DNA of 64,000 bases from Porphyridium purpureum. Its lineage: Eukaryota > Rhodophyta > Bangiophyceae > Porphyridiales > Porphyridiaceae. The DNA lies in assembly GCA_008690995.1 (NCBI GenBank), contig VRMN01000020.1, forward strand, positions 62,001 to 126,000. The letters are read 5' to 3'. Made by a program: the position numbers and the translations under genes. Under the pieces are notes generated by a model. It was not told where the DNA came from. It did not search any database and was given only the letters and a program-made list of their open reading frames with translations. This document shows, one piece after another, positions 1-64,000 of the stretch (the first letter of the stretch is position 1; every line of letters begins with the position of its first letter).

Positions 1-734
1 ATACCACGTTTTTCACGTTGCCTTGAAACTACGTGCGGATTGTCTTCACCACTATGCGCTCTTTCATGAACGCCCGGATCATAAAAACGGCCGTTGGCAG
101 CCGTGGGCCACGGGCTTCCGACGCAGGGAGCTCTCTCACCGTTTTAGAATATCATTGGTGCTGGCTTCAAAGCTTGAGGCATCTTGACGAAAGCCGAGTA
201 TGAGCCGGCAGATGAGGTAGAATTTTCCGTCTCCCTCGCCTCCGTCATCTGCGCTAGAAGAGCCATGATATCTTGCACGAACCTGGCCGTAATGACCTCG
301 CGTTTTACATTCAACTGAGCATGCTGCATCGCTGCCATCTTGCTTAATTGCTCGGTATAGGCTTGCTTTACCACCGGCATAAAGTCCTCCAGCACTACCG
401 CCTTAACAGCATCCCAGGCGCTTTATGCTCTTCCGGCCACATAACATCCCGCGCAGGTCATAGTGCAGGCGACCCTCGAACTTTCACATCAAGAGCAAAC
501 GCCGATAGGCGCTGGAAACCTTTTATGTGGTCAATGACGTTGTATGTGCGGCCGACGTGGACATCTGGTGGGACGCCGAACATGAAGGGATAAGGAGACT
601 CGCGCACAAAGATACTCGAGCACAAAGGAAGTATCGTGCCGCTGCATACGCTGCCGCCAAGTGCAAACTTTCTGGGTTCCAGATCTTTCAATCAAATCAA
701 GCAAGACCGAAATAAACGGCTAGCTAGGTCGTAC
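1..734. other. No intact gene; coding-like debris on the minus strand
   Basis: No complete gene is visible. On the minus strand two short stop-free stretches (about 691 to 458 and 419 to 144) have coding-like composition, the second rich in predicted helix, and they lie in different frames. This looks like debris of an unrecognised protein gene or mobile element. It directly abuts the Copia remnant to its right but reads in the opposite direction. I cannot assign a family. Confidence 0.3.
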
Positions 735-2290
735 TAGGACATCGCGACAAAGAAATAAAGGCACTCAAGGTGGAAGCCCCGTCGCTATCAAAACAAATGA
801 TGCGCATGGTAGTATCAATGGCTACCGTCAACAGACGAACAGTAAAGTACAGGGACTCCAAAAAGACTTGCCAAAATATCGGTGTTTCCCATGGAAAGAG
901 ACATCTCCATTTGACTGGGCACAAAAACCCTCGCCATTTTTGAACAAGCGTTGTAGAAGACATTGGCGGAGCACACTTTATTGAAGAAGCCGCTTTCCGC
1001 GTTGTGCGAACCTGGCTGTTCCTAGCATGAGAGCCCACTGCAAGCTCTCAATAAGGAGGGGTTTTAGCCCGGCGCGTTGGGCCCATGCATCATACATTGA
1101 AGCACGCACGGTGCCATCGGCACGCTTGTGGCTAGCGTGTTGGCGAGGGCGACAAAGTTTGCACGAAAACCGACGAGGTAGCTATTCCGACATTGAAGAA
1201 CAAGGGCCGTACTCTGCCGCATTTTATCTTGAATGGCGTGAATTTCGAGCAACAGAAAAACGCGTGTTACAGAATTGGAAACACCACAAGCGTCGAATCC
1301 CTTTCTGGGTGCGAAGACAAATTGAATTGCTGTCGCAGTACCAAGGACTCACAGGCGTACTTGGCCTCGCAAACCCGGCCGGACTTGCTATGCGTGAGCT
1401 CCAAGTTGTCTCAAATCACCGAGATGAAATAAGCACGTGAAGATGCAAAAATCCTTAACGTGGCTTTGCCGGGATTAAAGACGAAACAGAGCACAGGGAT
1501 GCTTCGGTTCGCAGCAAGAGATAGAGGCGAAATCAGATTGCCGGTTGAAGCGGATATCGCGTACGCGACGAATGACAATGCGACGTCCCAGCCGGCTTTC
1601 GTCATCTTCCTCAGAAGTCACACCGAAGTGTCGGTACAAACGCGTGGTACAGTGAGCAGATGTGCGCGTGTGTGTGAGAGGTGCGCCGCTGCCGGAGGAA
1701 CGAGTTTGGCGAGCGCAAGATTCTCCATGATGGCGGCTGTCACATGTAGCGTTTATCGCGTTCTAACTCTGTCGGGCAAGGAGTGATCGTGGTTTGTTTG
1801 CCGACAGGCTGGTAAATGAAGACTCGGATGCAAGCAATCGACTCCTGTGTGGTCGGACGGTGTAGTAGTCGCGGGACGCCAGGCGTGCAGTGAGAAAGTT
1901 TGTTTACACGAGAATGTGCATTTTCTTACTGCGCACTACGCAAAGGCGAGGCAGGTAATAGCCTTCGTGATGGGAGCGGAGCTTCTGTTTCTCTGTTTAG
2001 CCTTCGACCGTGCAAAGCTACTGCCGCTGAAACATCTGCACCTGGGGATGCCGGCATGGCTTTCGCTTGCGACAGACTCCAAGCAAGTGTATGGTGCAGT
2101 GGCTCGCAGCACAGTCATGCAGGAGAAACGACTCACGATGCCAATGCTGCCCCTTAGGGAAGGCATGTCCAACCTGCAAAGTCGAGAGCTGCTACGGATG
2201 CCAGGCAGTCAGACTGTCGCGGATGCACTAGCAAAGGTCAAGGGCTGTGGTTTGAATGGAAGAGGGTGCTAAACTGGGGTTTGCTGGCGG
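735..2290 (+). mobile_element. Fossil Ty1/Copia LTR retrotransposon, pol region (RT and RNase H)
   Basis: Short stretches in several frames match, in the right order, the Copia reverse transcriptase start (about 735 to 870), the RT C-terminal part with the ATQTRPDL-like signature (about 1330 to 1420), the RT to RNase H linker (about 1470 to 1620), and the RNase H end with a DSK motif and the typical VPGSQxxAD-like signature (about 2060 to 2250). No gag, protease, integrase or LTR was recognised. The copy is clearly broken, with roughly five or more disruptions, so it is old. Boundaries are approximate. Confidence 0.75.
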
Positions 2291-3079
2291 AGGTCGAGCC
2301 GTCAAAGACGTACTTCTCGTGTTTCTAGACGAGCGCCACGAAAAGGTGGGGGAAAGAATAGCCAAAGTGTTGTAAGGTTCATTGCGGCGCCAAACATAGC
2401 CGTAACCTCTCCTGAGCAAATGCTAGCGGTGCTGGCAAGGTAGCGTTGCACGGGATTGGGAGGGCTCCAGAGCACTTGTTTGTCATTTCACGAGAAAACA
2501 TCTGTTCAGAGCCTCGTGCTTTGGAATAAGTAGACGCAGCGGGCGGCGCGAATACATTCTTCGCCACCACGCCGTCGACCAACGCCCTCTGCGGGAGCAT
2601 TAGTGGCTCTAGGCCCAGGCGGGGGCCACGCTCACAACCCGGTTCAGCTTTGACCCACTGTTGAAACCGCGAACTCGCCCGATGATGCACTTTTGAGGGG
2701 GCGCGAGCGGTAACCGGGACGAGAGCGACCTGGCCGGACGGTCGCGCGGAGAGTGCGATGGTCCCGGTCTTCGCGGTTGCTCTGTATATAAAGGACTGGT
2801 GGAGCCGCGCGGAGCAGGATTTGCCGGTCTTTAGAGTCAGAGGCTGTAGCATTTAGCATCGGAACTAATAGGTACTATAAAGGAGGCTTCTCTGAACCAT
2901 GGCGCTCGCTTATAGTAAGGCGGTTGCACCTGTGGGTCCGGGCGTGTTGGAGTTTCCACCCACACACACAAATACCCAAACGCGTCCGCACGTGGACACC
3001 GCTCCAACCCGACTAGCCGGATCCCCGGTTTCCCGGGTGGCCGTGAACGGTTTGCGCGCGCACGCGCCACGCGCGGGGT

Positions 3080-3104
3080 GTACAGCGCGCTGCGGCGTGT
3101 ACAG
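3080..3104. promoter_or_regulatory. Two GTACAG motifs upstream of the MsrB-fold gene
   Basis: GTACAG occurs at 3080 and 3099, 19 bases apart, upstream of the ATG at 3552. The same core forms arrays at 5611-5809 and 6911-6966, also beside gene starts, which is why I mark it as a possible shared regulatory site. The binding factor is unknown. Confidence 0.35.
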
Positions 3105-3277
3105 TCGCCCTTGCACGCACAGGATTTGTAACCGACAGGCGCGAGAACGGGCCCGTTTTGGCGGCAACGCGCGTGGGCTGGCGCGCGTGTGCGCGTGTGG
3201 CGCGCGGCTGTGAGGGAGTGCGAGTGCGGGCGGGACACGGGCGGCACGCGAGCGACACGGGAAGCGGCGAGGCACGA

Positions 3278-3356
3278 CACGCGCACACGGCACGCACGGC
3301 ACGCACAGCACGCATACGGCACGCATACAGAACGCACAGCACGCACAGCACGCACG
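3278..3356. repeat. Degenerate GCACGCAnnG tandem repeat, about 10-base period
   Basis: A run of units such as GCACGCACG, GCACGCATACG and GCACGCACA repeats with a period close to 10 bases, about eight units, inside the GC-rich 5' region of the MsrB-fold gene. It is a simple-sequence minisatellite; a role is not evident, although a helical-turn period upstream of a gene is notable. Confidence 0.6.
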
Positions 3357-3551
3357 GTGGGAACGGTGGGTGGGTGTGCGGAGCGCGGTGGGCCGTCGGG
3401 TGCACGCTGCACGGTGCTCGGTGCTAGCCGCGTCGGGCTGCGCGTCGGGTGCTCGTTGGCACGCGCGCGAGGCTGCGCGGAGCGCGGGACGGTGGCCGCC
3501 GAGGCGCTGTGAGCAGGGCGGCACGGAGCGCGCGGGCGCGGGCGGGGCAGC

Positions 3552-4271
3552 ATGAGTACAAAGGACGAGGAGAGGCCGCACGGCCTCGCGAAGATGATGC
3601 CGCGCGCGCTGTCGGGGAAGAAGAAGAAGGACGCGTTGGACGCCGCCGACGCGGACGCCGACGCAGATGACCATGTTCCGCCAGGCGCCATGCCGCGTAA
3701 CATCACCGAGCGCGCCAAGAAACGGGTCACCGAGGTTTTGGACGAGGTCGCCGGCGAGGGCAAGCACTCGACCGCCGCGCCGGTCGAAAAGGTCGTGCGG
3801 TCCGAAGAAGAGTGGAAGGCGCTGCTCTCCGAGAACGAGTTCAACGTGTTCCGCAAGGGCCAAAACGAAAAACCAAAGATGGAAATAGGAACGCGTCTCC
3901 ACTCGGACCGCATGGGTGTCTTTTTGTGCAAGTGCTGCAACGAGCCGCTGTTCTCGCTCTCGTTTGAAGGCCCCTCACAGTTCGGGCTCGTCACCTTTTC
4001 TCACGCACTACCGGGACGAACAATTGTCAAGGACGTAGGAAGTCCAGAGGAGTATGAATCGCTGAACGTGCGCAAGAAGGTCTACTGTTGCCGCTGCGAA
4101 GGCTACCTTGGATTTATCGGGATGCCAAAGAACGCTTCGGCCACCATGGAGAAGATCACGCAGCCCATGCAAATCAACAAGTGCTGCCTCGTGTTCCTGG
4201 AGGCGCTGGTGCCCAAGGGCTCCAAGCGCACGAGCACGCGGATTGGCTTCAACAGCATGGTCGAGACATAA
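3552..4271 (+). CDS. MsrB/SelR-fold protein with altered active site
   Basis: A 239-residue protein with an acidic, lysine-rich N-terminal 75 residues and a C-terminal domain (about 84 to 220) resembling methionine-R-sulfoxide reductase. The SEEEWKxLL opening, a first CxxC (C126/C129), a second CxxC (C179/C182) followed by a degenerate CxxxLG motif, and a cysteine where the family has its catalytic RYCIN cysteine (C211) are visible. The two CxxC pairs would bind structural zinc. However, the histidines of the family's HLGHVF motif are replaced by tyrosine and phenylalanine, and the GWPSF motif and the catalytic-site arginine are not recognisable. It may therefore be a divergent reductase or a non-catalytic zinc beta-fold protein. 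No clear targeting peptide. The ATG at 3552 is the first after a GC-rich leader. Confidence 0.75.
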   Translation: MSTKDEERPHGLAKMMPRALSGKKKKDALDAADADADADDHVPPGAMPRNITERAKKRVTEVLDEVAGEGKHSTAAPVEKVVRSEEEWKALLSENEFNVFRKGQNEKPKMEIGTRLHSDRMGVFLCKCCNEPLFSLSFEGPSQFGLVTFSHALPGRTIVKDVGSPEEYESLNVRKKVYCCRCEGYLGFIGMPKNASATMEKITQPMQINKCCLVFLEALVPKGSKRTSTRIGFNSMVET

Positions 4272-4438
4272 AAACACAGTGCAGTGCAGCCGGCGCTCGT
4301 GGTTGAGAGGTGTATATCTTTGCTCTGGTATTTCGCAAATGCGAGACATTGGACGCTGGGATGCATTGTACGGTCCGTGCTATGCGTGCGTGCGTTTGCC
4401 ATCGATCATTGCTTGGCTTGTTATCTGCTGTCTTTCTC

Positions 4439-4493
<55 letters not shown>

Positions 4494-5080
4494 TTCTTTT
4501 TCTGTTTCTTTCGCCCTCTCGTTCTGTGTGTCGGTACGGATCGGGGAAAGATCCCAAGTCACCGACTCAGACTGACCAGCCGTCCGCATGCAAGCTGCTT
4601 TGGACAGTCGTTGTGCCGTCCGTGTGTCTTTTATCTGGGACGGCCAGAGAGGGCGTCAAAGGATAGGTGACACCCATACAATCGTGTACACATCGAGTAA
4701 ATCCAGACGGGCATTGACGCTTGACAAGCAGCATCTCTCTGGAGAGCTCCCCGAGGATTCGTCCTGCTCATTTCTCAAGGCTCCTGTGCACAGGCAAGGA
4801 CAGCGAGGTTTTCATGAATGCGTTGTTCGGCAGCAAGTCAGCAAGAACCACAAGTTGAGAGAACCATGACACCGCGTTTACTCAAGTGCACAATACCGCT
4901 ATTCGGGCGTGCTATTGCAAGCCCGCGAGACAACGACTGTGCTGGCGCGAGCGATGCGATGATCTCTAGAGCCTACTGCGTGATATGCTGATGAAGCCTC
5001 ACGAACGCGCGCCTCGCGAAGCGCGCGGCTCGTGCTGCTCGCCAAAAAACAAGGGGGGGAAGACGCAACAACCCAGCTGC
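4272..5080. other. Intergenic, polypyrimidine-rich 3' flank
   Basis: It holds the 3' flank of the MsrB-fold gene with a long CT tract (listed separately), then ordinary sequence. Short open frames here lack coding character. No RNA gene was recognised. Confidence 0.5.
4442..4487 (+). repeat. (CT)23 microsatellite
   Basis: An uninterrupted CT dinucleotide run of about 46 bases, continuing into a T-rich polypyrimidine stretch to about 4510, about 170 bases downstream of the MsrB-fold stop codon. Confidence 0.95.
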
Positions 5081-5455
5081 CTACACGGCTGTCTTCGGGT
5101 CGTACGACTTTGGCGGACCCGGCAGCTTGGAAGGCCGGTGGCCCGGAAAGACGGCGAACGGAGACGGCGGCTTATCCGCGGCGCTGGGCGCGGCGGCCGA
5201 TCCGCTTGGCGAGGAGGTCGGGATCGGCGCGGCCGGCTTCTTTTCCGGGACGGCGGCGGTCCTGGGCAAGTCCTGCGTCTCTCCGACCGGCTTGGTGGCG
5301 CCCGAGCCGCTCTTCCTCGCGAGCCAGCCAAAGGATGCCTGCATGCTGGTCACCTGCTCGAGCTCGTCGCGCGTGGCGCTCGCGAGCGCGCCCATCGCGA
5401 CGACCGCGCCCGCCTGCGCCAGCGCGGCGCCCGCGACCGGAGCGATCCCTGCCAT
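5081..5455 (-). CDS. Small unknown protein, Ala/Pro-rich
   Basis: A 124-residue reading frame beginning at an ATG on the minus strand. The N terminus (about 1 to 25) is hydrophobic and alanine-rich and could be a membrane segment or an organelle-targeting peptide. Residues 25 to 50 look like an amphipathic helix, and the rest is rich in alanine, proline, serine and lysine and probably disordered. I recognise no family. Support for it being real is the start-proximal hydrophobic segment and the array of GTAC-core motifs immediately upstream (5611-5809), as found before the EF-hand gene. A longer frame on the opposite strand exists because of GC richness, so the assignment remains uncertain. 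Confidence 0.45.
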   Translation of the reverse strand: MAGIAPVAGAALAQAGAVVAMGALASATRDELEQVTSMQASFGWLARKSGSGATKPVGETQDLPRTAAVPEKKPAAPIPTSSPSGSAAAPSAADKPPSPFAVFPGHRPSKLPGPPKSYDPKTAV

Positions 5456-5610
5456 TCTCTCGTCAGTCCTGCGTCTGCCACACCCCACACCCGCCTCACG
5501 CACGCACTCTCACTCGCTCCTTCTCACCGCGTCCGAACCCCCACGCGCCACACGCACCACACACGCCGCGCCCCGCGCCGCCCCGCGCCGCGATCTCGAT
5601 CTCACCACTC

Positions 5611-5809
5611 CACTGTACTCCACTGTACACCACTGTACTTAATCACTGTACACCACTGTACTCAATCACTGTACACCACTGTACACCACTGCACTCCACT
5701 GTACTTAATCACTGTATCCCACTGTACTAAGCTATTTCACACTGTACTCAATCACTGTACACCACTGTACAAATTGGAGTACAGTGAGTATGTACAGTGA
5801 ACACTGTAC
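5611..5809. repeat. CACTGTAC array: about 13 direct and 2 inverted copies
   Basis: CACTGTAC is repeated about thirteen times on the plus strand with two copies of its reverse complement at 5779 and 5792. Distances between consecutive GTAC cores are mostly 10 or 13 bases, or sums of these (20, 23), so most sites fall near one face of the helix. The array starts about 155 bases upstream of the minus-strand ATG at 5455. Its arrangement resembles a multi-site protein-binding region more than a neutral satellite, because the spacers vary while the core is kept. Confidence 0.8.
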
Positions 5810-6910
5810 ACGCGGTGTGAGCGTGCGGGCTGCTGCACTTCCCTGGCAGGGCACGGGGGCAGAGCTGCCGGTCCGCTCATGGTGGCATTTGCGCGCGTGC
5901 GGCGGCGTTTCCCCGTCTTTCGATCGCGCGCTTGTTTCGCGCCGCTGTTCAGCCGCGTCGCGCGGTTTTCGCCGCGCCGGTACTGCGTCGGTCCGGTCCA
6001 TCGCACGAAAAGGTCAACGGCGCGCCACGGAATGCCGCGCAATGAGTGTGACGACGCGTGACAATTAGGCAGATGCGACACGAGCGAGCAAGAGATGCGC
6101 GAGAGCGCGTGCCAGGAACATAAACGGGACAAGGCTTGCTTCGTGGGGAACTAGATGCGCCAGAGCGTCTGAAATCAAAAGCTTGCAGGGCAGGGTCCGC
6201 GAAAATAAGCCGAGGGACTGGCGTCAGGCCCCGGCACGCGGCCTGTAGAGGGGTTGTCCAATGGGAAGGCGGCCTGCTTGCGCAGAAGGCTTCTTCATTT
6301 TTTGCCGTGCTCAGTCCTTTATCGGCAAGGTTGAAGAGTGAGTGCCTGTGGATACCATGGATGAGCAACCGTTGTGAACCAAACGGTTTGCGCGTGCGTC
6401 GCACTCGAGCAAGTGACGCGGAGAACCGGAAAAGTGCTGTGAGTCGCCAGGTCGGCGTGAGAGAGCAAGTACGTCGCTCCGAGTTCCGAGCGCCATTCTC
6501 GCTGGAAGAATCATCATGTGTTGGTATCCCCTGCCATCCGAGCGCAGTCAAAGTAGAGCATGCACTCCAGAAACGCAAAGCCACCTGGTCGGGAGGACAG
6601 CTGCGATGAGGCGCGGAAGCGCTGAGGGCATCACGTTTTAACTGTTCACTCTGGAGTGCCAAGGAGAGCCAGAGCATCATTCAATCCACTCGTCCCATGC
6701 GTGGCACGCCTTTAATGTTACACAGGTAGACACACCCACGGGCCCGGGGCGTTGCGTTTTGCAGACGAACGCCGCGAGTGTGTGAGAGAGCACATATGCA
6801 CACGCGCGTGCGCATGCATCCACCACTCCCGCCAACACACCGCGAAGAAGCAGGCGCGCGCGCCGCTGCCTGCCGGCGTTGCTGCGTTGTTGAGCACCGC
6901 GAGGCCGTAA

Positions 6911-6966
6911 CTGTACCTAACTGTACCGCCGTACTGGGGTGTACAGCGGTGAATCTGGGGGTACAG
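6911..6966 (+). promoter_or_regulatory. Phased GTAC-core cluster upstream of EF-hand gene
   Basis: GTAC cores lie at 6913, 6923, 6931, 6941 and 6961, four of them inside CTGTAC or its complement, with spacing of 8 to 20 bases. The cluster ends about 70 bases before the EF-hand ATG, a position consistent with a proximal promoter element. It is the same core as in the 5611-5809 array. Confidence 0.45.
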
Positions 6967-7038
6967 CTCAGCGGCTTTGGGCGGACGCGCGGGCGGACGC
7001 CGCGGGGGCCGCGGGAGCAGCGAGAGGCGGACAGCGCA

Positions 7039-7374
7039 ATGGATTTGCTCAAGGGTGTCGTGGGAGGCGGCGGCGACGGCGGCGGCGCGGCGGCGTCCCA
7101 GTCGGGTGACGCGCAGGCGGCGACGGCCGCGCAGCAGGTGTTCCGCAAGTTTGACAAGGATTCGTCGGGCGCCCTGGACAAGAAGGAGGTTTCGGCCGCC
7201 CTCGCGGAGGTCATGGCCAAGCTCGGCATGCAGGAGCCCAGCGACTCGGTGGTGACCACGGTGGTCAAGTTCATGGACAAGGACCACGACTCCAAGATCG
7301 ACCTCAAGGAGTTCACCAGCATGGTGGAAAAGCTGCTCAAGCTGTGCAAGCCAAAGCCGCAGCCAACAGAGTAG
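7039..7374 (+). CDS. Small two-EF-hand calcium-binding protein
   Basis: A 111-residue protein. After a glycine/alanine-rich N-terminal stretch (about 1 to 30) come two EF-hands. Loop 1 (39 to 50) has Asp1, Asp3, Ser5, Gly6, Asp9 and Glu12. Loop 2 (80 to 91) has Asp1, Asp3, Asp5, Asp9 and Glu12, with serine in place of the usual glycine at position 6. Both loops therefore keep the calcium ligands. It is shorter than calmodulin and resembles a single EF-hand pair such as in small calcium sensors; the target is unknown. I start at the ATG at 7039 because upstream in-frame sequence is arginine-rich 5' leader containing the GTAC motif cluster. The reading frame has no signal peptide. Confidence 0.8.
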   Translation: MDLLKGVVGGGGDGGGAAASQSGDAQAATAAQQVFRKFDKDSSGALDKKEVSAALAEVMAKLGMQEPSDSVVTTVVKFMDKDHDSKIDLKEFTSMVEKLLKLCKPKPQPTE

Positions 7375-7806
7375 GCCTCGCATCCTCCGCACGCCGGGCC
7401 GGCGTTCTGCAACCGACCGGGCCGCGTCGTCGCGCGCGTGTGGCGTGTTCCTGGGGCATGATGACGGACGTCCGCGGGATCTTGGGCGTTGCGGACAGAA
7501 GGGACGGGTGGCCTCTACCTGGCGCGCGTCCGCCACGCTCCTTGCGAGCACACTTGTGTAATGTAGCAGTAATTCGTAAATCGTAATCAGTTGGAGCGTA
7601 CGCAGCAATCTGACGCATCAGGTCGGCCGAACCACGTGCGTTCCGAAACCACACACCCGTGCCGGGCAGATTTCTCGTCCAATTCTTCACCGCCCAAGTT
7701 TATACTTTTTTGTCGCTCGGACTCTTGCGGAATCACGAACGTGCCGTGCTGTGCCCAGCCGAGCCGACCCGAGCCGACCCGAGCCGGGCCGGCCCGGTCG
7801 AATAAC
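7375..7806. other. Short intergenic region and leader of the SUMT gene
   Basis: About 430 bases between two plus-strand genes. The last 50 bases before the methyltransferase ATG contain short CCGAGCCGA direct repeats (about 7757 to 7799). The reading frame of the next gene is open back to a TTG at 7591, but the translation there has no family similarity. Confidence 0.5.
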
Positions 7807-8730
7807 ATGTTTGTAGCAACGCACGCGGGCATTGGTGCGTCGCACTCGCGACACGCCAATGCGCTGGTGGCAAAGAGGCGCGGATGTCTGTGCATGGCAC
7901 TCAGCCCAGTTCACATTGCAGTTGCGCTCCGCTACGTTCGACGCCGCGCGGGGCTACCCGGCAAGGTCAACGGAGGCGCCGTTCACTTTGTTGGATCTGG
8001 CTGCGCCGAGATCGACGGAATTTCCGTCCGCGGCGCGTCCTTGTTGCGCAGCTGTGATGCGGTTGTCTATGACGACCTGGTGGACGTCAGCGTCGTCAAT
8101 CATTACTGCCCGCCGGAGCCGTTCTGCCAGAGGATCTACGCCGGAAAGCGTGGAGGAAATGCTCCGTCTACGCTCCCGCTGCAGAACCACATCGACGAGC
8201 TTCTGCAAGAGCTCATGCGCGCAGGGATGCAGGTAGTCAGGCTCAAGGCCGGCGACCCTCTGATCTTTGGGCGTATTTCGGACGAGCTGGCGGCTGCGGA
8301 AAAGGCAGGCGTCAGTTGCTCCATTGTGCCAGGCTTCAGCAGCATCCAGGTCGCAGCGGCCTCGATTAGATTGCCCCTCACAAAACGCGATGTCGGTGAA
8401 AGTGTTCTCATCTTAAGTGGGCACAAGGAGCTCTCCGACTCGCAAGTTCTGAGCGCGTGCAACGCAGATCTGGTCGCGCTGCTCATGGCCACGAAGAATA
8501 TAGAGCGCATTGCCGACAGGATGATGCGCAGCGGACTCCCGGCGCGAACAGCTGTAATTGCCATACAGTGGGCGGGACGCAGTGACCAGCGAGTGGAACA
8601 TACGACGCTGCTCGAAGTGCAGCAAAGCAGCATTCCGCACATGAGCCCTGCTGTTGTCTTTATTGGTCGCGCAGTTGATGACTGGATGACGAGTGCTGCC
8701 GCTCTCAAAGTCATTCGCAGAGCTTTATGA
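7807..8730 (+). CDS. Uroporphyrinogen-III C-methyltransferase (SUMT), probably plastid
   Basis: This 307-residue enzyme would transfer two methyl groups from S-adenosylmethionine to uroporphyrinogen III to give precorrin-2, the branch leading to siroheme, the cofactor of nitrite and sulfite reductases. The tetrapyrrole methylase fold is recognisable: the N-terminal VHFVGSGCAEID strand-loop in place of the family's VxLVGAGPGD, the DAVVYDDLV segment, the GKRGG motif, RLKAGDPLIFGR (a diagnostic SUMT motif) and the PGFSSIQVAAA segment. The first 60 or so residues precede the domain, are basic and begin MFV, with the phenylalanine near the start typical of red-algal transit peptides, so plastid import is likely. 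The frame is open upstream to a TTG, but the first ATG is at 7807. No siroheme ferrochelatase or oxidase domain is fused. Confidence 0.88.
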   Translation: MFVATHAGIGASHSRHANALVAKRRGCLCMALSPVHIAVALRYVRRRAGLPGKVNGGAVHFVGSGCAEIDGISVRGASLLRSCDAVVYDDLVDVSVVNHYCPPEPFCQRIYAGKRGGNAPSTLPLQNHIDELLQELMRAGMQVVRLKAGDPLIFGRISDELAAAEKAGVSCSIVPGFSSIQVAAASIRLPLTKRDVGESVLILSGHKELSDSQVLSACNADLVALLMATKNIERIADRMMRSGLPARTAVIAIQWAGRSDQRVEHTTLLEVQQSSIPHMSPAVVFIGRAVDDWMTSAAALKVIRRAL

Positions 8731-10437
8731 ATGAGCTTTCGATTGGCAAGACCCGTTCGAAGGCAATTGGAGTTTTCATGCTGAGTCTACTACTCCTCGA
8801 CCGCACTGGGATCAGCTGAGGAAGAAGCTGGCCCAAAGGACGTCACTCACCCGACAAATTTGGCACATCGTCGGAAAAGCTCTGACTGACCGCGACACAT
8901 GGCGCGCAATCTCTGTCTGTTCTTGCTTTTGTGCATAGTTTCCAAAATTCCGATGAACGATTTTGCAGCAGGGTGTGAGCTTTGCTTCAGTCTCCACGTG
9001 TCAGCCCTAAGGACTCTTCTGCGCCAAAAAGAAGCACAGAAAGGGATCCTTATCGTTTAGGAAAGGCCACGCATATGCTCTCTCGAGAGCGCTACAAGAC
9101 GCACGCCGCGCATTTTTTTGTGCATGATGCCGCAAACTAGGTGACCAACGCCAAACCTTTCATGCGACTTGTGCATTTCGGAACGAATTGCATACCATTC
9201 GAAGCCGCGATAAGCATGACATACAGCTGACACGGGACGAGCCGGTCTCGGTGCACACTCGTCTATACGAATTGCGAGCGCCTGCCTCTGTTCAAGTTTC
9301 TTTGCGCCGAAACCGTGGCATCTCGGCGAGGCGCTAGGACATGTGGTGCGCAACGGACCCGGGATTCTTTATTTGCTTGCGAGTCTAATCTGCCGGGATT
9401 TATACGCGCGACCAACGCACGCGACCACAGCCGCCACCATTTGCTACGCGTGGCCCTCTGCACCGCCAGCATCTCCTCGTCAGTCAACCAAACAAAGCTC
9501 GCAATAAATCGCGTGCGTAAAGGATTAACACGCAGACGTTGGCATTCAGATAGTGGCGTGCGGGTTTTGCCACTACCGTCGGCGCCGGCGCCCCTCAGCG
9601 ACCTGGTAAGCTATGTGTCCGCTGTATGTGGCTCAATTCCAGTCCTCATATCCTTCCTTTAACACAGTAGAGGCCGTGTAGTGCAAATAAAAAATCTTCT
9701 CGGACACGATTCCTCGATCACAGATTCACAAGCACAACCGGCGCGGGCTTGACGTGATTATTCCTCTTCGTCACGCTCCTCTTCGATACCTCTGTGGCAC
9801 TTTTGCTCGCGCGGGCAATAGCGTGCTGAGAGCCGTTCATTCTTCCATGCGTTTCATTCGTTCGAGTGGACATCTGCAACTGTCCTGCGGGATATGTCTT
9901 TTGTGCGTGTCTCCGTCTGATTGTAAAGGACGCCGAAAGGTGAGCTGAAGAACAGGTTGAAGGCACACGCGCTTAGAAGCAAGATAGCTGACGCATTGCG
10001 TGTCCTCCAATGGCGCAGTCTTGGTCCGACGCAAGTGACAAGGGAAGTGGAAAAAAACGGCCGGGCACGACATCACGTGTCAAAACAATTGCATTGACGA
10101 GGTGTTCTGGGTTCGAGACGCTCCTTTCACAGCAGAACATTCGGGCAATGCAATGTGGAAATAAATATTCCATGCGAAATTTCGAAGAACAGCAGAAAAT
10201 ACTTGCAAACTGGACATGGGTCACGCAGCTCAGCCAAACCAGCTCCTCATGCAAGGTGGACCGAACTTCGTCCATCCGGGACCAGAATCGATGCCTCGCA
10301 AGGTCGAATGCCACACAACGAGTGCTCAACTTGTACTCGTAGCACAAATACGCCACGCAAGTACGCAACGCTGACCAGGTGCAAGTTTCACTTCAGGATC
10401 CCGCCGCGAAATGGCATCTCGTATGGAAACACTTTAA
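8731..10437. other. Intergenic; no confident gene
   Basis: About 1.7 kb of lower-GC sequence. The longest ATG frame is a 110-residue lysine/serine-rich one on the plus strand (10010 to 10342) with no recognised family; it is probably chance. Part of this stretch may hold further remains of the RUN-like gene to its right, as that gene's minus-strand reading would continue here. Confidence 0.4.
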
Positions 10438-10940
10438 CTATAGCCACGAGAAAAAGTCGGTTTGTCCGTACGATCGCGTTGCACCACACCCACAAACGCA
10501 CCAAGCGTGCTGGAAGTCCGTTCCGCGCTTGAAACTGCGCTGGGCCATAGCACAGGTCATGCGATGCGACGAAATACAACGTGACACGCGATGCATGGAT
10601 GAGCGGGCTCGACCCATGGTCAGAAATTCTGTCCATAGCTTCAGCATTATCCGCGTCTGTGCCATCTCCTCTGGGTCTTCGCGGTAAAGCACAAGCGCAG
10701 GTGGCAAGAAGGGACCTATGTGCTTGCCTTGGAGCACTCTTTTAAGCCCATGCGCAAGACACGCGCCCAGCGCTTTGCTGACATACGAATCGGACTGCGC
10801 CCAGCGTTGCGCCGAAGACACGAAACGTGAAACTTCGTTCTGAGGAGTTCTTCCTCCACTGCGCACGAGGCTTCGACAATGGAACGAACGATCACGGAAA
10901 GTTCACGTTTCTTGATCGGTGAATCAGTTATCGACATCAT
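10438..10940 (-). pseudogene. Possible RUN-domain gene, broken or spliced
   Basis: Starting at a double ATG (10940 and 10937), the first frame encodes about 30 residues ending in an IVEASCAVEEELL-like helix, and the next frame over (from about 10866) continues with VSKALGACLAHGLKRVLQGK, which together resemble the first two helices of a RUN domain (small-GTPase effector domain). The similarity then fades, with a weak GRARS motif where the family has GRxRAWIR. The frame change could be a small intron or a frameshift, and the C-terminal part of the domain is not visible. I regard it as a degraded or partial gene. The assignment rests on a short motif only. Confidence 0.35.
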
Positions 10941-11048
10941 CACGTAAAGGCCACGCACGCGTACCCATGCCCAGGTTCACAAGGTGTGGAGAACCCTGCA
11001 AAATACATGTGCGTGATTGTAGAGCCACCGGACAAAAAAAAAATCCTA

Positions 11049-12738
11049 CTAGGAGATTTGGTCACGTCCCGATATTGGCAAAATCCCCAAGTCGGCCCTA
11101 TGCTTCACGTCAGAAGGCGCAATCTCAAGCTCCGTGAGCAGTTGTCGAATTTCATTCACTTGCTCTTGAATGCCGCCAAGCGTTCGCGATTTTTCAATTC
11201 GGAGCTGATCAAAGTCACTCAACCTCACGTCAGGCGACATATTTTCGTTTTGCGACGGTTCGATAGTTGCCGTGTGCATGCTCCCGTTTTCATCTCTGTG
11301 AGCACTCTCCAGAAAGTCTTCCATGTACGAGACCAGCTCAGCGATTTCTTCCGTAGGGAAAGGCGCGTTCTCCGACAGAGCCGGTTTGAGTCTTTTCAGC
11401 AACAAAGATCCGAGCGTACAGACAGTCTTCTCATTAAAAATTGGCGCTCCGGAACGCTGCGCTTCATGCAACGTGCGAAACACTGCGATACCTTCAGAAG
11501 CACGGTCGGCCTCGTCGAGAACTTCCATGTATGCGTTCGATACAGATACATCATGGCCAAACAGATCCAGATAGGAACGATACATCTCCGTGCACTCGCG
11601 CATCCGACCAAGGCTACCATACACCGGCATAAACTTCGAAACGAGGTACGCGATCACCGGCGGATGGTCAAAGTCATCACCCCGTCGTTCGAAAAGGATC
11701 GCCAGCGCGTCATACGTACGCCTTTCCTTGACGCTCTGTTTGACAAGCGACACGCAGGCACGCTCCAAAAGTGAATCGAGAGATATCTTGGGTACGACGG
11801 AGGACTCTTTCTGCTCCAAGCTCTCAGGTGGATTCATTAAAACTTCTCGAGCTCGCCAAGAACGCGCCAGTCGAAGCGCATCGTCAAGTCGCTCCGCGCG
11901 CGACGCAAAGTGTACTGCAAAGCTAGTCACGGTAGGATCCAGAGTTTTCCAACGAGCAACCAGGGACAGCGCCACCTCCGCTACGGCGTGCACGTCGGGG
12001 GCGTACCGGCTGTTGGACAGGTCACGGTACAACACACCACAATACGATCGCAAAAACTGCACTCTCTCGGTTTCGCTGGTGCACAAATACTTTGCCCGGG
12101 AAACTACCTTGCCGAGCGCCAGGACAGCGTCCTCAGACAGTTCATCCCTCTTTCTGCGCTTTTTCGACCGCAGATAGTCGTTCAACTCCTTCTCGTGCAG
12201 AACGTAGTCCGCCCGGCACGTCCAGCGCATGAGCGAGCGGGCTGCTTCATGATTTGACTCACTGATGCACGCGGACGTTAGCAGACGAAGCGTGCGTGCG
12301 CCAGGAGTAATGCTGAGCTTCAAGTACTCGGTCGCAATCAACCAAGCATCAGTGTCACTGCCCTCCAATGCGCTCGTCCACGCGCCAACTCTAAGAATCG
12401 ATTCCTTCACAGCAACATGTGTGGCCGAGGAGTAATCTATGTTTCTCCACATTTCGGCGGCCGTTTCGTAGTTCTTGCGACCATAATAGTAACGCAATAG
12501 GACTGCCAGCGCTGACATTTGTTCACTGTAGTGCTCGCGTAGCTGCTCCACGAACGCCTCGAGCATAAGATCGACGCGGTGACATTGCTCCCAGTATTCC
12601 ATCAGGTCAGCGTACACCCTTTCATTTATGCATCCCAGTCTCAAGTCGTCGCGAAAGCGAGAGGAGATACGTTCGCTTTGTAAACTGCACCCAGAGGTCT
12701 TGCTGCTTTTTTTCTTGTCCTTATCATCATCATCATCA

Positions 12739-12801
<63 letters not shown>

Positions 12802-13724
12802 TCGTCGTCATCATCATTGGCATTCTTATCCTTATCCTTATCGTTATCGTCATCATTGCCTTCATCATTATCGTAGTCAATGTCGTCGTCATCGTCCTCG
12901 TTGCCTCCGCCAATTCCACCACCGTAATTATTCGCTCGGAGTGGGTAGACTTTTCTTGCATAATGACTCCTGTCCTCATCAGTGTCGTCGCTCCCACTAC
13001 AGCTTTCACTGTCGTTGCCATTTTTCCGGGCTGCTCGCCGCTTCTCCCGTTTCTCATCCTCCAAAATCAGTTGAAGCTGGCGCTGCATCTCAATGATTCG
13101 CTTGACGACCAGAACCACATCTACCTTGCGCAGCGGTTTCGCCAGTTCCAGAAATCTCACCAAGACACTGTCATCCAGAGGTACGCCTTGCATCCTTGCG
13201 CGTTGAAGCATTCGCACTGCAAACCTCAGCTTGGCCAGCTGCGTGGTGTCCGGCAATCGTGCGGCCAGCTTCAAGGAGGAGCCCAAGGTAACCAGGTCGA
13301 AAGCCACGTCGGTGGTTTCTAGAATGCGACTCATCTCGTTAACGGAGCAGGCGGTGTCCGCACCGATATCGTGCACAGTATTACTCAGCGCATGCTGTAG
13401 AGCCGAGTTCAGCTTCTCGGTGTCGAAATCGGCATTGCCATGTTCCCTGCTCAGTGTCGACATATTTGATGGACGTGCGCTTTGGGCACCTTGATCACGC
13501 TGGGCATCATTCGGTGCTGCTGCTATCCCGGGACTCGACCCAGATGCCCTGCACATCATCGCCACCGAGTGCAAGAGCACACCGCCAGACACCGCACTTG
13601 ACGATTGGCCCCATGCCAACTGTGGATGTCGCCAGATCGCGCCACCATCACGGTGACGGGCGAAATGCGCGCACGCGTGCACACTGCGCGACGTCCTCAC
13701 GGCGCGCGCCCAAGAGCCAGTCAT
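11049..13724 (-). CDS. PPR-like organelle protein, tandem paralogue 1 (poly-Asp)
   Basis: An 891-residue member of the five-gene family. The N terminus is arginine/serine/alanine-rich with few acids, like a mitochondrial presequence. Family blocks follow in order: an LAKPLRKVDVVLVVKRI block near residue 195, a TPGARTLRLLTSAC...EAARSLMRW block that fits the 35-residue pentatricopeptide helix pair, a VHFASRAERLDDALRLAR block, and a C-terminal SNAYMEVL...AVFRTL block. PPR proteins bind organelle RNA in processing, stability or editing; the target cannot be told. Only this paralogue has a long acidic insertion, including about 30 consecutive aspartates (near residues 303 to 334), encoded by a trinucleotide repeat. 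I chose the ATG at 13724; the frame is open to a TTG at 13742. Confidence 0.75.
12723..12817 (+). repeat. TCG/TCA trinucleotide repeat encoding poly-Asp
   Basis: About 31 TCG or TCA triplets in a row, read as GAC/GAT codons on the minus strand inside PPR-like paralogue 1. Mixed codons at both ends and pure TCG in the centre suggest recent expansion by slippage. The neighbouring paralogues lack the tract. Confidence 0.95.
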
Positions 13725-14497
13725 GCTTGTCGCTCGTCCCAACTGAGAAGACCTGCCTTGCGGCCGCGCATGCGGCAGCGCGGTGATGCGGTGGAGCTAC
13801 GCACTCGGCGGATACGGCGCCTGCTCAAGCGAATACGGTATTCCACATCCAAGTCCAGCGGTCTGTGGCGCTCGCCAGCACCGCGCCGGCGCCCCGGACT
13901 GCTTGTCTGTCCCGGCCAGCGTGGCGCCGGAAGCCAGCATTGACCGGCACTGATCGCGCAGGATGTGTGCGCGGTGTGTGCTCGGGCGCCGCCTGCTGCG
14001 CCACGCGTGCACCAGGGAGAGCAGCGCAAGGTCGCAAATTGCTACTCGTTTACTTGTGAGCGCGCCGGCTGCAGACGCGGCGCGGACCGCGGCGGCGCAG
14101 GCTCGAGCTGCCGCATCGCACGCATTGCGGGCTTCTCGCGCGCTTGACGTGTTGCCGTGACGGCGTGACGGCGTGACGGCGTGTACCGCAGCGGCCGCGC
14201 ATGAATGCCTCTGCTGCGCGCGGTGACGTCCTACGTTTCCGAGGCGGTGGAACTGCAGCGGTGGCTTCAACGAGGCGTCCAATGTACAAGCACGAAACGT
14301 GACAGGTTCCTTGCTCGCCCAGAACGGAAGCCAAAGGTTCTTCTCGAGCGCGTTGACAGGTTTCACCACTTGCCGTCGCTGCTTCTGGCTCAAACTCGGC
14401 GTAGAGGCTATGTCACCGGAAGGCGCCGAGCACGGCAAGTAAACGTGCTTCCAGCCGACACACTCAGGCAACTCAATTTTTCTGTTCGGTCGATGAC
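13725..14497. other. Spacer between PPR-like paralogues 1 and 2
   Basis: GC-rich spacer that should hold the promoter and leader of paralogue 1 and the 3' end of paralogue 2. A GTGACGGC unit repeats three to four times at about 14156-14185. Long open frames here are alanine/arginine-rich and not convincing. Confidence 0.5.
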
Positions 14498-16639
14498 TCA
14501 GGGTCGCGAATATCTCGCGCGCGCAGCAGCCAGCCACCTGCGAATCCGCGCCACTTTCCTTCTTACCTCTTGCAATGTATGCGCCTGTTTCATCTGTTCA
14601 TACTTCTCTGCATCACGCGTGCTCATCATGTCGCGCTCATGTCGCAGAAAGGGTGCGTCTGGACTGCGCAGCATGGAGCTAACAACATCTTGGCCCGGTC
14701 CGCCGGTTTTCGCAGCGCGCAAATAGTCTTCCATGTATTCAGCCATTTCGGCAACCTCGTCGACTGAAAGGAGCGCACCCTGGCCTACCACGTGGCTGCT
14801 GGTTTTTACTCCTTTCAGCAGAATTGAGCCCAGCACCGAGAACGTGACCTCGTTCGGAGCGGAGGCTCCGACGCTCTGGGCTTGCTGCAAGGCTCGAAAC
14901 TGCGCAATGGCTTCCGTTGCGTGCGCGGCTGCGCCCAGCACAGACATGTACGCCGTTGAAACCGCGACATGAGTTCCATGACGATGTGAGTACACGTCAA
15001 ACGCCTCGCCGCACAAATCTAGGCGTCCGAGCTGGCCCAAGATGCGGATATAACATGCGACCGCAAATGCATTCATATGAAAGGCATCCGAGTCGTCGCG
15101 ATTGGTGCCGAACACGATGGCCAGAGCAGCTGGCCAGCGACCATCTCTGACACAACTTTCCACCAATGCTTCGTACGCAAAGGCATGCAGAGCGCCGCGT
15201 ACTTTGGCTGACGTGGGACGGTGATGTCGCGCTTGCGTGTGGTTACGGTGCGCCACGCGCAGAGCTATGTCGAGGTGCTTAGAACGTGAAGCGATGTACA
15301 CAACGTGGCTGGCCAGAATGCTGTCTTCAACCGCCCAGCGTTCATACACCTGCCACGCACAGGTGGCTGCATCTTGAACGTGGTCCGCAAGCCAGCCCTG
15401 GGAGACGCCCAGGGACAAGGATTTCATGAATGTCCGCAAAGCTCGGAGACGAGCCTGCTCATTCGAGCCCAAGCGCACTGTGTCCACCAAAACATCACTC
15501 AGCGGTATCAAGATTACGCCAAGCGGTCGCTGCCCTTTTGCCGCCATGCACGCATCTATGTAATGGTGCAGCTGTTTCTCGTGTAGCACGTACCCGAGAT
15601 CACACAGCCAGCGCATGTGCGAGCGTGCTTTGTCGAATTGCCCCGCGTGTATAAAAGTCGATGTCAAGAGGTCCAGCGAGAGTGCTTCTGGCGTGATTCC
15701 CAGCTCCTTGTACTTGCTTGATATCCACTCGGCCTCGTCTGTATCGATGGTGAGCACACAAATCCACGACGCGCGACTCAATATCTTGGCATCTAGCGCA
15801 GCGCTTGCACTGGAGGAAAGAGCGGATGTGCGCATCCTCTTCCATGCCTCCGCCGCGGCATCGGCTTTTCCGCGACGAAGAAGAAAGTGAAGCACAATGA
15901 GGAGTGCATCTGCGTCACCAATCACGTCACTTGGCGAATGATTGTATGGTGCCAAGGAGGCGTTGTATGGCGAGTGCGCTGCCGGACTACTCAGTGCCTG
16001 TTGACGCTTTTGCCGTTGGTGCCCGTCGATCAAGCGATTGATGACAAGGACGACGGTAACCTTGTTGCACTGTTCGGCGAGCGTCACAAAGTGCGTCAAA
16101 ATAGACCAAGAAAGCGGCACCTTGTACATTCGCGCGCGTTGAAGAATGCGCACTGCAACCGCCAGCCTAGTGCGGCTCGACACATTCTGCATGCGTCGAA
16201 CCATCTTGAGCGACGTGAATAGAGTGGCCGTGTCAAACGGCGCATCCGTCGTCTTCAGAATATGTGCGAGTTGCCTGTATGTGCGAACACTATCTGGAGA
16301 AGATCGTTTCCAGTCACGATCGAGTGCGAGCGATGGCTCTGAATTCAGCGCTTGAGTAGCTCTGGGCACAGTACCATGAACGGCGTGCGTCGCGATGCGG
16401 CACGGGCTCAGATGGTCCTTACCATTTCGTCTTCCTCTTTGAGCGGCCGTCGCGGACTCTGTGGAAAACAGCGCAGCCGCCCTAGAAGACTGAAGCAAGC
16501 GCTCCATGGTCGCGGCCCGTTTCCGGCACCCGAGCGCGAATCTGCTCCAACACAGACTAGCGCCAAGGCTACTCAGACCTGGCGTGCGCGAGCTGGATGA
16601 GTCCCGCACAACACGCGCTCCGAATCGAACGGCATTCAT
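14498..16639 (-). CDS. PPR-like organelle protein, tandem paralogue 2
   Basis: A 713-residue family member. The N terminus (about 1 to 60) is rich in arginine, serine and leucine without acids up to residue 11, compatible with an organelle presequence, then a LAEQCNKVTVVLVINRLID block lies near residue 187. Further blocks are GITPEALSLDLLTSTFIHAG with a following KARSHMRW helix, HVVYIASRSKHLDIALRVA, and the C-terminal STAYMSVLGAA...AIAQFRALQQ unit, each a PPR-like helix pair. It ends with a lysine/arginine-rich tail. The open frame continues upstream to a GTG at 16852, but the first ATG is at 16639 and gives the same spacing to the first block as in paralogues 1, 3 and 5, which supports this start. 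Confidence 0.75.
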   Translation of the reverse strand: MNAVRFGARVVRDSSSSRTPGLSSLGASLCWSRFALGCRKRAATMERLLQSSRAAALFSTESATAAQRGRRNGKDHLSPCRIATHAVHGTVPRATQALNSEPSLALDRDWKRSSPDSVRTYRQLAHILKTTDAPFDTATLFTSLKMVRRMQNVSSRTRLAVAVRILQRARMYKVPLSWSILTHFVTLAEQCNKVTVVLVINRLIDGHQRQKRQQALSSPAAHSPYNASLAPYNHSPSDVIGDADALLIVLHFLLRRGKADAAAEAWKRMRTSALSSSASAALDAKILSRASWICVLTIDTDEAEWISSKYKELGITPEALSLDLLTSTFIHAGQFDKARSHMRWLCDLGYVLHEKQLHHYIDACMAAKGQRPLGVILIPLSDVLVDTVRLGSNEQARLRALRTFMKSLSLGVSQGWLADHVQDAATCAWQVYERWAVEDSILASHVVYIASRSKHLDIALRVAHRNHTQARHHRPTSAKVRGALHAFAYEALVESCVRDGRWPAALAIVFGTNRDDSDAFHMNAFAVACYIRILGQLGRLDLCGEAFDVYSHRHGTHVAVSTAYMSVLGAAAHATEAIAQFRALQQAQSVGASAPNEVTFSVLGSILLKGVKTSSHVVGQGALLSVDEVAEMAEYMEDYLRAAKTGGPGQDVVSSMLRSPDAPFLRHERDMMSTRDAEKYEQMKQAHTLQEVRRKVARIRRWLAAARARYSRP

Positions 16640-17574
16640 GTAGACGCGAGCGCCAAAATCCGCCGGCCTGTGCGCTCCGACTTTGCCCTCACCTTCCGGG
16701 CAGCCAACGACGAAGCCTGAGCCACAGCCACTGCTGCGCAACCGCGCGCGAGATGTTCGATCGGCACGCCAGGCTGGCACGGCCGGCCGACGCAGAGCGT
16801 GCCACGTCCGGTGATGGAACAGCCTGGCGCTGACGCGGGCTGGCTCCTGCACACCGAGCGCAGGTGCTATGTGGCCGTTAACATCACCGATGTGTCAAGC
16901 GTGGCCAGGCGTTCATGGCTTTGGCTTCGCGTGGCCGCTACTGTCTGCACGACAACGCGGGTTGCGAAGTGTCGCACGCAGCAGATGCGAAGCACGGAAC
17001 CCGACAGGTTATTTATTTGGCAGGTCGGGCAAGCGCTGGGCTGAAGTTCCGTCGAGACCATGGTACAAACGTGTTGAGCTCACACGACTTGATAGCATGG
17101 TGTCGAAAAATGTGGCTCAGCCCCAGACCGCATTTTGGCGCGTCACCGATTCCAACAAGAGGATTGCAGCGCATGTGGAGACTACAGGTGCTCAGAGATG
17201 TTTGCACATGTAGCCCGATCTATCTGCTTCACCACCGCTTCCGAGCGCTCCAACGCGCGAACCAGGCGAATTTCCTTCTCGGACTCGCTGACAATGCTCT
17301 GACGTTGACTAGATGGGACCAGCTCATGGCAGAATAGTTCGGCACGATAGTTCCCAAGCCGCCAAGCCATCGCAGGGCAAATGCTGTTCCTTTGAGATGC
17401 CAATCGCGTATCGGGCGCACACGCACAGACGCCCGCACGGATGTGAGAATATTCTTCGACTCGGTGTTGCTGTATGTATCAGCCGGGCTCTGTTGTCACG
17501 TGGGCACTGAGCCATTTGTCGTGGCTCTCAATGCTTGACACTCACAAGCCTTTAACTTGGTCGCCTGGTGGTCT
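16640..17574. other. Spacer between PPR-like paralogues 2 and 3
   Basis: About 0.9 kb with the promoter region of paralogue 2. No gene, RNA or repeat was recognised in it. Confidence 0.5.
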
Positions 17575-19854
17575 TCATCGTATCGACGCCAAATGCTCCT
17601 TCATCTCGGCCACTTTGCCTTCAAGTTGTTGCAAGACGCGAACAGCATCTTTCGACTGCCTGTAAGCGCTTCGGGATTCTTTGAGTGACTGAGCGGCCGC
17701 ACTTATGGCAATGCTGCTGTCTTTGCCCGTACTGAGAGCACACAGTTCTGCTTCTGCTTGTTGCACTGCCAACTCCTTCTCGGCAAGGACCTCGCTTTGA
17801 TTCACATCCTCGTGTGCCAGAAAACTTTCTATGCAATCAACTAGTTGAAAGACTGCATCTGTAGACAACGCCGTTCCATATTCTTGATCCTGGCGACCGC
17901 TTGAGAGAGACTTTAGCACAGTCGTTCCGAGCAAGGAATACGTAAATGCGTTTAGCATCGACGACGAGCTTCCGGAATGTATTTCTTGCAACCGTCGAAA
18001 CAGCGCCACAGTCTCCTCTGCAGATGCCGACTCGCTCAGCACCATCATGTACGCATTGGATACGACGACACTCGGATCGTATGCGCACAAGAACGATTCA
18101 AACACTTCGCGGCATAGATCGAGCCGCCCAAGCCGACCAAACGCACGCACATAGCACTGGATAATGTGTGCAGCGTCGTTTCCCGGCACGTTAGACCTCC
18201 TCCGCAGAGTCAATGGCTCAGAGCTGTCGGTTTTGAAAACGAGCTGTAGTGCGTCACGCAGGCGATTTTCTGCAACACTTTGCTCAGCAAGCGCCTCATA
18301 CGCAGACGCAAGAAGCGGACCGCTTGCGTCTTCATCGATGTTCTCGCCAGGTGAATCGTGGTGAGCTCGCGCGGCTTTCAGCGCCAAGTTCAACAGCCCG
18401 CCGCGCGACGCAAGGAAGACCATGTGACTAGAAACCGTTGCGTCTGGAATCTGCCACCGTTGAAAAACCCGATCAGCAGATTCAGCGGTAGCGCGGGCAT
18501 GCGCCGACAAGCGAGAATCTGCAACGGCCGTTTGCAAGGCGCCAAAATAAGTTCGTAGGACCGAAAGTCTTTGTCCCTCGCTCGCGCACAAGTATGGCGC
18601 ATCGACCAAAATTTCGGCCAGAGGCAGAAGCAGCTGGTGCAGAGATTCTCCCTTCGTGCTGGCCAGAAAGCTGTTCCGTATGTATTGGCGCAGTGCGTCG
18701 GCCCGCAGCACAAAACAAAGGCGGGAGATCCCGCGCATCACCTTGCGCGCCCTGTCAAAGCACTCGGCGTTGATGAAAGTTGCCAAGATGAAATGCAGCG
18801 TGCGTGCGTCCGGTGTCATTTTGAGTTGCCTGTACTTGCGAAGAATGCTCCGTGCTTCAGTGGCATTCTTAGTGATGGAACAAACCATCGCGCCGCTTCG
18901 AAGAATGTTGGCTGTGACCAAGGTGTCTTCGGCCAGTGCAGAGGAGCTTATATTTTCCCACACATCTACGGCAACGTGATTCTGGCTTTGGGAAATCAAG
19001 TGCCGAACCAGCCGCTCAAAAACCTGTTCGGCTTTCGCGTCGTGTACTTTGATCATCTCGACGATTGTTTTGTCCTTCAAATCCTGTCGATTGCACCGCA
19101 CGAGGTACGACACAAGCACGCAGTAGGTGTGCACGTCCACTCTACGCATCCACACTTGCAAGGGAGGCACGTGCTGCTTTTGGACCATACGATGTACGGC
19201 CATGATCACGTTTACCTTGCGAAGGGGCTTGGCCAGATCCAGCATGAGCTGAGTAACGAGTGAGCTCAGCCACGCCTTGTGCTTTCTGGAGCGTCGGATC
19301 ACACGCACCGCGAGGAACAGCCTGGCGTGTGCGTCGAGGTGAGCCATTCGCGCTGCTAATTTTAAGGCCAAGACAACCGTGATGCCATTAAACGGCGCCT
19401 GTGTGACGTTTAGCATGTTCACGACGTGCGCCAGACCAGCTTTCGCATCGGCATCGTGAAGTGCAACTCTCAGCATTCTGTTCAGCACCTCTGTTCTTGG
19501 ATCCTTGCGACTGGGCATCTCCCATTCGTCATCCGTATCTTGCCCTGACGATGCATCAGGAGCGCCGCCCACGTCCAACCATGCAGGGTCTTCATGGCTC
19601 GTTGTCTTCATGGGCTTGAAACGCGCCCTGGTCTCCCGTGCACGTTCCATTGCGTGCGGATGCGCGTACGAAGCGCGCGCGGCCATATCGCGCGCGGCGA
19701 GCTGAGGGCCTGTGCGCGATGTAACATGAGAGCCTGCGCCGGTAGCGATGCAACGTTCCAGCCGCACCAACAGAGTCACAGCCGCAGGCGAGCGCTTGGC
19801 CGAGTTCGACAGCGCGCGCACGCCGCGCATGCGACCAATGGCTTGAAAGGACAT
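17575..19854 (-). CDS. PPR-like organelle protein, tandem paralogue 3
   Basis: A 759-residue family member starting MSFQAIGRMRGVRALSNSAK, a basic, acid-free N terminus typical of organelle targeting. The LAKPLRKVNVIMAVHRM block lies near residue 207. The block MTPDARTLHFILATFINAE with ARKVMRG is the clearest 35-residue pentatricopeptide unit of the family, with proline-aspartate at the end of the preceding repeat. HMVFLASRGGLLNLALKAAR and SNAYMMVLSESASAEETVALF units follow. The C-terminal 100 residues form a glutamate/alanine/lysine-rich helix (probable coiled coil), not found in paralogue 1. The first ATG is at 19854; an upstream GTG at 19872 is in frame. Confidence 0.75.
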   Translation of the reverse strand: MSFQAIGRMRGVRALSNSAKRSPAAVTLLVRLERCIATGAGSHVTSRTGPQLAARDMAARASYAHPHAMERARETRARFKPMKTTSHEDPAWLDVGGAPDASSGQDTDDEWEMPSRKDPRTEVLNRMLRVALHDADAKAGLAHVVNMLNVTQAPFNGITVVLALKLAARMAHLDAHARLFLAVRVIRRSRKHKAWLSSLVTQLMLDLAKPLRKVNVIMAVHRMVQKQHVPPLQVWMRRVDVHTYCVLVSYLVRCNRQDLKDKTIVEMIKVHDAKAEQVFERLVRHLISQSQNHVAVDVWENISSSALAEDTLVTANILRSGAMVCSITKNATEARSILRKYRQLKMTPDARTLHFILATFINAECFDRARKVMRGISRLCFVLRADALRQYIRNSFLASTKGESLHQLLLPLAEILVDAPYLCASEGQRLSVLRTYFGALQTAVADSRLSAHARATAESADRVFQRWQIPDATVSSHMVFLASRGGLLNLALKAARAHHDSPGENIDEDASGPLLASAYEALAEQSVAENRLRDALQLVFKTDSSEPLTLRRRSNVPGNDAAHIIQCYVRAFGRLGRLDLCREVFESFLCAYDPSVVVSNAYMMVLSESASAEETVALFRRLQEIHSGSSSSMLNAFTYSLLGTTVLKSLSSGRQDQEYGTALSTDAVFQLVDCIESFLAHEDVNQSEVLAEKELAVQQAEAELCALSTGKDSSIAISAAAQSLKESRSAYRQSKDAVRVLQQLEGKVAEMKEHLASIR

Positions 19855-20194
19855 GACTGACGCCGCAGACACATGCCGAGCTGTCTAGACGACGCTACGC
19901 ATCTAGGCCGGGGAAGATCAATCAGCCAATCACCCTCGCTCTGTGGTAGCCGCGCTCTCGTGCTGTGCATCGTGTCGCGTCATAGTTCGACGTCTGGCAC
20001 AGCGGCTGAAATGCAAGGCACACATGCGATGTCTGTGCGGGGCTTCTCAGCTGCTGCGTTGCGGAAGCCGCGCGTGTGCAACTGGGCAACATGAGTGCTT
20101 ATTCGTCGAGAGCAACGCACCTCGCGCGAGGAAACGCGACGATGTGCCTACTCGGCAGCTGGCCACACGACAGCAATGCGGTATTTATTTGCTA
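19855..20194. other. Short spacer between PPR-like paralogues 3 and 4
   Basis: About 340 bases, the smallest gap in the cluster, containing the start region of paralogue 3 and the 3' flank of paralogue 4. Nothing else was seen. Confidence 0.5.
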
Positions 20195-23104
20195 TCATGA
20201 GCGAAGGTTTCGTTGCCTATGGAGCATTGTAAACTGCTCCAGCGCCCGATTCGCGTGGCGCCGTGTTTCGGCCTTCTTGGCTTCGAGCTTCTCAGCTTCG
20301 GCCTTCTCCGCTGCGGCCTTCTCAGCCTCGACCCTTTCAGCTTCGGCCTTCCTAGCTTCGGCCCTCTCAGCTGCGACCTTCTGAGCCGCGGCCTTCCTAA
20401 CTTCGGGCCTCTCAGCTGAGAGCTTCTGAGCTTTAGCCCAACTAGCTGTGGCCTGTTCAAATACGGCCTCCTTAGCTTCGACTTTATCGCTTTTGGCCGT
20501 CTTTCCTTCAGCTCTCCTTCCTTTGGCTCTCTTTCGTTCGGCTCTCTTTCCTTCGGCTCTCATTCGTTCGGCCTTCTTTTCTTCGGCTCTCTTAGCTTCG
20601 GCTTTCTTCGCGGCGGCTCTCTGCCTCTCCAGCTCTTCGTCGTCTGTGTCCTCGGCCGATGTGCCCGGCGTCCACGAGTCCTCATAAATATTCATGAGCG
20701 AGTCGACGACTGCTGAGCTCGAAAACTCGTGCACAGGTGCTTCAGGATGCGGCTTCACAAAACTCATCGCCGTCTCCGCCGCGATATCGTCATCCGTGGG
20801 AGTCATACATGCTCGAATTTGCTCAACTTGCTCCGCGACTCTCCGCCGCAAGTCGAGATGATCAGAGCTTTCATTCTGAAGATACTCGTCCATGTAGCCA
20901 AGAGCTTCATTCACCAAATGATCTGCTAGCACGAGGTCAGGACCATGCGCGCCGTTTCTGCTGGGAAGGAAATTTTGCACGACCGTCCCTAGAGCTCGGA
21001 AGGTTTCCCCGTCCGCCGCCCACGTCTCACTTGCACGATTGCCCCGCAATGTGCGGAACAGCGCGATTGCCTCTGCAGGGCGCGACGCATTGCCCAGTGC
21101 CTCTACGTATGCAGTCGAAACGAAAGGATCAGGGGCGGCGAAGCAAGGAAACGCATTAAATAATTCGGTGCACAAGTCTAGTCGCCTACTCTTGCTCAGG
21201 GAGCGGATAAAGTAACCAACAAGGCCTGCAGCCACACGAGGAGCCAACACATCCGACCCGGGTGGCACCGTAGAAGAGTGATACCCGGGCATGTCGCCAT
21301 TCACAAACAGCAAGACAGACGCAAGTATGCGATTTTCCTTCAAGCTCTGCTCGGCTAGGGCGCAGTACGCCACTGCACGCATTGATCGAGGTGATGGGGG
21401 AGGCTTCGGCTCGTACCAATGGAACCAATTCTTCTTTCGCGTGCACACAGCAGTGAGTCGCGCTAGGCGTAACGCATCGTCAAGCAGCTCTGCACGCGCC
21501 AACAGAAAAACTAGCGCATACGCCGATTTTTTGTCCACATCTTTGGTGTCCACTAGCTTGGTTAAGCGAAGTGCACACTCAGCTGCAGCGCGAGACTGGT
21601 TCATTTCTAATCGTCCATTCGAAAAGCCTTGACACAGAGCATAGAGAAAGAATTCATGCAGACGTTCTGTCAAGTATACACGCAGTGCGGGGCTTTTCGC
21701 TCTCCCGTCCTCCGCATTGGATACTATGAGCGGGGTTTCGGCCAAAATCTCGGCCAGCGGCAACAAGCAATCGTCCAGCATGTGAACATTCGCACCTGCT
21801 TTTAAACTCGAAGACGCGAAAGTAAACAGCATTTTCTCATCCAATTCACAGCCGCAAGCCTTACTCCAGCGTATCAGATCGAGCGCCACGTCAAAGCGAT
21901 CCACATGGACCCAGAGTGATACCAATAAGTTCAGGATTGTTTGATTCGGAGAAATCTCAAGCTGCTTGAACTTTGCCACAATACGCTCGGTCTCATCATA
22001 GTTTTTCACGGCAGCGCAAACCATCACACCGCCTCGCAGAATTGTGGCATCCACAACTGCGTCATCAGAGAGAGCCTGCGAGCTCACCATCTTCCAGATT
22101 GCATGTGCTGCCTCGACACGCTCTTCACAAAGCAGATGGGAGATTAGTTTTTCAAACATGTCAGAGCCTGCACTATCATGAAGCTGCATAAGCTCAAAGA
22201 CAGCTTCGTCTCTCAACCTCGGCTGATTGCAGGCATCCCAATAAGAGACGAGCGCAAGGCTCATCTCCGCGTCGAGAGCCAAAGAGGTTGGTGTTTCACC
22301 TATGAGCTGCTGCTGCATTTGTTGCTGTTCTTCCAACATGCGCTTCACAATCAAAATGAGGTTCACTTTTCGACAAGGCTGGGCCAAGGCTAAGAAAGAT
22401 TTGAGCAGATCCTGTTCAAGTTCCATGTTGTTCGAACGAGCATTCTGCAACTTGCGCACAGCCAACGCTAGCAGAGCTCGCGGTGAGCGTTGCGACGTTT
22501 GACCGTCAAGTCCGGACGAGACACTCAGCGTCTTGTCGGAAAGTGACAACCCAGTTGCAGTCTCTGCCTCGGTTCCGTGCGCGGCATCAGCACCCGGCCT
22601 TCTACCCGCCATCATGCCACGTCGCTGCTTTCTCTTGTTCTTCAATATCGTCAATAGTTTGGAAGCGGCTCGACGTTTCGGAATGCGTAACCAGGGCTTG
22701 CGCTTGCCGGCACCAGGTGCCCCACGAATCTTGCTCGTGCTTGCAGCCGGCCCACTCCCTGATTCTTGCCAAGCTTCGGAGTTTGATTCTGGCTTCGCCG
22801 CTGCTGGCACCGCCGCCGCCGCGGACGCCGCAGACGTCGTCGTCGATGCATCCCGCTTAGCAGCGAACGCGCGGCGCGAAAAGGATCTGCGCAGCGCAGC
22901 CCGAGGACAGATCCACAAAACACGAGGTCCGAGCAGGCCCGGCGCCGAATGCTCCAGCGCGAACACGCACGCACGCTGGCGGCCGGACCGCAAGCATGCG
23001 TGTGCATGAAAAGAGTCTGTGCAGGCCCATGGCGGCGCATCCTGCGCGCACAGCGCCCATCGGCGAGGCACGCTCGTCCGAGTCGGGAGCGTTATCACAC
23101 CCAC
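20195..23104 (-). CDS. PPR-like organelle protein, tandem paralogue 4; start unresolved
   Basis: The largest family member, up to 969 residues. The family core runs from the LAQPCRKVNLILIVKRML block through ISPNQTILNLLVSLWVHVD with FDVALDLIRW, LVFLLARAELLDDALRLAR and STAYVEALGNASRPAEAIALF. A C-terminal tail of about 140 residues is built of five-residue units rich in Ala, Glu and Lys, predicted to be one long charged helix. The frame is bounded upstream by a stop and begins at GTG 23104; its first ATG is at 22615. That ATG would place the first family block only 76 residues from the start, against about 190 to 207 in the other four, and would drop a transit-like region containing RRSFSRRAFAA. 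The true start is therefore probably upstream, in another frame (ATGs at 22997, 23030, 23060) joined by an intron or lost to a frame error. Confidence 0.7.
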   Translation of the reverse strand: MGVITLPTRTSVPRRWALCAQDAPPWACTDSFHAHACLRSGRQRACVFALEHSAPGLLGPRVLWICPRAALRRSFSRRAFAAKRDASTTTSAASAAAAVPAAAKPESNSEAWQESGSGPAASTSKIRGAPGAGKRKPWLRIPKRRAASKLLTILKNKRKQRRGMMAGRRPGADAAHGTEAETATGLSLSDKTLSVSSGLDGQTSQRSPRALLALAVRKLQNARSNNMELEQDLLKSFLALAQPCRKVNLILIVKRMLEEQQQMQQQLIGETPTSLALDAEMSLALVSYWDACNQPRLRDEAVFELMQLHDSAGSDMFEKLISHLLCEERVEAAHAIWKMVSSQALSDDAVVDATILRGGVMVCAAVKNYDETERIVAKFKQLEISPNQTILNLLVSLWVHVDRFDVALDLIRWSKACGCELDEKMLFTFASSSLKAGANVHMLDDCLLPLAEILAETPLIVSNAEDGRAKSPALRVYLTERLHEFFLYALCQGFSNGRLEMNQSRAAAECALRLTKLVDTKDVDKKSAYALVFLLARAELLDDALRLARLTAVCTRKKNWFHWYEPKPPPSPRSMRAVAYCALAEQSLKENRILASVLLFVNGDMPGYHSSTVPPGSDVLAPRVAAGLVGYFIRSLSKSRRLDLCTELFNAFPCFAAPDPFVSTAYVEALGNASRPAEAIALFRTLRGNRASETWAADGETFRALGTVVQNFLPSRNGAHGPDLVLADHLVNEALGYMDEYLQNESSDHLDLRRRVAEQVEQIRACMTPTDDDIAAETAMSFVKPHPEAPVHEFSSSAVVDSLMNIYEDSWTPGTSAEDTDDEELERQRAAAKKAEAKRAEEKKAERMRAEGKRAERKRAKGRRAEGKTAKSDKVEAKEAVFEQATASWAKAQKLSAERPEVRKAAAQKVAAERAEARKAEAERVEAEKAAAEKAEAEKLEAKKAETRRHANRALEQFTMLHRQRNLRS
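20270..20640 (-). repeat. 15-base degenerate tandem repeat in PPR-like paralogue 4
   Basis: Units close to GCTTCGGCCTTCTCA on the plus strand repeat with a 15-base period, translating on the minus strand as pentads such as AEKAE and KAEAE. Divergence between units is moderate, and the period always keeps the frame. Confidence 0.85.
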
Positions 23105-23783
23105 CGCGAGAACCCGCTCTCACCGCGCGCGCGCGCGCGTAGACCTCCGCGACTCCGCCTTCCTGCTCGCGTCGCGCGTCTCGCCGAGTTTTCTGTGCTT
23201 GGCGCCGCGCCCGGCATTTTGTGGTGACGGCGGCAGGCGCAACCGACATGCGGCGGCGCGGCAGTGACTTTGTGACTCGGAGGGAGCTTTCCAGGCTACC
23301 TGGCAGGCACGCGCGCGCACGCATGCTTATGACTTGCTGGCCGTCATGGCGCTCAACAAACGTTTGAAGTATTCAGATCTGCGCGTTCGGACGGCTGCCG
23401 GTCTGCGGGGGAAGGGGCCCGTCGCGGCGTGCGAGTGACAATTTCTGGGATAAGCGAGCTAGGTGATGCGCACTTTGCCTCACGAATAGAGCATTTGACT
23501 CCACGATATGCGGCTTGCAAAGCCGCTTAGAGTGGAGCACCTTAGTCGTCTTTCCTGCTACGAGGAGGCTCGATCAGTGCCACCTTCGTCCTGTTCGTGA
23601 ATAATTTGAAGCGGGCCAGGAACGACCATTTTGCGACAGCGCCACTGGACTCTTCTTGTAGACGGCCCAGTTCAGCGATTGCAGCAAACAGTCCATGCGT
23701 TGCTTCATGTACGCCTACCTTGGATTCTTTTGCACGGCTTGAGCGAGTTGGAAACTGCTCTGCTTGACTACAATGCCACTGCT
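23105..23783. other. Spacer between PPR-like paralogues 4 and 5
   Basis: Holds the likely 5' region of paralogue 4, including an alternating GC run near 23122-23141, and the 3' side of paralogue 5. A strong hairpin, GCGGCTT and AAGCCGC around a 3-base loop, is nested between CTCCAC and GTGGAG near 23499-23537. No tRNA T-loop accompanies it. The C-terminal half expected of paralogue 5 is not present in any minus frame. Confidence 0.45.
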
Positions 23784-25259
23784 CTAAAGCTCTTCATCCC
23801 TCTCAAGCCAGCTTTCTCGAGAAAGTGGACCATGGGCAGCCCTTTCGGCATGAACTCCGGCCACTCCTTTGTCTTGCTCCGCATCGTCACGACGCAGTTC
23901 AAGCAAAAATTTCAAAAACATGGTCGAGCGCGAGTCGGTCAACTTCCAGCGAGCGGCGACACGTTTTGCGCATCTTCGAGCTTCTTGCGCGTCCAGCCGG
24001 CCTCTTGAGGCACACTCACCCAGCGTGCGCAGGTACGCGTGCAGGACCCGAAGCTGCTCGCGGAAGTCTGAGCCCAAGTATTTGGCCTCAGTCAGCACAT
24101 CGGATAGTGGGAGCAGCTCATGCGCTTGCGCGCGTCGAATGCAGTCAGGCATATACTGGTACATGCGTCGCTCGTGCAGCGTATAGCCCAGTGCCATGAT
24201 CCAGCGCATGTACTCTCGCGCCTCCTCGTAGTGTCCCGCATTGATAAACGCCGTACTTAGAACGTGAAGCACAGCGCTAGGTGGCTTGAGACCCAATTCG
24301 CGATACTTGTAGCCTATCCACCTTGCGTGGTCCGCCTTGTCGTCACCAGTTGCACAGATCCACGCTCCACACTCAAGGAGGCTGGCGTCCAGTGGCACCG
24401 CTAACGTATCCGGCCCGTTCCGGACAGTTTGCCAAACGGTCAGAGCTGCATCGGGTCGGCGATTCCGCAGCAAACCGTACGCAACGCTGCATATCAGATC
24501 CGCAGTGGGGGTAGGATAGACATGCAAGCGCTCACGGAATGTCCGTTGCATCAATTTGACCCGGCCACACACGCTCAAGTGAGTGATGAGCCCGCTGTAC
24601 GCCTTCTCATTCAGCGTATGATTCTGTGCTTCGACAAGGTTTTTCACTGCAATCACCACATTCACCTTGTAGAGCGCTTTGGCAAGTGGAAGCAGCTGCA
24701 GGAGCGCGAACGAATCCAGCCGCGCACCGTCATCTCGCGCTCGTGCGACCATACGAATCGCAAAGGCTAGCCGTTCGCGAGGCTCCGCGTGTAGCGCGTG
24801 TCTAGCATTGCGCAGAGCAAAGTCGAGCGTCCAATGGTCAAATACTGCCGACCGAGCTGCATCCACGATGCCTTTTACGCGCTGCAAAGTGGCCTCCTCA
24901 ACCAGCGCCAAGTTGAGCTGATCATTCAGCGCTCGAGTTTCTGGCTTTCTTTTCGCGCGCGCGCGAGGCGAAAATGGTGCGGCATCCGTTGGTGGCGAGT
25001 CGAACAATGCGCGAGGCGGATACAGGTCTGGTTGCTCTGAGAGCGAAGCCGCGCGAATGGCTCGCGGCTCCTGTAAATGAAATTGCCGCCGGCACATATT
25101 AGACAGCAGAGCCCTGCGCGGACTCACGTACCGGTCTTGCCAAGCTGACAATAGCGACGCTAACGATGAATGCTGGTGCGCATGGGCACCGCGATTCCAC
25201 AGCAGATGCTTCAGACCCAGTCGCATCGGCCAACGCGGCCACAGCGGGCTGCCAGCCAT
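23784..25259 (-). CDS. PPR-like organelle protein, tandem paralogue 5, C-terminally short
   Basis: A 491-residue family member. The N terminus is rich in arginine, leucine and tryptophan and acid-free for over 40 residues, fitting an organelle presequence. The LAKALYKVNVVIAVKNLV block lies near residue 191, then the unit GLKPPSAVLHVLSTAFINAG with EEAREYMRW, then the ARWKLTDSRSTMFLKFLLEL segment. The other four continue here into an ASRxxxLDxALRLA block and about 200 more residues; this one changes to an unrelated, charged 40-residue tail and stops. It is the farthest upstream copy in transcriptional order. The frame is open back to a GTG at 25361, but 25259 is the first ATG and gives the family's usual spacing. 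Confidence 0.7.
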   Translation of the reverse strand: MAGSPLWPRWPMRLGLKHLLWNRGAHAHQHSSLASLLSAWQDRYVSPRRALLSNMCRRQFHLQEPRAIRAASLSEQPDLYPPRALFDSPPTDAAPFSPRARAKRKPETRALNDQLNLALVEEATLQRVKGIVDAARSAVFDHWTLDFALRNARHALHAEPRERLAFAIRMVARARDDGARLDSFALLQLLPLAKALYKVNVVIAVKNLVEAQNHTLNEKAYSGLITHLSVCGRVKLMQRTFRERLHVYPTPTADLICSVAYGLLRNRRPDAALTVWQTVRNGPDTLAVPLDASLLECGAWICATGDDKADHARWIGYKYRELGLKPPSAVLHVLSTAFINAGHYEEAREYMRWIMALGYTLHERRMYQYMPDCIRRAQAHELLPLSDVLTEAKYLGSDFREQLRVLHAYLRTLGECASRGRLDAQEARRCAKRVAARWKLTDSRSTMFLKFLLELRRDDAEQDKGVAGVHAERAAHGPLSRESWLERDEEL

Positions 25260-26205
25260 ACTGCGCGCGAACCTCCAAGCGCCGGATCTTTTCGCACTGA
25301 ATGCGGGCGAAACGTGCGTCGGCGCGCTGAATGCCGCAGCAATGGCGGCCTGTGCGGTCACCAGCGCCTTCCAATGCAGCCCGCCAAACGCACGCGTCCC
25401 CGCTCGTGCCTGCTTTTCACATTCGAGTCACTTGGACCGGTTAACGGTTTACTTTCTTGCAATCGAAGCGCGTCCGGTTTATGTCCCCACCAGCGGGAGT
25501 CCCTGCTGCGAAAAGAAGAGTTTGGCTCGGACTTGGGGCGGCTGTCGCTCTTCTCGTATCTATGTGGCTCTCCGACGGACAAGATGAAGCTTTACTGTTT
25601 CCTAATGAACTCGGAAATAAATTCTCCACCGAGTCGCGGTCTCTCGTCTGCTGGACCGGCGCGGAGCCGGCCGGTCTTCTATATCGTTCGATCTGGGGAT
25701 CTCGCTGCGGTACAGCTGTGCGTACCTGACCACAGCGACACTTCCGTAAGACCAACTTCACATGCTCTGGTTGAGCATCAGAGTCACAGAAAATTTGAAA
25801 AGAATGTCGCGCTGCTTCTCTCCACATCACGTACCGCCTGCGCGTTTAAAGTCCGTTATTGCAGGTTGAGCGCTTCTAGCAGAAGCTCCTACGACTCTTT
25901 TGCGCCTTCCACTACGATGAATGTTGCGGTACCCCCAAAAAGAACAAGGAAACAAACGCCCGGTAAGTAGTCCCACCCGTGCGCGAACGTGCCTGCGTGG
26001 AAAGAACAATGCGTTACTTTGGCCACGGAGGGGAAATGTTACCAATGCTGTGCCTTTATTCTCTCTCTTTCTTCTTCTTACCTCCGAGCAAGACCTGACC
26101 GGCTAGTCCGGGCAGGCGCGTCGCCTTTTTATACCCTTACTTCCGCTAGGGACAGCAAGGCGGCAAGAGAAATGACAATGCAAACCATTGGCATTTCTGC
26201 GCGCG

Positions 26206-26305
26206 TCTAGAAGGTTCTGGAACCTCTAGAAGCTTCTAGAAACGGTTAAACGGTCTGCCGGTTTAACGGCTTACCGGTTCCGGAGCAACCGAACCGTTCT
26301 AGGTG
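26206..26305. promoter_or_regulatory. Two perfect heat-shock elements followed by Myb-type sites
   Basis: Two perfect nGAAnnTTCnnGAAn triplets lie at 26210-26222 and 26229-26241, offset by 19 bases. They match the consensus for heat-shock factor trimers. They are followed to 26305 by several AACGG/CCGTT and ACCGGTT cores, including a GTTAAAC/GTTTAAC inverted pair, which resemble Myb recognition sites. The nearest plus-strand ATG is at 26326; on the other side the nearest gene start is PPR-like paralogue 5, about 0.95 kb away. The elements are symmetric, so direction is not given by them. Confidence 0.6.
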
Positions 26306-26325
26306 AATGGGGTCGAACGGATAAC

Positions 26326-26577
26326 ATGCAGGCCATGTGTGTTCATGCTCGGCCGCGCTCAACACTGAGACACCGGCGGTCTCGCCACCTCACTCACAGC
26401 CGTCGCTTTTCGGCCACGGGCTCAGCCGCCAACGACGGAGCGCCGTTATCTGCGCATGCACGCGCGCCGTGCGCATTCGCGACGCCAATGGCAGCAGCGC
26501 CCGCGCCGCAGAGTCCTTGCCCTTCCTACCCACCTCGGCACGGCACCATACCTGTTGTAATTCTTGTCTGCTTTTGA
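26326..26577 (+). CDS. Possible short protein or first exon after heat-shock elements
   Basis: An 83-residue frame whose ATG lies about 85 bases downstream of the second heat-shock element. The first 40 residues are rich in arginine, histidine, serine and threonine and free of acids, like a targeting peptide; the rest is alanine/proline-rich with a short hydrophobic end. No family is recognised. It could be the first exon of a heat-inducible gene, a short unknown protein, or chance. Its position relative to the elements is the only argument for it. Confidence 0.25.
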   Translation: MQAMCVHARPRSTLRHRRSRHLTHSRRFSATGSAANDGAPLSAHARAPCAFATPMAAAPAPQSPCPSYPPRHGTIPVVILVCF

Positions 26578-27095
26578 CGAATAGGCGATCGCGATGGCCC
26601 GTTCGTCTCGTTCTTAACTCCGATTACGATGGAAGTTTGAGAACGATGAGTTTCAGCATAAAACTCTTTTATCTTAACAACTTATCTTTTGTCTTTTCTT
26701 CTGTGCTTCTTAATTCTGTCTCTTCTACTTTGCTCCACCCGCCACAGGCGTGCCGCATTTTATAGTCGCGTTCGCGGCAAATGGTCAGTGCATTGTGACT
26801 GTGCCGCGACCCATTTGCTCCTGTGCGGCGACCCCTCGGGTGCGTGTTTTGAAATCTGCACAGTAATCAACTTGCGTCCCTTCGCGAGCATCTCGAAGAG
26901 GAACCCTGCTCGAAGTTGTCACAATACCAAACTGGTTACACCCAACCACTCCGCTTTTCCTAGCAAAACGCTCGCGTTTTATATGAGTCGGCAAAAGTCG
27001 CTTCGTTCGGTTCAACGGTTCAGCGCCGAACACGGCCAGCTCACAAATCACTTGATAAATTACACAGAAAAATTCCTTCCCACATTACATAATTA

Positions 27096-27164
27096 CTGTA
27101 CCCAGTGTACTCGCTGTACTTGCTGCATGCACTGTACTCGCTGTACTCGCTGTACTCGCTGTAC
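27096..27164 (+). repeat. CTGTAC array with 9-base period
   Basis: CTGTAC occurs at 27096, 27114, 27132, 27141, 27150 and 27159, the last four exactly 9 bases apart in CTGTACTCG units, with related GTGTAC at 27105. It shares the core of the 5611-5809 and 6911-6966 arrays but lies about 130 bases past the DUOXA stop codon, not upstream of a known gene. Confidence 0.75.
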
Positions 27165-27296
27165 TTCCGTGTCTTGAGGAATTGACTCGAGCAACAGAAT
27201 GCAAGAAGCAGAGGAAGATAGATGCGCGCGGATGTGGATGCTGGAGGAGCTGTTGCGAGGACTGGATTGTTTGGTCGCCGCCGGGCGCTTTGGGTT

Positions 27297-28790
27297 TTAA
27301 TTGAGCCATCCGCCTGGAGGAGGAGGAGGAGGCGGCGGCGATGGACGAGGCGACCGCGGCACAGACGAGGCGTGCATTGCTGCGCTGCCGCCCAACGCGT
27401 TCGCGTCAGCCGCTGAGTCCTTGGGTATGTCAGACCAGGATACTTCCGTTCCCGACCGTGTTTTAAAGGAAGTCGACTTGACTTGCCCGTGCTCGGCGGG
27501 ATGAGCCATCACACGGATGGGGTCGTAATCTTGCTGCGACGCCAGGCTGGGTGTCGTTGAGCTCGCATCGTCTGCATCTGGCAGTTCGACATAGTCGAGG
27601 TCCAACAGCCCAGTGCCTCGCTTCTGCAATCCATTGCGGGGCGTGGTGCGGCTCTTGGCCCATTCTGGCTCTGTTGCTTCGTGGCACACGCAGTGGCACA
27701 GGTCATCATCACACGTTCCGCACAAACAAGACACATCAATGTCTCTCAGCGTCAGGCGGCTCGCCGTGGTGAAAGCCTCGCGGCTTCGACCAAACAGAAT
27801 TTCGAGTACATCACCGAAATAGTCGCTAAACCAAACGGCCACTTTGCCAGTACGGCTGTCTTCCTTGCGCTCTTGCAGGCGCCGCACGAGCTGCACCGTG
27901 TGGTGCATGTACAGGAGCGTGGCGAACAAGAAAAGGACTCCAGCGGTGACGGCAGTCAAGATGAACGACCAGCTGTAGTTCACCACCAACAAGCCGTCGC
28001 GCCACGGAATCACCAGAGGGTTCTTGATTCGGCTCACCACTGAAACATAAATGATGACTGCGCTTGCCATCAACCCTGCCACGACCATCAGCAGCAACGC
28101 ACCGACGCGCGGCCGGAACGCGCCAAACAGCACGGACACAAAGTACACGCCGAGGCCCGTGTACAATAAGATATGGGTATAGTACCCGGCGTATCGATAA
28201 TAACGCAGCCAGCGGATTTGCTCGCCGTCGAGCAAGAAGTATTCAGCGATCTGCAGAAGGGGCAGCGGCATTCCGTTAAATTGCGCCTGCCGCCATCGGC
28301 GCGCAACGGTGTTGGCAAGCACTGAAAAGCCTCCACGGCCTTGGAACCAAACATCGCCGCGGCCCCAGAGAAACTGTTCGTTGTAGTTGATGCGCTGTCC
28401 GAACTGGTACTCTGGCTCGCCTAACATGGTCACATTAAAGCCGCGCAGCCCAATCTTGATACCGAGCGTCACGTCCACTTCGTGCGCGTCGTACGCGGCG
28501 TAGGGCGTCCGCGTGTGCACCTCGCCGTATTGCCAGTTGTACGAGAAATTGCTGAGCAGCAGCGTGAACATGACGTACACGCCAAACAGCAGCATGAATG
28601 TCTTGCGCGCAGCGTCGGCTTTGGATTCAAACGAAAAGATGGTGAACAGGCCTGCCACCGCAATGGTCGCGCTCGCGACGCTCACGCTGATGATCCACAA
28701 ATCCAGGCCCACGGCGGTCTTGTTGGGTCCATAGTACGTAGGCCCAATGCCATTCCCAGGCAGCGTCTGCGGCACGCACGTGTCCGCCAT
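27297..28790 (-). CDS. DUOXA: DUOXA, dual oxidase maturation factor
   Basis: A 497-residue membrane protein of the DUOXA family, which lets dual oxidases leave the ER, stays with them and sets their activity at the cell surface. Five membrane segments lie near residues 31-52, 63-83, 203-222, 227-251 and 268-296. Between TM2 and TM3 is the family's large external loop with the diagnostic series IKIGLRGFNVT (N119 is a glycosylation site at the same place as in animals), INYNEQFLW, PLPLLQIAEYF and YRYAGYY. The cytoplasmic tail (about 300 to 497) is longer than in animals, with a cysteine cluster (CLCGTC, CHCVC) near 360 and a poly-proline end. It sits head-to-head with the DUOX gene, 1.66 kb apart, as DUOXA and DUOX do in vertebrates. 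Start is a clear ATG. Confidence 0.93.
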   Translation of the reverse strand: MADTCVPQTLPGNGIGPTYYGPNKTAVGLDLWIISVSVASATIAVAGLFTIFSFESKADAARKTFMLLFGVYVMFTLLLSNFSYNWQYGEVHTRTPYAAYDAHEVDVTLGIKIGLRGFNVTMLGEPEYQFGQRINYNEQFLWGRGDVWFQGRGGFSVLANTVARRWRQAQFNGMPLPLLQIAEYFLLDGEQIRWLRYYRYAGYYTHILLYTGLGVYFVSVLFGAFRPRVGALLLMVVAGLMASAVIIYVSVVSRIKNPLVIPWRDGLLVVNYSWSFILTAVTAGVLFLFATLLYMHHTVQLVRRLQERKEDSRTGKVAVWFSDYFGDVLEILFGRSREAFTTASRLTLRDIDVSCLCGTCDDDLCHCVCHEATEPEWAKSRTTPRNGLQKRGTGLLDLDYVELPDADDASSTTPSLASQQDYDPIRVMAHPAEHGQVKSTSFKTRSGTEVSWSDIPKDSAADANALGGSAAMHASSVPRSPRPSPPPPPPPPGGWLN

Positions 28791-30448
28791 CTTGTGTTCA
28801 CCGCCGGCGCGCAGCAGCTCTGCACGCCGATGGCCACGACCTTGGCTTGCCTAACTTTGCACGACACAAGCGCAGATGTGAGAGGCGAGTACAAGCGTGA
28901 GGCGCGTATAAGTCTAGCTCGGCGGCACCGAATGCACGTCAAGGCGCATCGTCGGTCAGTTTGCAGGGACAGAGTTTTCTTTCCCCCGAGAAATGGTTTT
29001 TCGCCGCTCCTCCAAACGCAATTCGGTGTCACGGCACATCCGCGCACCAGCCCACCACCGACCCATTTAGCCGTTGTGACAATCCCTTGCGCGGGTTGCC
29101 GCTGCCGCGTTTTCCTATGCACGCGCCTCCAACCGCGACGTGGGCAACATTCCGTTAATTCTCCATACGCGCGCTCGCGCCGTGTGCGCAAGCGACCCCT
29201 CACTTGCGCAGATCGAGGGCGTGTGTGCGACGCGCGCCAATGCCGATGACCCCGCAGCGGCTCGCCCACTGCCTGCTTTGTGCGCACGCTGGGTCATCAT
29301 CGTCGCCGCAGAACAAGCGGCTGTAGCCGCCGAATTCACAATTCTGCGCGTTGACGCGACGATTTTCGCCACGTGGAGTAATTCTCCGAATCTGTGCGCG
29401 GCGACGAAGCAGAAGAGAATATCTGCCGCAGAGTCGCACGTGCGGCTCGCGCCATTCCGTTACGAGCTTGACAACTCGCGCACGCAGAAGTGGCCGACGT
29501 GGCCACGCTGACTCAGCCACTTGGCGCGAGCAACGGGGGGGCATGGATGCATTGGAAGCAGAGTTGGCCATAGTGAGTTGCTTTGCGAAAGTCGACGTGT
29601 GCTGCCTAGGCAAGAAAGGGTCGTGCGGGCTAGGATACACGTGTGCGAAACGGAAGGAAGCGTGCGTTGCACGTGCTCGTTTGCTGTGTTGCGTCGTGTA
29701 AATCCACGAAATGAGAACGGCTTTTGATGCGACGAAAATCAAATCGATCCACTAGCAGATTGTCGCGGGCGAGCAGGAATTTTTTTTTTCCTCCCTTTCC
29801 TCTTTCTTTTCTTTCCCCGATGCGCGTCGCTCTGGTTCGTTAATTCTCTGTCGGATTCTGTCGGCGATTTGTGCGCAACGGGACCACGCCGCGCGCAAGG
29901 CCGTTTGGCGGGGTTCTGGTTAGAGGCGCATCTTGTCAAAATATCGTTTGTGATGTTGGCAGTATGTCCTGAGGGGACGGCATCTGTGTCGCACTATTTT
30001 GTGCCCGCCACATGAATTGCATGTGAAGCTTGCAAGTGACAGGGCTGACCCAGCCCGTAATTTGCGTGACATGCGAGTCACGATCGACGATGCAAAGTCG
30101 GCCCTCCTCATTTCCGGGACCTCGTTTTCCTTTTTCTTTTTCTTTAGAATGCTTGCAAAATCGCACGGCAGACGGGCATCAGCCTTGCATATAATGGGCG
30201 AATAGCGAGTGCTGTCAACTCGACGAGGACTTGTGCGTCGTCTCCTGTGCCACAGAGCGGCTTCTCGGAAGATCCAAAGCTCAAACACTTTCAAGAGGGT
30301 GGCCATTTCGAGGACAGGACCGAGGCGATCCAGGTCGCAAGGTAAGAGCTGCCTTTCCCTCTCGTGCATTCTTCGCAAGCCGCATTCGCAGCGCGAGAGG
30401 GGGCGCACGCTTGTCAAGCAGGAAGGCTGACACTTTCGCGCCCCTCTC
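28791..30448. promoter_or_regulatory. Bidirectional DUOXA/DUOX intergenic region
   Basis: This 1.66 kb region lies between the two divergent start codons and must hold both promoters. No long coding frame, GTAC array or obvious TATA box next to either ATG was seen. Polypyrimidine/T-rich stretches lie at about 29786-29818 and 30127-30146. Whether one shared element drives both genes cannot be decided by eye. Confidence 0.6.
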
Positions 30449-33400
30449 ATGGAAGCGTTTTATCGCATCTCGCTGCCTCGCGCGCCCAGCACGCGCAATG
30501 GACAGCTCGTCGATATCGACCCTGAGGGCGTGTATCGCGACGAGTTGTTTGAGGAGGCTCAGCGCATGAATGATGCGGAACAGGGCGTGCTTCGATCGGT
30601 GCTGGCCCAGCAGCGCATCAAAAAGCGCTTCTCAGCGGGCGCCATCTTTGGTCTTTCGTTGATGCTGCTTGTCTCGATGCTTCTTCCGATGCTTCTGGTG
30701 CATAGCTCCATGTCTCGGGTGCGAGCGCGAGTTAGCTCGCTGCCAGTCTTCACCAAAGCAAACACTTCGCGCCGCTTTACAGGTGTGCTACGTCAAGAGG
30801 CAGCGGTAGACATCGAGTGGACACCGTGGGACGGCGCGTTTAATAACATTGCCCACCCTGAATATGGCGTTGTGGAGGGCCGAATCACACGCCCATGCTT
30901 GCCACGTTATGCGGACGGAGCGTATGCGCCCTCCAATCCTGAAGGTCCCAACCCGCGCACCGTGTCAGAGCTCGTCATGGGCGGCGACACTGGGTACGGC
31001 TCGCTCACCAATAAGACCGCCTTTCTTGTCTTTTTTGGGCAGCAGGTCGTCGAGGAAATTCTCGATGGGCAGGCCTTCCAACCGGCCGAGCCGTATGTCA
31101 ACATTCCCGTGCCTCAATGCGATCCGCTGTACGATCCAGACTGCAAGGGCGACTTGTTCATTCCTTTACCGCGCAATCGATACGACCTCAGCACAGGCAA
31201 TGCACCTGGCGTTCCGCGCGCTCAGCTCAACGAAATCAGCGCGTGGATCGATGGCACGCTTTTCTACGGCCCTTTCAAGGCGTGGGCAGACACGCTACGT
31301 GCGTACGACGAGGAGCGACCAGGACGATTTGCGTGTCTGGTTGACGAAGAAAGTGGCGTGGAAAACTGCAACCTTCCTGCACTCAACACAATTGGATTGC
31401 CAATTGTGAACCCTCCTCCTCCAACCCTTCGTGACGTGAGGCCGGCCGAACGCTTTTTCCGCCTGGGCAACCCGCGCACCAACGAAAATCCCATGCTGCT
31501 GGCGTTTGCGGTGATGTGGTTCAGGTACCACAATGTCGTGGCCGATCGCATTCATGCCAAGCATCCAGACTATGACGATGAGGAAGTGTTTCTGTTTGCG
31601 CGACAGTGGCTGATCGCAATCTACCAAAAGATTGTGTTCTATGACTGGTTACCGAGCTTCTTGGGCATCCCGCGCGAAGAGTTTGACGAAAAGTATGCAT
31701 ACAAGGGCTATCGCACGGTCGACCCGGCCATTTCGCAAGAATTTCAGGTCGCGGCCATGCGCTTTGGACACACGCTCGTGACGCCAGGTGCATATCGTCG
31801 CGAGCCATACTCATGTACCCCGAGCTCCTTCGAAGCGCTTCGCACCTGCAACTCTTACTTTCGCGGCGAGGAAGTGCTGCTCGAAGACGACGGCCCCACG
31901 AAGATGCTGCTGGGTCTGGCTTCACAGCTGGCCGAGCGTGAAGACGCGACAATCACGCCGGACTTGCGCGGCTTTGTTTTTGGCGTCTCACTGGACGCGA
32001 CACGACGCGATCTCATGGCAATTAACATCCAGCGGGCGCGCGAGCACGGCGTCGGGACGTACAACCAGGTGCGCAAGTGCTTCAGGCTTCCGGAAGTGTC
32101 ATCGTTTGACGAGATTTCGTCACTCACGGACAACCCGGCGTTCAATAACTGCACTGACGCACAGGGCAACACGGGCGTCAATTGCATGCAGATTGCCATC
32201 GAGGGCTTGAAGCTGGCGTACGACAACGATATTTCCAAGTGTGACTTGTGGCCCTGCGGGCTGCTGGAGGTGAATGTGACCGGACCAGGCCCTCTGTTTC
32301 AAGCCATCCTGATTGACCAGTTTTTGCGCATCCGCGACGGCGATCGGTTCTGGTTTGAGAATGACAATGGGCCCATCGCAAATATTCTGTCCGCGGAGCA
32401 GATCGATGAGATATGGAACACGACCATTCGAGATGTCATGGTGGACGCTCTGGAGCTTAGCGACGATGTTATTTTGCAGAGCAATCCGTTCAAATATGAC
32501 CCATCTGTCTGCGCACAGCCCGTGCAGCTGAGCGAGTTCAATCTTGAAAATTGCTCCGCACCTTCAACGTACAACTGGTACCGAGGACACATTCCTCAGC
32601 GTGAGCCCTCGGTGACGACCACGACCTCGCAACGAAGCGTGTGTGAAGCAGACTCGTTGGCAAAAATCCTTTTCGGGTCCAAGGATGGACACGAGCACGA
32701 TGATCGTCTACAGCAAGAGCTTTCCACGGAGGAGCAGGCAGCGGCAGCAGGTTGCCCGGTGTACAAGGCACGCACAAAGCTCGCGCGTATAATGATCATG
32801 CAGCAGGTGATGATGGAGCGTGTGAAGAAGGGCATCTCCCAGCGCTACGTTAGCTACCTGGGCTCCAACGACTGTGGTATCACAAATGGTGACTCGCTCG
32901 TGCAACTCGCGTGGACCATCGCTGGTATTGTGATGTGGCTCACCGCGAATGTGATAGTGATGTATTTCCTCGTCCGCTGGATCAAGCAGCGAAAGGGACT
33001 TCGGCAGTTCGGCCGCAAAGCTCCGAAAAATGGACCCTTCATTCCGCCCGATTTCAAGCCGACGCGAAGCGGCACCGGTGTCCACATGTACAAGCACAAC
33101 TCAAAGACCACGGGATACGGATGTCTCATCTATCACTCTTTTCGGCACGAGTCGTCTGATGTGAAGGGTGCTACCGTGAAATTGTGCGAGCCAGAGCAAG
33201 CGCATTTCTTCTTAGTAGGAGTGGGAGATTCCGTCCAAGATGGAGACGCCAGAGGCATTGCACGCGAGGGAGACGGCCATGAGTCGCGTATTGATAGAAG
33301 CCGCGCTACCGATTCAGCCCGGCCGATGGAAGTGCGAGAGGTTCTAAGTGGTGATATTACCATGATTTCACCTTCGAACGTATCCGAAGTGCGTATCTTT

Positions 33401-36400
33401 GACAAATACCTGATGGTGGTGTGCAAAATTGGGTCGGCGCGGCTCTTCGAGTTTGATTCACCGACCAAAGCGAGACTTGTGCTTCGAGAGCTGCAGGAGA
33501 GTCTGAGTAGGACGATCGGGAACGGCATCGAGGTGAACGCGGCGAGCGTGAACGAGCTTGCCGAGGGTTGTACGTCGAGGGCCGAACGCATGGAGGAGAT
33601 CGAGCAGTTTTTTGAGGAGGTCAAACTCGACTTCAAGAAAAAGTACAGTGCGTCTGCCACACATACGTCCTTCGCAGCAGCTGCCACTGCACTTTCCAAA
33701 TGGGACATGACAGGCGACACCCTTTTGGGAGACGATATGAAACTGGTCCATGAGACCGTGCAAAAGGTCACTGCCTATAATTTATCAGGAGTCGCATGGA
33801 CCATCCACCAAAACGAGACTGATGAAGCGGGAGCAGAACTGGGCAACGGTATTGCGGCCAAGCAGTCAGCTACAAGGACGACGACGCAAGCAAGCGCATC
33901 GCATCGTAACACCAGCAAGCGTCCGCTGGGCAGAAGTCTCTCCAAACTTGCTCTTCGCAAGACAAAAGGTAGTCTTGCTGCAGGTTCAACGCAAACCTCT
34001 CACGGTTTGTGGCGGGGGGCAGGAGTGAGACCGGAGGACGTTGAGGATACGGTGCTCTTCACGAAGCACGAGGTTGCTGCGGTTTTGCACATTCACCCTT
34101 CTTCCTTTATTCTCTCACGCATGTTTTATGAAGGCATGGGTAAGCGTAGCTCCGTGATTACCGCGCGTCAGTTTCGTCGAGCCGTAGAAAATTTGCTGAA
34201 AGCCGGCGAGTCGCCGGGCCTTTTCCTCGCTGGTCTTGCGGTCGGTGAAGGGCAGAGTATTGACAAGAGACTGCTGCTAGATATTGTGTACGAGTTGAAA
34301 GGTGGCACTGGGATGGATGACGTTGATCTTGACCGTGGCGACGCGCAAGTGATGGCAAAGTACATGAATGCAACCAGCTCGGCGACGCTCTCTGTGGAAG
34401 AATTTGGGAACATGATCGTTGAAATGCAGGAGAAGACGATGAAGCAGCGCAATGTTGGATGGCAGCAGTATTTGAGGCAGATCAAACAAGACGCAGAAGA
34501 AAGTGCTAACGAGCGGACGGCTCCGACGGGAAGGAAGTTTGAGAAATTGCGCTCATGGCAGCACTCGTTTGTCGACTACTGTAAGGCACACCGTTTCGAG
34601 ATTTTCTGGGGCGTCGCATACGGCCTCACAATTGCGCTGATCTTTTTGTACACGTGGTGGTACTACTACTCTCTTCGTGAGGTATACGGCTTGCGCGGTA
34701 TTTTGACGGTGGGGCTGTGCGTGACGCGCGCTTCTGCCAGTGTCGACATGTTCGTGTACTCGATCACTTTGCTTCCGATGTGCCGTAATCTGATCACCTT
34801 CTTGAGGAGCACAAAACTGCACCGATACGTGCCGTTTGATCGTGCGTATGAGTTTCACGTCGTCACGGCAGTCACGGGTGAATTCTTCACGGCGTTGCAT
34901 GTTGTCGGCCACTGCGTAAATTTCTATAACATCACGACGCAGCGCAGTGGCGACCTCACGGGCTACTTTCGCGCGGTGAACTGGAACTCGGACTTTGTGC
35001 CTTCCTTTGCGTTCTGGGTGTTTGAAACAATCACTGGCATGACGGGCTTTTTGTTGACATTCGTCATCATCACTTTGATGGTGTTTGCCATTCGGCAGGT
35101 GCGCGCCGCCAGCTTCCAACTGTTTTGGGTGATGCACCACGTGTGCTTCATGCTGCTGTACACGATGATTGTTCTGCATGGCTCCTTTGTGCTCGTGCAG
35201 CGGCCAATCTTCCACTACTTTTTACTTGGCCCACTGCTCTTGTTCATTCTCGACAAGCTGTATTCATTCGCGCGTGAGTCTGAGCGACTGCAAATTATTG
35301 AGATGCGCTTGCTTCCGAAGGGCGTCACTGCATTGTATGTTCGCGTATCGCCCAGCTTTTCTTACAGCTCGGGCCAATGGGCGCGCTTGAAGATTCCGGC
35401 ACTGGGCACGTCGGAGCTCCATCCTATCACGATTTCGTCAGCGCCACATGATCCGTACGTGTCGTTCCACATCCTGGCGTGTGGGCCTTGGACGCAAGCG
35501 CTGCGCGACCTGGCGTTCGAAATGCAGGGCAAACCAGTGTCGTCATTACCCACGATCCGCATCGATGGCCCGTACGGCGAGGGCCACCAAGACTGGATGC
35601 TTTATGAAACGGTGCTGCTGGTGGGATCAGGGATCGGTTGTACACCTTTTGTGTCGGTTCTGAAGGATATCTTGCATCAAGTGCGCAGCAAGACGTTCCG
35701 CACGACAAAAGTGGTCGCGGTCTTTATTTCCAGAGGCATTCGAGATCTGGCATGGATCACCAATGAACTGAGTCAGCTCGAACCGTATGCGCCGCCCGGT
35801 TTCCTCGAACTCCTGTTTTTCGACACGGAACAAAAGGTGGACAAGAAAACAAGCACGCTCGATGCGCGCCATTTGGCTTTTGACCAGGCAATTCTGCGCC
35901 ATGTGGAGTACGTTTCGCAGATCTTGGCGGGCCGTTCGTCTCTCATTCGCGTCAGGGGATTCGTGTTGCAAGGCCGCCCGAATTTTGACACGCTTTTGAA
36001 AGATGTGCAAGCCGATTGTATGGCGCACGGCGCTTTGAGCGCTGAAACTTATTCCGAACTCCAGGTCGGCGTGTTTGCTTGTGCGTCGGCCCCGGTCACG
36101 CTCAGTCTTAAGAAAGCGTGCATCAAACGTGACCGCGACACTATGAGAGAGATTGCATCCAGACAAGCGGAACTGGGGAAGAAAGAATTTGAGTCTCGCG
36201 AAGTCTCTTCAGCGGATCAAGACGCATCGCAAGATGGACGTGGCTTGAACGGAGAGGCGGCGCAGGGGGGGAACCGCACGCCGGAAAGAGACACATCTAG
36301 CTCAAGTAGGCTGACGGCCACCTTGCGCGAAGAAAACGTGCTGTCAGAGTCGCTGCGCGAGTCGAAAATGCCATCGGTTGACATGAATAAGATCAAGAAC

Positions 36401-36640
36401 TTTGCTACGTCGTTCAAGCCGAGCGCAAGGCAACGCGCGCGAGTCGAGCGGCCGGTGTTTTTCACATTTTATGGACAAGTGTTCAGCTCGGACACGTCGT
36501 TTGACTTTTGGTCGAAATGGAAGACAAAGTTGGGCAAGCGGAAGCAGCAGCAAGCAGTGCAAGAGGCATTCGAGGCGTTGCCCAAGGTCGCCGCGCATGC
36601 GATGGGTGGTGATGATGCCGTCGGCGCGTCGCAGGTGTAA
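30449..36640 (+). CDS. DUOX: DUOX, dual oxidase (peroxidase-like plus NADPH oxidase)
   Basis: A 2063-residue dual oxidase, against about 1550 in humans. Domains in order: cytosolic N terminus; signal-anchor TM (about 64-85); animal-type peroxidase homology domain (about 110-690) with FFGQQ (195-199), RYHN, WLPSFLG and RFGHT (His441, proximal-heme position); TM (about 818-842); PH-like domain (about 869-1020); an insertion of roughly 150-200 residues; an EF-hand-derived region (about 1215-1330) lacking acidic loop ligands; six-helix ferric reductase domain with heme histidines H1470/H1484 and H1564/H1577 (spacings 14 and 13, as in NOX2); FAD motif HPITISSAPH from 1658; NADPH motif GSGIGCTPF near 1727; a C-terminal extension of about 150-200 residues after the end of human DUOX. 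It should move electrons from cytosolic NADPH to external oxygen. The distal peroxidase histidine is missing, so peroxidase activity is doubtful. No intron is needed. Confidence 0.95.
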   Translation: MEAFYRISLPRAPSTRNGQLVDIDPEGVYRDELFEEAQRMNDAEQGVLRSVLAQQRIKKRFSAGAIFGLSLMLLVSMLLPMLLVHSSMSRVRARVSSLPVFTKANTSRRFTGVLRQEAAVDIEWTPWDGAFNNIAHPEYGVVEGRITRPCLPRYADGAYAPSNPEGPNPRTVSELVMGGDTGYGSLTNKTAFLVFFGQQVVEEILDGQAFQPAEPYVNIPVPQCDPLYDPDCKGDLFIPLPRNRYDLSTGNAPGVPRAQLNEISAWIDGTLFYGPFKAWADTLRAYDEERPGRFACLVDEESGVENCNLPALNTIGLPIVNPPPPTLRDVRPAERFFRLGNPRTNENPMLLAFAVMWFRYHNVVADRIHAKHPDYDDEEVFLFARQWLIAIYQKIVFYDWLPSFLGIPREEFDEKYAYKGYRTVDPAISQEFQVAAMRFGHTLVTPGAYRREPYSCTPSSFEALRTCNSYFRGEEVLLEDDGPTKMLLGLASQLAEREDATITPDLRGFVFGVSLDATRRDLMAINIQRAREHGVGTYNQVRKCFRLPEVSSFDEISSLTDNPAFNNCTDAQGNTGVNCMQIAIEGLKLAYDNDISKCDLWPCGLLEVNVTGPGPLFQAILIDQFLRIRDGDRFWFENDNGPIANILSAEQIDEIWNTTIRDVMVDALELSDDVILQSNPFKYDPSVCAQPVQLSEFNLENCSAPSTYNWYRGHIPQREPSVTTTTSQRSVCEADSLAKILFGSKDGHEHDDRLQQELSTEEQAAAAGCPVYKARTKLARIMIMQQVMMERVKKGISQRYVSYLGSNDCGITNGDSLVQLAWTIAGIVMWLTANVIVMYFLVRWIKQRKGLRQFGRKAPKNGPFIPPDFKPTRSGTGVHMYKHNSKTTGYGCLIYHSFRHESSDVKGATVKLCEPEQAHFFLVGVGDSVQDGDARGIAREGDGHESRIDRSRATDSARPMEVREVLSGDITMISPSNVSEVRIFDKYLMVVCKIGSARLFEFDSPTKARLVLRELQESLSRTIGNGIEVNAASVNELAEGCTSRAERMEEIEQFFEEVKLDFKKKYSASATHTSFAAAATALSKWDMTGDTLLGDDMKLVHETVQKVTAYNLSGVAWTIHQNETDEAGAELGNGIAAKQSATRTTTQASASHRNTSKRPLGRSLSKLALRKTKGSLAAGSTQTSHGLWRGAGVRPEDVEDTVLFTKHEVAAVLHIHPSSFILSRMFYEGMGKRSSVITARQFRRAVENLLKAGESPGLFLAGLAVGEGQSIDKRLLLDIVYELKGGTGMDDVDLDRGDAQVMAKYMNATSSATLSVEEFGNMIVEMQEKTMKQRNVGWQQYLRQIKQDAEESANERTAPTGRKFEKLRSWQHSFVDYCKAHRFEIFWGVAYGLTIALIFLYTWWYYYSLREVYGLRGILTVGLCVTRASASVDMFVYSITLLPMCRNLITFLRSTKLHRYVPFDRAYEFHVVTAVTGEFFTALHVVGHCVNFYNITTQRSGDLTGYFRAVNWNSDFVPSFAFWVFETITGMTGFLLTFVIITLMVFAIRQVRAASFQLFWVMHHVCFMLLYTMIVLHGSFVLVQRPIFHYFLLGPLLLFILDKLYSFARESERLQIIEMRLLPKGVTALYVRVSPSFSYSSGQWARLKIPALGTSELHPITISSAPHDPYVSFHILACGPWTQALRDLAFEMQGKPVSSLPTIRIDGPYGEGHQDWMLYETVLLVGSGIGCTPFVSVLKDILHQVRSKTFRTTKVVAVFISRGIRDLAWITNELSQLEPYAPPGFLELLFFDTEQKVDKKTSTLDARHLAFDQAILRHVEYVSQILAGRSSLIRVRGFVLQGRPNFDTLLKDVQADCMAHGALSAETYSELQVGVFACASAPVTLSLKKACIKRDRDTMREIASRQAELGKKEFESREVSSADQDASQDGRGLNGEAAQGGNRTPERDTSSSSRLTATLREENVLSESLRESKMPSVDMNKIKNFATSFKPSARQRARVERPVFFTFYGQVFSSDTSFDFWSKWKTKLGKRKQQQAVQEAFEALPKVAAHAMGGDDAVGASQV

Positions 36641-37289
36641 ATCGTCCACGCGGCCGTTTGCAACGCAGAGGGAGGGTGGGAGGGAGATGGAAGTATTTTG
36701 CCTTGATATATTTGTATGGATGTGTGCGCCTTGAAAACTACTGCGGCGCAGTCGTCCCATGCAGCGCGTTCCTGCCCGATGTGTTGTCCGCCGGGGTATA
36801 CTACAACGGAAACTCGCATCTATCTAGCGATGTGAAACTGCGCGGGGGTGCCTGCCAGCCACGGTGGGTTATACATCAGTGGAGCGAGCTAGACAGCTCT
36901 TTGTTGTCAAGTAGGATTGCTGAGGTAAACACTTGTTTGATAAGATTTGGTGGTGTGCAGTTTCTATTGATGTTTTTGAGCCGGGAGCGCAAGAGCTAAA
37001 GGTCGTCCCCTTCATCGCCGAATTGTTCAGCATGGTGATAAATTTATTCCACGGATCAACCGGCGATTCGGGTCAGTACCACATTTGACTGAGAACCTGG
37101 AAACGTCTCAAAGAGAAAGAAACATGGCGTCGGCGAATACCTGGAGCCAAAAATCCGTTGCGCACTTCTTCGCCGCTTTGCATTCCAAACCGGGCGCTTT
37201 GTCTGTCGTCTGGTCGTTCCCTACACAGCCGAGCCCGAGTCTGTTCCGACTCGTTGCGCCCTGCCAATCTGCATGTGCATTCCTGACGG
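36641..37289. other. Convergent spacer between DUOX and trypsin-Hint genes
   Basis: About 650 bases between two stop codons. It should contain both 3' ends. No coding frame or repeat of note was seen. Confidence 0.5.
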
Positions 37290-37844
37290 CTAGAACGCAA
37301 AAGTACCTTGGAGCAAGCGGTGGGGAATGATAAGCGCATTGGCATCGAGCCAGGTGTCCAGCAGTGAGAGACCGAAAAGCTTTCGCGAAAAGCGCTCGAT
37401 GATCAGAAGCGCGTGGCCGAGACCCGGAGCGACCCATCGAGTGTAGCATGATGCTTTGACGCCATCCACGACGATGTCACCGTGCATAGTGTGCGGATTA
37501 TATAAACCCTTTGCGCGAACGCTTCGCCGCACTGAAAGGACACTGCCATTTTCACCGATTCCCGTGATCATGATGTCGCCAGGTTGAATGGTCCCAGCAA
37601 CAACCAGGTTACCGTTCGCGTAGACAAGATGCCCACTTGTGACAGTCAACATGTCATGCTCAAGCTGGATTTGGACGAAATCATCATGGACACTTTCCGC
37701 ATCATGGTGGCCCCAGAATACCACTGGGCTAAATGCATCAGACGACACGCGCACTATATCACCTACTTTCAGTGTATCCATTCGCTTCAACGAGCCATCC
37801 TCCATCCCGACCAGTCCGCTAGCTGGGAAGCAAGTCCCAGAGAC

Positions 37845-37895
<51 letters not shown>

Positions 37896-38921
37896 TTGAA
37901 TTTGCATACCGGGCTGATAGCCATCGGTGCAATTTTCAAAGCTGGGCCTCTGCATCACACAGCCAAGCCAACTCGTCATGGCCGAGAGGCGCGTATACAC
38001 GGCAGCTGGGTATTCAGGGTCTGCACAGCCCGTTCCAAAGGAGACAATTCCGATTTGAAGACGGCCTACGGAGCTCTCTCCCGTGTCGTCGCCGAGAATG
38101 AGTGGACCACCGCTATCGCCCTGGCAAGTATCTGCAGGAGGCTCGGGCTCGTATCCAGCACAGAGCATGCTCGTTGCTTTGAACGAGGAGCCGTACAGGC
38201 TACGGCACAGACTATCCGGCTCTACGAATATATCTTCTTCCAGAAGAATGTTTGAACCGTCGCCGCCAAAAAAGAGGTCCCCGAAGCCAATGATGGTCGA
38301 CCTCTCGCCCTCGAGGTCCACGCCGTTTGACGATGTATCCAAACCAAAAATCCGCGCGTATGTAGAAATTGTCACGTCTTCGCTCAACTCAATCAGAGCG
38401 GCGTCCCATTCAAAGGAGAATTCATCCCACTTGGGGTGTCTGTACACGTTGACGGCACGCGCGTTAAGGCCTGTGGTGGATTTGACTGAGTCATACAATC
38501 CAACAACCGCGGACGGTACAAAAATGTCCTCCAGAAAGCAGTGCGCAGCAGTCAAGATCCAGCGCGAGCCGACGATCGTGCCGCCGCAGCTGTACTGTTC
38601 ATTGAGGTCGGCATACGAGATCAACACTTGCGCAAACCACGGATACTCCCCTTGATCCGCGGGCTTTCCATTCACAATACGCTGCAGGCCGTGCGCGACT
38701 TTCAACCGCCGCGTACTGGGCTCTGACGCGCGGTCGCTCCATCTCGGCTCCTTCACTGCCGGGGTACCGGCGCGCTTCCCTTCTACCCGCTGAAGCATCG
38801 TCGCGCCACCTCGAGACGCACAGTCAAGTCCAACAAGCATCAAAACCACTATGCTTAAAGCATACGCGCCGCCCATTCCACGTCTCGTACTTCGACCCAT
38901 CGTTCGCTGAGTACTAAGCAT
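37290..38921 (-). CDS. Secreted trypsin-like protease fused to Hedgehog-type Hint domain
   Basis: A 543-residue protein. A signal peptide lies at about 17-36 (hydrophobic SIVVLMLVGL core). The S1 peptidase domain starts at IVNG (82) and has the full triad, H127 in TAAHC, D173 in WDAAL and S270 in GDSGG, with D264 in the specificity pocket, so it should cut after Lys/Arg. A linker of 12 aspartates and 5 glycines (343-359) leads to a Hint domain beginning at C364 in GTCFPASG. The Hint part has the DTLKVGD motif, a TVTSGH motif (the TxxH of Hedgehog autoprocessing) and the late signature VVDGVKASCY characteristic of Hedgehog C-terminal domains, then 50 more residues where Hedgehog proteins have the sterol-recognition region. 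Self-cleavage at C364 would release the protease. Starts at 38921 or 38900 (both ATG) are possible; an open frame reaches a GTG at 39149. Confidence 0.9.
37845..37894 (-). repeat. ACC/ATC triplet repeat encoding the Gly5-Asp12 linker
   Basis: Five ACC and twelve ATC triplets on the plus strand, read as glycine and aspartate codons on the minus strand, between the protease and Hint domains. Its purity suggests length variation between strains. Confidence 0.9.
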
Positions 38922-41900
38922 CTGCCCTGAGGAACAAGGCAAGCACGCATGACAAATCTTGTCACGCAGCACACTGACAGTCGCTTCTCTTCCTCCTGCT
39001 GGTCTGACTCGAACGCTTCGTTCCTTCTGCGTATCACACTGTTCCACCATCACCAGGCCCGGTATCCCCCGATACGTATACCCAACAACCGGCGCCAAAG
39101 CCACCACGCCGCTCACAAAAAACACCGGCGTGACGCTGCAAAAAATCACAATTCAGAGCACCCGCGCAACATCCCCTGCGAAAGAGAAATTCAAGCACCG
39201 ATGCGAGAGACATGAGCTCACTCAGGCCGAAAGCAAAAAGAATTCATTTATGCGTGACTCAAGTTGCGAGCCAACGGCGCCGACTCGCAGCCTTCAGTGG
39301 TACAGACCAGGGATTGACTACTCACGAACTCCATGCGCTAGAACATTGCGCGAGACGAGCTGTGCACCGTGTCTCGTAAAGTATGAAAAAATCGCGCCGC
39401 TGCTGCTTCACGTAAAGATGCATGTGGCCGAACAGATATGCACAAGACGATGAAGGCTGGACGCTGTTGAGCGTCCGAAGCTGTGGCCGCGCGTGGCGAG
39501 CAAATCAGATGATACCTGGTTGAGAGAGTATCGCTTTATGCGAAATGAATACTAACCGTCAGATGATTTAGCGCGATGTCGAAAAATTATCGGTCCCAGT
39601 CGAAAGTCGCAGAACTTTTTCTGACCCGATTGATTCCACTGCGATCGAAAAAGATCGTTAAGCGTGACTCATAGGCGGGCGCCGCTGTCCAGGAGTGTGC
39701 AAAGTTCAACGCAGCTTTCGTCAACCTTTCAGCCCACGTGCAGAGCCGGGAACCGCGTGCGTCAAAGCTTCTCATGTGCCCAGGCCCCATCAACGCCTGC
39801 ATTGCCGCGAATTCAGTACCGTTGGCGGCATGCTCGCTTCTGTTCGCCTGGAGAAGCAGTGCTCAGCCTCAGGGGCGCCCACATCAGTGCTAGCCACAGT
39901 TTATACTTCAAAGTCGCTTTCCGCCAGCCGAGGAAAAGGTACTCGTCGCAAATAAGCCCGGTCTCTCACCAGCACGTGCATGATGGAACAGAGGGTCTCG
40001 GGTAAGGGACATGTAGATCGCGAAGACAGACGCATTTGCAGCGTGCCATTTGACCATCTTGCTGTTCTAGCTCTTGTGGAAATCTCGCATGTGCCCGAGA
40101 AGATTGGGCTTTCACTGGTCACGCTCTGGGCGAGAGAGGCAGGTCTCGGGTTCACCGCACGCCCGCGCGCGCATCTCCCTGCGCTCTTGCCGCGGAAAGA
40201 AAGGGCGCGATTCAGTGTACTATGCGCGTCCTGGTGGCGGTATTGTTCGGTCTGAGCTCGCTTCGGGACGAGGTTCTTCTGGGGTTGAACGCGACGCCAT
40301 GGCGTCTTGCTGGTCCGACCGGCACGAAACGGCCCAAGGTATTGCTCCGAGCCAACTGGAAATAGTTCTCACCCAGGATCGGGTGTGCAGGAGCAAGTGG
40401 GTTTGGATCCCGAGCAGGCGCCTGCGCTTCCGATGTCCGTTCCGCCCGGTGTCGAGGAGCAGCTGGCGCGCAGGGGGGCTTGGGTAGGAGGCGCTTGCAC
40501 ATGTGCGCGGACCGCACGGCACGCGAAGAATGGAACCCACGATCAGAAGGCTGTACGATTCAAATGCGCTTATGGGCTAAGTGTATGCCCGCGCGCATAC
40601 GTGTCCTTGTGGTAGTCTGGGAAAGGAGGAAACCTATGTGTGGCAGATTCCCAAGCTTGTGGAACCGTAGGTACTTGCATCAGCGGCTGAACTGCTCACT
40701 ACGCAGAGTATCGGTGAGAAAGTTTCTCGCGAGTGCGACAGCAAACCGTATCAGCTGGCTTTCACGGCTGAAGCGCGCTCCTCACCTGCGTTCATGTTAT
40801 ATTATGTCCCGGTCGGGCATAATCCGGACATGTTTGAAACTTTTCTTCTTGAGACGTGCGATTGTGGCAATATGTTCGTGGTCGATAAAGGCGCCGTGAC
40901 ACACCTGGCGTGAAAAACGCCGTTTTCGTCGCGCGACTCCATCGCAACTCATCCGGAGCGGTGGGCGCGGGATGCGGGCAAAATGCCTTATCTGTTCAGA
41001 AACGAGGCAGAGCTCAAAGGGATGGATGCTGGGCGTTGGAAGATTGAGAAGGCGCCGCGTTATTTGTTGCTCACCGAACGTAAGCTGTCCTAGCATCCAC
41101 TAGCTCGGAAAATCGTGACGGCGGGTTCCAACGCAAACTTGGCGTATGTCATCCAGATTGTGCTCGGGTATGCTCTCACGCACCTGGAGGAATGTGAGTT
41201 GAGGTCTGATCAGACAGTAGCCATCGTGTACCATTCAGTTTCAACCCAAGTTTGAGTGGCATGAAAGCTCGCCGATGCAGGACGGCGCCGGAAGGGTCCC
41301 ACGCATGGTGATGTGGAAATGGGCTGCAAAGCGCGCGACCCCTTCAGAGGCGGTCATTCTTGATTTTTTTGGGCATTGCGTGGGATGCTGTGCCACTGGC
41401 GAAGCTCTTGCACACTGCTTTGTTCCGATGCAATGCATTGACCAAAGCCATGCAACGTTTCTCTTCATGGGTCGTGGGTGCGGAATACATGTATTGAGTG
41501 TAAAGGTGTGTCGATGATGCAGCTCGTCAACGCGATCATCGTCATCGATGCGCAGCGATCTCCATGTATCCATGGATTCATGTGAATCGGCGCACATGCG
41601 CAATCCAACCGTGGAGCACTTTGTGTGGTTGTTCACGTTTGCTCACTTGCTGTTATGTTTGCCACTGTCCGACGAACAATGCATCTACCGTGGACAGAGA
41701 AGGGATTTTACTTCCCTGAGTAGGATTGACTCCAAATCAAAAGCGTGGCCTTGCGATGCTGAAGTCTCGTGAAATCGTTCACCGTGCGCAACGCGCGTAG
41801 ATGGAATATGTTTTCTACTTGGAAGTATAAAACCGATTCATAGTTCAATCATCTTTCATCAAGCTTTGGAGAAATAATCGTTGTCCAGCTGAGCATGACT

Positions 41901-42116
41901 TTGGTGGCACCATTAAGCGCGAACATATGCGGCATTGGCACGCGAAATACTAGGAAATGGACCTTTCCACACCTCACGGTGAAATAACTTGAACACCAAC
42001 AGCCCTTTTTTCGACATCATAATGCGACAAGTAATCGAAGGATAACGCCAGCAGCTTTGCGTCTCTATAAACCACTCAAGGCAAAACCTTGCCTTCACAT
42101 TTTAAGCTGACCTCCT
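38922..42116. other. Three-kilobase spacer with decayed coding debris
   Basis: No intact gene was identified. Between about 40920 and 41520 several short plus-strand stretches in different frames have coding character; one (about 41300-41460) carries an ILDFFG segment followed by glycine/cysteine-rich sequence that weakly recalls motif I of amino-type DNA methylases. This may be a decayed gene or mobile element. Elsewhere I see only short frames. Confidence 0.35.
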
Positions 42117-44924
42117 TCATTGCACAGGACGACGCATACGGTGACGTGAGCCTTGCTTCGGTTCGCCTCTCACATCTGATGGCCTCGAGAGACGCGCCCT
42201 CATGCAGAAATCGTTGCATCGATGAGCTGCGAACCAGTCCATCATACCCTCCTCTCCTAGGTCCGTCAGCCCAAATTGGCCTTCTGTCTTGCTCAGAATC
42301 ACCGGATCAGTGAACAGGAAGTAAGTCGAAGCACCGTGCAGCTTCGGCCCACCCGGTTTACCCCTGTAGCCCTGCAAGTCACAAACGATATGCTCGCCTT
42401 TCGAGTGCACCCACGTCCAGTGGCTAAAGAAGTCTGGTACAGAGCCACTTTCGCTTGTCCACCCAGAATTACTGTTGAACTTTTCGTACTCTCCATGAAC
42501 CTTCATCTCCACAAACATGTCTTCACCAGCAGTGATGGCCAAGCCGCCATCAGGCACTCGCACGTCAATTGGACATTTCGCGATACTGCCCAGTCGGAAG
42601 TAGACCTTCAAACTCTCGCCATCCTTGGAAAGGTTGAAAGTCGCATTAAATGCATCAGAATAATCGCGACACAGCATTTGAAGCGTCCTCTCGTCCGCAT
42701 CGATACGTACGCCTTGGGCATACAGATCCCGCTTCATCACCTTCAACACGAGTTCCGACCCGCATTCAAATCTGAGCGGAGTGCCACGCTTCACGACACC
42801 ACCGAAAACCACGCGAGACGCACCTTCACCCAGCGGTTTCGTGTCCATCGTAATTGCTCCCGAATCAATGAGTAGATCCACGGTCAGAGCACTAATAAAC
42901 ATGTCGAGAGGAACGAACTGGACGACAACTGTTGTCCGCGCAGAGCGTGCGTCTGATCTAAGATCTCGCTTTGTCTCATAGTTCACCGCACCGACCTTGA
43001 GGGCTTCAAACATTGATGCCACGGAATCCAGATGTATCTCACGAAATCTTGCCAGCTCGGCCTGAACTCGCTGATCCGCATTGTCTGTGCCTACGTTATT
43101 CTCATTTCCCCAAGGTATAAAGGCAAGGTATACTTTTGCGGGAAAAAACAGTTCCTTCACGTTCTTCCCAGCTCCATGCGACGAAGTAGGCTTTCCAACA
43201 AAGTGTAGTCTTCTCGTGCTGCCTCTGGTATACCTTGCGAATATTCTGCACATGGACGCTTCGGCAACTTGGCGCAGAACAGCTGTAGACAGATCGAGAA
43301 GCGCCTTTTCCTTCGCCGACACATCGTTTCCAGACGCTAGGCCTTTGGCGAGCTCTTGACGCTCAATATCAAACTGCAGGCGGAACTTTGTGGTGATAAT
43401 ATTATTTGTCGACGCCCAAGACAACAATTCCTCGCGACGCGTGCGTGCGGCTTCGGTCTCGATCTCACAGTCTGGATCATACTCGGCGTCGAGGGCGAAC
43501 CAGCGCTTTGGCGGTGGAACTGAGATGCCGAAAGACTCTAACACCTTGGATTGGCTCTCCACCAGTCGTGTCAAGCTTTCGCCTTTAATCGCACGCTTCT
43601 TGGCAACTTTCGGGTTGAGAGTCCATTTCGTCAGCACAACACCCATCACCTCATGGGCATCGTCCCCGAACACTTCAACTGCAATCTCAAACAATTTCGC
43701 GTGCAACGGCGTCACGCGAGGGTTGGATGTGTCAACAACCAACAGCACAGCGCATGCTGATTGGTCCCCACTGAGAAATGTCTTGAACTCGTGCAACACT
43801 TCCACGTCTGTGCCGGACGAGTCCGAGAAGCCAGGCGTATCCACACAGTTCAATCGAGTTCCTTTGAAGTCGAGTGAAAGAGACAGGAGCTCTTTGGTGT
43901 CAGACTCAATGCCGTGGCTGATGTGGAAGGCGCTACTGTCATTGGCGGCCAAGGACGCGCCATCCACCAGAAAAGAAGCCAAACTTGATGTGCCCGCGCC
44001 TGTCGTACCCAGCAGGAAAATATTCCTTGGGTTTTTGCTCGCTGATGTCAACTGACGAACGAGGTTTGAGTCTGTGCTAGCTGCTACAGGTGCGTGTATA
44101 CCGTGATTCGCGTCTTCAGCTTGATTCACTAGCGGCACGTCTGGATACAATGGATAAAGTGGCGCAGGAAGGAGGGCCGTATCGAATGGCGCCACGGCTG
44201 GCTTCGATGGCGCCGGGTCTGCATGCAATGGCGCGTCGTCTGCATACAATGACGCCTGGCCTGCATGCGATGGCGCGTCGTCTGCATGCAATGGCGCCTC
44301 GTCTGCATACAATGGCGCCGGGTCTGGATTCCATGACTTCGCGTCATGCCAGGTCTCATCCGTAGAAGCATTCTCATAGGGAACCTCAACGGACGCACGT
44401 GTCGTCTCAAGATCTCCAACAGGGGCCCTTGCGGTTTGCGGTTCACAATGACCTGGATACCCATTGTTCGCACCAGATGTACCAGCCAAGGAGAAAGCAT
44501 CCGCGGCATGGATCCCCGAGCTTGGAAAGCTTGTGACGGATTCTCTCGCACCAGAAACACGCGGACCATGCGGACCTGAAATTCTACGATATCGAGGATC
44601 TGTGTCGTAGTCCCTGCCTAAAGCCATGTTTCGGTACAAGATCTGATGGCTGACCGGGTCCTTCACCACAATCCACTTTTCACCGTTGAGGATGAAAATA
44701 TGGCCTTCCGGCGGGTCCAATGACTTCTGATTGTGGGGACCTCCATTATAGACGGACTGCTTTCGGTCTTCGTCCCACTCCTCTCGATACGTAGGGTGGG
44801 TGGATGCATTGGAAATTGCAGACGGACACGAATCAGAATCGTACGCTTTGTTTGTGCGCACGTTTCGTGAAACCTGCTCGCGCGGGCGATCGCCAAGAGG
44901 CAGGTCGTGAATTTGCTGAGACAT
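42117..44924 (-). CDS. AIG1-like GTPase domain fused to an alpha-kinase
   Basis: A 935-residue protein of unusual architecture. Residues 1-300 are mostly disordered, with a 7-residue repeat (about 202-240). An AIG1/GIMAP-type GTPase domain covers about 300-500: P-loop position GTTGAGTSS (306-314), DTPGFSDSSG switch II region, and a VLTKW base-recognition segment. The P-loop lysine that should precede Ser/Thr is threonine, so nucleotide binding may be weak or lost. A C-terminal alpha-kinase domain follows (about 665-910): GEGASRVVF glycine-rich strand, LVLKVMK with the ATP-contacting lysine, IVCDLQGY, FTDP, DLGEEG and the zinc-site HRCNDFC, as in eEF2 kinase and myosin heavy-chain kinases. Alpha-kinases phosphorylate serine/threonine. 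It is divergently arranged with a related GTPase gene. The substrate is unknown. Confidence 0.9.
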   Translation of the reverse strand: MSQQIHDLPLGDRPREQVSRNVRTNKAYDSDSCPSAISNASTHPTYREEWDEDRKQSVYNGGPHNQKSLDPPEGHIFILNGEKWIVVKDPVSHQILYRNMALGRDYDTDPRYRRISGPHGPRVSGARESVTSFPSSGIHAADAFSLAGTSGANNGYPGHCEPQTARAPVGDLETTRASVEVPYENASTDETWHDAKSWNPDPAPLYADEAPLHADDAPSHAGQASLYADDAPLHADPAPSKPAVAPFDTALLPAPLYPLYPDVPLVNQAEDANHGIHAPVAASTDSNLVRQLTSASKNPRNIFLLGTTGAGTSSLASFLVDGASLAANDSSAFHISHGIESDTKELLSLSLDFKGTRLNCVDTPGFSDSSGTDVEVLHEFKTFLSGDQSACAVLLVVDTSNPRVTPLHAKLFEIAVEVFGDDAHEVMGVVLTKWTLNPKVAKKRAIKGESLTRLVESQSKVLESFGISVPPPKRWFALDAEYDPDCEIETEAARTRREELLSWASTNNIITTKFRLQFDIERQELAKGLASGNDVSAKEKALLDLSTAVLRQVAEASMCRIFARYTRGSTRRLHFVGKPTSSHGAGKNVKELFFPAKVYLAFIPWGNENNVGTDNADQRVQAELARFREIHLDSVASMFEALKVGAVNYETKRDLRSDARSARTTVVVQFVPLDMFISALTVDLLIDSGAITMDTKPLGEGASRVVFGGVVKRGTPLRFECGSELVLKVMKRDLYAQGVRIDADERTLQMLCRDYSDAFNATFNLSKDGESLKVYFRLGSIAKCPIDVRVPDGGLAITAGEDMFVEMKVHGEYEKFNSNSGWTSESGSVPDFFSHWTWVHSKGEHIVCDLQGYRGKPGGPKLHGASTYFLFTDPVILSKTEGQFGLTDLGEEGMMDWFAAHRCNDFCMRARLSRPSDVRGEPKQGSRHRMRRPVQ
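44204..44334 (-). repeat. 21-base tandem repeat in the GTPase-alpha-kinase gene
   Basis: About six units close to TCTGCATGCAATGGCGCGTCG on the plus strand, read on the minus strand as heptads such as DDAPLHA and DPAPLYA. The unit length keeps the frame; differences are few, so amplification is fairly recent. Confidence 0.85.
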
Positions 44925-46031
44925 TGTTTCGCCTATCTCTTTCTGATTTGGGTACCGACAAGCTTCCGGATAAAATTAGACACGTAGACCACGCAGCGAA
45001 TGAGCGCCTACCTAGGCGTGCGAACCTGTCCGCTGCCACCCAACTTGATTCACGCACTCTTCACCGCTCCGCGAAGCTTGGCGAAGATATCTGACAGACG
45101 GAGCGCTAGGAAGGAGCGCTCGACATCCTCTAGTTATACTTGTTAGTCTGTATGCTTGGGATAGAAAGAGTCCGCCGTGCTGCGACAACTAGCTGCTAAC
45201 CGTGAAATCATATGAAAGCAGGCGGTTAGAAGCGAGTAGATCGCGGATTGATGGCGCAGCCCGTTGTACTACCAAAATATCGCGTCTCCGTGATGTGGAT
45301 GCGCCCCAAATTAATTTGCGATATGCCCTCGCATTTTGCGTGTCAAAGGCGTGAGCTGTCCGGGCCTACGTGCGCCCTTTCTGCGGCGCTCCACACTACG
45401 CCTTCATTCCCACTTTTCCATGTGTTCACGCGAGTTGCCTTGCGAATCGCGTCCGTTGGCGTCATCCTTGTCGCGGCGTGGATTTCCGCCGTTATGGAAT
45501 AATATTCCACACACCACGCTCATGATCATAACGACCTACAGTTGGAGCGTGACCCACTGATAATCGTGTCCGTTTTTCAGTACTCACGGCTTCTGCCCTT
45601 TTCGCCTATAAAAAAGCGCCGGTGCTTTGTGGCTTTTTCTTTTTTCTTTTTTCTTTCTCAGCGTAGAATTTAGCACCGATGTGTCTCAAATTCACACGAC
45701 GCGCGAGGAAAGAGACTCCGCACAGCAGCACTGTATGCACGTGTCTGATAAGCGTTTCATTCTGGCGAGGATGGAACAGAAACGTGCGTTCCGCATAGGT
45801 CGCTGTGGGGTATAAAGAGGCGGGCAGTCTTGTCAGGCTGCTTTCACGAACACCACATCCGCGCGGGCGAGCGGGCGTGCAGCTGGGAATTATCGCGTAG
45901 ACATTGATTTGCGCGAGCGAACACGGTCTTTGACGAGCGTTGGGTCTCGGTTACTTGCGGAACGTAGTACGAGGCTTCCCTGCCCACAGTAGCGGAAGAC
46001 TTGAGGAGCCCCGTTCGAAGACTGTGGTAGC
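44925..46031. promoter_or_regulatory. Divergent promoter region of the two AIG1 GTPase genes
   Basis: A 1.1 kb spacer between divergent ATGs. Plus-strand TATA-like boxes occur near 45607 (CTATAAAAAAG) and 45811 (GTATAAAGAGG), the latter about 220 bases before the ATG at 46032 and the better candidate for that gene. No coding frame of note. Confidence 0.4.
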
Positions 46032-47270
46032 ATGATGGGTACGCTGCCACTCCAAATCATTTTGATTGGAGTGACCGGCGTAGGGAAAAGCACTCTTGCG
46101 AACACGATTGCGACTGGATTATCAAATGTTGATCCGGACGAGAGAGATAGACTGACCCAGATTTTCGCTGTCTGCAATGGCGCAGAGTCGTGTACGACCG
46201 CGACAAAGCGTGAAATAGTCAAACATAAAAGCCGAGAGCTCTCCATTGTCGATACGCCCGGGTTCATGGACACCTCGGGAAGCGACACAGGAATCATGCA
46301 GGCTTTTCGTGCATTTCTGAACAACAACCAGAACGCCAGTGGTGTGTTGCTGGTACTCAACGCAACAGATTGTCGAATTACTGAGGTCCATCAAGCGATG
46401 TTTAGGACAGTTGGTGAAGTGTTTGGCAAGGAAGTTGGTCGGATTTTCGGAGTAGCCTTTACGCACATGTCGCAAAACGCAAAGGAAAAAAGGAAGCGTG
46501 AAGTCAAGGGCCAATCTGAGAAGTCGATGATTGCATCTTGGACATCTGCGCTGAAGAGCAGAGATATACTTTGCCCCGCAAATGACAAGTGGTTCTTTTT
46601 GGATGCAGAGTTTGCACATGATGATAAAGACGAGGTGGTCTTTGCCCAAAAGGAACGCCAAAGACTGCTGGACTGGGCCCTTTCGAATCCTGTGGTGAAG
46701 ACTGAGATGCGTCTCGAACTTGAGCAGAAACAGCAGGAATACCTTCACCTCGCTAGGCAGACCGGTGATATTAAGGATGCGATGCTCAAGCTCTCGAAAG
46801 ACATCTTTGCACGACTGAAAGAACTCGTTGGTGTCGACAGGAGGTGGAGGCGACCACAAGGGAAAGAATATTTTGAGTTTCAGCCCAACAAGGGTGGAAA
46901 TGCGATTATTGGGATACTAACCCTCGGCATGGAAGTCCAAGTTGACCGTTTCCGACTTTATTTCGAGGCGACTGACGGTGATGGGGACAATGCTGACGAC
47001 GACTTGGTGGATCACTTTTTGACCATGACCACTGAACTTACGCTGCGCCAGATTGAGGCTATTATGAACAGGAAAAAAGTGGGGCTGCGCGACTTTCGCA
47101 CATCAAGTTTGGTCAAGTATGGCGCCGTGCACAGGAATAATATCCTCAACATTACGCTTGTTTTGTGCGGAACGGGAGGTTTTGAAGCACTCGCCAAAGC
47201 TGCGGCTACTGCGGCAGACAGCATCCGAGCCACGAAGATGGGGAAGCCGAAAGAGGCATCGTGGAAGTGA
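46032..47270 (+). CDS. AIG1/GIMAP-like GTPase
   Basis: A 412-residue protein with an N-terminal AIG1-type GTPase domain (about 6-240). The P-loop GVTGVGKST (13-21) is intact, the switch II DTPGFMDTSG is present, and LVLNATDCRIT and GVAFTHMSQNAKEKRK occupy the family's later positions, the last being the base-recognition region where AIG1 proteins have FTHxD. A helical region (about 235-300) and an unassigned C-terminal domain follow; there is no membrane anchor and no kinase. The GTPase part resembles that of the divergent neighbour at 42117-44924 in length, motif order and the DTPGF/GSDTG-like context, so the two are probably paralogues. This one keeps the P-loop lysine that its neighbour lacks. 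AIG1/GIMAP proteins form GTP-dependent membrane scaffolds in animals and plants; the algal role is unknown. Confidence 0.88.
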   Translation: MMGTLPLQIILIGVTGVGKSTLANTIATGLSNVDPDERDRLTQIFAVCNGAESCTTATKREIVKHKSRELSIVDTPGFMDTSGSDTGIMQAFRAFLNNNQNASGVLLVLNATDCRITEVHQAMFRTVGEVFGKEVGRIFGVAFTHMSQNAKEKRKREVKGQSEKSMIASWTSALKSRDILCPANDKWFFLDAEFAHDDKDEVVFAQKERQRLLDWALSNPVVKTEMRLELEQKQQEYLHLARQTGDIKDAMLKLSKDIFARLKELVGVDRRWRRPQGKEYFEFQPNKGGNAIIGILTLGMEVQVDRFRLYFEATDGDGDNADDDLVDHFLTMTTELTLRQIEAIMNRKKVGLRDFRTSSLVKYGAVHRNNILNITLVLCGTGGFEALAKAAATAADSIRATKMGKPKEASWK

Positions 47271-48618
47271 AGGAAGCTCAGAGTGTGAAGCAGGTTTTAA
47301 ATATTGAATGTAGAGTATCGTGGCTGTCTCCACAGATGTCTGCGCTTTGCTTATCTCACGCATTTCGCGTGAGCTTTTCAGTCTCTCCTGTGACGAGTAT
47401 ATTAGATAACGTGCGACCCTGAGCACACGAAATCGACGAGAAAAAGTCCAAGAATGAGAGACCAGGTTGCTTTTTTTTTGGTATTGAGCACTTCAACCTT
47501 GCAAGCTCTGACAAGCCCCCTGACTTTGTGCCAATGGTGTAAAAATACTCTGCTGCTTCCGCGCTTCTCCACATCTTGCGCCACGCGCGTGGGTCCAAGC
47601 CCGTTCCATTCAACAGGCCTCTGGACGCCGCGTGACGTCTTCCACACCGCCTCGAATCGTTTGCCATGCCCGCAGACGACATCCACAGCGGCTGCAGTCA
47701 CGCACTTTCCGCCTTCGTGCCGCGAGCGCCGCAGCGCTGCGCCCCCAAAGCGTCCACTGTACTTACGCTGGCCGAAGTGTACCGCTTTAACCGTTTAGAT
47801 CCGGTTGGAGCCGATAAGCGATAGCGGTTAATTTCGCGAAGAAAGTTTTGCCGGGGCAGGGGGGAGCGGCACGCGCGCAGCATGCGCACGGCATGCGCAC
47901 GGCATGCGCACGATTTCGAGCGTGTGCGACGCGCGGTGCGGCACGTCGGGTGCGCAGCCGCACGGAAGCGTTTACCGCGCTCGTCCTTGTAACAAAGAAT
48001 ATTGCTCAACAAACGCGCAGCCAGGAGTCTGCGTTCGACCGTCTGGCAATTGCGGCTGAGAACGCGTGTGGTCATGACACAATGGTCACACAAGGGCAAG
48101 AGGCGGCGGTGATGATTCGCCGTTTAGGATTGCTGGTGCCGTGCATCGCCTGTCGCATGGTGCCCAGTCTTTGTTTCTGAAGTCGTCGAGCTGGGGGCTG
48201 GGCTCGGCTGCGCTCGAGAATGATGAGCAAGTGACGAGCCGGCAGCGAGCGCAGGCTGTGCGTGCGCACACCAAGGTACGTTCGACCAAGCTAGAGCTCC
48301 ATCGCACTGAGCAGAAACTGACTCGGCAGCGCTAAGGAAATTTATTGCAGATGAAGTCTGGCTGGCCACGGCGCAGGCCCTGAAGGATGGTGCTATGAGA
48401 TGGGACCGCACAAGTCGTCGTGTGAGGGGCCGAGGAGAAAACAGGAGCTGTGGTGATGGATGAAGAAGGAGCGGGCGCTGAGATGTGTGCCTCTGCTGCG
48501 GAAAGGCTTTGGTGCGACAGGTGATGGTAGCGAGCAGACGGTGGCTGAGTTTGGTTGCGAAGCAGTAGAGCCACATCCGCGAATTGCTACACCAACGCGT
48601 GACGACGGTAAGCCGCCG
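47271..48618. other. Spacer without a clear gene
   Basis: About 1.3 kb. A GCATGCGCACG unit repeats three times at about 47877-47912. Frames on both strands are short and low in coding character. Confidence 0.45.
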
Positions 48619-49341
48619 CTACCAGGGCAACTGGCAAAGGCGCTGTGGAGTACAACTCTGATGCTTCCGTGTTACGCCGCAGTGCGCGCAGTCGTGTGTC
48701 GAATATCGGTCAAACAACGTACCTGGCTTTTCTGGAGCACTCCGAACAAGGGCGGATCCAAGGAAGCGAGCGATCCGGACATGCTCTAGGGTACGAAGGT
48801 GGTGCAGAGTTGCGGCGCCAGGATGCTTGCATGCCTTCGCTCTGACTGCGTACCGGTGCGCCTTGTTGAGGCGGCCCGCGTGCTCGTCATTGCACCAACA
48901 CTGCCCGGAGACTCGGCATAAAATGTAAATGGGGCTCCTAATGCGGAGAAAGGGGCGCCATGGGTTCTTAATTGAAGAGAGGCGCTGCTTTGAGGAAGGA
49001 TGAGCGGATATTGCCTTTCCAGCAGAACGCCCGATCAGAATGTGGTATCTTTTCGCCAGCAAGTAGAGGGAACAAGGCGTCGGCGACCACAGATGCTCTA
49101 GGTATCGAGATGGTTTAGCAAGAGGTGCTGCTGGGACGTCTTTGTGGGCTACGCGCTGGTATACGCCAATGCGCACCGCGAAACGATCTCCTCCATGCAT
49201 GCTGTCTCTTTTTTCAATATCACATGTAATTTTTTTTCTCTTCCGCCGGGCCAAGCAGCATCGATTCGACACACGAGAGCAATATTGGCCAGTAAAGAAG
49301 TACATCATGTCATAGCACACATTCTCTTCCTTTTTCAGCAT
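48619..49341 (-). CDS. Unrecognised open reading frame
   Basis: A 240-residue frame from an ATG at 49341 (open upstream to a TTG at 49599, 326 residues in all). It is basic and cysteine-rich but the cysteines form no recognisable zinc-finger spacing, and there are no membrane segments or known motifs. The length is greater than expected by chance at this local GC content, which is the only reason to list it. It might be a real lineage-specific protein, a decayed gene or chance. Confidence 0.25.
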   Translation of the reverse strand: MLKKEENVCYDMMYFFTGQYCSRVSNRCCLARRKRKKITCDIEKRDSMHGGDRFAVRIGVYQRVAHKDVPAAPLAKPSRYLEHLWSPTPCSLYLLAKRYHILIGRSAGKAISAHPSSKQRLSSIKNPWRPFLRIRSPIYILCRVSGQCWCNDEHAGRLNKAHRYAVRAKACKHPGAATLHHLRTLEHVRIARFLGSALVRSAPEKPGTLFDRYSTHDCAHCGVTRKHQSCTPQRLCQLPW

Positions 49342-50198
49342 ATGGTGCTCGTTGGGCTTGCGAGCAGCCTTCCCTGCCGACACTTTGTGTCTCCGCAGCC
49401 GCTCGGCCACGTGCTCTTCAGAACTTATTTTGCACAAAACTGTGGAAGCGTGACCTTGTCCGATAAATCTTCTGCTTTCTTGGCAGACCACATTCCGTGT
49501 GCAGCACACGAGGTTGACGCACCCTTTGCCGTCTAAGTTGCAGTCACGCGCCAGTTTGCTTCGATTTGAACCGGTGACGTCGACATCCGCACCGCGCAAA
49601 AGTGCGCAACACCGGTGTAAATTGCGTCTCCTCCGACCAGTTTACACCTGCAAGCTGCCTTACGTGTTGAACGTCGCTTCTTGTTTCACCGGCACGGTGG
49701 CTTGGACGCTAATCTTGCCATTCACTCTGTGCCGAGATACGTCGCCGCACGAGTTTTGTAAAAGCTGAATACATATTCAACATGTGCTAGGAAGGCGCCA
49801 TCCATTCCGGCGCTTCACGATGGAGCAAAGGCTCGACATGCGCCGAGTCCTCTTCCGTTTAGACCTTCCACCACGTCGTGTCCTCGTCTGACCCGATTGT
49901 AAATCTCGCAAAATGGATGATGCGTGTCAGGAGAACAGCAGCAAAGGGCACCGTCCGCTGTCCGACTTGGCCACACGCGTCTCGCGCGAGCGGCGGCGAG
50001 CGCAGCAGATGCACACCGGCAGTTCCAGTGGATTCTTCAACGCGAGTATCGTGAGATGGGCCTACTCCACTGCGGAATTGAGGCGAGCGTCCTTCCTGAT
50101 TGCGGACAGCAGCGGAGGTGCGGGCACCGGCAGACGCGCGTGGGCGTGTGAGCGTGTGTGGAAAGGTGTGCATTGGCGTGTCTCGTGTTGGGCTTGGT
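49342..50198. other. 5' region of the NAD kinase gene
   Basis: It contains the probable promoter of the NAD kinase gene and a 97-residue plus-strand frame (listed) that ends just past the kinase ATG. Other content is not recognisable. Confidence 0.4.
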
Positions 50199-50206
50199 AT
50201 GAATGA
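49913..50206 (+). CDS. Upstream reading frame overlapping the NAD kinase start
   Basis: A 97-residue ATG frame whose stop lies 8 bases inside the NAD kinase reading frame. The first 60 residues have coding-like composition. It may be a regulatory upstream ORF or the true first exon of NAD kinase, joined by a small intron in the GT-rich stretch at about 50118-50200. No family is recognised. Confidence 0.25.
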   Translation: MDDACQENSSKGHRPLSDLATRVSRERRRAQQMHTGSSSGFFNASIVRWAYSTAELRRASFLIADSSGGAGTGRRAWACERVWKGVHWRVSCWAWYE

Positions 50207-51758
50207 GCATGGAGCAAGGCCTGTGGCAGCCCTGCCACTGGACGAGTCCGGCGATGACGGCGCTTTGATCGCGGACACGCTGGCTGCGGCCGGGATTGGA
50301 GGCGAGGCGAGTCAGAGTAGCGCTGGCAAGCATGAGGATGAGACCGCGTGCGGTTCGACGTCGAACTCGGTGTCCACGGCGTCCAAGACGGGCTCTCATG
50401 CTCGACTTAAGCTTCATGGCGGAAGTGAGCTGCGGGACCAGAGCCAGAATGGTGCGTCCGGGCAGGACGATTCTAGCGGACACAGCCACCAGAGTCGGAA
50501 GTACCTTGTGCATTACCCATCAACAGCAGAGCGCGATGAGTCTGTGCATATCATGAGCAAGGAGAAGTCCAAGTTTTTGGCGCTTCAGCTCAAGCTAGAC
50601 TCGCCGCCGTCGCACGTGCTGCTTGTGCGCTCCCCGCATACGGGGGAGGTGACGCTCGACGCGATTGCGACGCTGGCGCGCGAGCTGATCGCCAAGTACT
50701 CGGTGTGTGTGGTGACATCGGCGGACGACGCACGAGCGCTTGAGACCCAGTACAATGTCGTTGTGGCAAACTATGCGTCTGAGCGCGTGCGTGCAGGCCG
50801 CTTTTACTGTGCGGCGAGTCTGCGGGTGCCAAAGAGCGCCATGGTGCCAGGTGGAGACGACGATGGATGCGGCTGGCTCACGCGAGTGCCAAGTGTTGAA
50901 AATCGGGTCTACTCCAAGCATGCCAGAAGAGAGTTTTCTCTTGCGGATCTCGAAGAAAAAATCGGGCTCGTCGTGGGCCTTGGTGGTGACGGATTGCTCC
51001 TGTACGTATGCAGCGAACTATTTTATACCAAGGTGCCACCGATTCTGGGATTCAACTTTGGCTCGTTGGGCTTCTTGACGCCCTTTTCGATCGACCAGTC
51101 TTCATCCGTTTCCAAGCAAGTATTTGAAGAGATGATGGTACCGTACACGAAGCGCATGCGGCTGCAATGCACGCTGTATCGTCTGCAACAAGTGGATGTC
51201 GCAAATACCAACTCTGCGACGAGCGGTGATATTGAAGAGCGCTTGCAGCAGGACGAAGAGACGCACTTCCTTGAAAACGAATTCCACGTCACGAACGAGG
51301 TGGTCATTGACCGCGGCCCCGCAGCGTATCTGACCAATCTCGAATGCTTTTGCGACGGTATTTTTGTGACGCGTGTGCAGGCAGACGGTCTCATTATTGC
51401 CACTCCAACGGGTTCAACGGCGTACTCTTTGTCCGCGGGTGGCTCCATGGTTCACCCGTCCGTGCCATGCATCCTGTTTACTCCCATCTGCCCCCACTCG
51501 CTAAGTTTCCGTCCTGTCCTGTTTCCAGATGGCGTGGAGCTGAAGCTGTGCGTGCCGCACCACGCACGCAACTCGGCGTGGATCAGCTTTGATGGTCGCA
51601 ACCGTGTCGAAATGAAACGTGGGGATTTCATTCTCGTCAGGAAAAGTCTATACCCGCTCCGCACGCTCAATCACGAGAATCCGATCAGCGATTGGTTTTC
51701 TGCAATCCAGCGCTGCCTGCGTTGGAACGAACGTGAGTCTCAAAGAACGTTTCCGTAA
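50199..51758 (+). CDS. NAD kinase
   Basis: A 519-residue enzyme that would phosphorylate NAD to NADP with ATP, providing the cofactor for NADPH-using enzymes such as DUOX. The catalytic domain occupies about residues 115-519. Visible motifs: GLGGDG (GGD at 262-264, the diphosphate-binding and catalytic aspartate), followed by LLLY where most members have TLL; FGSLGFLTPF; the NEVVIDRG motif; and ADGLIIATPTGSTAYSLSAGG, the family's hallmark glycine-rich segment. The C terminus ends in the usual DWF...CLRWNERE helix, so the protein is complete. The N-terminal 110 residues are serine/glycine-rich and disordered, resembling the regulatory extension of cytosolic eukaryotic NAD kinases; I see no clear transit peptide. 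ATG at 50199 chosen as the first in frame. Confidence 0.92.
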   Translation: MNEHGARPVAALPLDESGDDGALIADTLAAAGIGGEASQSSAGKHEDETACGSTSNSVSTASKTGSHARLKLHGGSELRDQSQNGASGQDDSSGHSHQSRKYLVHYPSTAERDESVHIMSKEKSKFLALQLKLDSPPSHVLLVRSPHTGEVTLDAIATLARELIAKYSVCVVTSADDARALETQYNVVVANYASERVRAGRFYCAASLRVPKSAMVPGGDDDGCGWLTRVPSVENRVYSKHARREFSLADLEEKIGLVVGLGGDGLLLYVCSELFYTKVPPILGFNFGSLGFLTPFSIDQSSSVSKQVFEEMMVPYTKRMRLQCTLYRLQQVDVANTNSATSGDIEERLQQDEETHFLENEFHVTNEVVIDRGPAAYLTNLECFCDGIFVTRVQADGLIIATPTGSTAYSLSAGGSMVHPSVPCILFTPICPHSLSFRPVLFPDGVELKLCVPHHARNSAWISFDGRNRVEMKRGDFILVRKSLYPLRTLNHENPISDWFSAIQRCLRWNERESQRTFP

Positions 51759-52346
51759 TGTGGTTTGGATTGGGGCGTAAACCACCGTGCTTGCTGCCTT
51801 TCTCCTGCAACGCCGGGCGAAGAGAGTAGCAGCCACTTGGCAATACTCCTGGCGGTGGAGTGAAGAGGAAACGGAATGAGCGCGCCGTAGCATGGATCAG
51901 TCAGCGAAAGACCTACAGCTTGCGCCGCCGCGACCTACAGTCCACATCGACGGAGATCTAGTGGGATTGATAGCGGTTCCGCAGTCGACTTGCGTGAAGC
52001 TGCTGTCGTATCGTGCGGACTTGTCTTGTCAAGCCACGAATGAGGGGAATAAATGTGCGTATGGGTACGAGAAGCTTGGCGTTCAAGACTCACCGCAGTC
52101 TCTTGTGAATACTGGCGCTTTGCCACGGAACGGGACGGATGAATGAGGAAAACAAGCACGTTTCTGTTCTGCTCGAATGATCGTGCCTGATAACCGAAGG
52201 ACCGCGTCCGCACATCCGTGGAAAGGCAGATTGGGAGAGTTTGGCCTGGTCGGCGCGTAGCATTCGACGTTTGGGCCACATACACAGAGGCACAGGCACA
52301 GGCCAAAGTCTTGCATTCATCTTCATCTTGCAAGGCCCGAACGCTG
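51759..52346. other. Convergent spacer between NAD kinase and the Sel1 kinase
   Basis: About 590 bases between two stop codons. An 84-residue plus-strand ATG frame (51892-52146) has no recognised similarity and is probably chance. Confidence 0.45.
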
Positions 52347-55319
52347 TCAACGCATTTGGTTCAACCGACTCTTCGCTTGCGCTATTCCCTTTTCCGCAGC
52401 CTTGCGGTACCACTCGGCGGCTGCGCGCTTGTCCTTGCGCAGACCGCCCTCTCCGTTCTCGTAACATGCACCCAAATTATACTGCGCCCTCGCGTTTCCC
52501 TGTTCCGCGGCGTGACGATACCACTCGACCGCTGCGCGCTTGTCTTGGGACAGCCCACCCTCCCCGTTGTCGTAGTAATAGCCCAAGTTATACTGCGCCG
52601 ATGCGACCCCCTGTATTGCGGCCTTGTAGAACCACTCGACCGCCGCGCGCTTGTCCTCGGGCAGACCGCCCTCCCCGTTTGCGTAGCAAAGGGCCAAGTT
52701 ATTCTGAGCCGATGCGATTCCCTGTTCCGCGGCCTTGCGGAACCACGCAACCGCCGTGCGCTTGTCCTCGCGCACAACGCCCTCTCCACTGGCGTAGCAA
52801 ACGCCCAGCATACACTGTGCCCGTGCATTTCCCTGTTCCGCGGCCTTGCGATACCACTCGACCGCCGCGCACTTGTCCTCGCGCAGACCACCCAACCCGT
52901 TCTCGTGCTGAAGGCCCAAGTTGCACTGCGCGTCTGCGTCACCCTGTTCCGCGGCCTTGCGGAACCACTCGGCCGCTGCATGCTGATCCTCGCGCAGACC
53001 GCCCCACCCCTTTTGATAAAAGTAGCCGACACGACACTGCGAGTAGGCGTCTCCCACCTGCGCCGCCTTGCGGTACCAGAGCAACGCTTCCGTGTAATTG
53101 CTGTTGGTCAACTCCTCGATCTGACCACGTCGCTGCCAGCCTGCGGCGTCGCGGCGCGCTTGCCGCTCTTCGGCCTCCAACGCTTCCAGCCATGCGGACC
53201 CGGCCGAACTGCCGAGCTTCGCGGCCTTTCCATACCACTCCTTCGCAAGACTCATGTTCTGCGGCACTCCCCGCCCAGAGTGGTGGCAGCGGCCAAACTC
53301 AATCATGGCGTCCACGTAATCTTTCTCAGCAGCGGCGCGCACCCAACCCGCGCCGTGCTCCAGGTGCTGGCTCATGCCGTGCGTACCGTCAAGCAAAATC
53401 TTGCCCAGCCGGAACCGGCCTTCCGCGGTGCCTGCTTCTGCAGCTTGCTTAATGCACTCGTACGCATTCGGCATGTTCCCTGATTGCTCCCACTCTTCTG
53501 CGAGGCGGAGCCTTTCATCAACACTCAGCACTTGCACTTGCAGAGGCCGGGATCCACTTGGCCGCGCCGGGCTGCCTCCGACGCCTGATGAGGCGGCTTC
53601 TGACCTACCAGATTCCACCGTGACCTGCGAAAACCTTGCAGCAAATGCGTCAAGCTTTGTCATGCTGGCGTCAAACGAGGGTGGAACATACTGGCTGGTC
53701 TGTGATCTTGCAGCCGCAGTGGCCCCCTCCGCACCCATCCGGTCATAAAATTCGAGCCAGACATCAGAAACCGTCGCGCGCCTCCTGGGCTCGGGCTGCA
53801 GACACGCATGTGCCATATTTACCACCCAGCTGGGCCATTGTTTAGCATACTCCGATCTCTTCAATCTGTCCCACGGCACGCCCCGCAGCGGATCTTCGAT
53901 GATCCTCAGAATTTGAACCATCGTGCAGTCGCTTTCGAACATCGCCTCGCCGAGTAGCATTTCGAACAACATGACGCCGTACGACCACACGTCGCAGGAA
54001 CGGTCGTACTGGTCGCCGCGGATAACCTCTGGTGCCATATACTGGCTGGTCCCAACCGTTGACTTTGCAAAAGCACGCGAGTTCTTCACCGTAGCCAGCC
54101 CGAAATCACTAATCTTCGGAGTCCAGTCATCCATCAGAAGAATGTTCTGGGGCTTGATATCTCGATGAACGATTTTGCTGGCATGCAGGTATTTCAAGCC
54201 CTCCAGAACCTCACGGAAAATACTCAGCAATGTGTCCTTCGGAAGCAAAGTCATAATGTTGCTAGCGAACATGTACTTTTCGAGCGAGCCTTTCGGGGCG
54301 TATTCGAGCAGAATCAGCGGCACTTCGCCTTCGTGGTCATCCACACCGGCCAATGGGTAAAAACCTCCATGCGTCCGAATAATGTTCTCGTGTGAAACTC
54401 GCCACATCATTTCTAGCTCGTTCTTAAACTCCTGTATCGCTTTGTCACCTGATGAATTGACTTGCTTGATGGCAACAGTCTCTCCCCCGCATGTGCCCCG
54501 GAAAACTGTCCCAAAGCCACCGGTGCCGAGTGTGACAAACTTTCGCTTCTTACCGTGTACGCGCTCTTCCTTTTCGACATCAGCAACGTCTATAAACCAC
54601 GGCTCGATGAGCTGCGGCTGCATTGAATCACCACCCTTAGAATGACTTGCATGACGGTATGGATTTGGAGTACTTGTCGACATGCTGTGCATTTGCAGAA
54701 CAGCGACCCTTTCCGGAAGAGCCCGTAGTTCACGCTCGAGCATTGATCTATCCCTCACTCTGTCCGCATCACGAGCGCGCATCATCTCCTGATGATTTTG
54801 CTCTAGCTTGCGCAGCAACTCCTGCTGATTCTGCTCCTGGTCGTGCGCGATTTTGGAAGTGATGATGCTCGATAATTGCGACTCGAGTTCGGTTAGCCGA
54901 TCGCCGCACGCCTGGAACTCGCCGAGGTAGTTCTTCGCCCGCATAGCGCGCACCACTTTTCCATACGCGCTTTCGGCACTTGAAAACTTCTTCACGAGCG
55001 AGCAGGCGGACTGGAGTCCAGACTCCAAGTCGCTGAGGCACGCAAGCAGACTTCTATTCATCAAGCCGTGTCTCTTGTTCATGAGCTTCTCACCATCGGG
55101 GCCAAAGTATTCAACCAGCATGTTTCTGATGCCCGTGGCGCGCTTGGCGAGCAGCATGCATGAGTCCTTGTTCGCCTTTGCCGCCTGCGCATACTCTATA
55201 ATAATCTTGGAAACCGCGTAAGCGACCGCGACGTATGGAAGTACAAGCCCGACATCGTCGACGATTGCGCCAGCCACTTTCACACCGTCCTCCCATGGCT
55301 GTCTCTTGGCCGTCGCCAT
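52347..55319 (-). CDS. MLKL-like protein kinase with C-terminal Sel1 repeats
   Basis: A 990-residue protein. Residues 10-155 form an all-helical region (helices at about 12-45, 50-72, 88-113, 115-155) that resembles the four-helix bundle (HeLo type) of MLKL; 157-210 is a glutamine/glutamate/arginine-rich coiled coil like the MLKL brace; 258-525 is a kinase domain with GTGGFG (265-270), K285, E301, HRD (385-387), DFG (405-407) and APE, all catalytic residues present, so unlike MLKL it should be active. From about 600 to 985 come about ten Sel1 repeats, three diverged and then about seven regular ones of 37 residues (RAAVEWYRKAAEQG...). Sel1 repeats usually bind protein partners. MLKL-type bundles attack membranes in animal and plant cell death; that role here is inference from layout. 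The ATG at 55319 is clear and no intron is needed. Confidence 0.88.
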   Translation of the reverse strand: MATAKRQPWEDGVKVAGAIVDDVGLVLPYVAVAYAVSKIIIEYAQAAKANKDSCMLLAKRATGIRNMLVEYFGPDGEKLMNKRHGLMNRSLLACLSDLESGLQSACSLVKKFSSAESAYGKVVRAMRAKNYLGEFQACGDRLTELESQLSSIITSKIAHDQEQNQQELLRKLEQNHQEMMRARDADRVRDRSMLERELRALPERVAVLQMHSMSTSTPNPYRHASHSKGGDSMQPQLIEPWFIDVADVEKEERVHGKKRKFVTLGTGGFGTVFRGTCGGETVAIKQVNSSGDKAIQEFKNELEMMWRVSHENIIRTHGGFYPLAGVDDHEGEVPLILLEYAPKGSLEKYMFASNIMTLLPKDTLLSIFREVLEGLKYLHASKIVHRDIKPQNILLMDDWTPKISDFGLATVKNSRAFAKSTVGTSQYMAPEVIRGDQYDRSCDVWSYGVMLFEMLLGEAMFESDCTMVQILRIIEDPLRGVPWDRLKRSEYAKQWPSWVVNMAHACLQPEPRRRATVSDVWLEFYDRMGAEGATAAARSQTSQYVPPSFDASMTKLDAFAARFSQVTVESGRSEAASSGVGGSPARPSGSRPLQVQVLSVDERLRLAEEWEQSGNMPNAYECIKQAAEAGTAEGRFRLGKILLDGTHGMSQHLEHGAGWVRAAAEKDYVDAMIEFGRCHHSGRGVPQNMSLAKEWYGKAAKLGSSAGSAWLEALEAEERQARRDAAGWQRRGQIEELTNSNYTEALLWYRKAAQVGDAYSQCRVGYFYQKGWGGLREDQHAAAEWFRKAAEQGDADAQCNLGLQHENGLGGLREDKCAAVEWYRKAAEQGNARAQCMLGVCYASGEGVVREDKRTAVAWFRKAAEQGIASAQNNLALCYANGEGGLPEDKRAAVEWFYKAAIQGVASAQYNLGYYYDNGEGGLSQDKRAAVEWYRHAAEQGNARAQYNLGACYENGEGGLRKDKRAAAEWYRKAAEKGIAQAKSRLNQMR
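52380..53060 (-). repeat. 111-base tandem repeat array (Sel1 units)
   Basis: About six consecutive 111-base units with high nucleotide similarity, each encoding one 37-residue Sel1 repeat with the GGLREDKRAAVEWYRKAAEQ consensus. Similarity at silent sites points to recent duplication or gene conversion. More diverged units continue to about 53520. Confidence 0.9.
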
Positions 55320-58140
55320 GTCTCCTTGCGTCGGTTGCTTGCCTCACCGGATTGACAACACCGCAATACACTCGCTTGTAACCCACCGCGAGCACTGGGC
55401 ACGAGCTCTCCACAAAACGGTGACCAAGTCGGCGGACGGAACCCAAAAGTTGAGATGCCAACCCGCACGAGCGTCCCTTCGTTTTCCCATTCGCCTCTTC
55501 CAACTCCCCTCACCATGCAACCGAGCGACGCAGACCCGGTTTTAAGCCTGTTGAGCCTTTCCCGACGCGTCGGTCTGCAGAAACAACGTAGCGCGCGCAG
55601 AAAGACTCACGGTGCGATACCGTGAGAGAGACACATCACACATCCATAGCGTCTTGTGCGACAGACAGCGCGCCGCCCCGAAAAAAAGCCGCGCGTCGCA
55701 CGTGCCAACTGATCATTCCTGATATGCAAATGAAGAAAAGATTATTCCCTCCTTCCCTTTCTCCCCTCCAACGCACATCGCAACGGCGCGCGGTCTGCAC
55801 GCACGTCCGGCGCCCGCTTTTGCAGGGTTGCCGCGAGTTTCGAGGGGACTTGGAGCGAGTTTATCACTCAGAAGCGCCGTTTCAAGATTTTCGGGTGGTG
55901 TGGGGTACAGCGTGGCGCAGGAGCGCTCGAACGGAAGGAGCGAGCACGGGTGGCATGAAATTGCGCCGTTTTGATAGACCGCGAGCAGCCGTCTGAATTG
56001 AAGAAGCAAGTACAGTGAAGGCGCTAAACGAGTCGAGTACACTAGACAAGCAGGACGCTGTACCTCAGGTGTTAATTAATGCGCGCGCTCGCGTTGGTTC
56101 ACAATGTGCGCTGGTGTTGGTGGCGCGTTGATTGGGTGCCTTGAATGGGGGCGTGCGCTTGGCGCGCTTGGGTCGTCGCGGCGCGGCGGCCGCTCGTCTC
56201 TGGATGCTTGCGCGGATGTTGGGTGTATGACAGCTCTCAGTGTCGCAGCAACGCTGAAATCTGTGTCGCCGTCTGGCGCCATTCCTCCCCGACGCGTATG
56301 TGTCGCTCGAGCTCCACCGCAAAAAAAAACAGCTTGCAGGATCGCACTTGACACGCTACAGCATCGCCTGTGTTTATGGCGTCATGATTGTCGTTGTGCG
56401 AGTGGGTCATTGGCCGCGATGCCGACAGAAGGTCTGGGTGTCGCGGGAGCGATTCGGAACAGGGCAAAGTACCGCCGACTATCGCCAGCTTCTCAGCCTG
56501 CGGGTTTACGTATTGCCATACCGGCAGTGCATAAACAGAGCGAGCATGCAAGGCATCTACCCAAGCCGCGCATGCTATGCCGCAATGTGGCTGGGTTGGA
56601 ACGGGCCGTTAAACAAGCGCCACCCATTAGCAATGCTGCTGACTCCACCGTACATCTTGCTACACTCCTGCGGACGCATCAGCCTGGATGCGTACACCTG
56701 CAAGAGGCTCCGCATGCCGCGGCTGGGTTCTGTGCGGACCGGTATCGCGCGGCGGACGCATCGGTCGTTAGTTGAAATGCGCAAAGTGCGACCCACATTT
56801 GAACTGAGCTTGAGGGGCTTTGGTTCAGCCTATGCGGTCGGCATGTCTTGCTGCATCTTCCAAAAGATAGCAGGCTCGTAAATATGGTCTGAACTAGCCT
56901 GGCAACTGACTGGGCAGGAGCTCTCGATTCTCGCAAACGCGCACGTGGTACCGTCAATGAAGATGCAGTCACGCGGCACAAACTGCGGTCAGTCCAGAGT
57001 GCGCTGCCCAGATTTGAGGCCGTGATGAACTATTTACCGCAGGTGACACGAGCACGCGCAAACCGTATCTCAGACTGCTGCGCGAGTCTGCGTTGAGCTG
57101 TCGCGCAACGGGCGGTTCCACATGGCTCACCAGTTGCGCGGTCACCGAGCGACGCATGTGTGAACGCCTCTCGCGGCAAGGCAAATGTTATCTGTTTCGT
57201 GCTGCATTTGCACAATGTCTGTACCGCGGCGGATCGCGTGCGCTCGCGCGCGGCCGCGTCACCTTGTGTTTGCGTCCTCGTGCAGAAATCCAGCGTCACA
57301 ACGGGCATGCGGAACGCGCCGCATCCAGCCCGCCGCGGCGGCCGCGTCCCCGCGCCGAAGAACCGCAACCGCTTACGCGCACGCGCCGGCGCGTGCCAAA
57401 GCCCTCACGCCGGCCTCTCTGCATCACGCAGGCACGGCCAGACCACGCCTGCACCGCACTGTACCCGCTCGCTCTTCCCGCACGCTCGCTCACGGGCAGA
57501 GCGAGCGTCACCCGCCACCGCACCCGCGCGCGTGGAAGGAGCCACACGGCGCGCGCTCGACGACAAGCGCATGCTCCCTTACTCTCCTCGCGCGCCGGCA
57601 ATCGAGCGTCGCGCGCACACGCCACTAGTAGAAGACACGCACTTTGTTATCAACCGACCGATGACCCGACGGATGGATGGATCGTCTTGATCGCGTGATC
57701 GGGTGATCGAGCGCTGGGATGACCGTGTGCTTGATCGCCGGCTGGCTGGAAGAAATGAATAAATCACCGCCCGCACGATCGCGTGATTGACTGCCTACTT
57801 GAATGAGTGGCTGGATGCTCGTGCGAATGACCCACTGCTTGATGACCTGCTTGATCCATCGCGTGATGGCTCGCTTGATCCGAAGCGCTCCGATCCTCCG
57901 AAAGTCGGGTGGGTGAGTTGACGCGTTGAATGATTGGTGGGTTGTGCGGGGGGCGGGCGTCCCGTTCGTGTTGCTGCTGCGTGCGTGTGTGGAACGCGCG
58001 CGTGGCGCGTGCTGTGGCACTGCGTGGACCATGACGGACTCGATGCGGTGGCGACGCGGCGTGGCCACCCGGTGATGGCTGCTGGCACGCGGGCGTGCGT
58101 GGCGCGGCCGTGTCTCTTTCCTCCTCCCCCGGTTGCTGTG

Positions 58141-58198
58141 CACGCGCACGTGTGTGTGCGCGCGTGTGCGTGCGTGTGTGTGCGTGTGTGTGTGTGTG
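58141..58198 (+). repeat. GT-rich alternating purine-pyrimidine tract
   Basis: GTGCGTGT and GTGTGTGT runs give about 58 bases of nearly perfect purine-pyrimidine alternation, with further (GT)n runs at about 58379-58396 and 58468-58482. Such sequence can adopt left-handed DNA. Confidence 0.85.
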
Positions 58199-58315
58199 GC
58201 GCCGATGCGTGTGCAGCGGCACGCAGCGCGATCGGCGTGTGCGTGTCCGTGTCCGTGGAATTGTTTGCACGCGCGCACGTGGAATCGGTGGCGGTGTGTG
58301 TGTGTGGATGCACGC

Positions 58316-58360
58316 GGTGATTCGGTGATGCGGTGATTCGGTGATGCGGTGATTCGGTGC
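58316..58360 (+). repeat. GCGGTGATTCGGTGAT tandem repeat
   Basis: A unit of 15 to 16 bases (GCGGTGATTCGGTGAT) repeats about three times, embedded in the GT-rich tract upstream of the BspA-type gene. Confidence 0.85.
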
Positions 58361-58711
58361 AGGATATTTGCACGGCGGTGTGTGTGTGTGTGTGTGCATA
58401 GAGGCGGGGCGTGCATTGGTGGGGATAAGAGAGCAGGGACGGCGCGTGACCATGCGCGCGGGGGGAGTGGGTGTGTGTGTGTGACCGTGTGAGGGACGGT
58501 GCGTGCTCACGAGTGGGGTGGATTGGGAAAGTGTGGCGGAAGACGAGGAGCACGGTGCGCACGTGGCGGCGAGATACAGAACAGCGCTGGTGAATAGAGT
58601 CGCGGCGGGACGCGTTGAAGAAAGGAAGAGGAGCAAGAGAGCATTGGCGCATCAGAGCGGCTTTTTCGCGACGCGCGCGCGGCTGCCGATCTATAGGGCC
58701 AGCACGGTGAG

Positions 58712-60292
58712 ATGGCGCGCATGCGTTCGTGGGCTGGCGCCGTGGCGATCGCGCTGCTCGCGGTATGGTCGGCAAGGCACAGTGCGATCGCGCAGGAGCT
58801 CTGCCAGCTGGTCGAGCTCAGCGACCCGTGCTTGGGCGAGGGGGCGCTGGGCCTGGTTCCAGTCGCACAAGGACCGGTCGCTTGCACGCCCATCCCCGCG
58901 ACGTGTCTTAGTGGGTTCCCCGAGTGCGCGTTGCAGCCCTGCCTGAAATACGTCGAGTCGGGCGATGCCCAGCAGATGGTGCTCGAGTACGAGGATGTGT
59001 CGCAGGTAGCGCTGGAATTTTCTGCATTGCCTGTGGACGTTGTGGTCGATTACGGCGACGGAACGCTGGCGGTGTACGTGAGCATGGGGACATTCGTGCA
59101 CACTTACAGTGCGCAGGGCGACTATCCAGTCGTCATCTTGGGAAGCCTGGGCGGAATCAGGTTCTCGGACGGCATCGCGGCCGTGGCTTCGTGGGGCGAG
59201 CTCGGCCTGACCACGTTGGATGCGGCTTTCTCGGGCGTGAGTTCACTGCAGAGTCTTCCCGCGGACATTCCGCGCACCGTCACTGATCTGAGTAGCATGT
59301 TTGCGGGCTCATCTTTCAACGGAGAGATCGGCAGCTGGGATACATCTAGCGTGACAGACATGCGCGACATGTTTGAAGGCGCCAGTGCTTTCAGTCAGGA
59401 CCTCTCCAGCTGGGATGTAAGCCGAGTCCAGAGTTGCAGTGGATTCGACCTAGGAGCTCCCTTGAATTGCGCGTTTGCACCCGGGCCCCTTGGTCCCTGT
59501 GATGGAGGGTTCGCTTGCGGGCTTATGGACATGGTGCTCGAGTACCCGTTTACCACTACAGTAGCTTTGGAATTCTCTGTACCGCCTGTCGACGTTGTGG
59601 TCGATTATGGTGATGGAACGGTAACTGCGTACACGAGCGTTGGGGAAGTCGAGCATAGCTTCAACTTTATCACGGATGGTCGCGTGGTTATCTCGGGAAG
59701 TCTGGGTGGGATAAGGTTTAAGAACGGCATCAGTTTTGTGAATGCGTGGGGCGATCTGGGCCTCACCACACTGAGTGGGGCCTTCTCTGATGTAACATCG
59801 CTGCAAAGTCTTCCCGCCGACATCCCGCACACCGTCACCGACCTGACCGGCATGTTTGCGTCGTCAAACTTTAATGGAGACATTGGCTCGTGGGACGTGT
59901 CGAGGGTGACAAGTATGGCCTTGATGTTCTCATTTTCTTCGTTTAATCGAGATATTGGCGCGTGGGACACGTCCGGCGTGACAGACATGCGCGACATGTT
60001 TCTGTTTTCTTTGTTTGATGGAGATATTGGCACATGGAACACGTCCAGCGTGACAAGAATGGACTTTATGTTTTCTGAGGCATCTTTCAACCAAGACATA
60101 TCTGACTGGGATGTGAGTCGTGTCACTGACATGAGTGGCATGTTTTTCCAAGCTGCGAATTTCGACCAGGATCTTTCTCAGTGGGATGTAAGCCAAGTCA
60201 GCATGTGTGGCGACTTTGACCAAGGGGCTCCCATGAATTGCGCGTTCACGGCGGGGCCCCTTGGCCCTTGCGATGGAGGGTTGACCTGCTAG
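58712..60292 (+). CDS. Secreted BspA-type (DUF285) repeat protein with PKD-like units
   Basis: A 526-residue secreted protein. A signal peptide (about 1-27) ends at SAIAQ. Two homologous modules follow (about 85-260 and 272-526). Each begins with a PKD-like strand set containing [11 protein letters not shown] and an HT/HSF strand, then [13 protein letters not shown]-like and LQSLPADIP-like segments, then 26-residue BspA repeats of the form [10 protein letters not shown]...FNGDIGSWD, two or three in module 1 and five in module 2. Each module closes with a cysteine-containing GAPxNCAF...GPLGPCDGG segment. Such repeats form solenoids that act in surface adhesion in bacteria and protists. The stop comes just where a third module begins (next entry), so the gene may once have been longer. 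No membrane anchor is seen. Confidence 0.88.
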
Positions 60293-61060
60293 CCGATGAA
60301 AATGCTGCTCGAGCTCGAGGACGTTTCTCAGATGGTTTTGGAATCATCTGCACAGCCTGTAGACGTCGTGGTCGATTTTTTGGTGGTGGAACGATGACGG
60401 CACATACAGGCTTGCAGAAATTTGGATGCACCTGCAGTGCCCACGGAAACGATCGTGTCGTCATCCCGGGCAGCTTGGGTGGACTCAGTTTCTCGGAAGG
60501 CGTAACTCGTGTGGCTTGATGGGGCGAGATTGGTCTGACCACGTTGGATGCGGCTCTCCGTGAAGTGTGGTCACTGGAGAGTGTTCCCGCCGAAATAACG
60601 CGCACCGTCACAGGCTTGAGCAGCATGTTTGCGGGGTCGAGCTTCAACGGAGAGTTTGGCTCGTGCGACGTTTTAAGGGTAAAAGACATGAACTTTATTT
60701 TCGTCCGTTCGGCCTATTTTTTTGGTGGCCCGTGGCTCGTGGGAATTCAGCAGCGTGACCAGCATGCGCAGAACGTTAACCTCGGTCACTTCTTTCAGCA
60801 GGAGCATTCCTGATTGAGACAACAGCACTTGTGACGACAAGGAGCGTTCTGTTTGTCTGTTCTAGTTTTAAAGTAAAAGTTGGTTCGTGGGACGCATCTA
60901 GAGCGACATATATAGTCGATATTTGACGGCGCCACGTCTTTCAACCGGGGTAGGTACAAGTTTAACATTAGCGGTGAGACAAGCATGGACTTCACGTTTC
61001 AGGGCGCCATTCCTTCCATGCAGGGACTCTCATATTGGAACTCAGCACGTGTTGCGGCAA
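60293..61060 (+). pseudogene. Decayed third module of the BspA-type gene
   Basis: Directly after the TAG at 60290 the sequence continues as a third module, recognisable by the EDVSQMVLE, VDVVVDF, VVIPGSLGG and [15 protein letters not shown] segments in the same order as in modules 1 and 2, and further degenerate SWD repeats to about 61050. It is interrupted by at least three in-frame stops and two frame changes, so it is no longer translated as a whole. It shows that the ancestral gene had three or more modules and lost its 3' part, or that a module duplicated and decayed. Confidence 0.75.
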
Positions 61061-62437
61061 GCCATCAAGTTTGTTGTTAATTCGTCTGGCGTTTCTTTTT
61101 TGTATTGTATGTCTTCATGAGGCCAACGTACAGATGCCCTGGAAATACTCTTTCCGGGGCGCATGTTGCTCAAGCGACAGACATTGAGAAGAATCGGCGA
61201 CCCACAAGTCAGCTCCAAGCAGTACGTCCGCGCAGCCCATGAACCTTCCAAAGCTTCCACGCACGGTCCACAACAATGTGGTTCTGCAGTCGGTTGGGGT
61301 TGCATGTTTATACTATGGCGATGATGCTGCAGCTCGAGTCTCAGCATTCGCCCCCCACTTCCACCCGCGCAGGAGTCACCGCGTGTGTTTGCTTGTGGCG
61401 TTTCGAAGTGCATCGTCAAACGTGGCGGTTTTTGGTCTTAAAGATGAGCAACGCGTCGCTGCTTTTCACATACTAAAATGCATTTAATTTGCTAGGAGAA
61501 TAATATTCCATAAGAAAACGTGCCCTAGAGCGCGACTGATTTGTACGCAAAAGAAACGTGTTTTGATATGAGAAGGTGAGCATATGAAAAGAGGGTAAAG
61601 GCGCTTGTGTTTGTAATGCATTGCATCGCCATCCCGAGGGAAGCGACTCGTGAGCACCGGGTGACAACGGGAGCGATTTGGTGCGCGCAATGCCGCGAAG
61701 CAGAAAAGACGCCGCTGGTATCAGGATGGGGTCACTGCGGCGAAACAGGTCTGGTTTGGGTTGCACGTACGCTGCTGCGGGCAGTGGGCAGGCGGGCACG
61801 CAGTGGACCGCGAGGGAGTGGGTACTGGCGGTGTGAGGCGCTTGCATATGCGTGTGTACGCATGGTGCTCCAGTGACATCGCTGCGTTTTGCGAAAGTCT
61901 GTGGATATTGAGAGTTCCGACGCCCTGAACAAGCGCTCGGCGCTCTGGCACCCCGAGGCACTGAGCCGCTCGGCGAGAGCTCCAAGGCACGTAGGGTCGG
62001 GAAGGAACACGTTCTGCGTCGTGGCTGTGATTAAAGTCCCGGCGTCGTGTCTGCTGCCGCTCGCTGTGCAGCGAAAACGGTTCGAGTTTGGGCGCAAAAC
62101 ACGTTTTGGAACGAGGTCAATCACAGAGCGCACTCGCCGGGCCCAAATGCCGTTTGTTACGTTCAGAAGCGCTGGCGGATTGGGAACGGAGCGCGCTCGC
62201 CCAGCTCGCACAGCTTGCACGCACTGCGCAGAGCCGGTAGGCTGTCCGTCTTGGCCGCGCATCGCCTGGTAAACTAGGGCGACCGGCGGGCCGCCTCGGT
62301 GCGATCCATGGCGCCGGCTCCGTTGCTAAATCATTTACTTTTGTATACCGTGCAAATGTTCTCGCGTGGTACCTCTCGAAGGCCTCACTGAGCGCCCCGC
62401 GCGCAAGAATGCTTCAACTCTGCAGACTGGAATGTGC
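61061..62437. other. Spacer without a clear gene
   Basis: About 1.4 kb between the BspA pseudo-module and the last gene. Two overlapping minus-strand frames of about 170 residues (61985-61473 and 62262-61732) have no recognised motif and serine/proline/arginine-rich content; I treat them as chance. Confidence 0.45.
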
Positions 62438-64000
62438 CTAATACAAATCGCGATTACGCACGAATGAGCGAAACTGATTCAGGACAAGACCTGGGCGATG
62501 CGTGCGCTTGTATGAGATACGGTTGTTCACCTCGCCTTCGACGTATTGAATGATGGTCAAGTTGATGACGTCAAATACATAATTATCAAAGCGGATCCAC
62601 CCACAGTCGGCAAGCTCGGCTTCAACAAAAATCGGACCCGTCATGATCTGGCCGGATGGAAATTCTCGGACAATGGAGTGTTCGTCGGCAAGGTCACGTC
62701 CTCGGTCGGTGATCGACCAAAATTGCTTGATCCCTTTGCCATGAAAGCAAGTCACAAAATTTGACATGTTCGTGATCCTGATCTGGCCGTAAAGCAGCCC
62801 CGCCGACAGCGTCCGAATTCCCAGACTTTCCTCAAGAAGCGTGATGAGAATCAATATTGCGGTGAACAATGTCACCACGTTGAGAAGGTGCGTCGTCCAA
62901 TCTGAGTTTCCGAATATCGTGGTAAGGACGCTCACGGTGATGGCAAAAGTCCACATGCCCATCGCAACAGAGCGCGTCAACCAGTCGGCGGCGTAGAGTT
63001 TGTCATTATGAACCACTGTGGAACGACTTCTGAAGGGTTCGATTTTGATGCTGTCAGTATATGACGTGTCAAGTAACACTACGCTGTCCCACACTCGGAT
63101 GCGATAGGTATACTCATCACGATCATGCGTTGGCACATTGCGAAACACGGGTCTGAGCGAGACTATCACCAGCATGGTGCTCAGTATAAGTGCAATCAAT
63201 AGAGGAAAGCCAGCCTTTTCGGCTGCGGCGATGGCTGCAGGGTTATACGTACGAAAGGGCCACATAAAGTCTCTTAACATCCCGTCAATGTTCGAGGGCT
63301 TGTTCTTCTCGGATATCTGTGATGCCAACTCTTGTACCTCCTTATCATCAGGATCCACATAATCCAATACCAATGCAAGGGATTCGTTCTTCCATGCATG
63401 CCAAAGAGCCTTAAGCATTTGCAAAGTTATCTCGTTGAGCTCACCGCTGATTAGAAAGGGCGCTAGCGCTTTGAACAACGCATTGTCCAGCCGTATAATA
63501 CGACTGTTTCCATAATGCGACCGAAACGCTTTACCCGAACCGATCAGATTCGTCATCGTGCCGCTGACCTTGCGTTTTGTTTGGTCCGTTTGCGGGACGA
63601 AAGTCAGCAAGCTCTTGTCGTTCTCTACATCGAATACGTTCAGCACCTTTGCACGCGGCTCGAGTTCATGATCCATCGCAAGCTTGTAGTCACTTCGTTT
63701 CATGCCTCCATGAATCCCACCTGGCAACGGATAGAACTTGATGACGTCTTTTTCCCTGTAGTCTGCAATAGCCAACTCGAGTTCGAAGATTTCTTTTTCG
63801 TGCGCTTTCAGAACGGCCCTCGGTGGTCTCACAGTGAAACCATTGGCAAGTGACTCTGGGTTTAGATCCTCCGCGCAACCGACGCCAACTTTGTCGATTA
63901 AACTCATGATCCTCTTCACAATACTCAAAAATCGGAACATGCGCCGAGTGAGCTCGGGCGTCTCGGACAAGAAAAGAAACTTCAGCGGTGAGCGCTTGCT
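62438..64000 (-). CDS. Unrecognised multi-pass membrane protein, N terminus outside window
   Basis: The frame is open to the right edge with no ATG at its apparent start (TTG at 63970), so the gene begins beyond 64000. At least 520 residues are visible. A soluble part comes first, then three hydrophobic segments at about 255-272, 335-353 and 362-380 (counted from 63970), with a polar 60-residue loop between the first two. The C-terminal 125 residues are soluble and include a GQIRITNMSNF-like segment. I recognise no family and no catalytic motif. Base composition is like the neighbouring AIG1 genes, lower in GC than the DUOX or PPR-like genes. Confidence 0.75.
   Translation of the reverse strand, partial: SKRSPLKFLFLSETPELTRRMFRFLSIVKRIMSLIDKVGVGCAEDLNPESLANGFTVRPPRAVLKAHEKEIFELELAIADYREKDVIKFYPLPGGIHGGMKRSDYKLAMDHELEPRAKVLNVFDVENDKSLLTFVPQTDQTKRKVSGTMTNLIGSGKAFRSHYGNSRIIRLDNALFKALAPFLISGELNEITLQMLKALWHAWKNESLALVLDYVDPDDKEVQELASQISEKNKPSNIDGMLRDFMWPFRTYNPAAIAAAEKAGFPLLIALILSTMLVIVSLRPVFRNVPTHDRDEYTYRIRVWDSVVLLDTSYTDSIKIEPFRSRSTVVHNDKLYAADWLTRSVAMGMWTFAITVSVLTTIFGNSDWTTHLLNVVTLFTAILILITLLEESLGIRTLSAGLLYGQIRITNMSNFVTCFHGKGIKQFWSITDRGRDLADEHSIVREFPSGQIMTGPIFVEAELADCGWIRFDNYVFDVINLTIIQYVEGEVNNRISYKRTHRPGLVLNQFRSFVRNRDLY

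What the first reader, a model, noticed from the sequence alone, without database searches (positions are those of the whole stretch)
27297..36640. Head-to-head DUOXA and DUOX genes in a putative alga
Both partners of the animal dual-oxidase system are present and divergently transcribed, 1.66 kb apart. The human DUOX1/DUOXA1 and DUOX2/DUOXA2 pairs have the same head-to-head layout. DUOXA carries the family signature loop and the conserved glycosylation site; DUOX has the full peroxidase-like, TM, PH-like, EF-derived, ferric reductase, FAD and NADPH series. The pair is either much older than animals or was transferred and kept linked.
Basis: partly seen in the sequence, partly recalled or inferred. 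Interest (0 to 1): 0.9.

Follow-up and report, generated by a model that had tools for sequence, protein, structure and literature searches.

The report
Animal-type DUOX and DUOXA gene pair
A stretch of genome that does not look animal carries, side by side and facing away from each other, both genes of the hydrogen-peroxide-making system (DUOX and its helper DUOXA) that is usually described from animals, which suggests that the pair is older than animals or was passed on as a unit.

Summary
The 497-aa minus-strand ORF is a DuoxA protein (Pfam E = 1.7e-51). The 2,063-aa plus-strand ORF is a DUOX: peroxidase and NOX parts both match DUOX1 best (347 and 318 bits). The genes are divergent, 1,658 bp between start codons. 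In a small tree the peroxidase part joins mammalian DUOX1 with full support. The NOX part, compared with only two proteins, is nearer DUOX1 than gp91phox. I infer a DUOX-DUOXA oxidase complex.

It is a variant. Ca2+-binding EF-hands are not recognisable, although another ORF in the window gives clear EF-hands. Both cysteines of the DUOX1 PHD-TMD disulfide are missing. Unlike in DUOX1, the proximal peroxidase histidine is present; the distal one is glutamate. The protein starts with a likely signal anchor. Four heme histidines, the oxygen-reducing centre, the DUOXA glycosylation site and two PHD dimer arginines are kept.

Not settled: ancient pair or transfer (no other eukaryote could be searched), the host (alga unproven), expression and activity.

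The parts
27297..28790 (-). DUOXA-like gene, one uninterrupted ORF, 497 aa
   Evidence: Pfam DuoxA E = 1.7e-51; the two PDB hits at E up to 1 are both DUOXA1
27894..28736 (-). DuoxA domain (aa 19-299), with the loop that is claudin-like in DUOXA1 and the N119 sequon aligned to N109
   Evidence: human 75-175: 36 of 101 aligned residues identical, rest 35 of 163
27684..27728 (-). Cys cluster in the predicted cytosolic tail (Cys at aa 355, 357, 360, 365, 367, 369), outside the aligned DUOXA1 region
   Evidence: Cys list; alignment
28791..30448 (.). intergenic region between the two start codons (1,658 bp), possible shared promoter region; no promoter shown
30449..36640 (+). DUOX-like gene, one uninterrupted ORF, 2,063 aa
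30644..30700 (+). hydrophobic segment aa 66-84 after a 65-aa N-terminal stretch: likely signal anchor
   Evidence: mean hydropathy 2.54; topology inferred
30815..32581 (+). peroxidase-homology domain (aa 123-711)
   Evidence: 218 of 549 aligned residues identical to human DUOX1 (alignment, counted); tree
32918..32974 (+). transmembrane segment aa 824-842, at the place of M0 of DUOX1
   Evidence: hydropathy; equivalence inferred
32999..34561 (+). cytosolic middle region (aa 851-1371): candidate PH-like plus degenerate EF module; no canonical EF-hand
34601..36136 (+). NOX core (aa 1385-1896): ferric reductase membrane part, FAD and NADPH domains
   Evidence: 182 of 483 aligned residues identical to human DUOX1 (alignment, counted); Pfam
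36140..36637 (+). C-terminal stretch (aa 1898-2063) beyond the part aligned to DUOX1

Best explanation
The two genes encode the catalytic subunit (DUOX) and the maturation subunit (DUOXA) of one membrane oxidase. Shown by sequence: both are homologues of the animal proteins, and the DUOX keeps the four heme histidines, the oxygen-reducing centre and the FAD and NADPH domains. Inferred: DUOXA co-folds with DUOX in the ER, its N-terminal peptide and claudin-like loop brace the peroxidase-homology domain and the membrane core, and the complex goes to the cell surface. There electrons pass from cytosolic NADPH through FAD and two hemes to oxygen outside, giving superoxide and H2O2. Direct Ca2+ switching through EF-hands is probably weakened or lost. 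The outer peroxidase domain may still bind heme, because the proximal His, the Arg and the Glu are kept, but it lacks the distal His, so classical peroxidase activity is doubtful. Keeping the genes divergent from one region would favour joint expression (inferred).
For: Pfam and PDB matches. Residue mapping to human DUOX1 (numbering and roles from PMC7794343): H1130, H1144, H1225, H1238, R1087 and H1148 kept; CBS1 T332, R395 and D397 kept; CBS2 W172 and D174 kept; PHD dimer R50 and R507 kept, both reported to matter for assembly. DUOXA: Y11, G13 and P14 of the N-terminal peptide, the N109 sequon and INYNE kept. PX tree: this protein with DUOX1 100/100 in 10 rows and again in 7 of them; four rival groupings rejected, p-AU 7.4e-4 or less, the groupings being chosen after the tree was seen. 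NOX: of 375 columns, 69 shared only by this protein and DUOX1, 44 only by DUOX1 and gp91phox, 28 only by this protein and gp91phox.
Against: No activity or expression data. DUOXA identity is low (71 of 264). Interface residues are mixed: F10 of DUOXA1 is Thr; K15 is Asn or Lys depending on the alignment; F8 was not aligned; D1077 of DUOX1 is Gly, E41 is His, C118 and C1165 are both lost, F313 could not be aligned. R1062 and R1248, which line the tunnel proposed for superoxide, are Thr and Ile, and R1215, which bonds to the PH-like domain, is Ala. The regulatory region matches nothing by sequence. The structure models are too poor to test the complex (pLDDT 42 and 39).
Confidence: 0.82

Rival explanations
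1. Old inheritance: a linked DUOX-DUOXA pair existed before animals and was kept here and in animals but lost in most other lineages.
For: Deep split: end branch 0.89 for this protein and about 1.0 for the mammals after a shared stem of 1.37, in a tree where peroxinectin A and lactoperoxidase have end branches of 1.04 and 1.15. Codon usage like the neighbours (correlation DUOX 0.935, DUOXA 0.828, against 0.472-0.84 for the 12 other ORFs). [quoted passage not shown] No animal-type EF-hands.
Against: Needs many losses: NOX surveys seen in passages describe DUOX from animals, one 'almost exclusively'. Only mammalian DUOX was available, so there is no root and no rate control.
Confidence: 0.5
2. 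Transfer: the linked pair moved between an early animal lineage and the ancestor of this organism, in either direction.
For: Patchy known distribution; close linkage makes joint transfer easy; pattern scans found no prokaryotic or viral source.
Against: Uninterrupted ORFs, host-like codon usage, deep divergence and several non-animal features. All of these could also arise after an old transfer.
Confidence: 0.4
3. Independent fusion: a local NOX joined a local peroxidase and recruited a DUOXA-like protein separately.
For: Other red algae are reported to have NOX enzymes without EF-hands and animal-type heme peroxidases (passages).
Against: The PX half groups with DUOX1 and not with the other peroxidases tried, the NOX half is nearer DUOX1 than gp91phox, and the partner is a DuoxA protein. 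NoxD, NOX5 and RBOH were not in any tree here.
Confidence: 0.03
4. Contaminating or mis-assembled animal DNA.
For: The pair is best known from animals.
Against: Uninterrupted ORFs over 7.7 kb, codon usage of the neighbouring ORFs, only 38-40% identity to human DUOX1 and 27% to DUOXA1.
Confidence: 0.02
5. The product is a metal reductase or a structural protein rather than an oxygen reductase.
For: The ferric reductase superfamily includes metal reductases; activity is untested.
Against: The oxygen-centre residues equivalent to R1087 and H1148 are kept.
Confidence: 0.04

Closest known systems
Human and mouse DUOX1-DUOXA1 (PDB 7d3e/7d3f human; 6wxr mouse, recalled)
   Same: Same two subunits, same domain order at both ends of DUOX, heme and oxygen-centre residues, most cation-site residues, PHD dimer arginines R50 and R507, DUOXA glycosylation site; divergent gene layout
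   Different: No recognisable EF-hands, no C118-C1165 pair, proximal His present, likely signal anchor (the human protein is mature from residue 20), C-terminal stretch, Cys-rich DUOXA tail, 1.66 kb gap against 135 bp for DUOXA1-DUOX1 and overlap for DUOX2-DUOXA2 (PMC2871058)
NoxD/Rboh enzymes reported from red algae (Chondrus, Pyropia)
   Same: NOX core without EF-hands
   Different: NoxD is described with four extra membrane helices between the NADPH sub-regions (PMC1940245); no such insert shows in the alignment to DUOX1, and here a peroxidase domain and a DUOXA are present. No NoxD sequence was compared directly
Peroxinectin A of Dictyostelium and bacterial peroxidases of the same superfamily
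   Same: Peroxidase family PF03098
   Different: Distal His present in the 4 non-DUOX rows that cover that site; fall outside the DUOX clade

Membership tests
DUOXA (PF10204) | Significant match to the curated family model over the domain | tested here: met
   E = 1.7e-51, 175.4 bits against cut-off 23.3, model positions 1-266 of 279
DUOXA (PF10204) | Glycosylated Asn in the TM2-TM3 loop (N109 of human DUOXA1) | tested here: met
   N119-V-T aligned; glycosylation itself not testable
DUOXA (PF10204) | Five membrane helices | tested here: inconclusive
   Hydropathy peaks at 33-51, 61-79, 207-249 (three overlapping), 267-299 (two overlapping); consistent with five but not resolved
DUOXA (PF10204) | Brings DUOX out of the ER | not testable with these tools
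   needs co-expression
DUOX | N-terminal peroxidase-homology domain of DUOX descent | tested here: met
   347 bits to DUOX1; clade 100/100 with two mammalian DUOX1 rows
DUOX | NOX core with four heme His, FAD and NADPH domains | tested here: met
DUOX | Two canonical Ca2+-binding EF-hands in the cytosolic loop | tested here: not met
   no Pfam EF-hand with the limit at E = 10 and no PROSITE-like loop; a looser loop pattern fits once in DUOX, at aa 1925, outside this region. Positive control: ORF 6796-7374 found at 2.2e-11
DUOX | PH-like domain after M0 | tested here: inconclusive
   strands then helix in a pLDDT 39 model; 5 of the 50 Foldseek rows printed are FERM domains, none significant
DUOX | Partner DUOXA | tested here: met
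   adjacent divergent gene
DUOX | Ca2+-activated H2O2 production | not testable with these tools
   needs an enzyme assay

The most novel reading that the evidence does not exclude
The DUOX-DUOXA pair, already head to head, existed in a common ancestor of animals and this (putatively red-algal) lineage. The lineage kept a form that is not switched by Ca2+ through EF-hands and still holds heme in its outer peroxidase domain with a distal glutamate, so that the animal EF-hand control and the disulfide between peroxidase and membrane domains are later states, or were lost here.
Probability: 0.3. Interest if true: 0.82.

Novelty: new variant of a known kind. Interest (0 to 1): 0.62.

Why it matters
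DUOX and DUOXA are treated in the surveys seen in passages as an animal or nearly animal-only system. A linked, diverged pair outside the usual setting gives a test of when the pair arose, which features of the complex are basic (heme core, DUOXA loop, PHD dimer arginines) and which may be later (EF-hand control, disulfide, loss of the proximal His). If the host is a unicellular alga, the system also works without epithelia and could supply H2O2 to cell-wall or halogen chemistry (speculation).

Tried and rejected
Relatives elsewhere: the DUOXA scan of viral contigs matched no pattern. The DUOXA alignment scans of genome and viral contigs gave 72 and 109 pattern matches, none confirmed; the NOX alignment scans gave 29 and 42, none confirmed. 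A NOX tblastn of plasmids found nothing. The contig scans use short degenerate patterns and would miss diverged genes, and the genome set is bacterial and archaeal. The PF10204 search of one plasmid record also rang in 0 of 14 control genomes, so it shows nothing.

Structure: single-sequence models of DUOXA and of the middle region were poor. The middle region's ten best Foldseek rows are calmodulin or CIB1 (0 of 296 matches at E <= 0.001; 50 rows printed). As a control the DUOXA model gave 15 matches, none titled as calmodulin or another EF-hand protein. I keep this as a hint only. The second aligner was not available.

Dropped claim: I first read K15 of DUOXA1 and D1077 of DUOX1 as lost together. 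A second alignment puts K24 at K15, so I do not claim it.

Dropped idea: a bidirectional promoter. The promoter scan found 1 site against 0.5 in shuffles and the repeat search only a few short repeats; the scan is for bacterial promoters, so it is no test in a eukaryote.

Papers: in the listings I saw no title or abstract start that reports DUOXA or a DUOX-DUOXA pair in an alga. I saw at most 20 rows of each, not every hit, and only open-licence papers are held. One paper on red-algal Rboh genes (PMC9322803, passages) drew candidates from Porphyridium purpureum among others; the passages do not mention DUOX, and I did not see its gene list, so it may hold a relative under the name Rboh. Automatic database annotation of these two genes may well exist; I could not look.
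Full report
What is there. Two long uninterrupted ORFs sit back to back: 27297-28790 on the minus strand (497 aa) and 30449-36640 on the plus strand (2,063 aa). Both open with ATG, with an in-frame stop 21 and 7 codons upstream, and 1,658 bp separate the start codons. The first matches Pfam DuoxA at 1.7e-51 and the second matches An_peroxidase, Ferric_reduct, FAD_binding_8 and NAD_binding_6 in that order along the protein. Against PDB chains at E up to 1 the first hits two sequences, both DUOXA1. The second hits DUOX1 far above anything else in both halves: 347 bits for the peroxidase part against 193 for the next protein (8s6c, named lactoperoxidase in the PDB; its sequence looks bacterial to me), and 318 bits for the NOX part against 139 for gp91phox, 101 for NOX5 and 93 for the Cylindrospermum enzyme.

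Is it DUOX by descent, or a look-alike fusion? I built a tree of the peroxidase part with 10 rows: this protein, human and mouse DUOX1, 8s6c, Dictyostelium peroxinectin A, a partial lactoperoxidase, and four bacterial plasmid genes (4 of the 12 records with a match). This protein joins DUOX1 with support 100/100. It does so again after three partial rows are left out (7 of 10 rows). Four rival groupings were rejected, with p-AU from 9.7e-78 to 7.4e-4; they were chosen after the tree was seen, and the tool warns that long branches can sway the test. With so few rows this is strong but not final. For the NOX part only three proteins could be compared. In 375 columns shared by all three, this protein agrees with DUOX1 in 151, with gp91phox in 110, and DUOX1 agrees with gp91phox in 126; exclusive matches are 69, 28 and 44. 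NOX5, RBOH and NoxD could not be put into a tree.

Residues. I mapped the residues named in the human DUOX1-DUOXA1 structure paper (PMC7794343; sections 8, 10 and 11 read, other passages) onto this protein. Kept: all four heme histidines, R1087 and H1148 of the oxygen-reducing centre, T332, R395 and D397 of cation site 1, W172 and D174 of site 2 (D109 is Glu; T170 and S176 are Ser and Thr; V399 is Thr), Q1245, and R50 and R507 of the PHD dimer. Changed: C118 to Pro and C1165 to Gly, so both ends of the PHD-TMD disulfide are missing; E41 to His; D1077 to Gly; R1062, R1215 and R1248 to Thr, Ala and Ile. F313 could not be aligned. In DUOXA the Y, G and P of the N-terminal peptide, the N109 sequon and the INYNE motif are kept, and identity is highest in the stretch that holds the extracellular loop (human 75-175: 36 of 101, against 35 of 163 elsewhere). 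That loop makes extensive contacts with DUOX in the structure.

Peroxidase site. Human DUOX1 lacks the heme ligand histidine, and a superfamily review calls the proximal His absent in dual oxidases (PMC4420034, section 7, part 1 of 2 read). This protein has a His at the proximal place (H441, in RFGHTLV, Ser in DUOX1) and the Arg and Glu of the R-x-x-E motif (R343, E346). Its distal His is Glu (E202, Ser in DUOX1) and the neighbouring Asp that binds heme in other members is Val. So it may bind heme, but it is unlikely to be an ordinary peroxidase. That a Glu can act as the distal acid-base residue in other heme enzymes is recalled, not from a call.

Regulation. In human DUOX1 two EF-hands bind Ca2+ and activate the enzyme. 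Here the 521-aa region between the M0-like segment and the NOX core has no Pfam EF-hand with the limit set at E = 10 (HMMER's filters drop most weak matches), no PROSITE-like loop, and no PDB hit to DUOX1. The same library finds EF-hands in another ORF of this window at 2.2e-11, so the method works on this sequence. A poor single-sequence model (pLDDT 39) shows strands then a helix, then helix-short strand-helix units. Its ten best Foldseek rows are calmodulin or CIB1, and 5 of the 50 rows printed are FERM domains, with no match significant; a control model of DUOXA gave no such rows. My reading, at about 0.6, is a degenerate PH-like plus EF module that no longer binds Ca2+ in the canonical way. 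Red-algal Rboh proteins are also reported to lack EF-hands (PMC9322803, passages).

Topology. A strong hydrophobic segment at aa 66-84 follows 65 residues that look mostly polar by eye. I infer an uncleaved signal anchor that puts the peroxidase domain outside. The C-terminus carries 166 residues beyond the aligned part, and the DUOXA tail has a Cys cluster with no counterpart in the aligned DUOXA1 region.

Linkage. In human both DUOX-DUOXA pairs are among the ten most conserved close bidirectional pairs listed (PMC2871058, passages). Random adjacency of these two genes in a genome of several thousand genes would be about one in thousands (my estimate; the gene number is not known), so linkage is probably meaningful. 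The gap of 1.66 kb is much longer than in human, so a compact shared promoter is not shown. Four ORFs in or overlapping the gap have no Pfam match.

Origin. Codon usage of DUOX and DUOXA correlates with that of the 12 other ORFs tested (0.935 and 0.828; the others, each against the rest, 0.472 to 0.84), and the ORFs are uninterrupted, so recent transfer and contamination are unlikely. The split from mammalian DUOX is deep. NOX surveys that I saw in passages describe DUOX from animals (PMC9421330; PMC9524095) or almost only from animals (PMC7730656, which included one red alga, C. merolae). [quoted passage not shown] I could not search other eukaryotes: no genome is held for the window, and prokaryotic and viral scans gave nothing confirmed. 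I put old inheritance at about 0.5 and transfer of the linked pair at about 0.4.

Host. The window is 52-63% GC in 2-kb steps, with long uninterrupted ORFs and a uroporphyrinogen methyltransferase-like ORF whose match begins roughly 55 to 130 residues into the protein, depending on the start codon, and lies under NCBIfam's cut-off. This would fit a unicellular red alga such as Porphyridium (recalled comparison), but nothing here proves it.

Verdict. A real DUOX-DUOXA pair of a diverged kind, in a window that does not look animal.

Noticed in passing
window 37290-39149 (-): Trypsin domain fused to a hedgehog-type Hint module (PF01079, E = 2.5e-23), next to the DUOX gene.
   Followed up: no
window 42117-44924 (-): AIG1-type GTPase domain fused to an alpha-kinase domain; a second AIG1 ORF lies at 46032-47270 (+).
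   Followed up: no
window 52347-55319 (-): Protein kinase with seven Sel1 repeats and a weak MLKL_N match at the N-terminus (E = 0.0027, below the curated cut-off).
   Followed up: no
window 11049-25361 (-): Five long ORFs in a row on the minus strand that look like PPR or TPR repeat proteins by eye; in Pfam two of the five gave only weak TPR matches, one a weak PPR match, one an unrelated low-complexity match and one none, all below cut-off.
   Followed up: partly
window 58712-60292 (+): Three DUF285 stretches, a family named from Mycoplasma, in a eukaryote-like window (E = 3.4e-63).
   Followed up: no
window 27684-27728 (-): Cys-rich stretch in the DUOXA tail (six Cys within 15 residues) that could bind a metal or be acylated; function unknown.
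   Followed up: no
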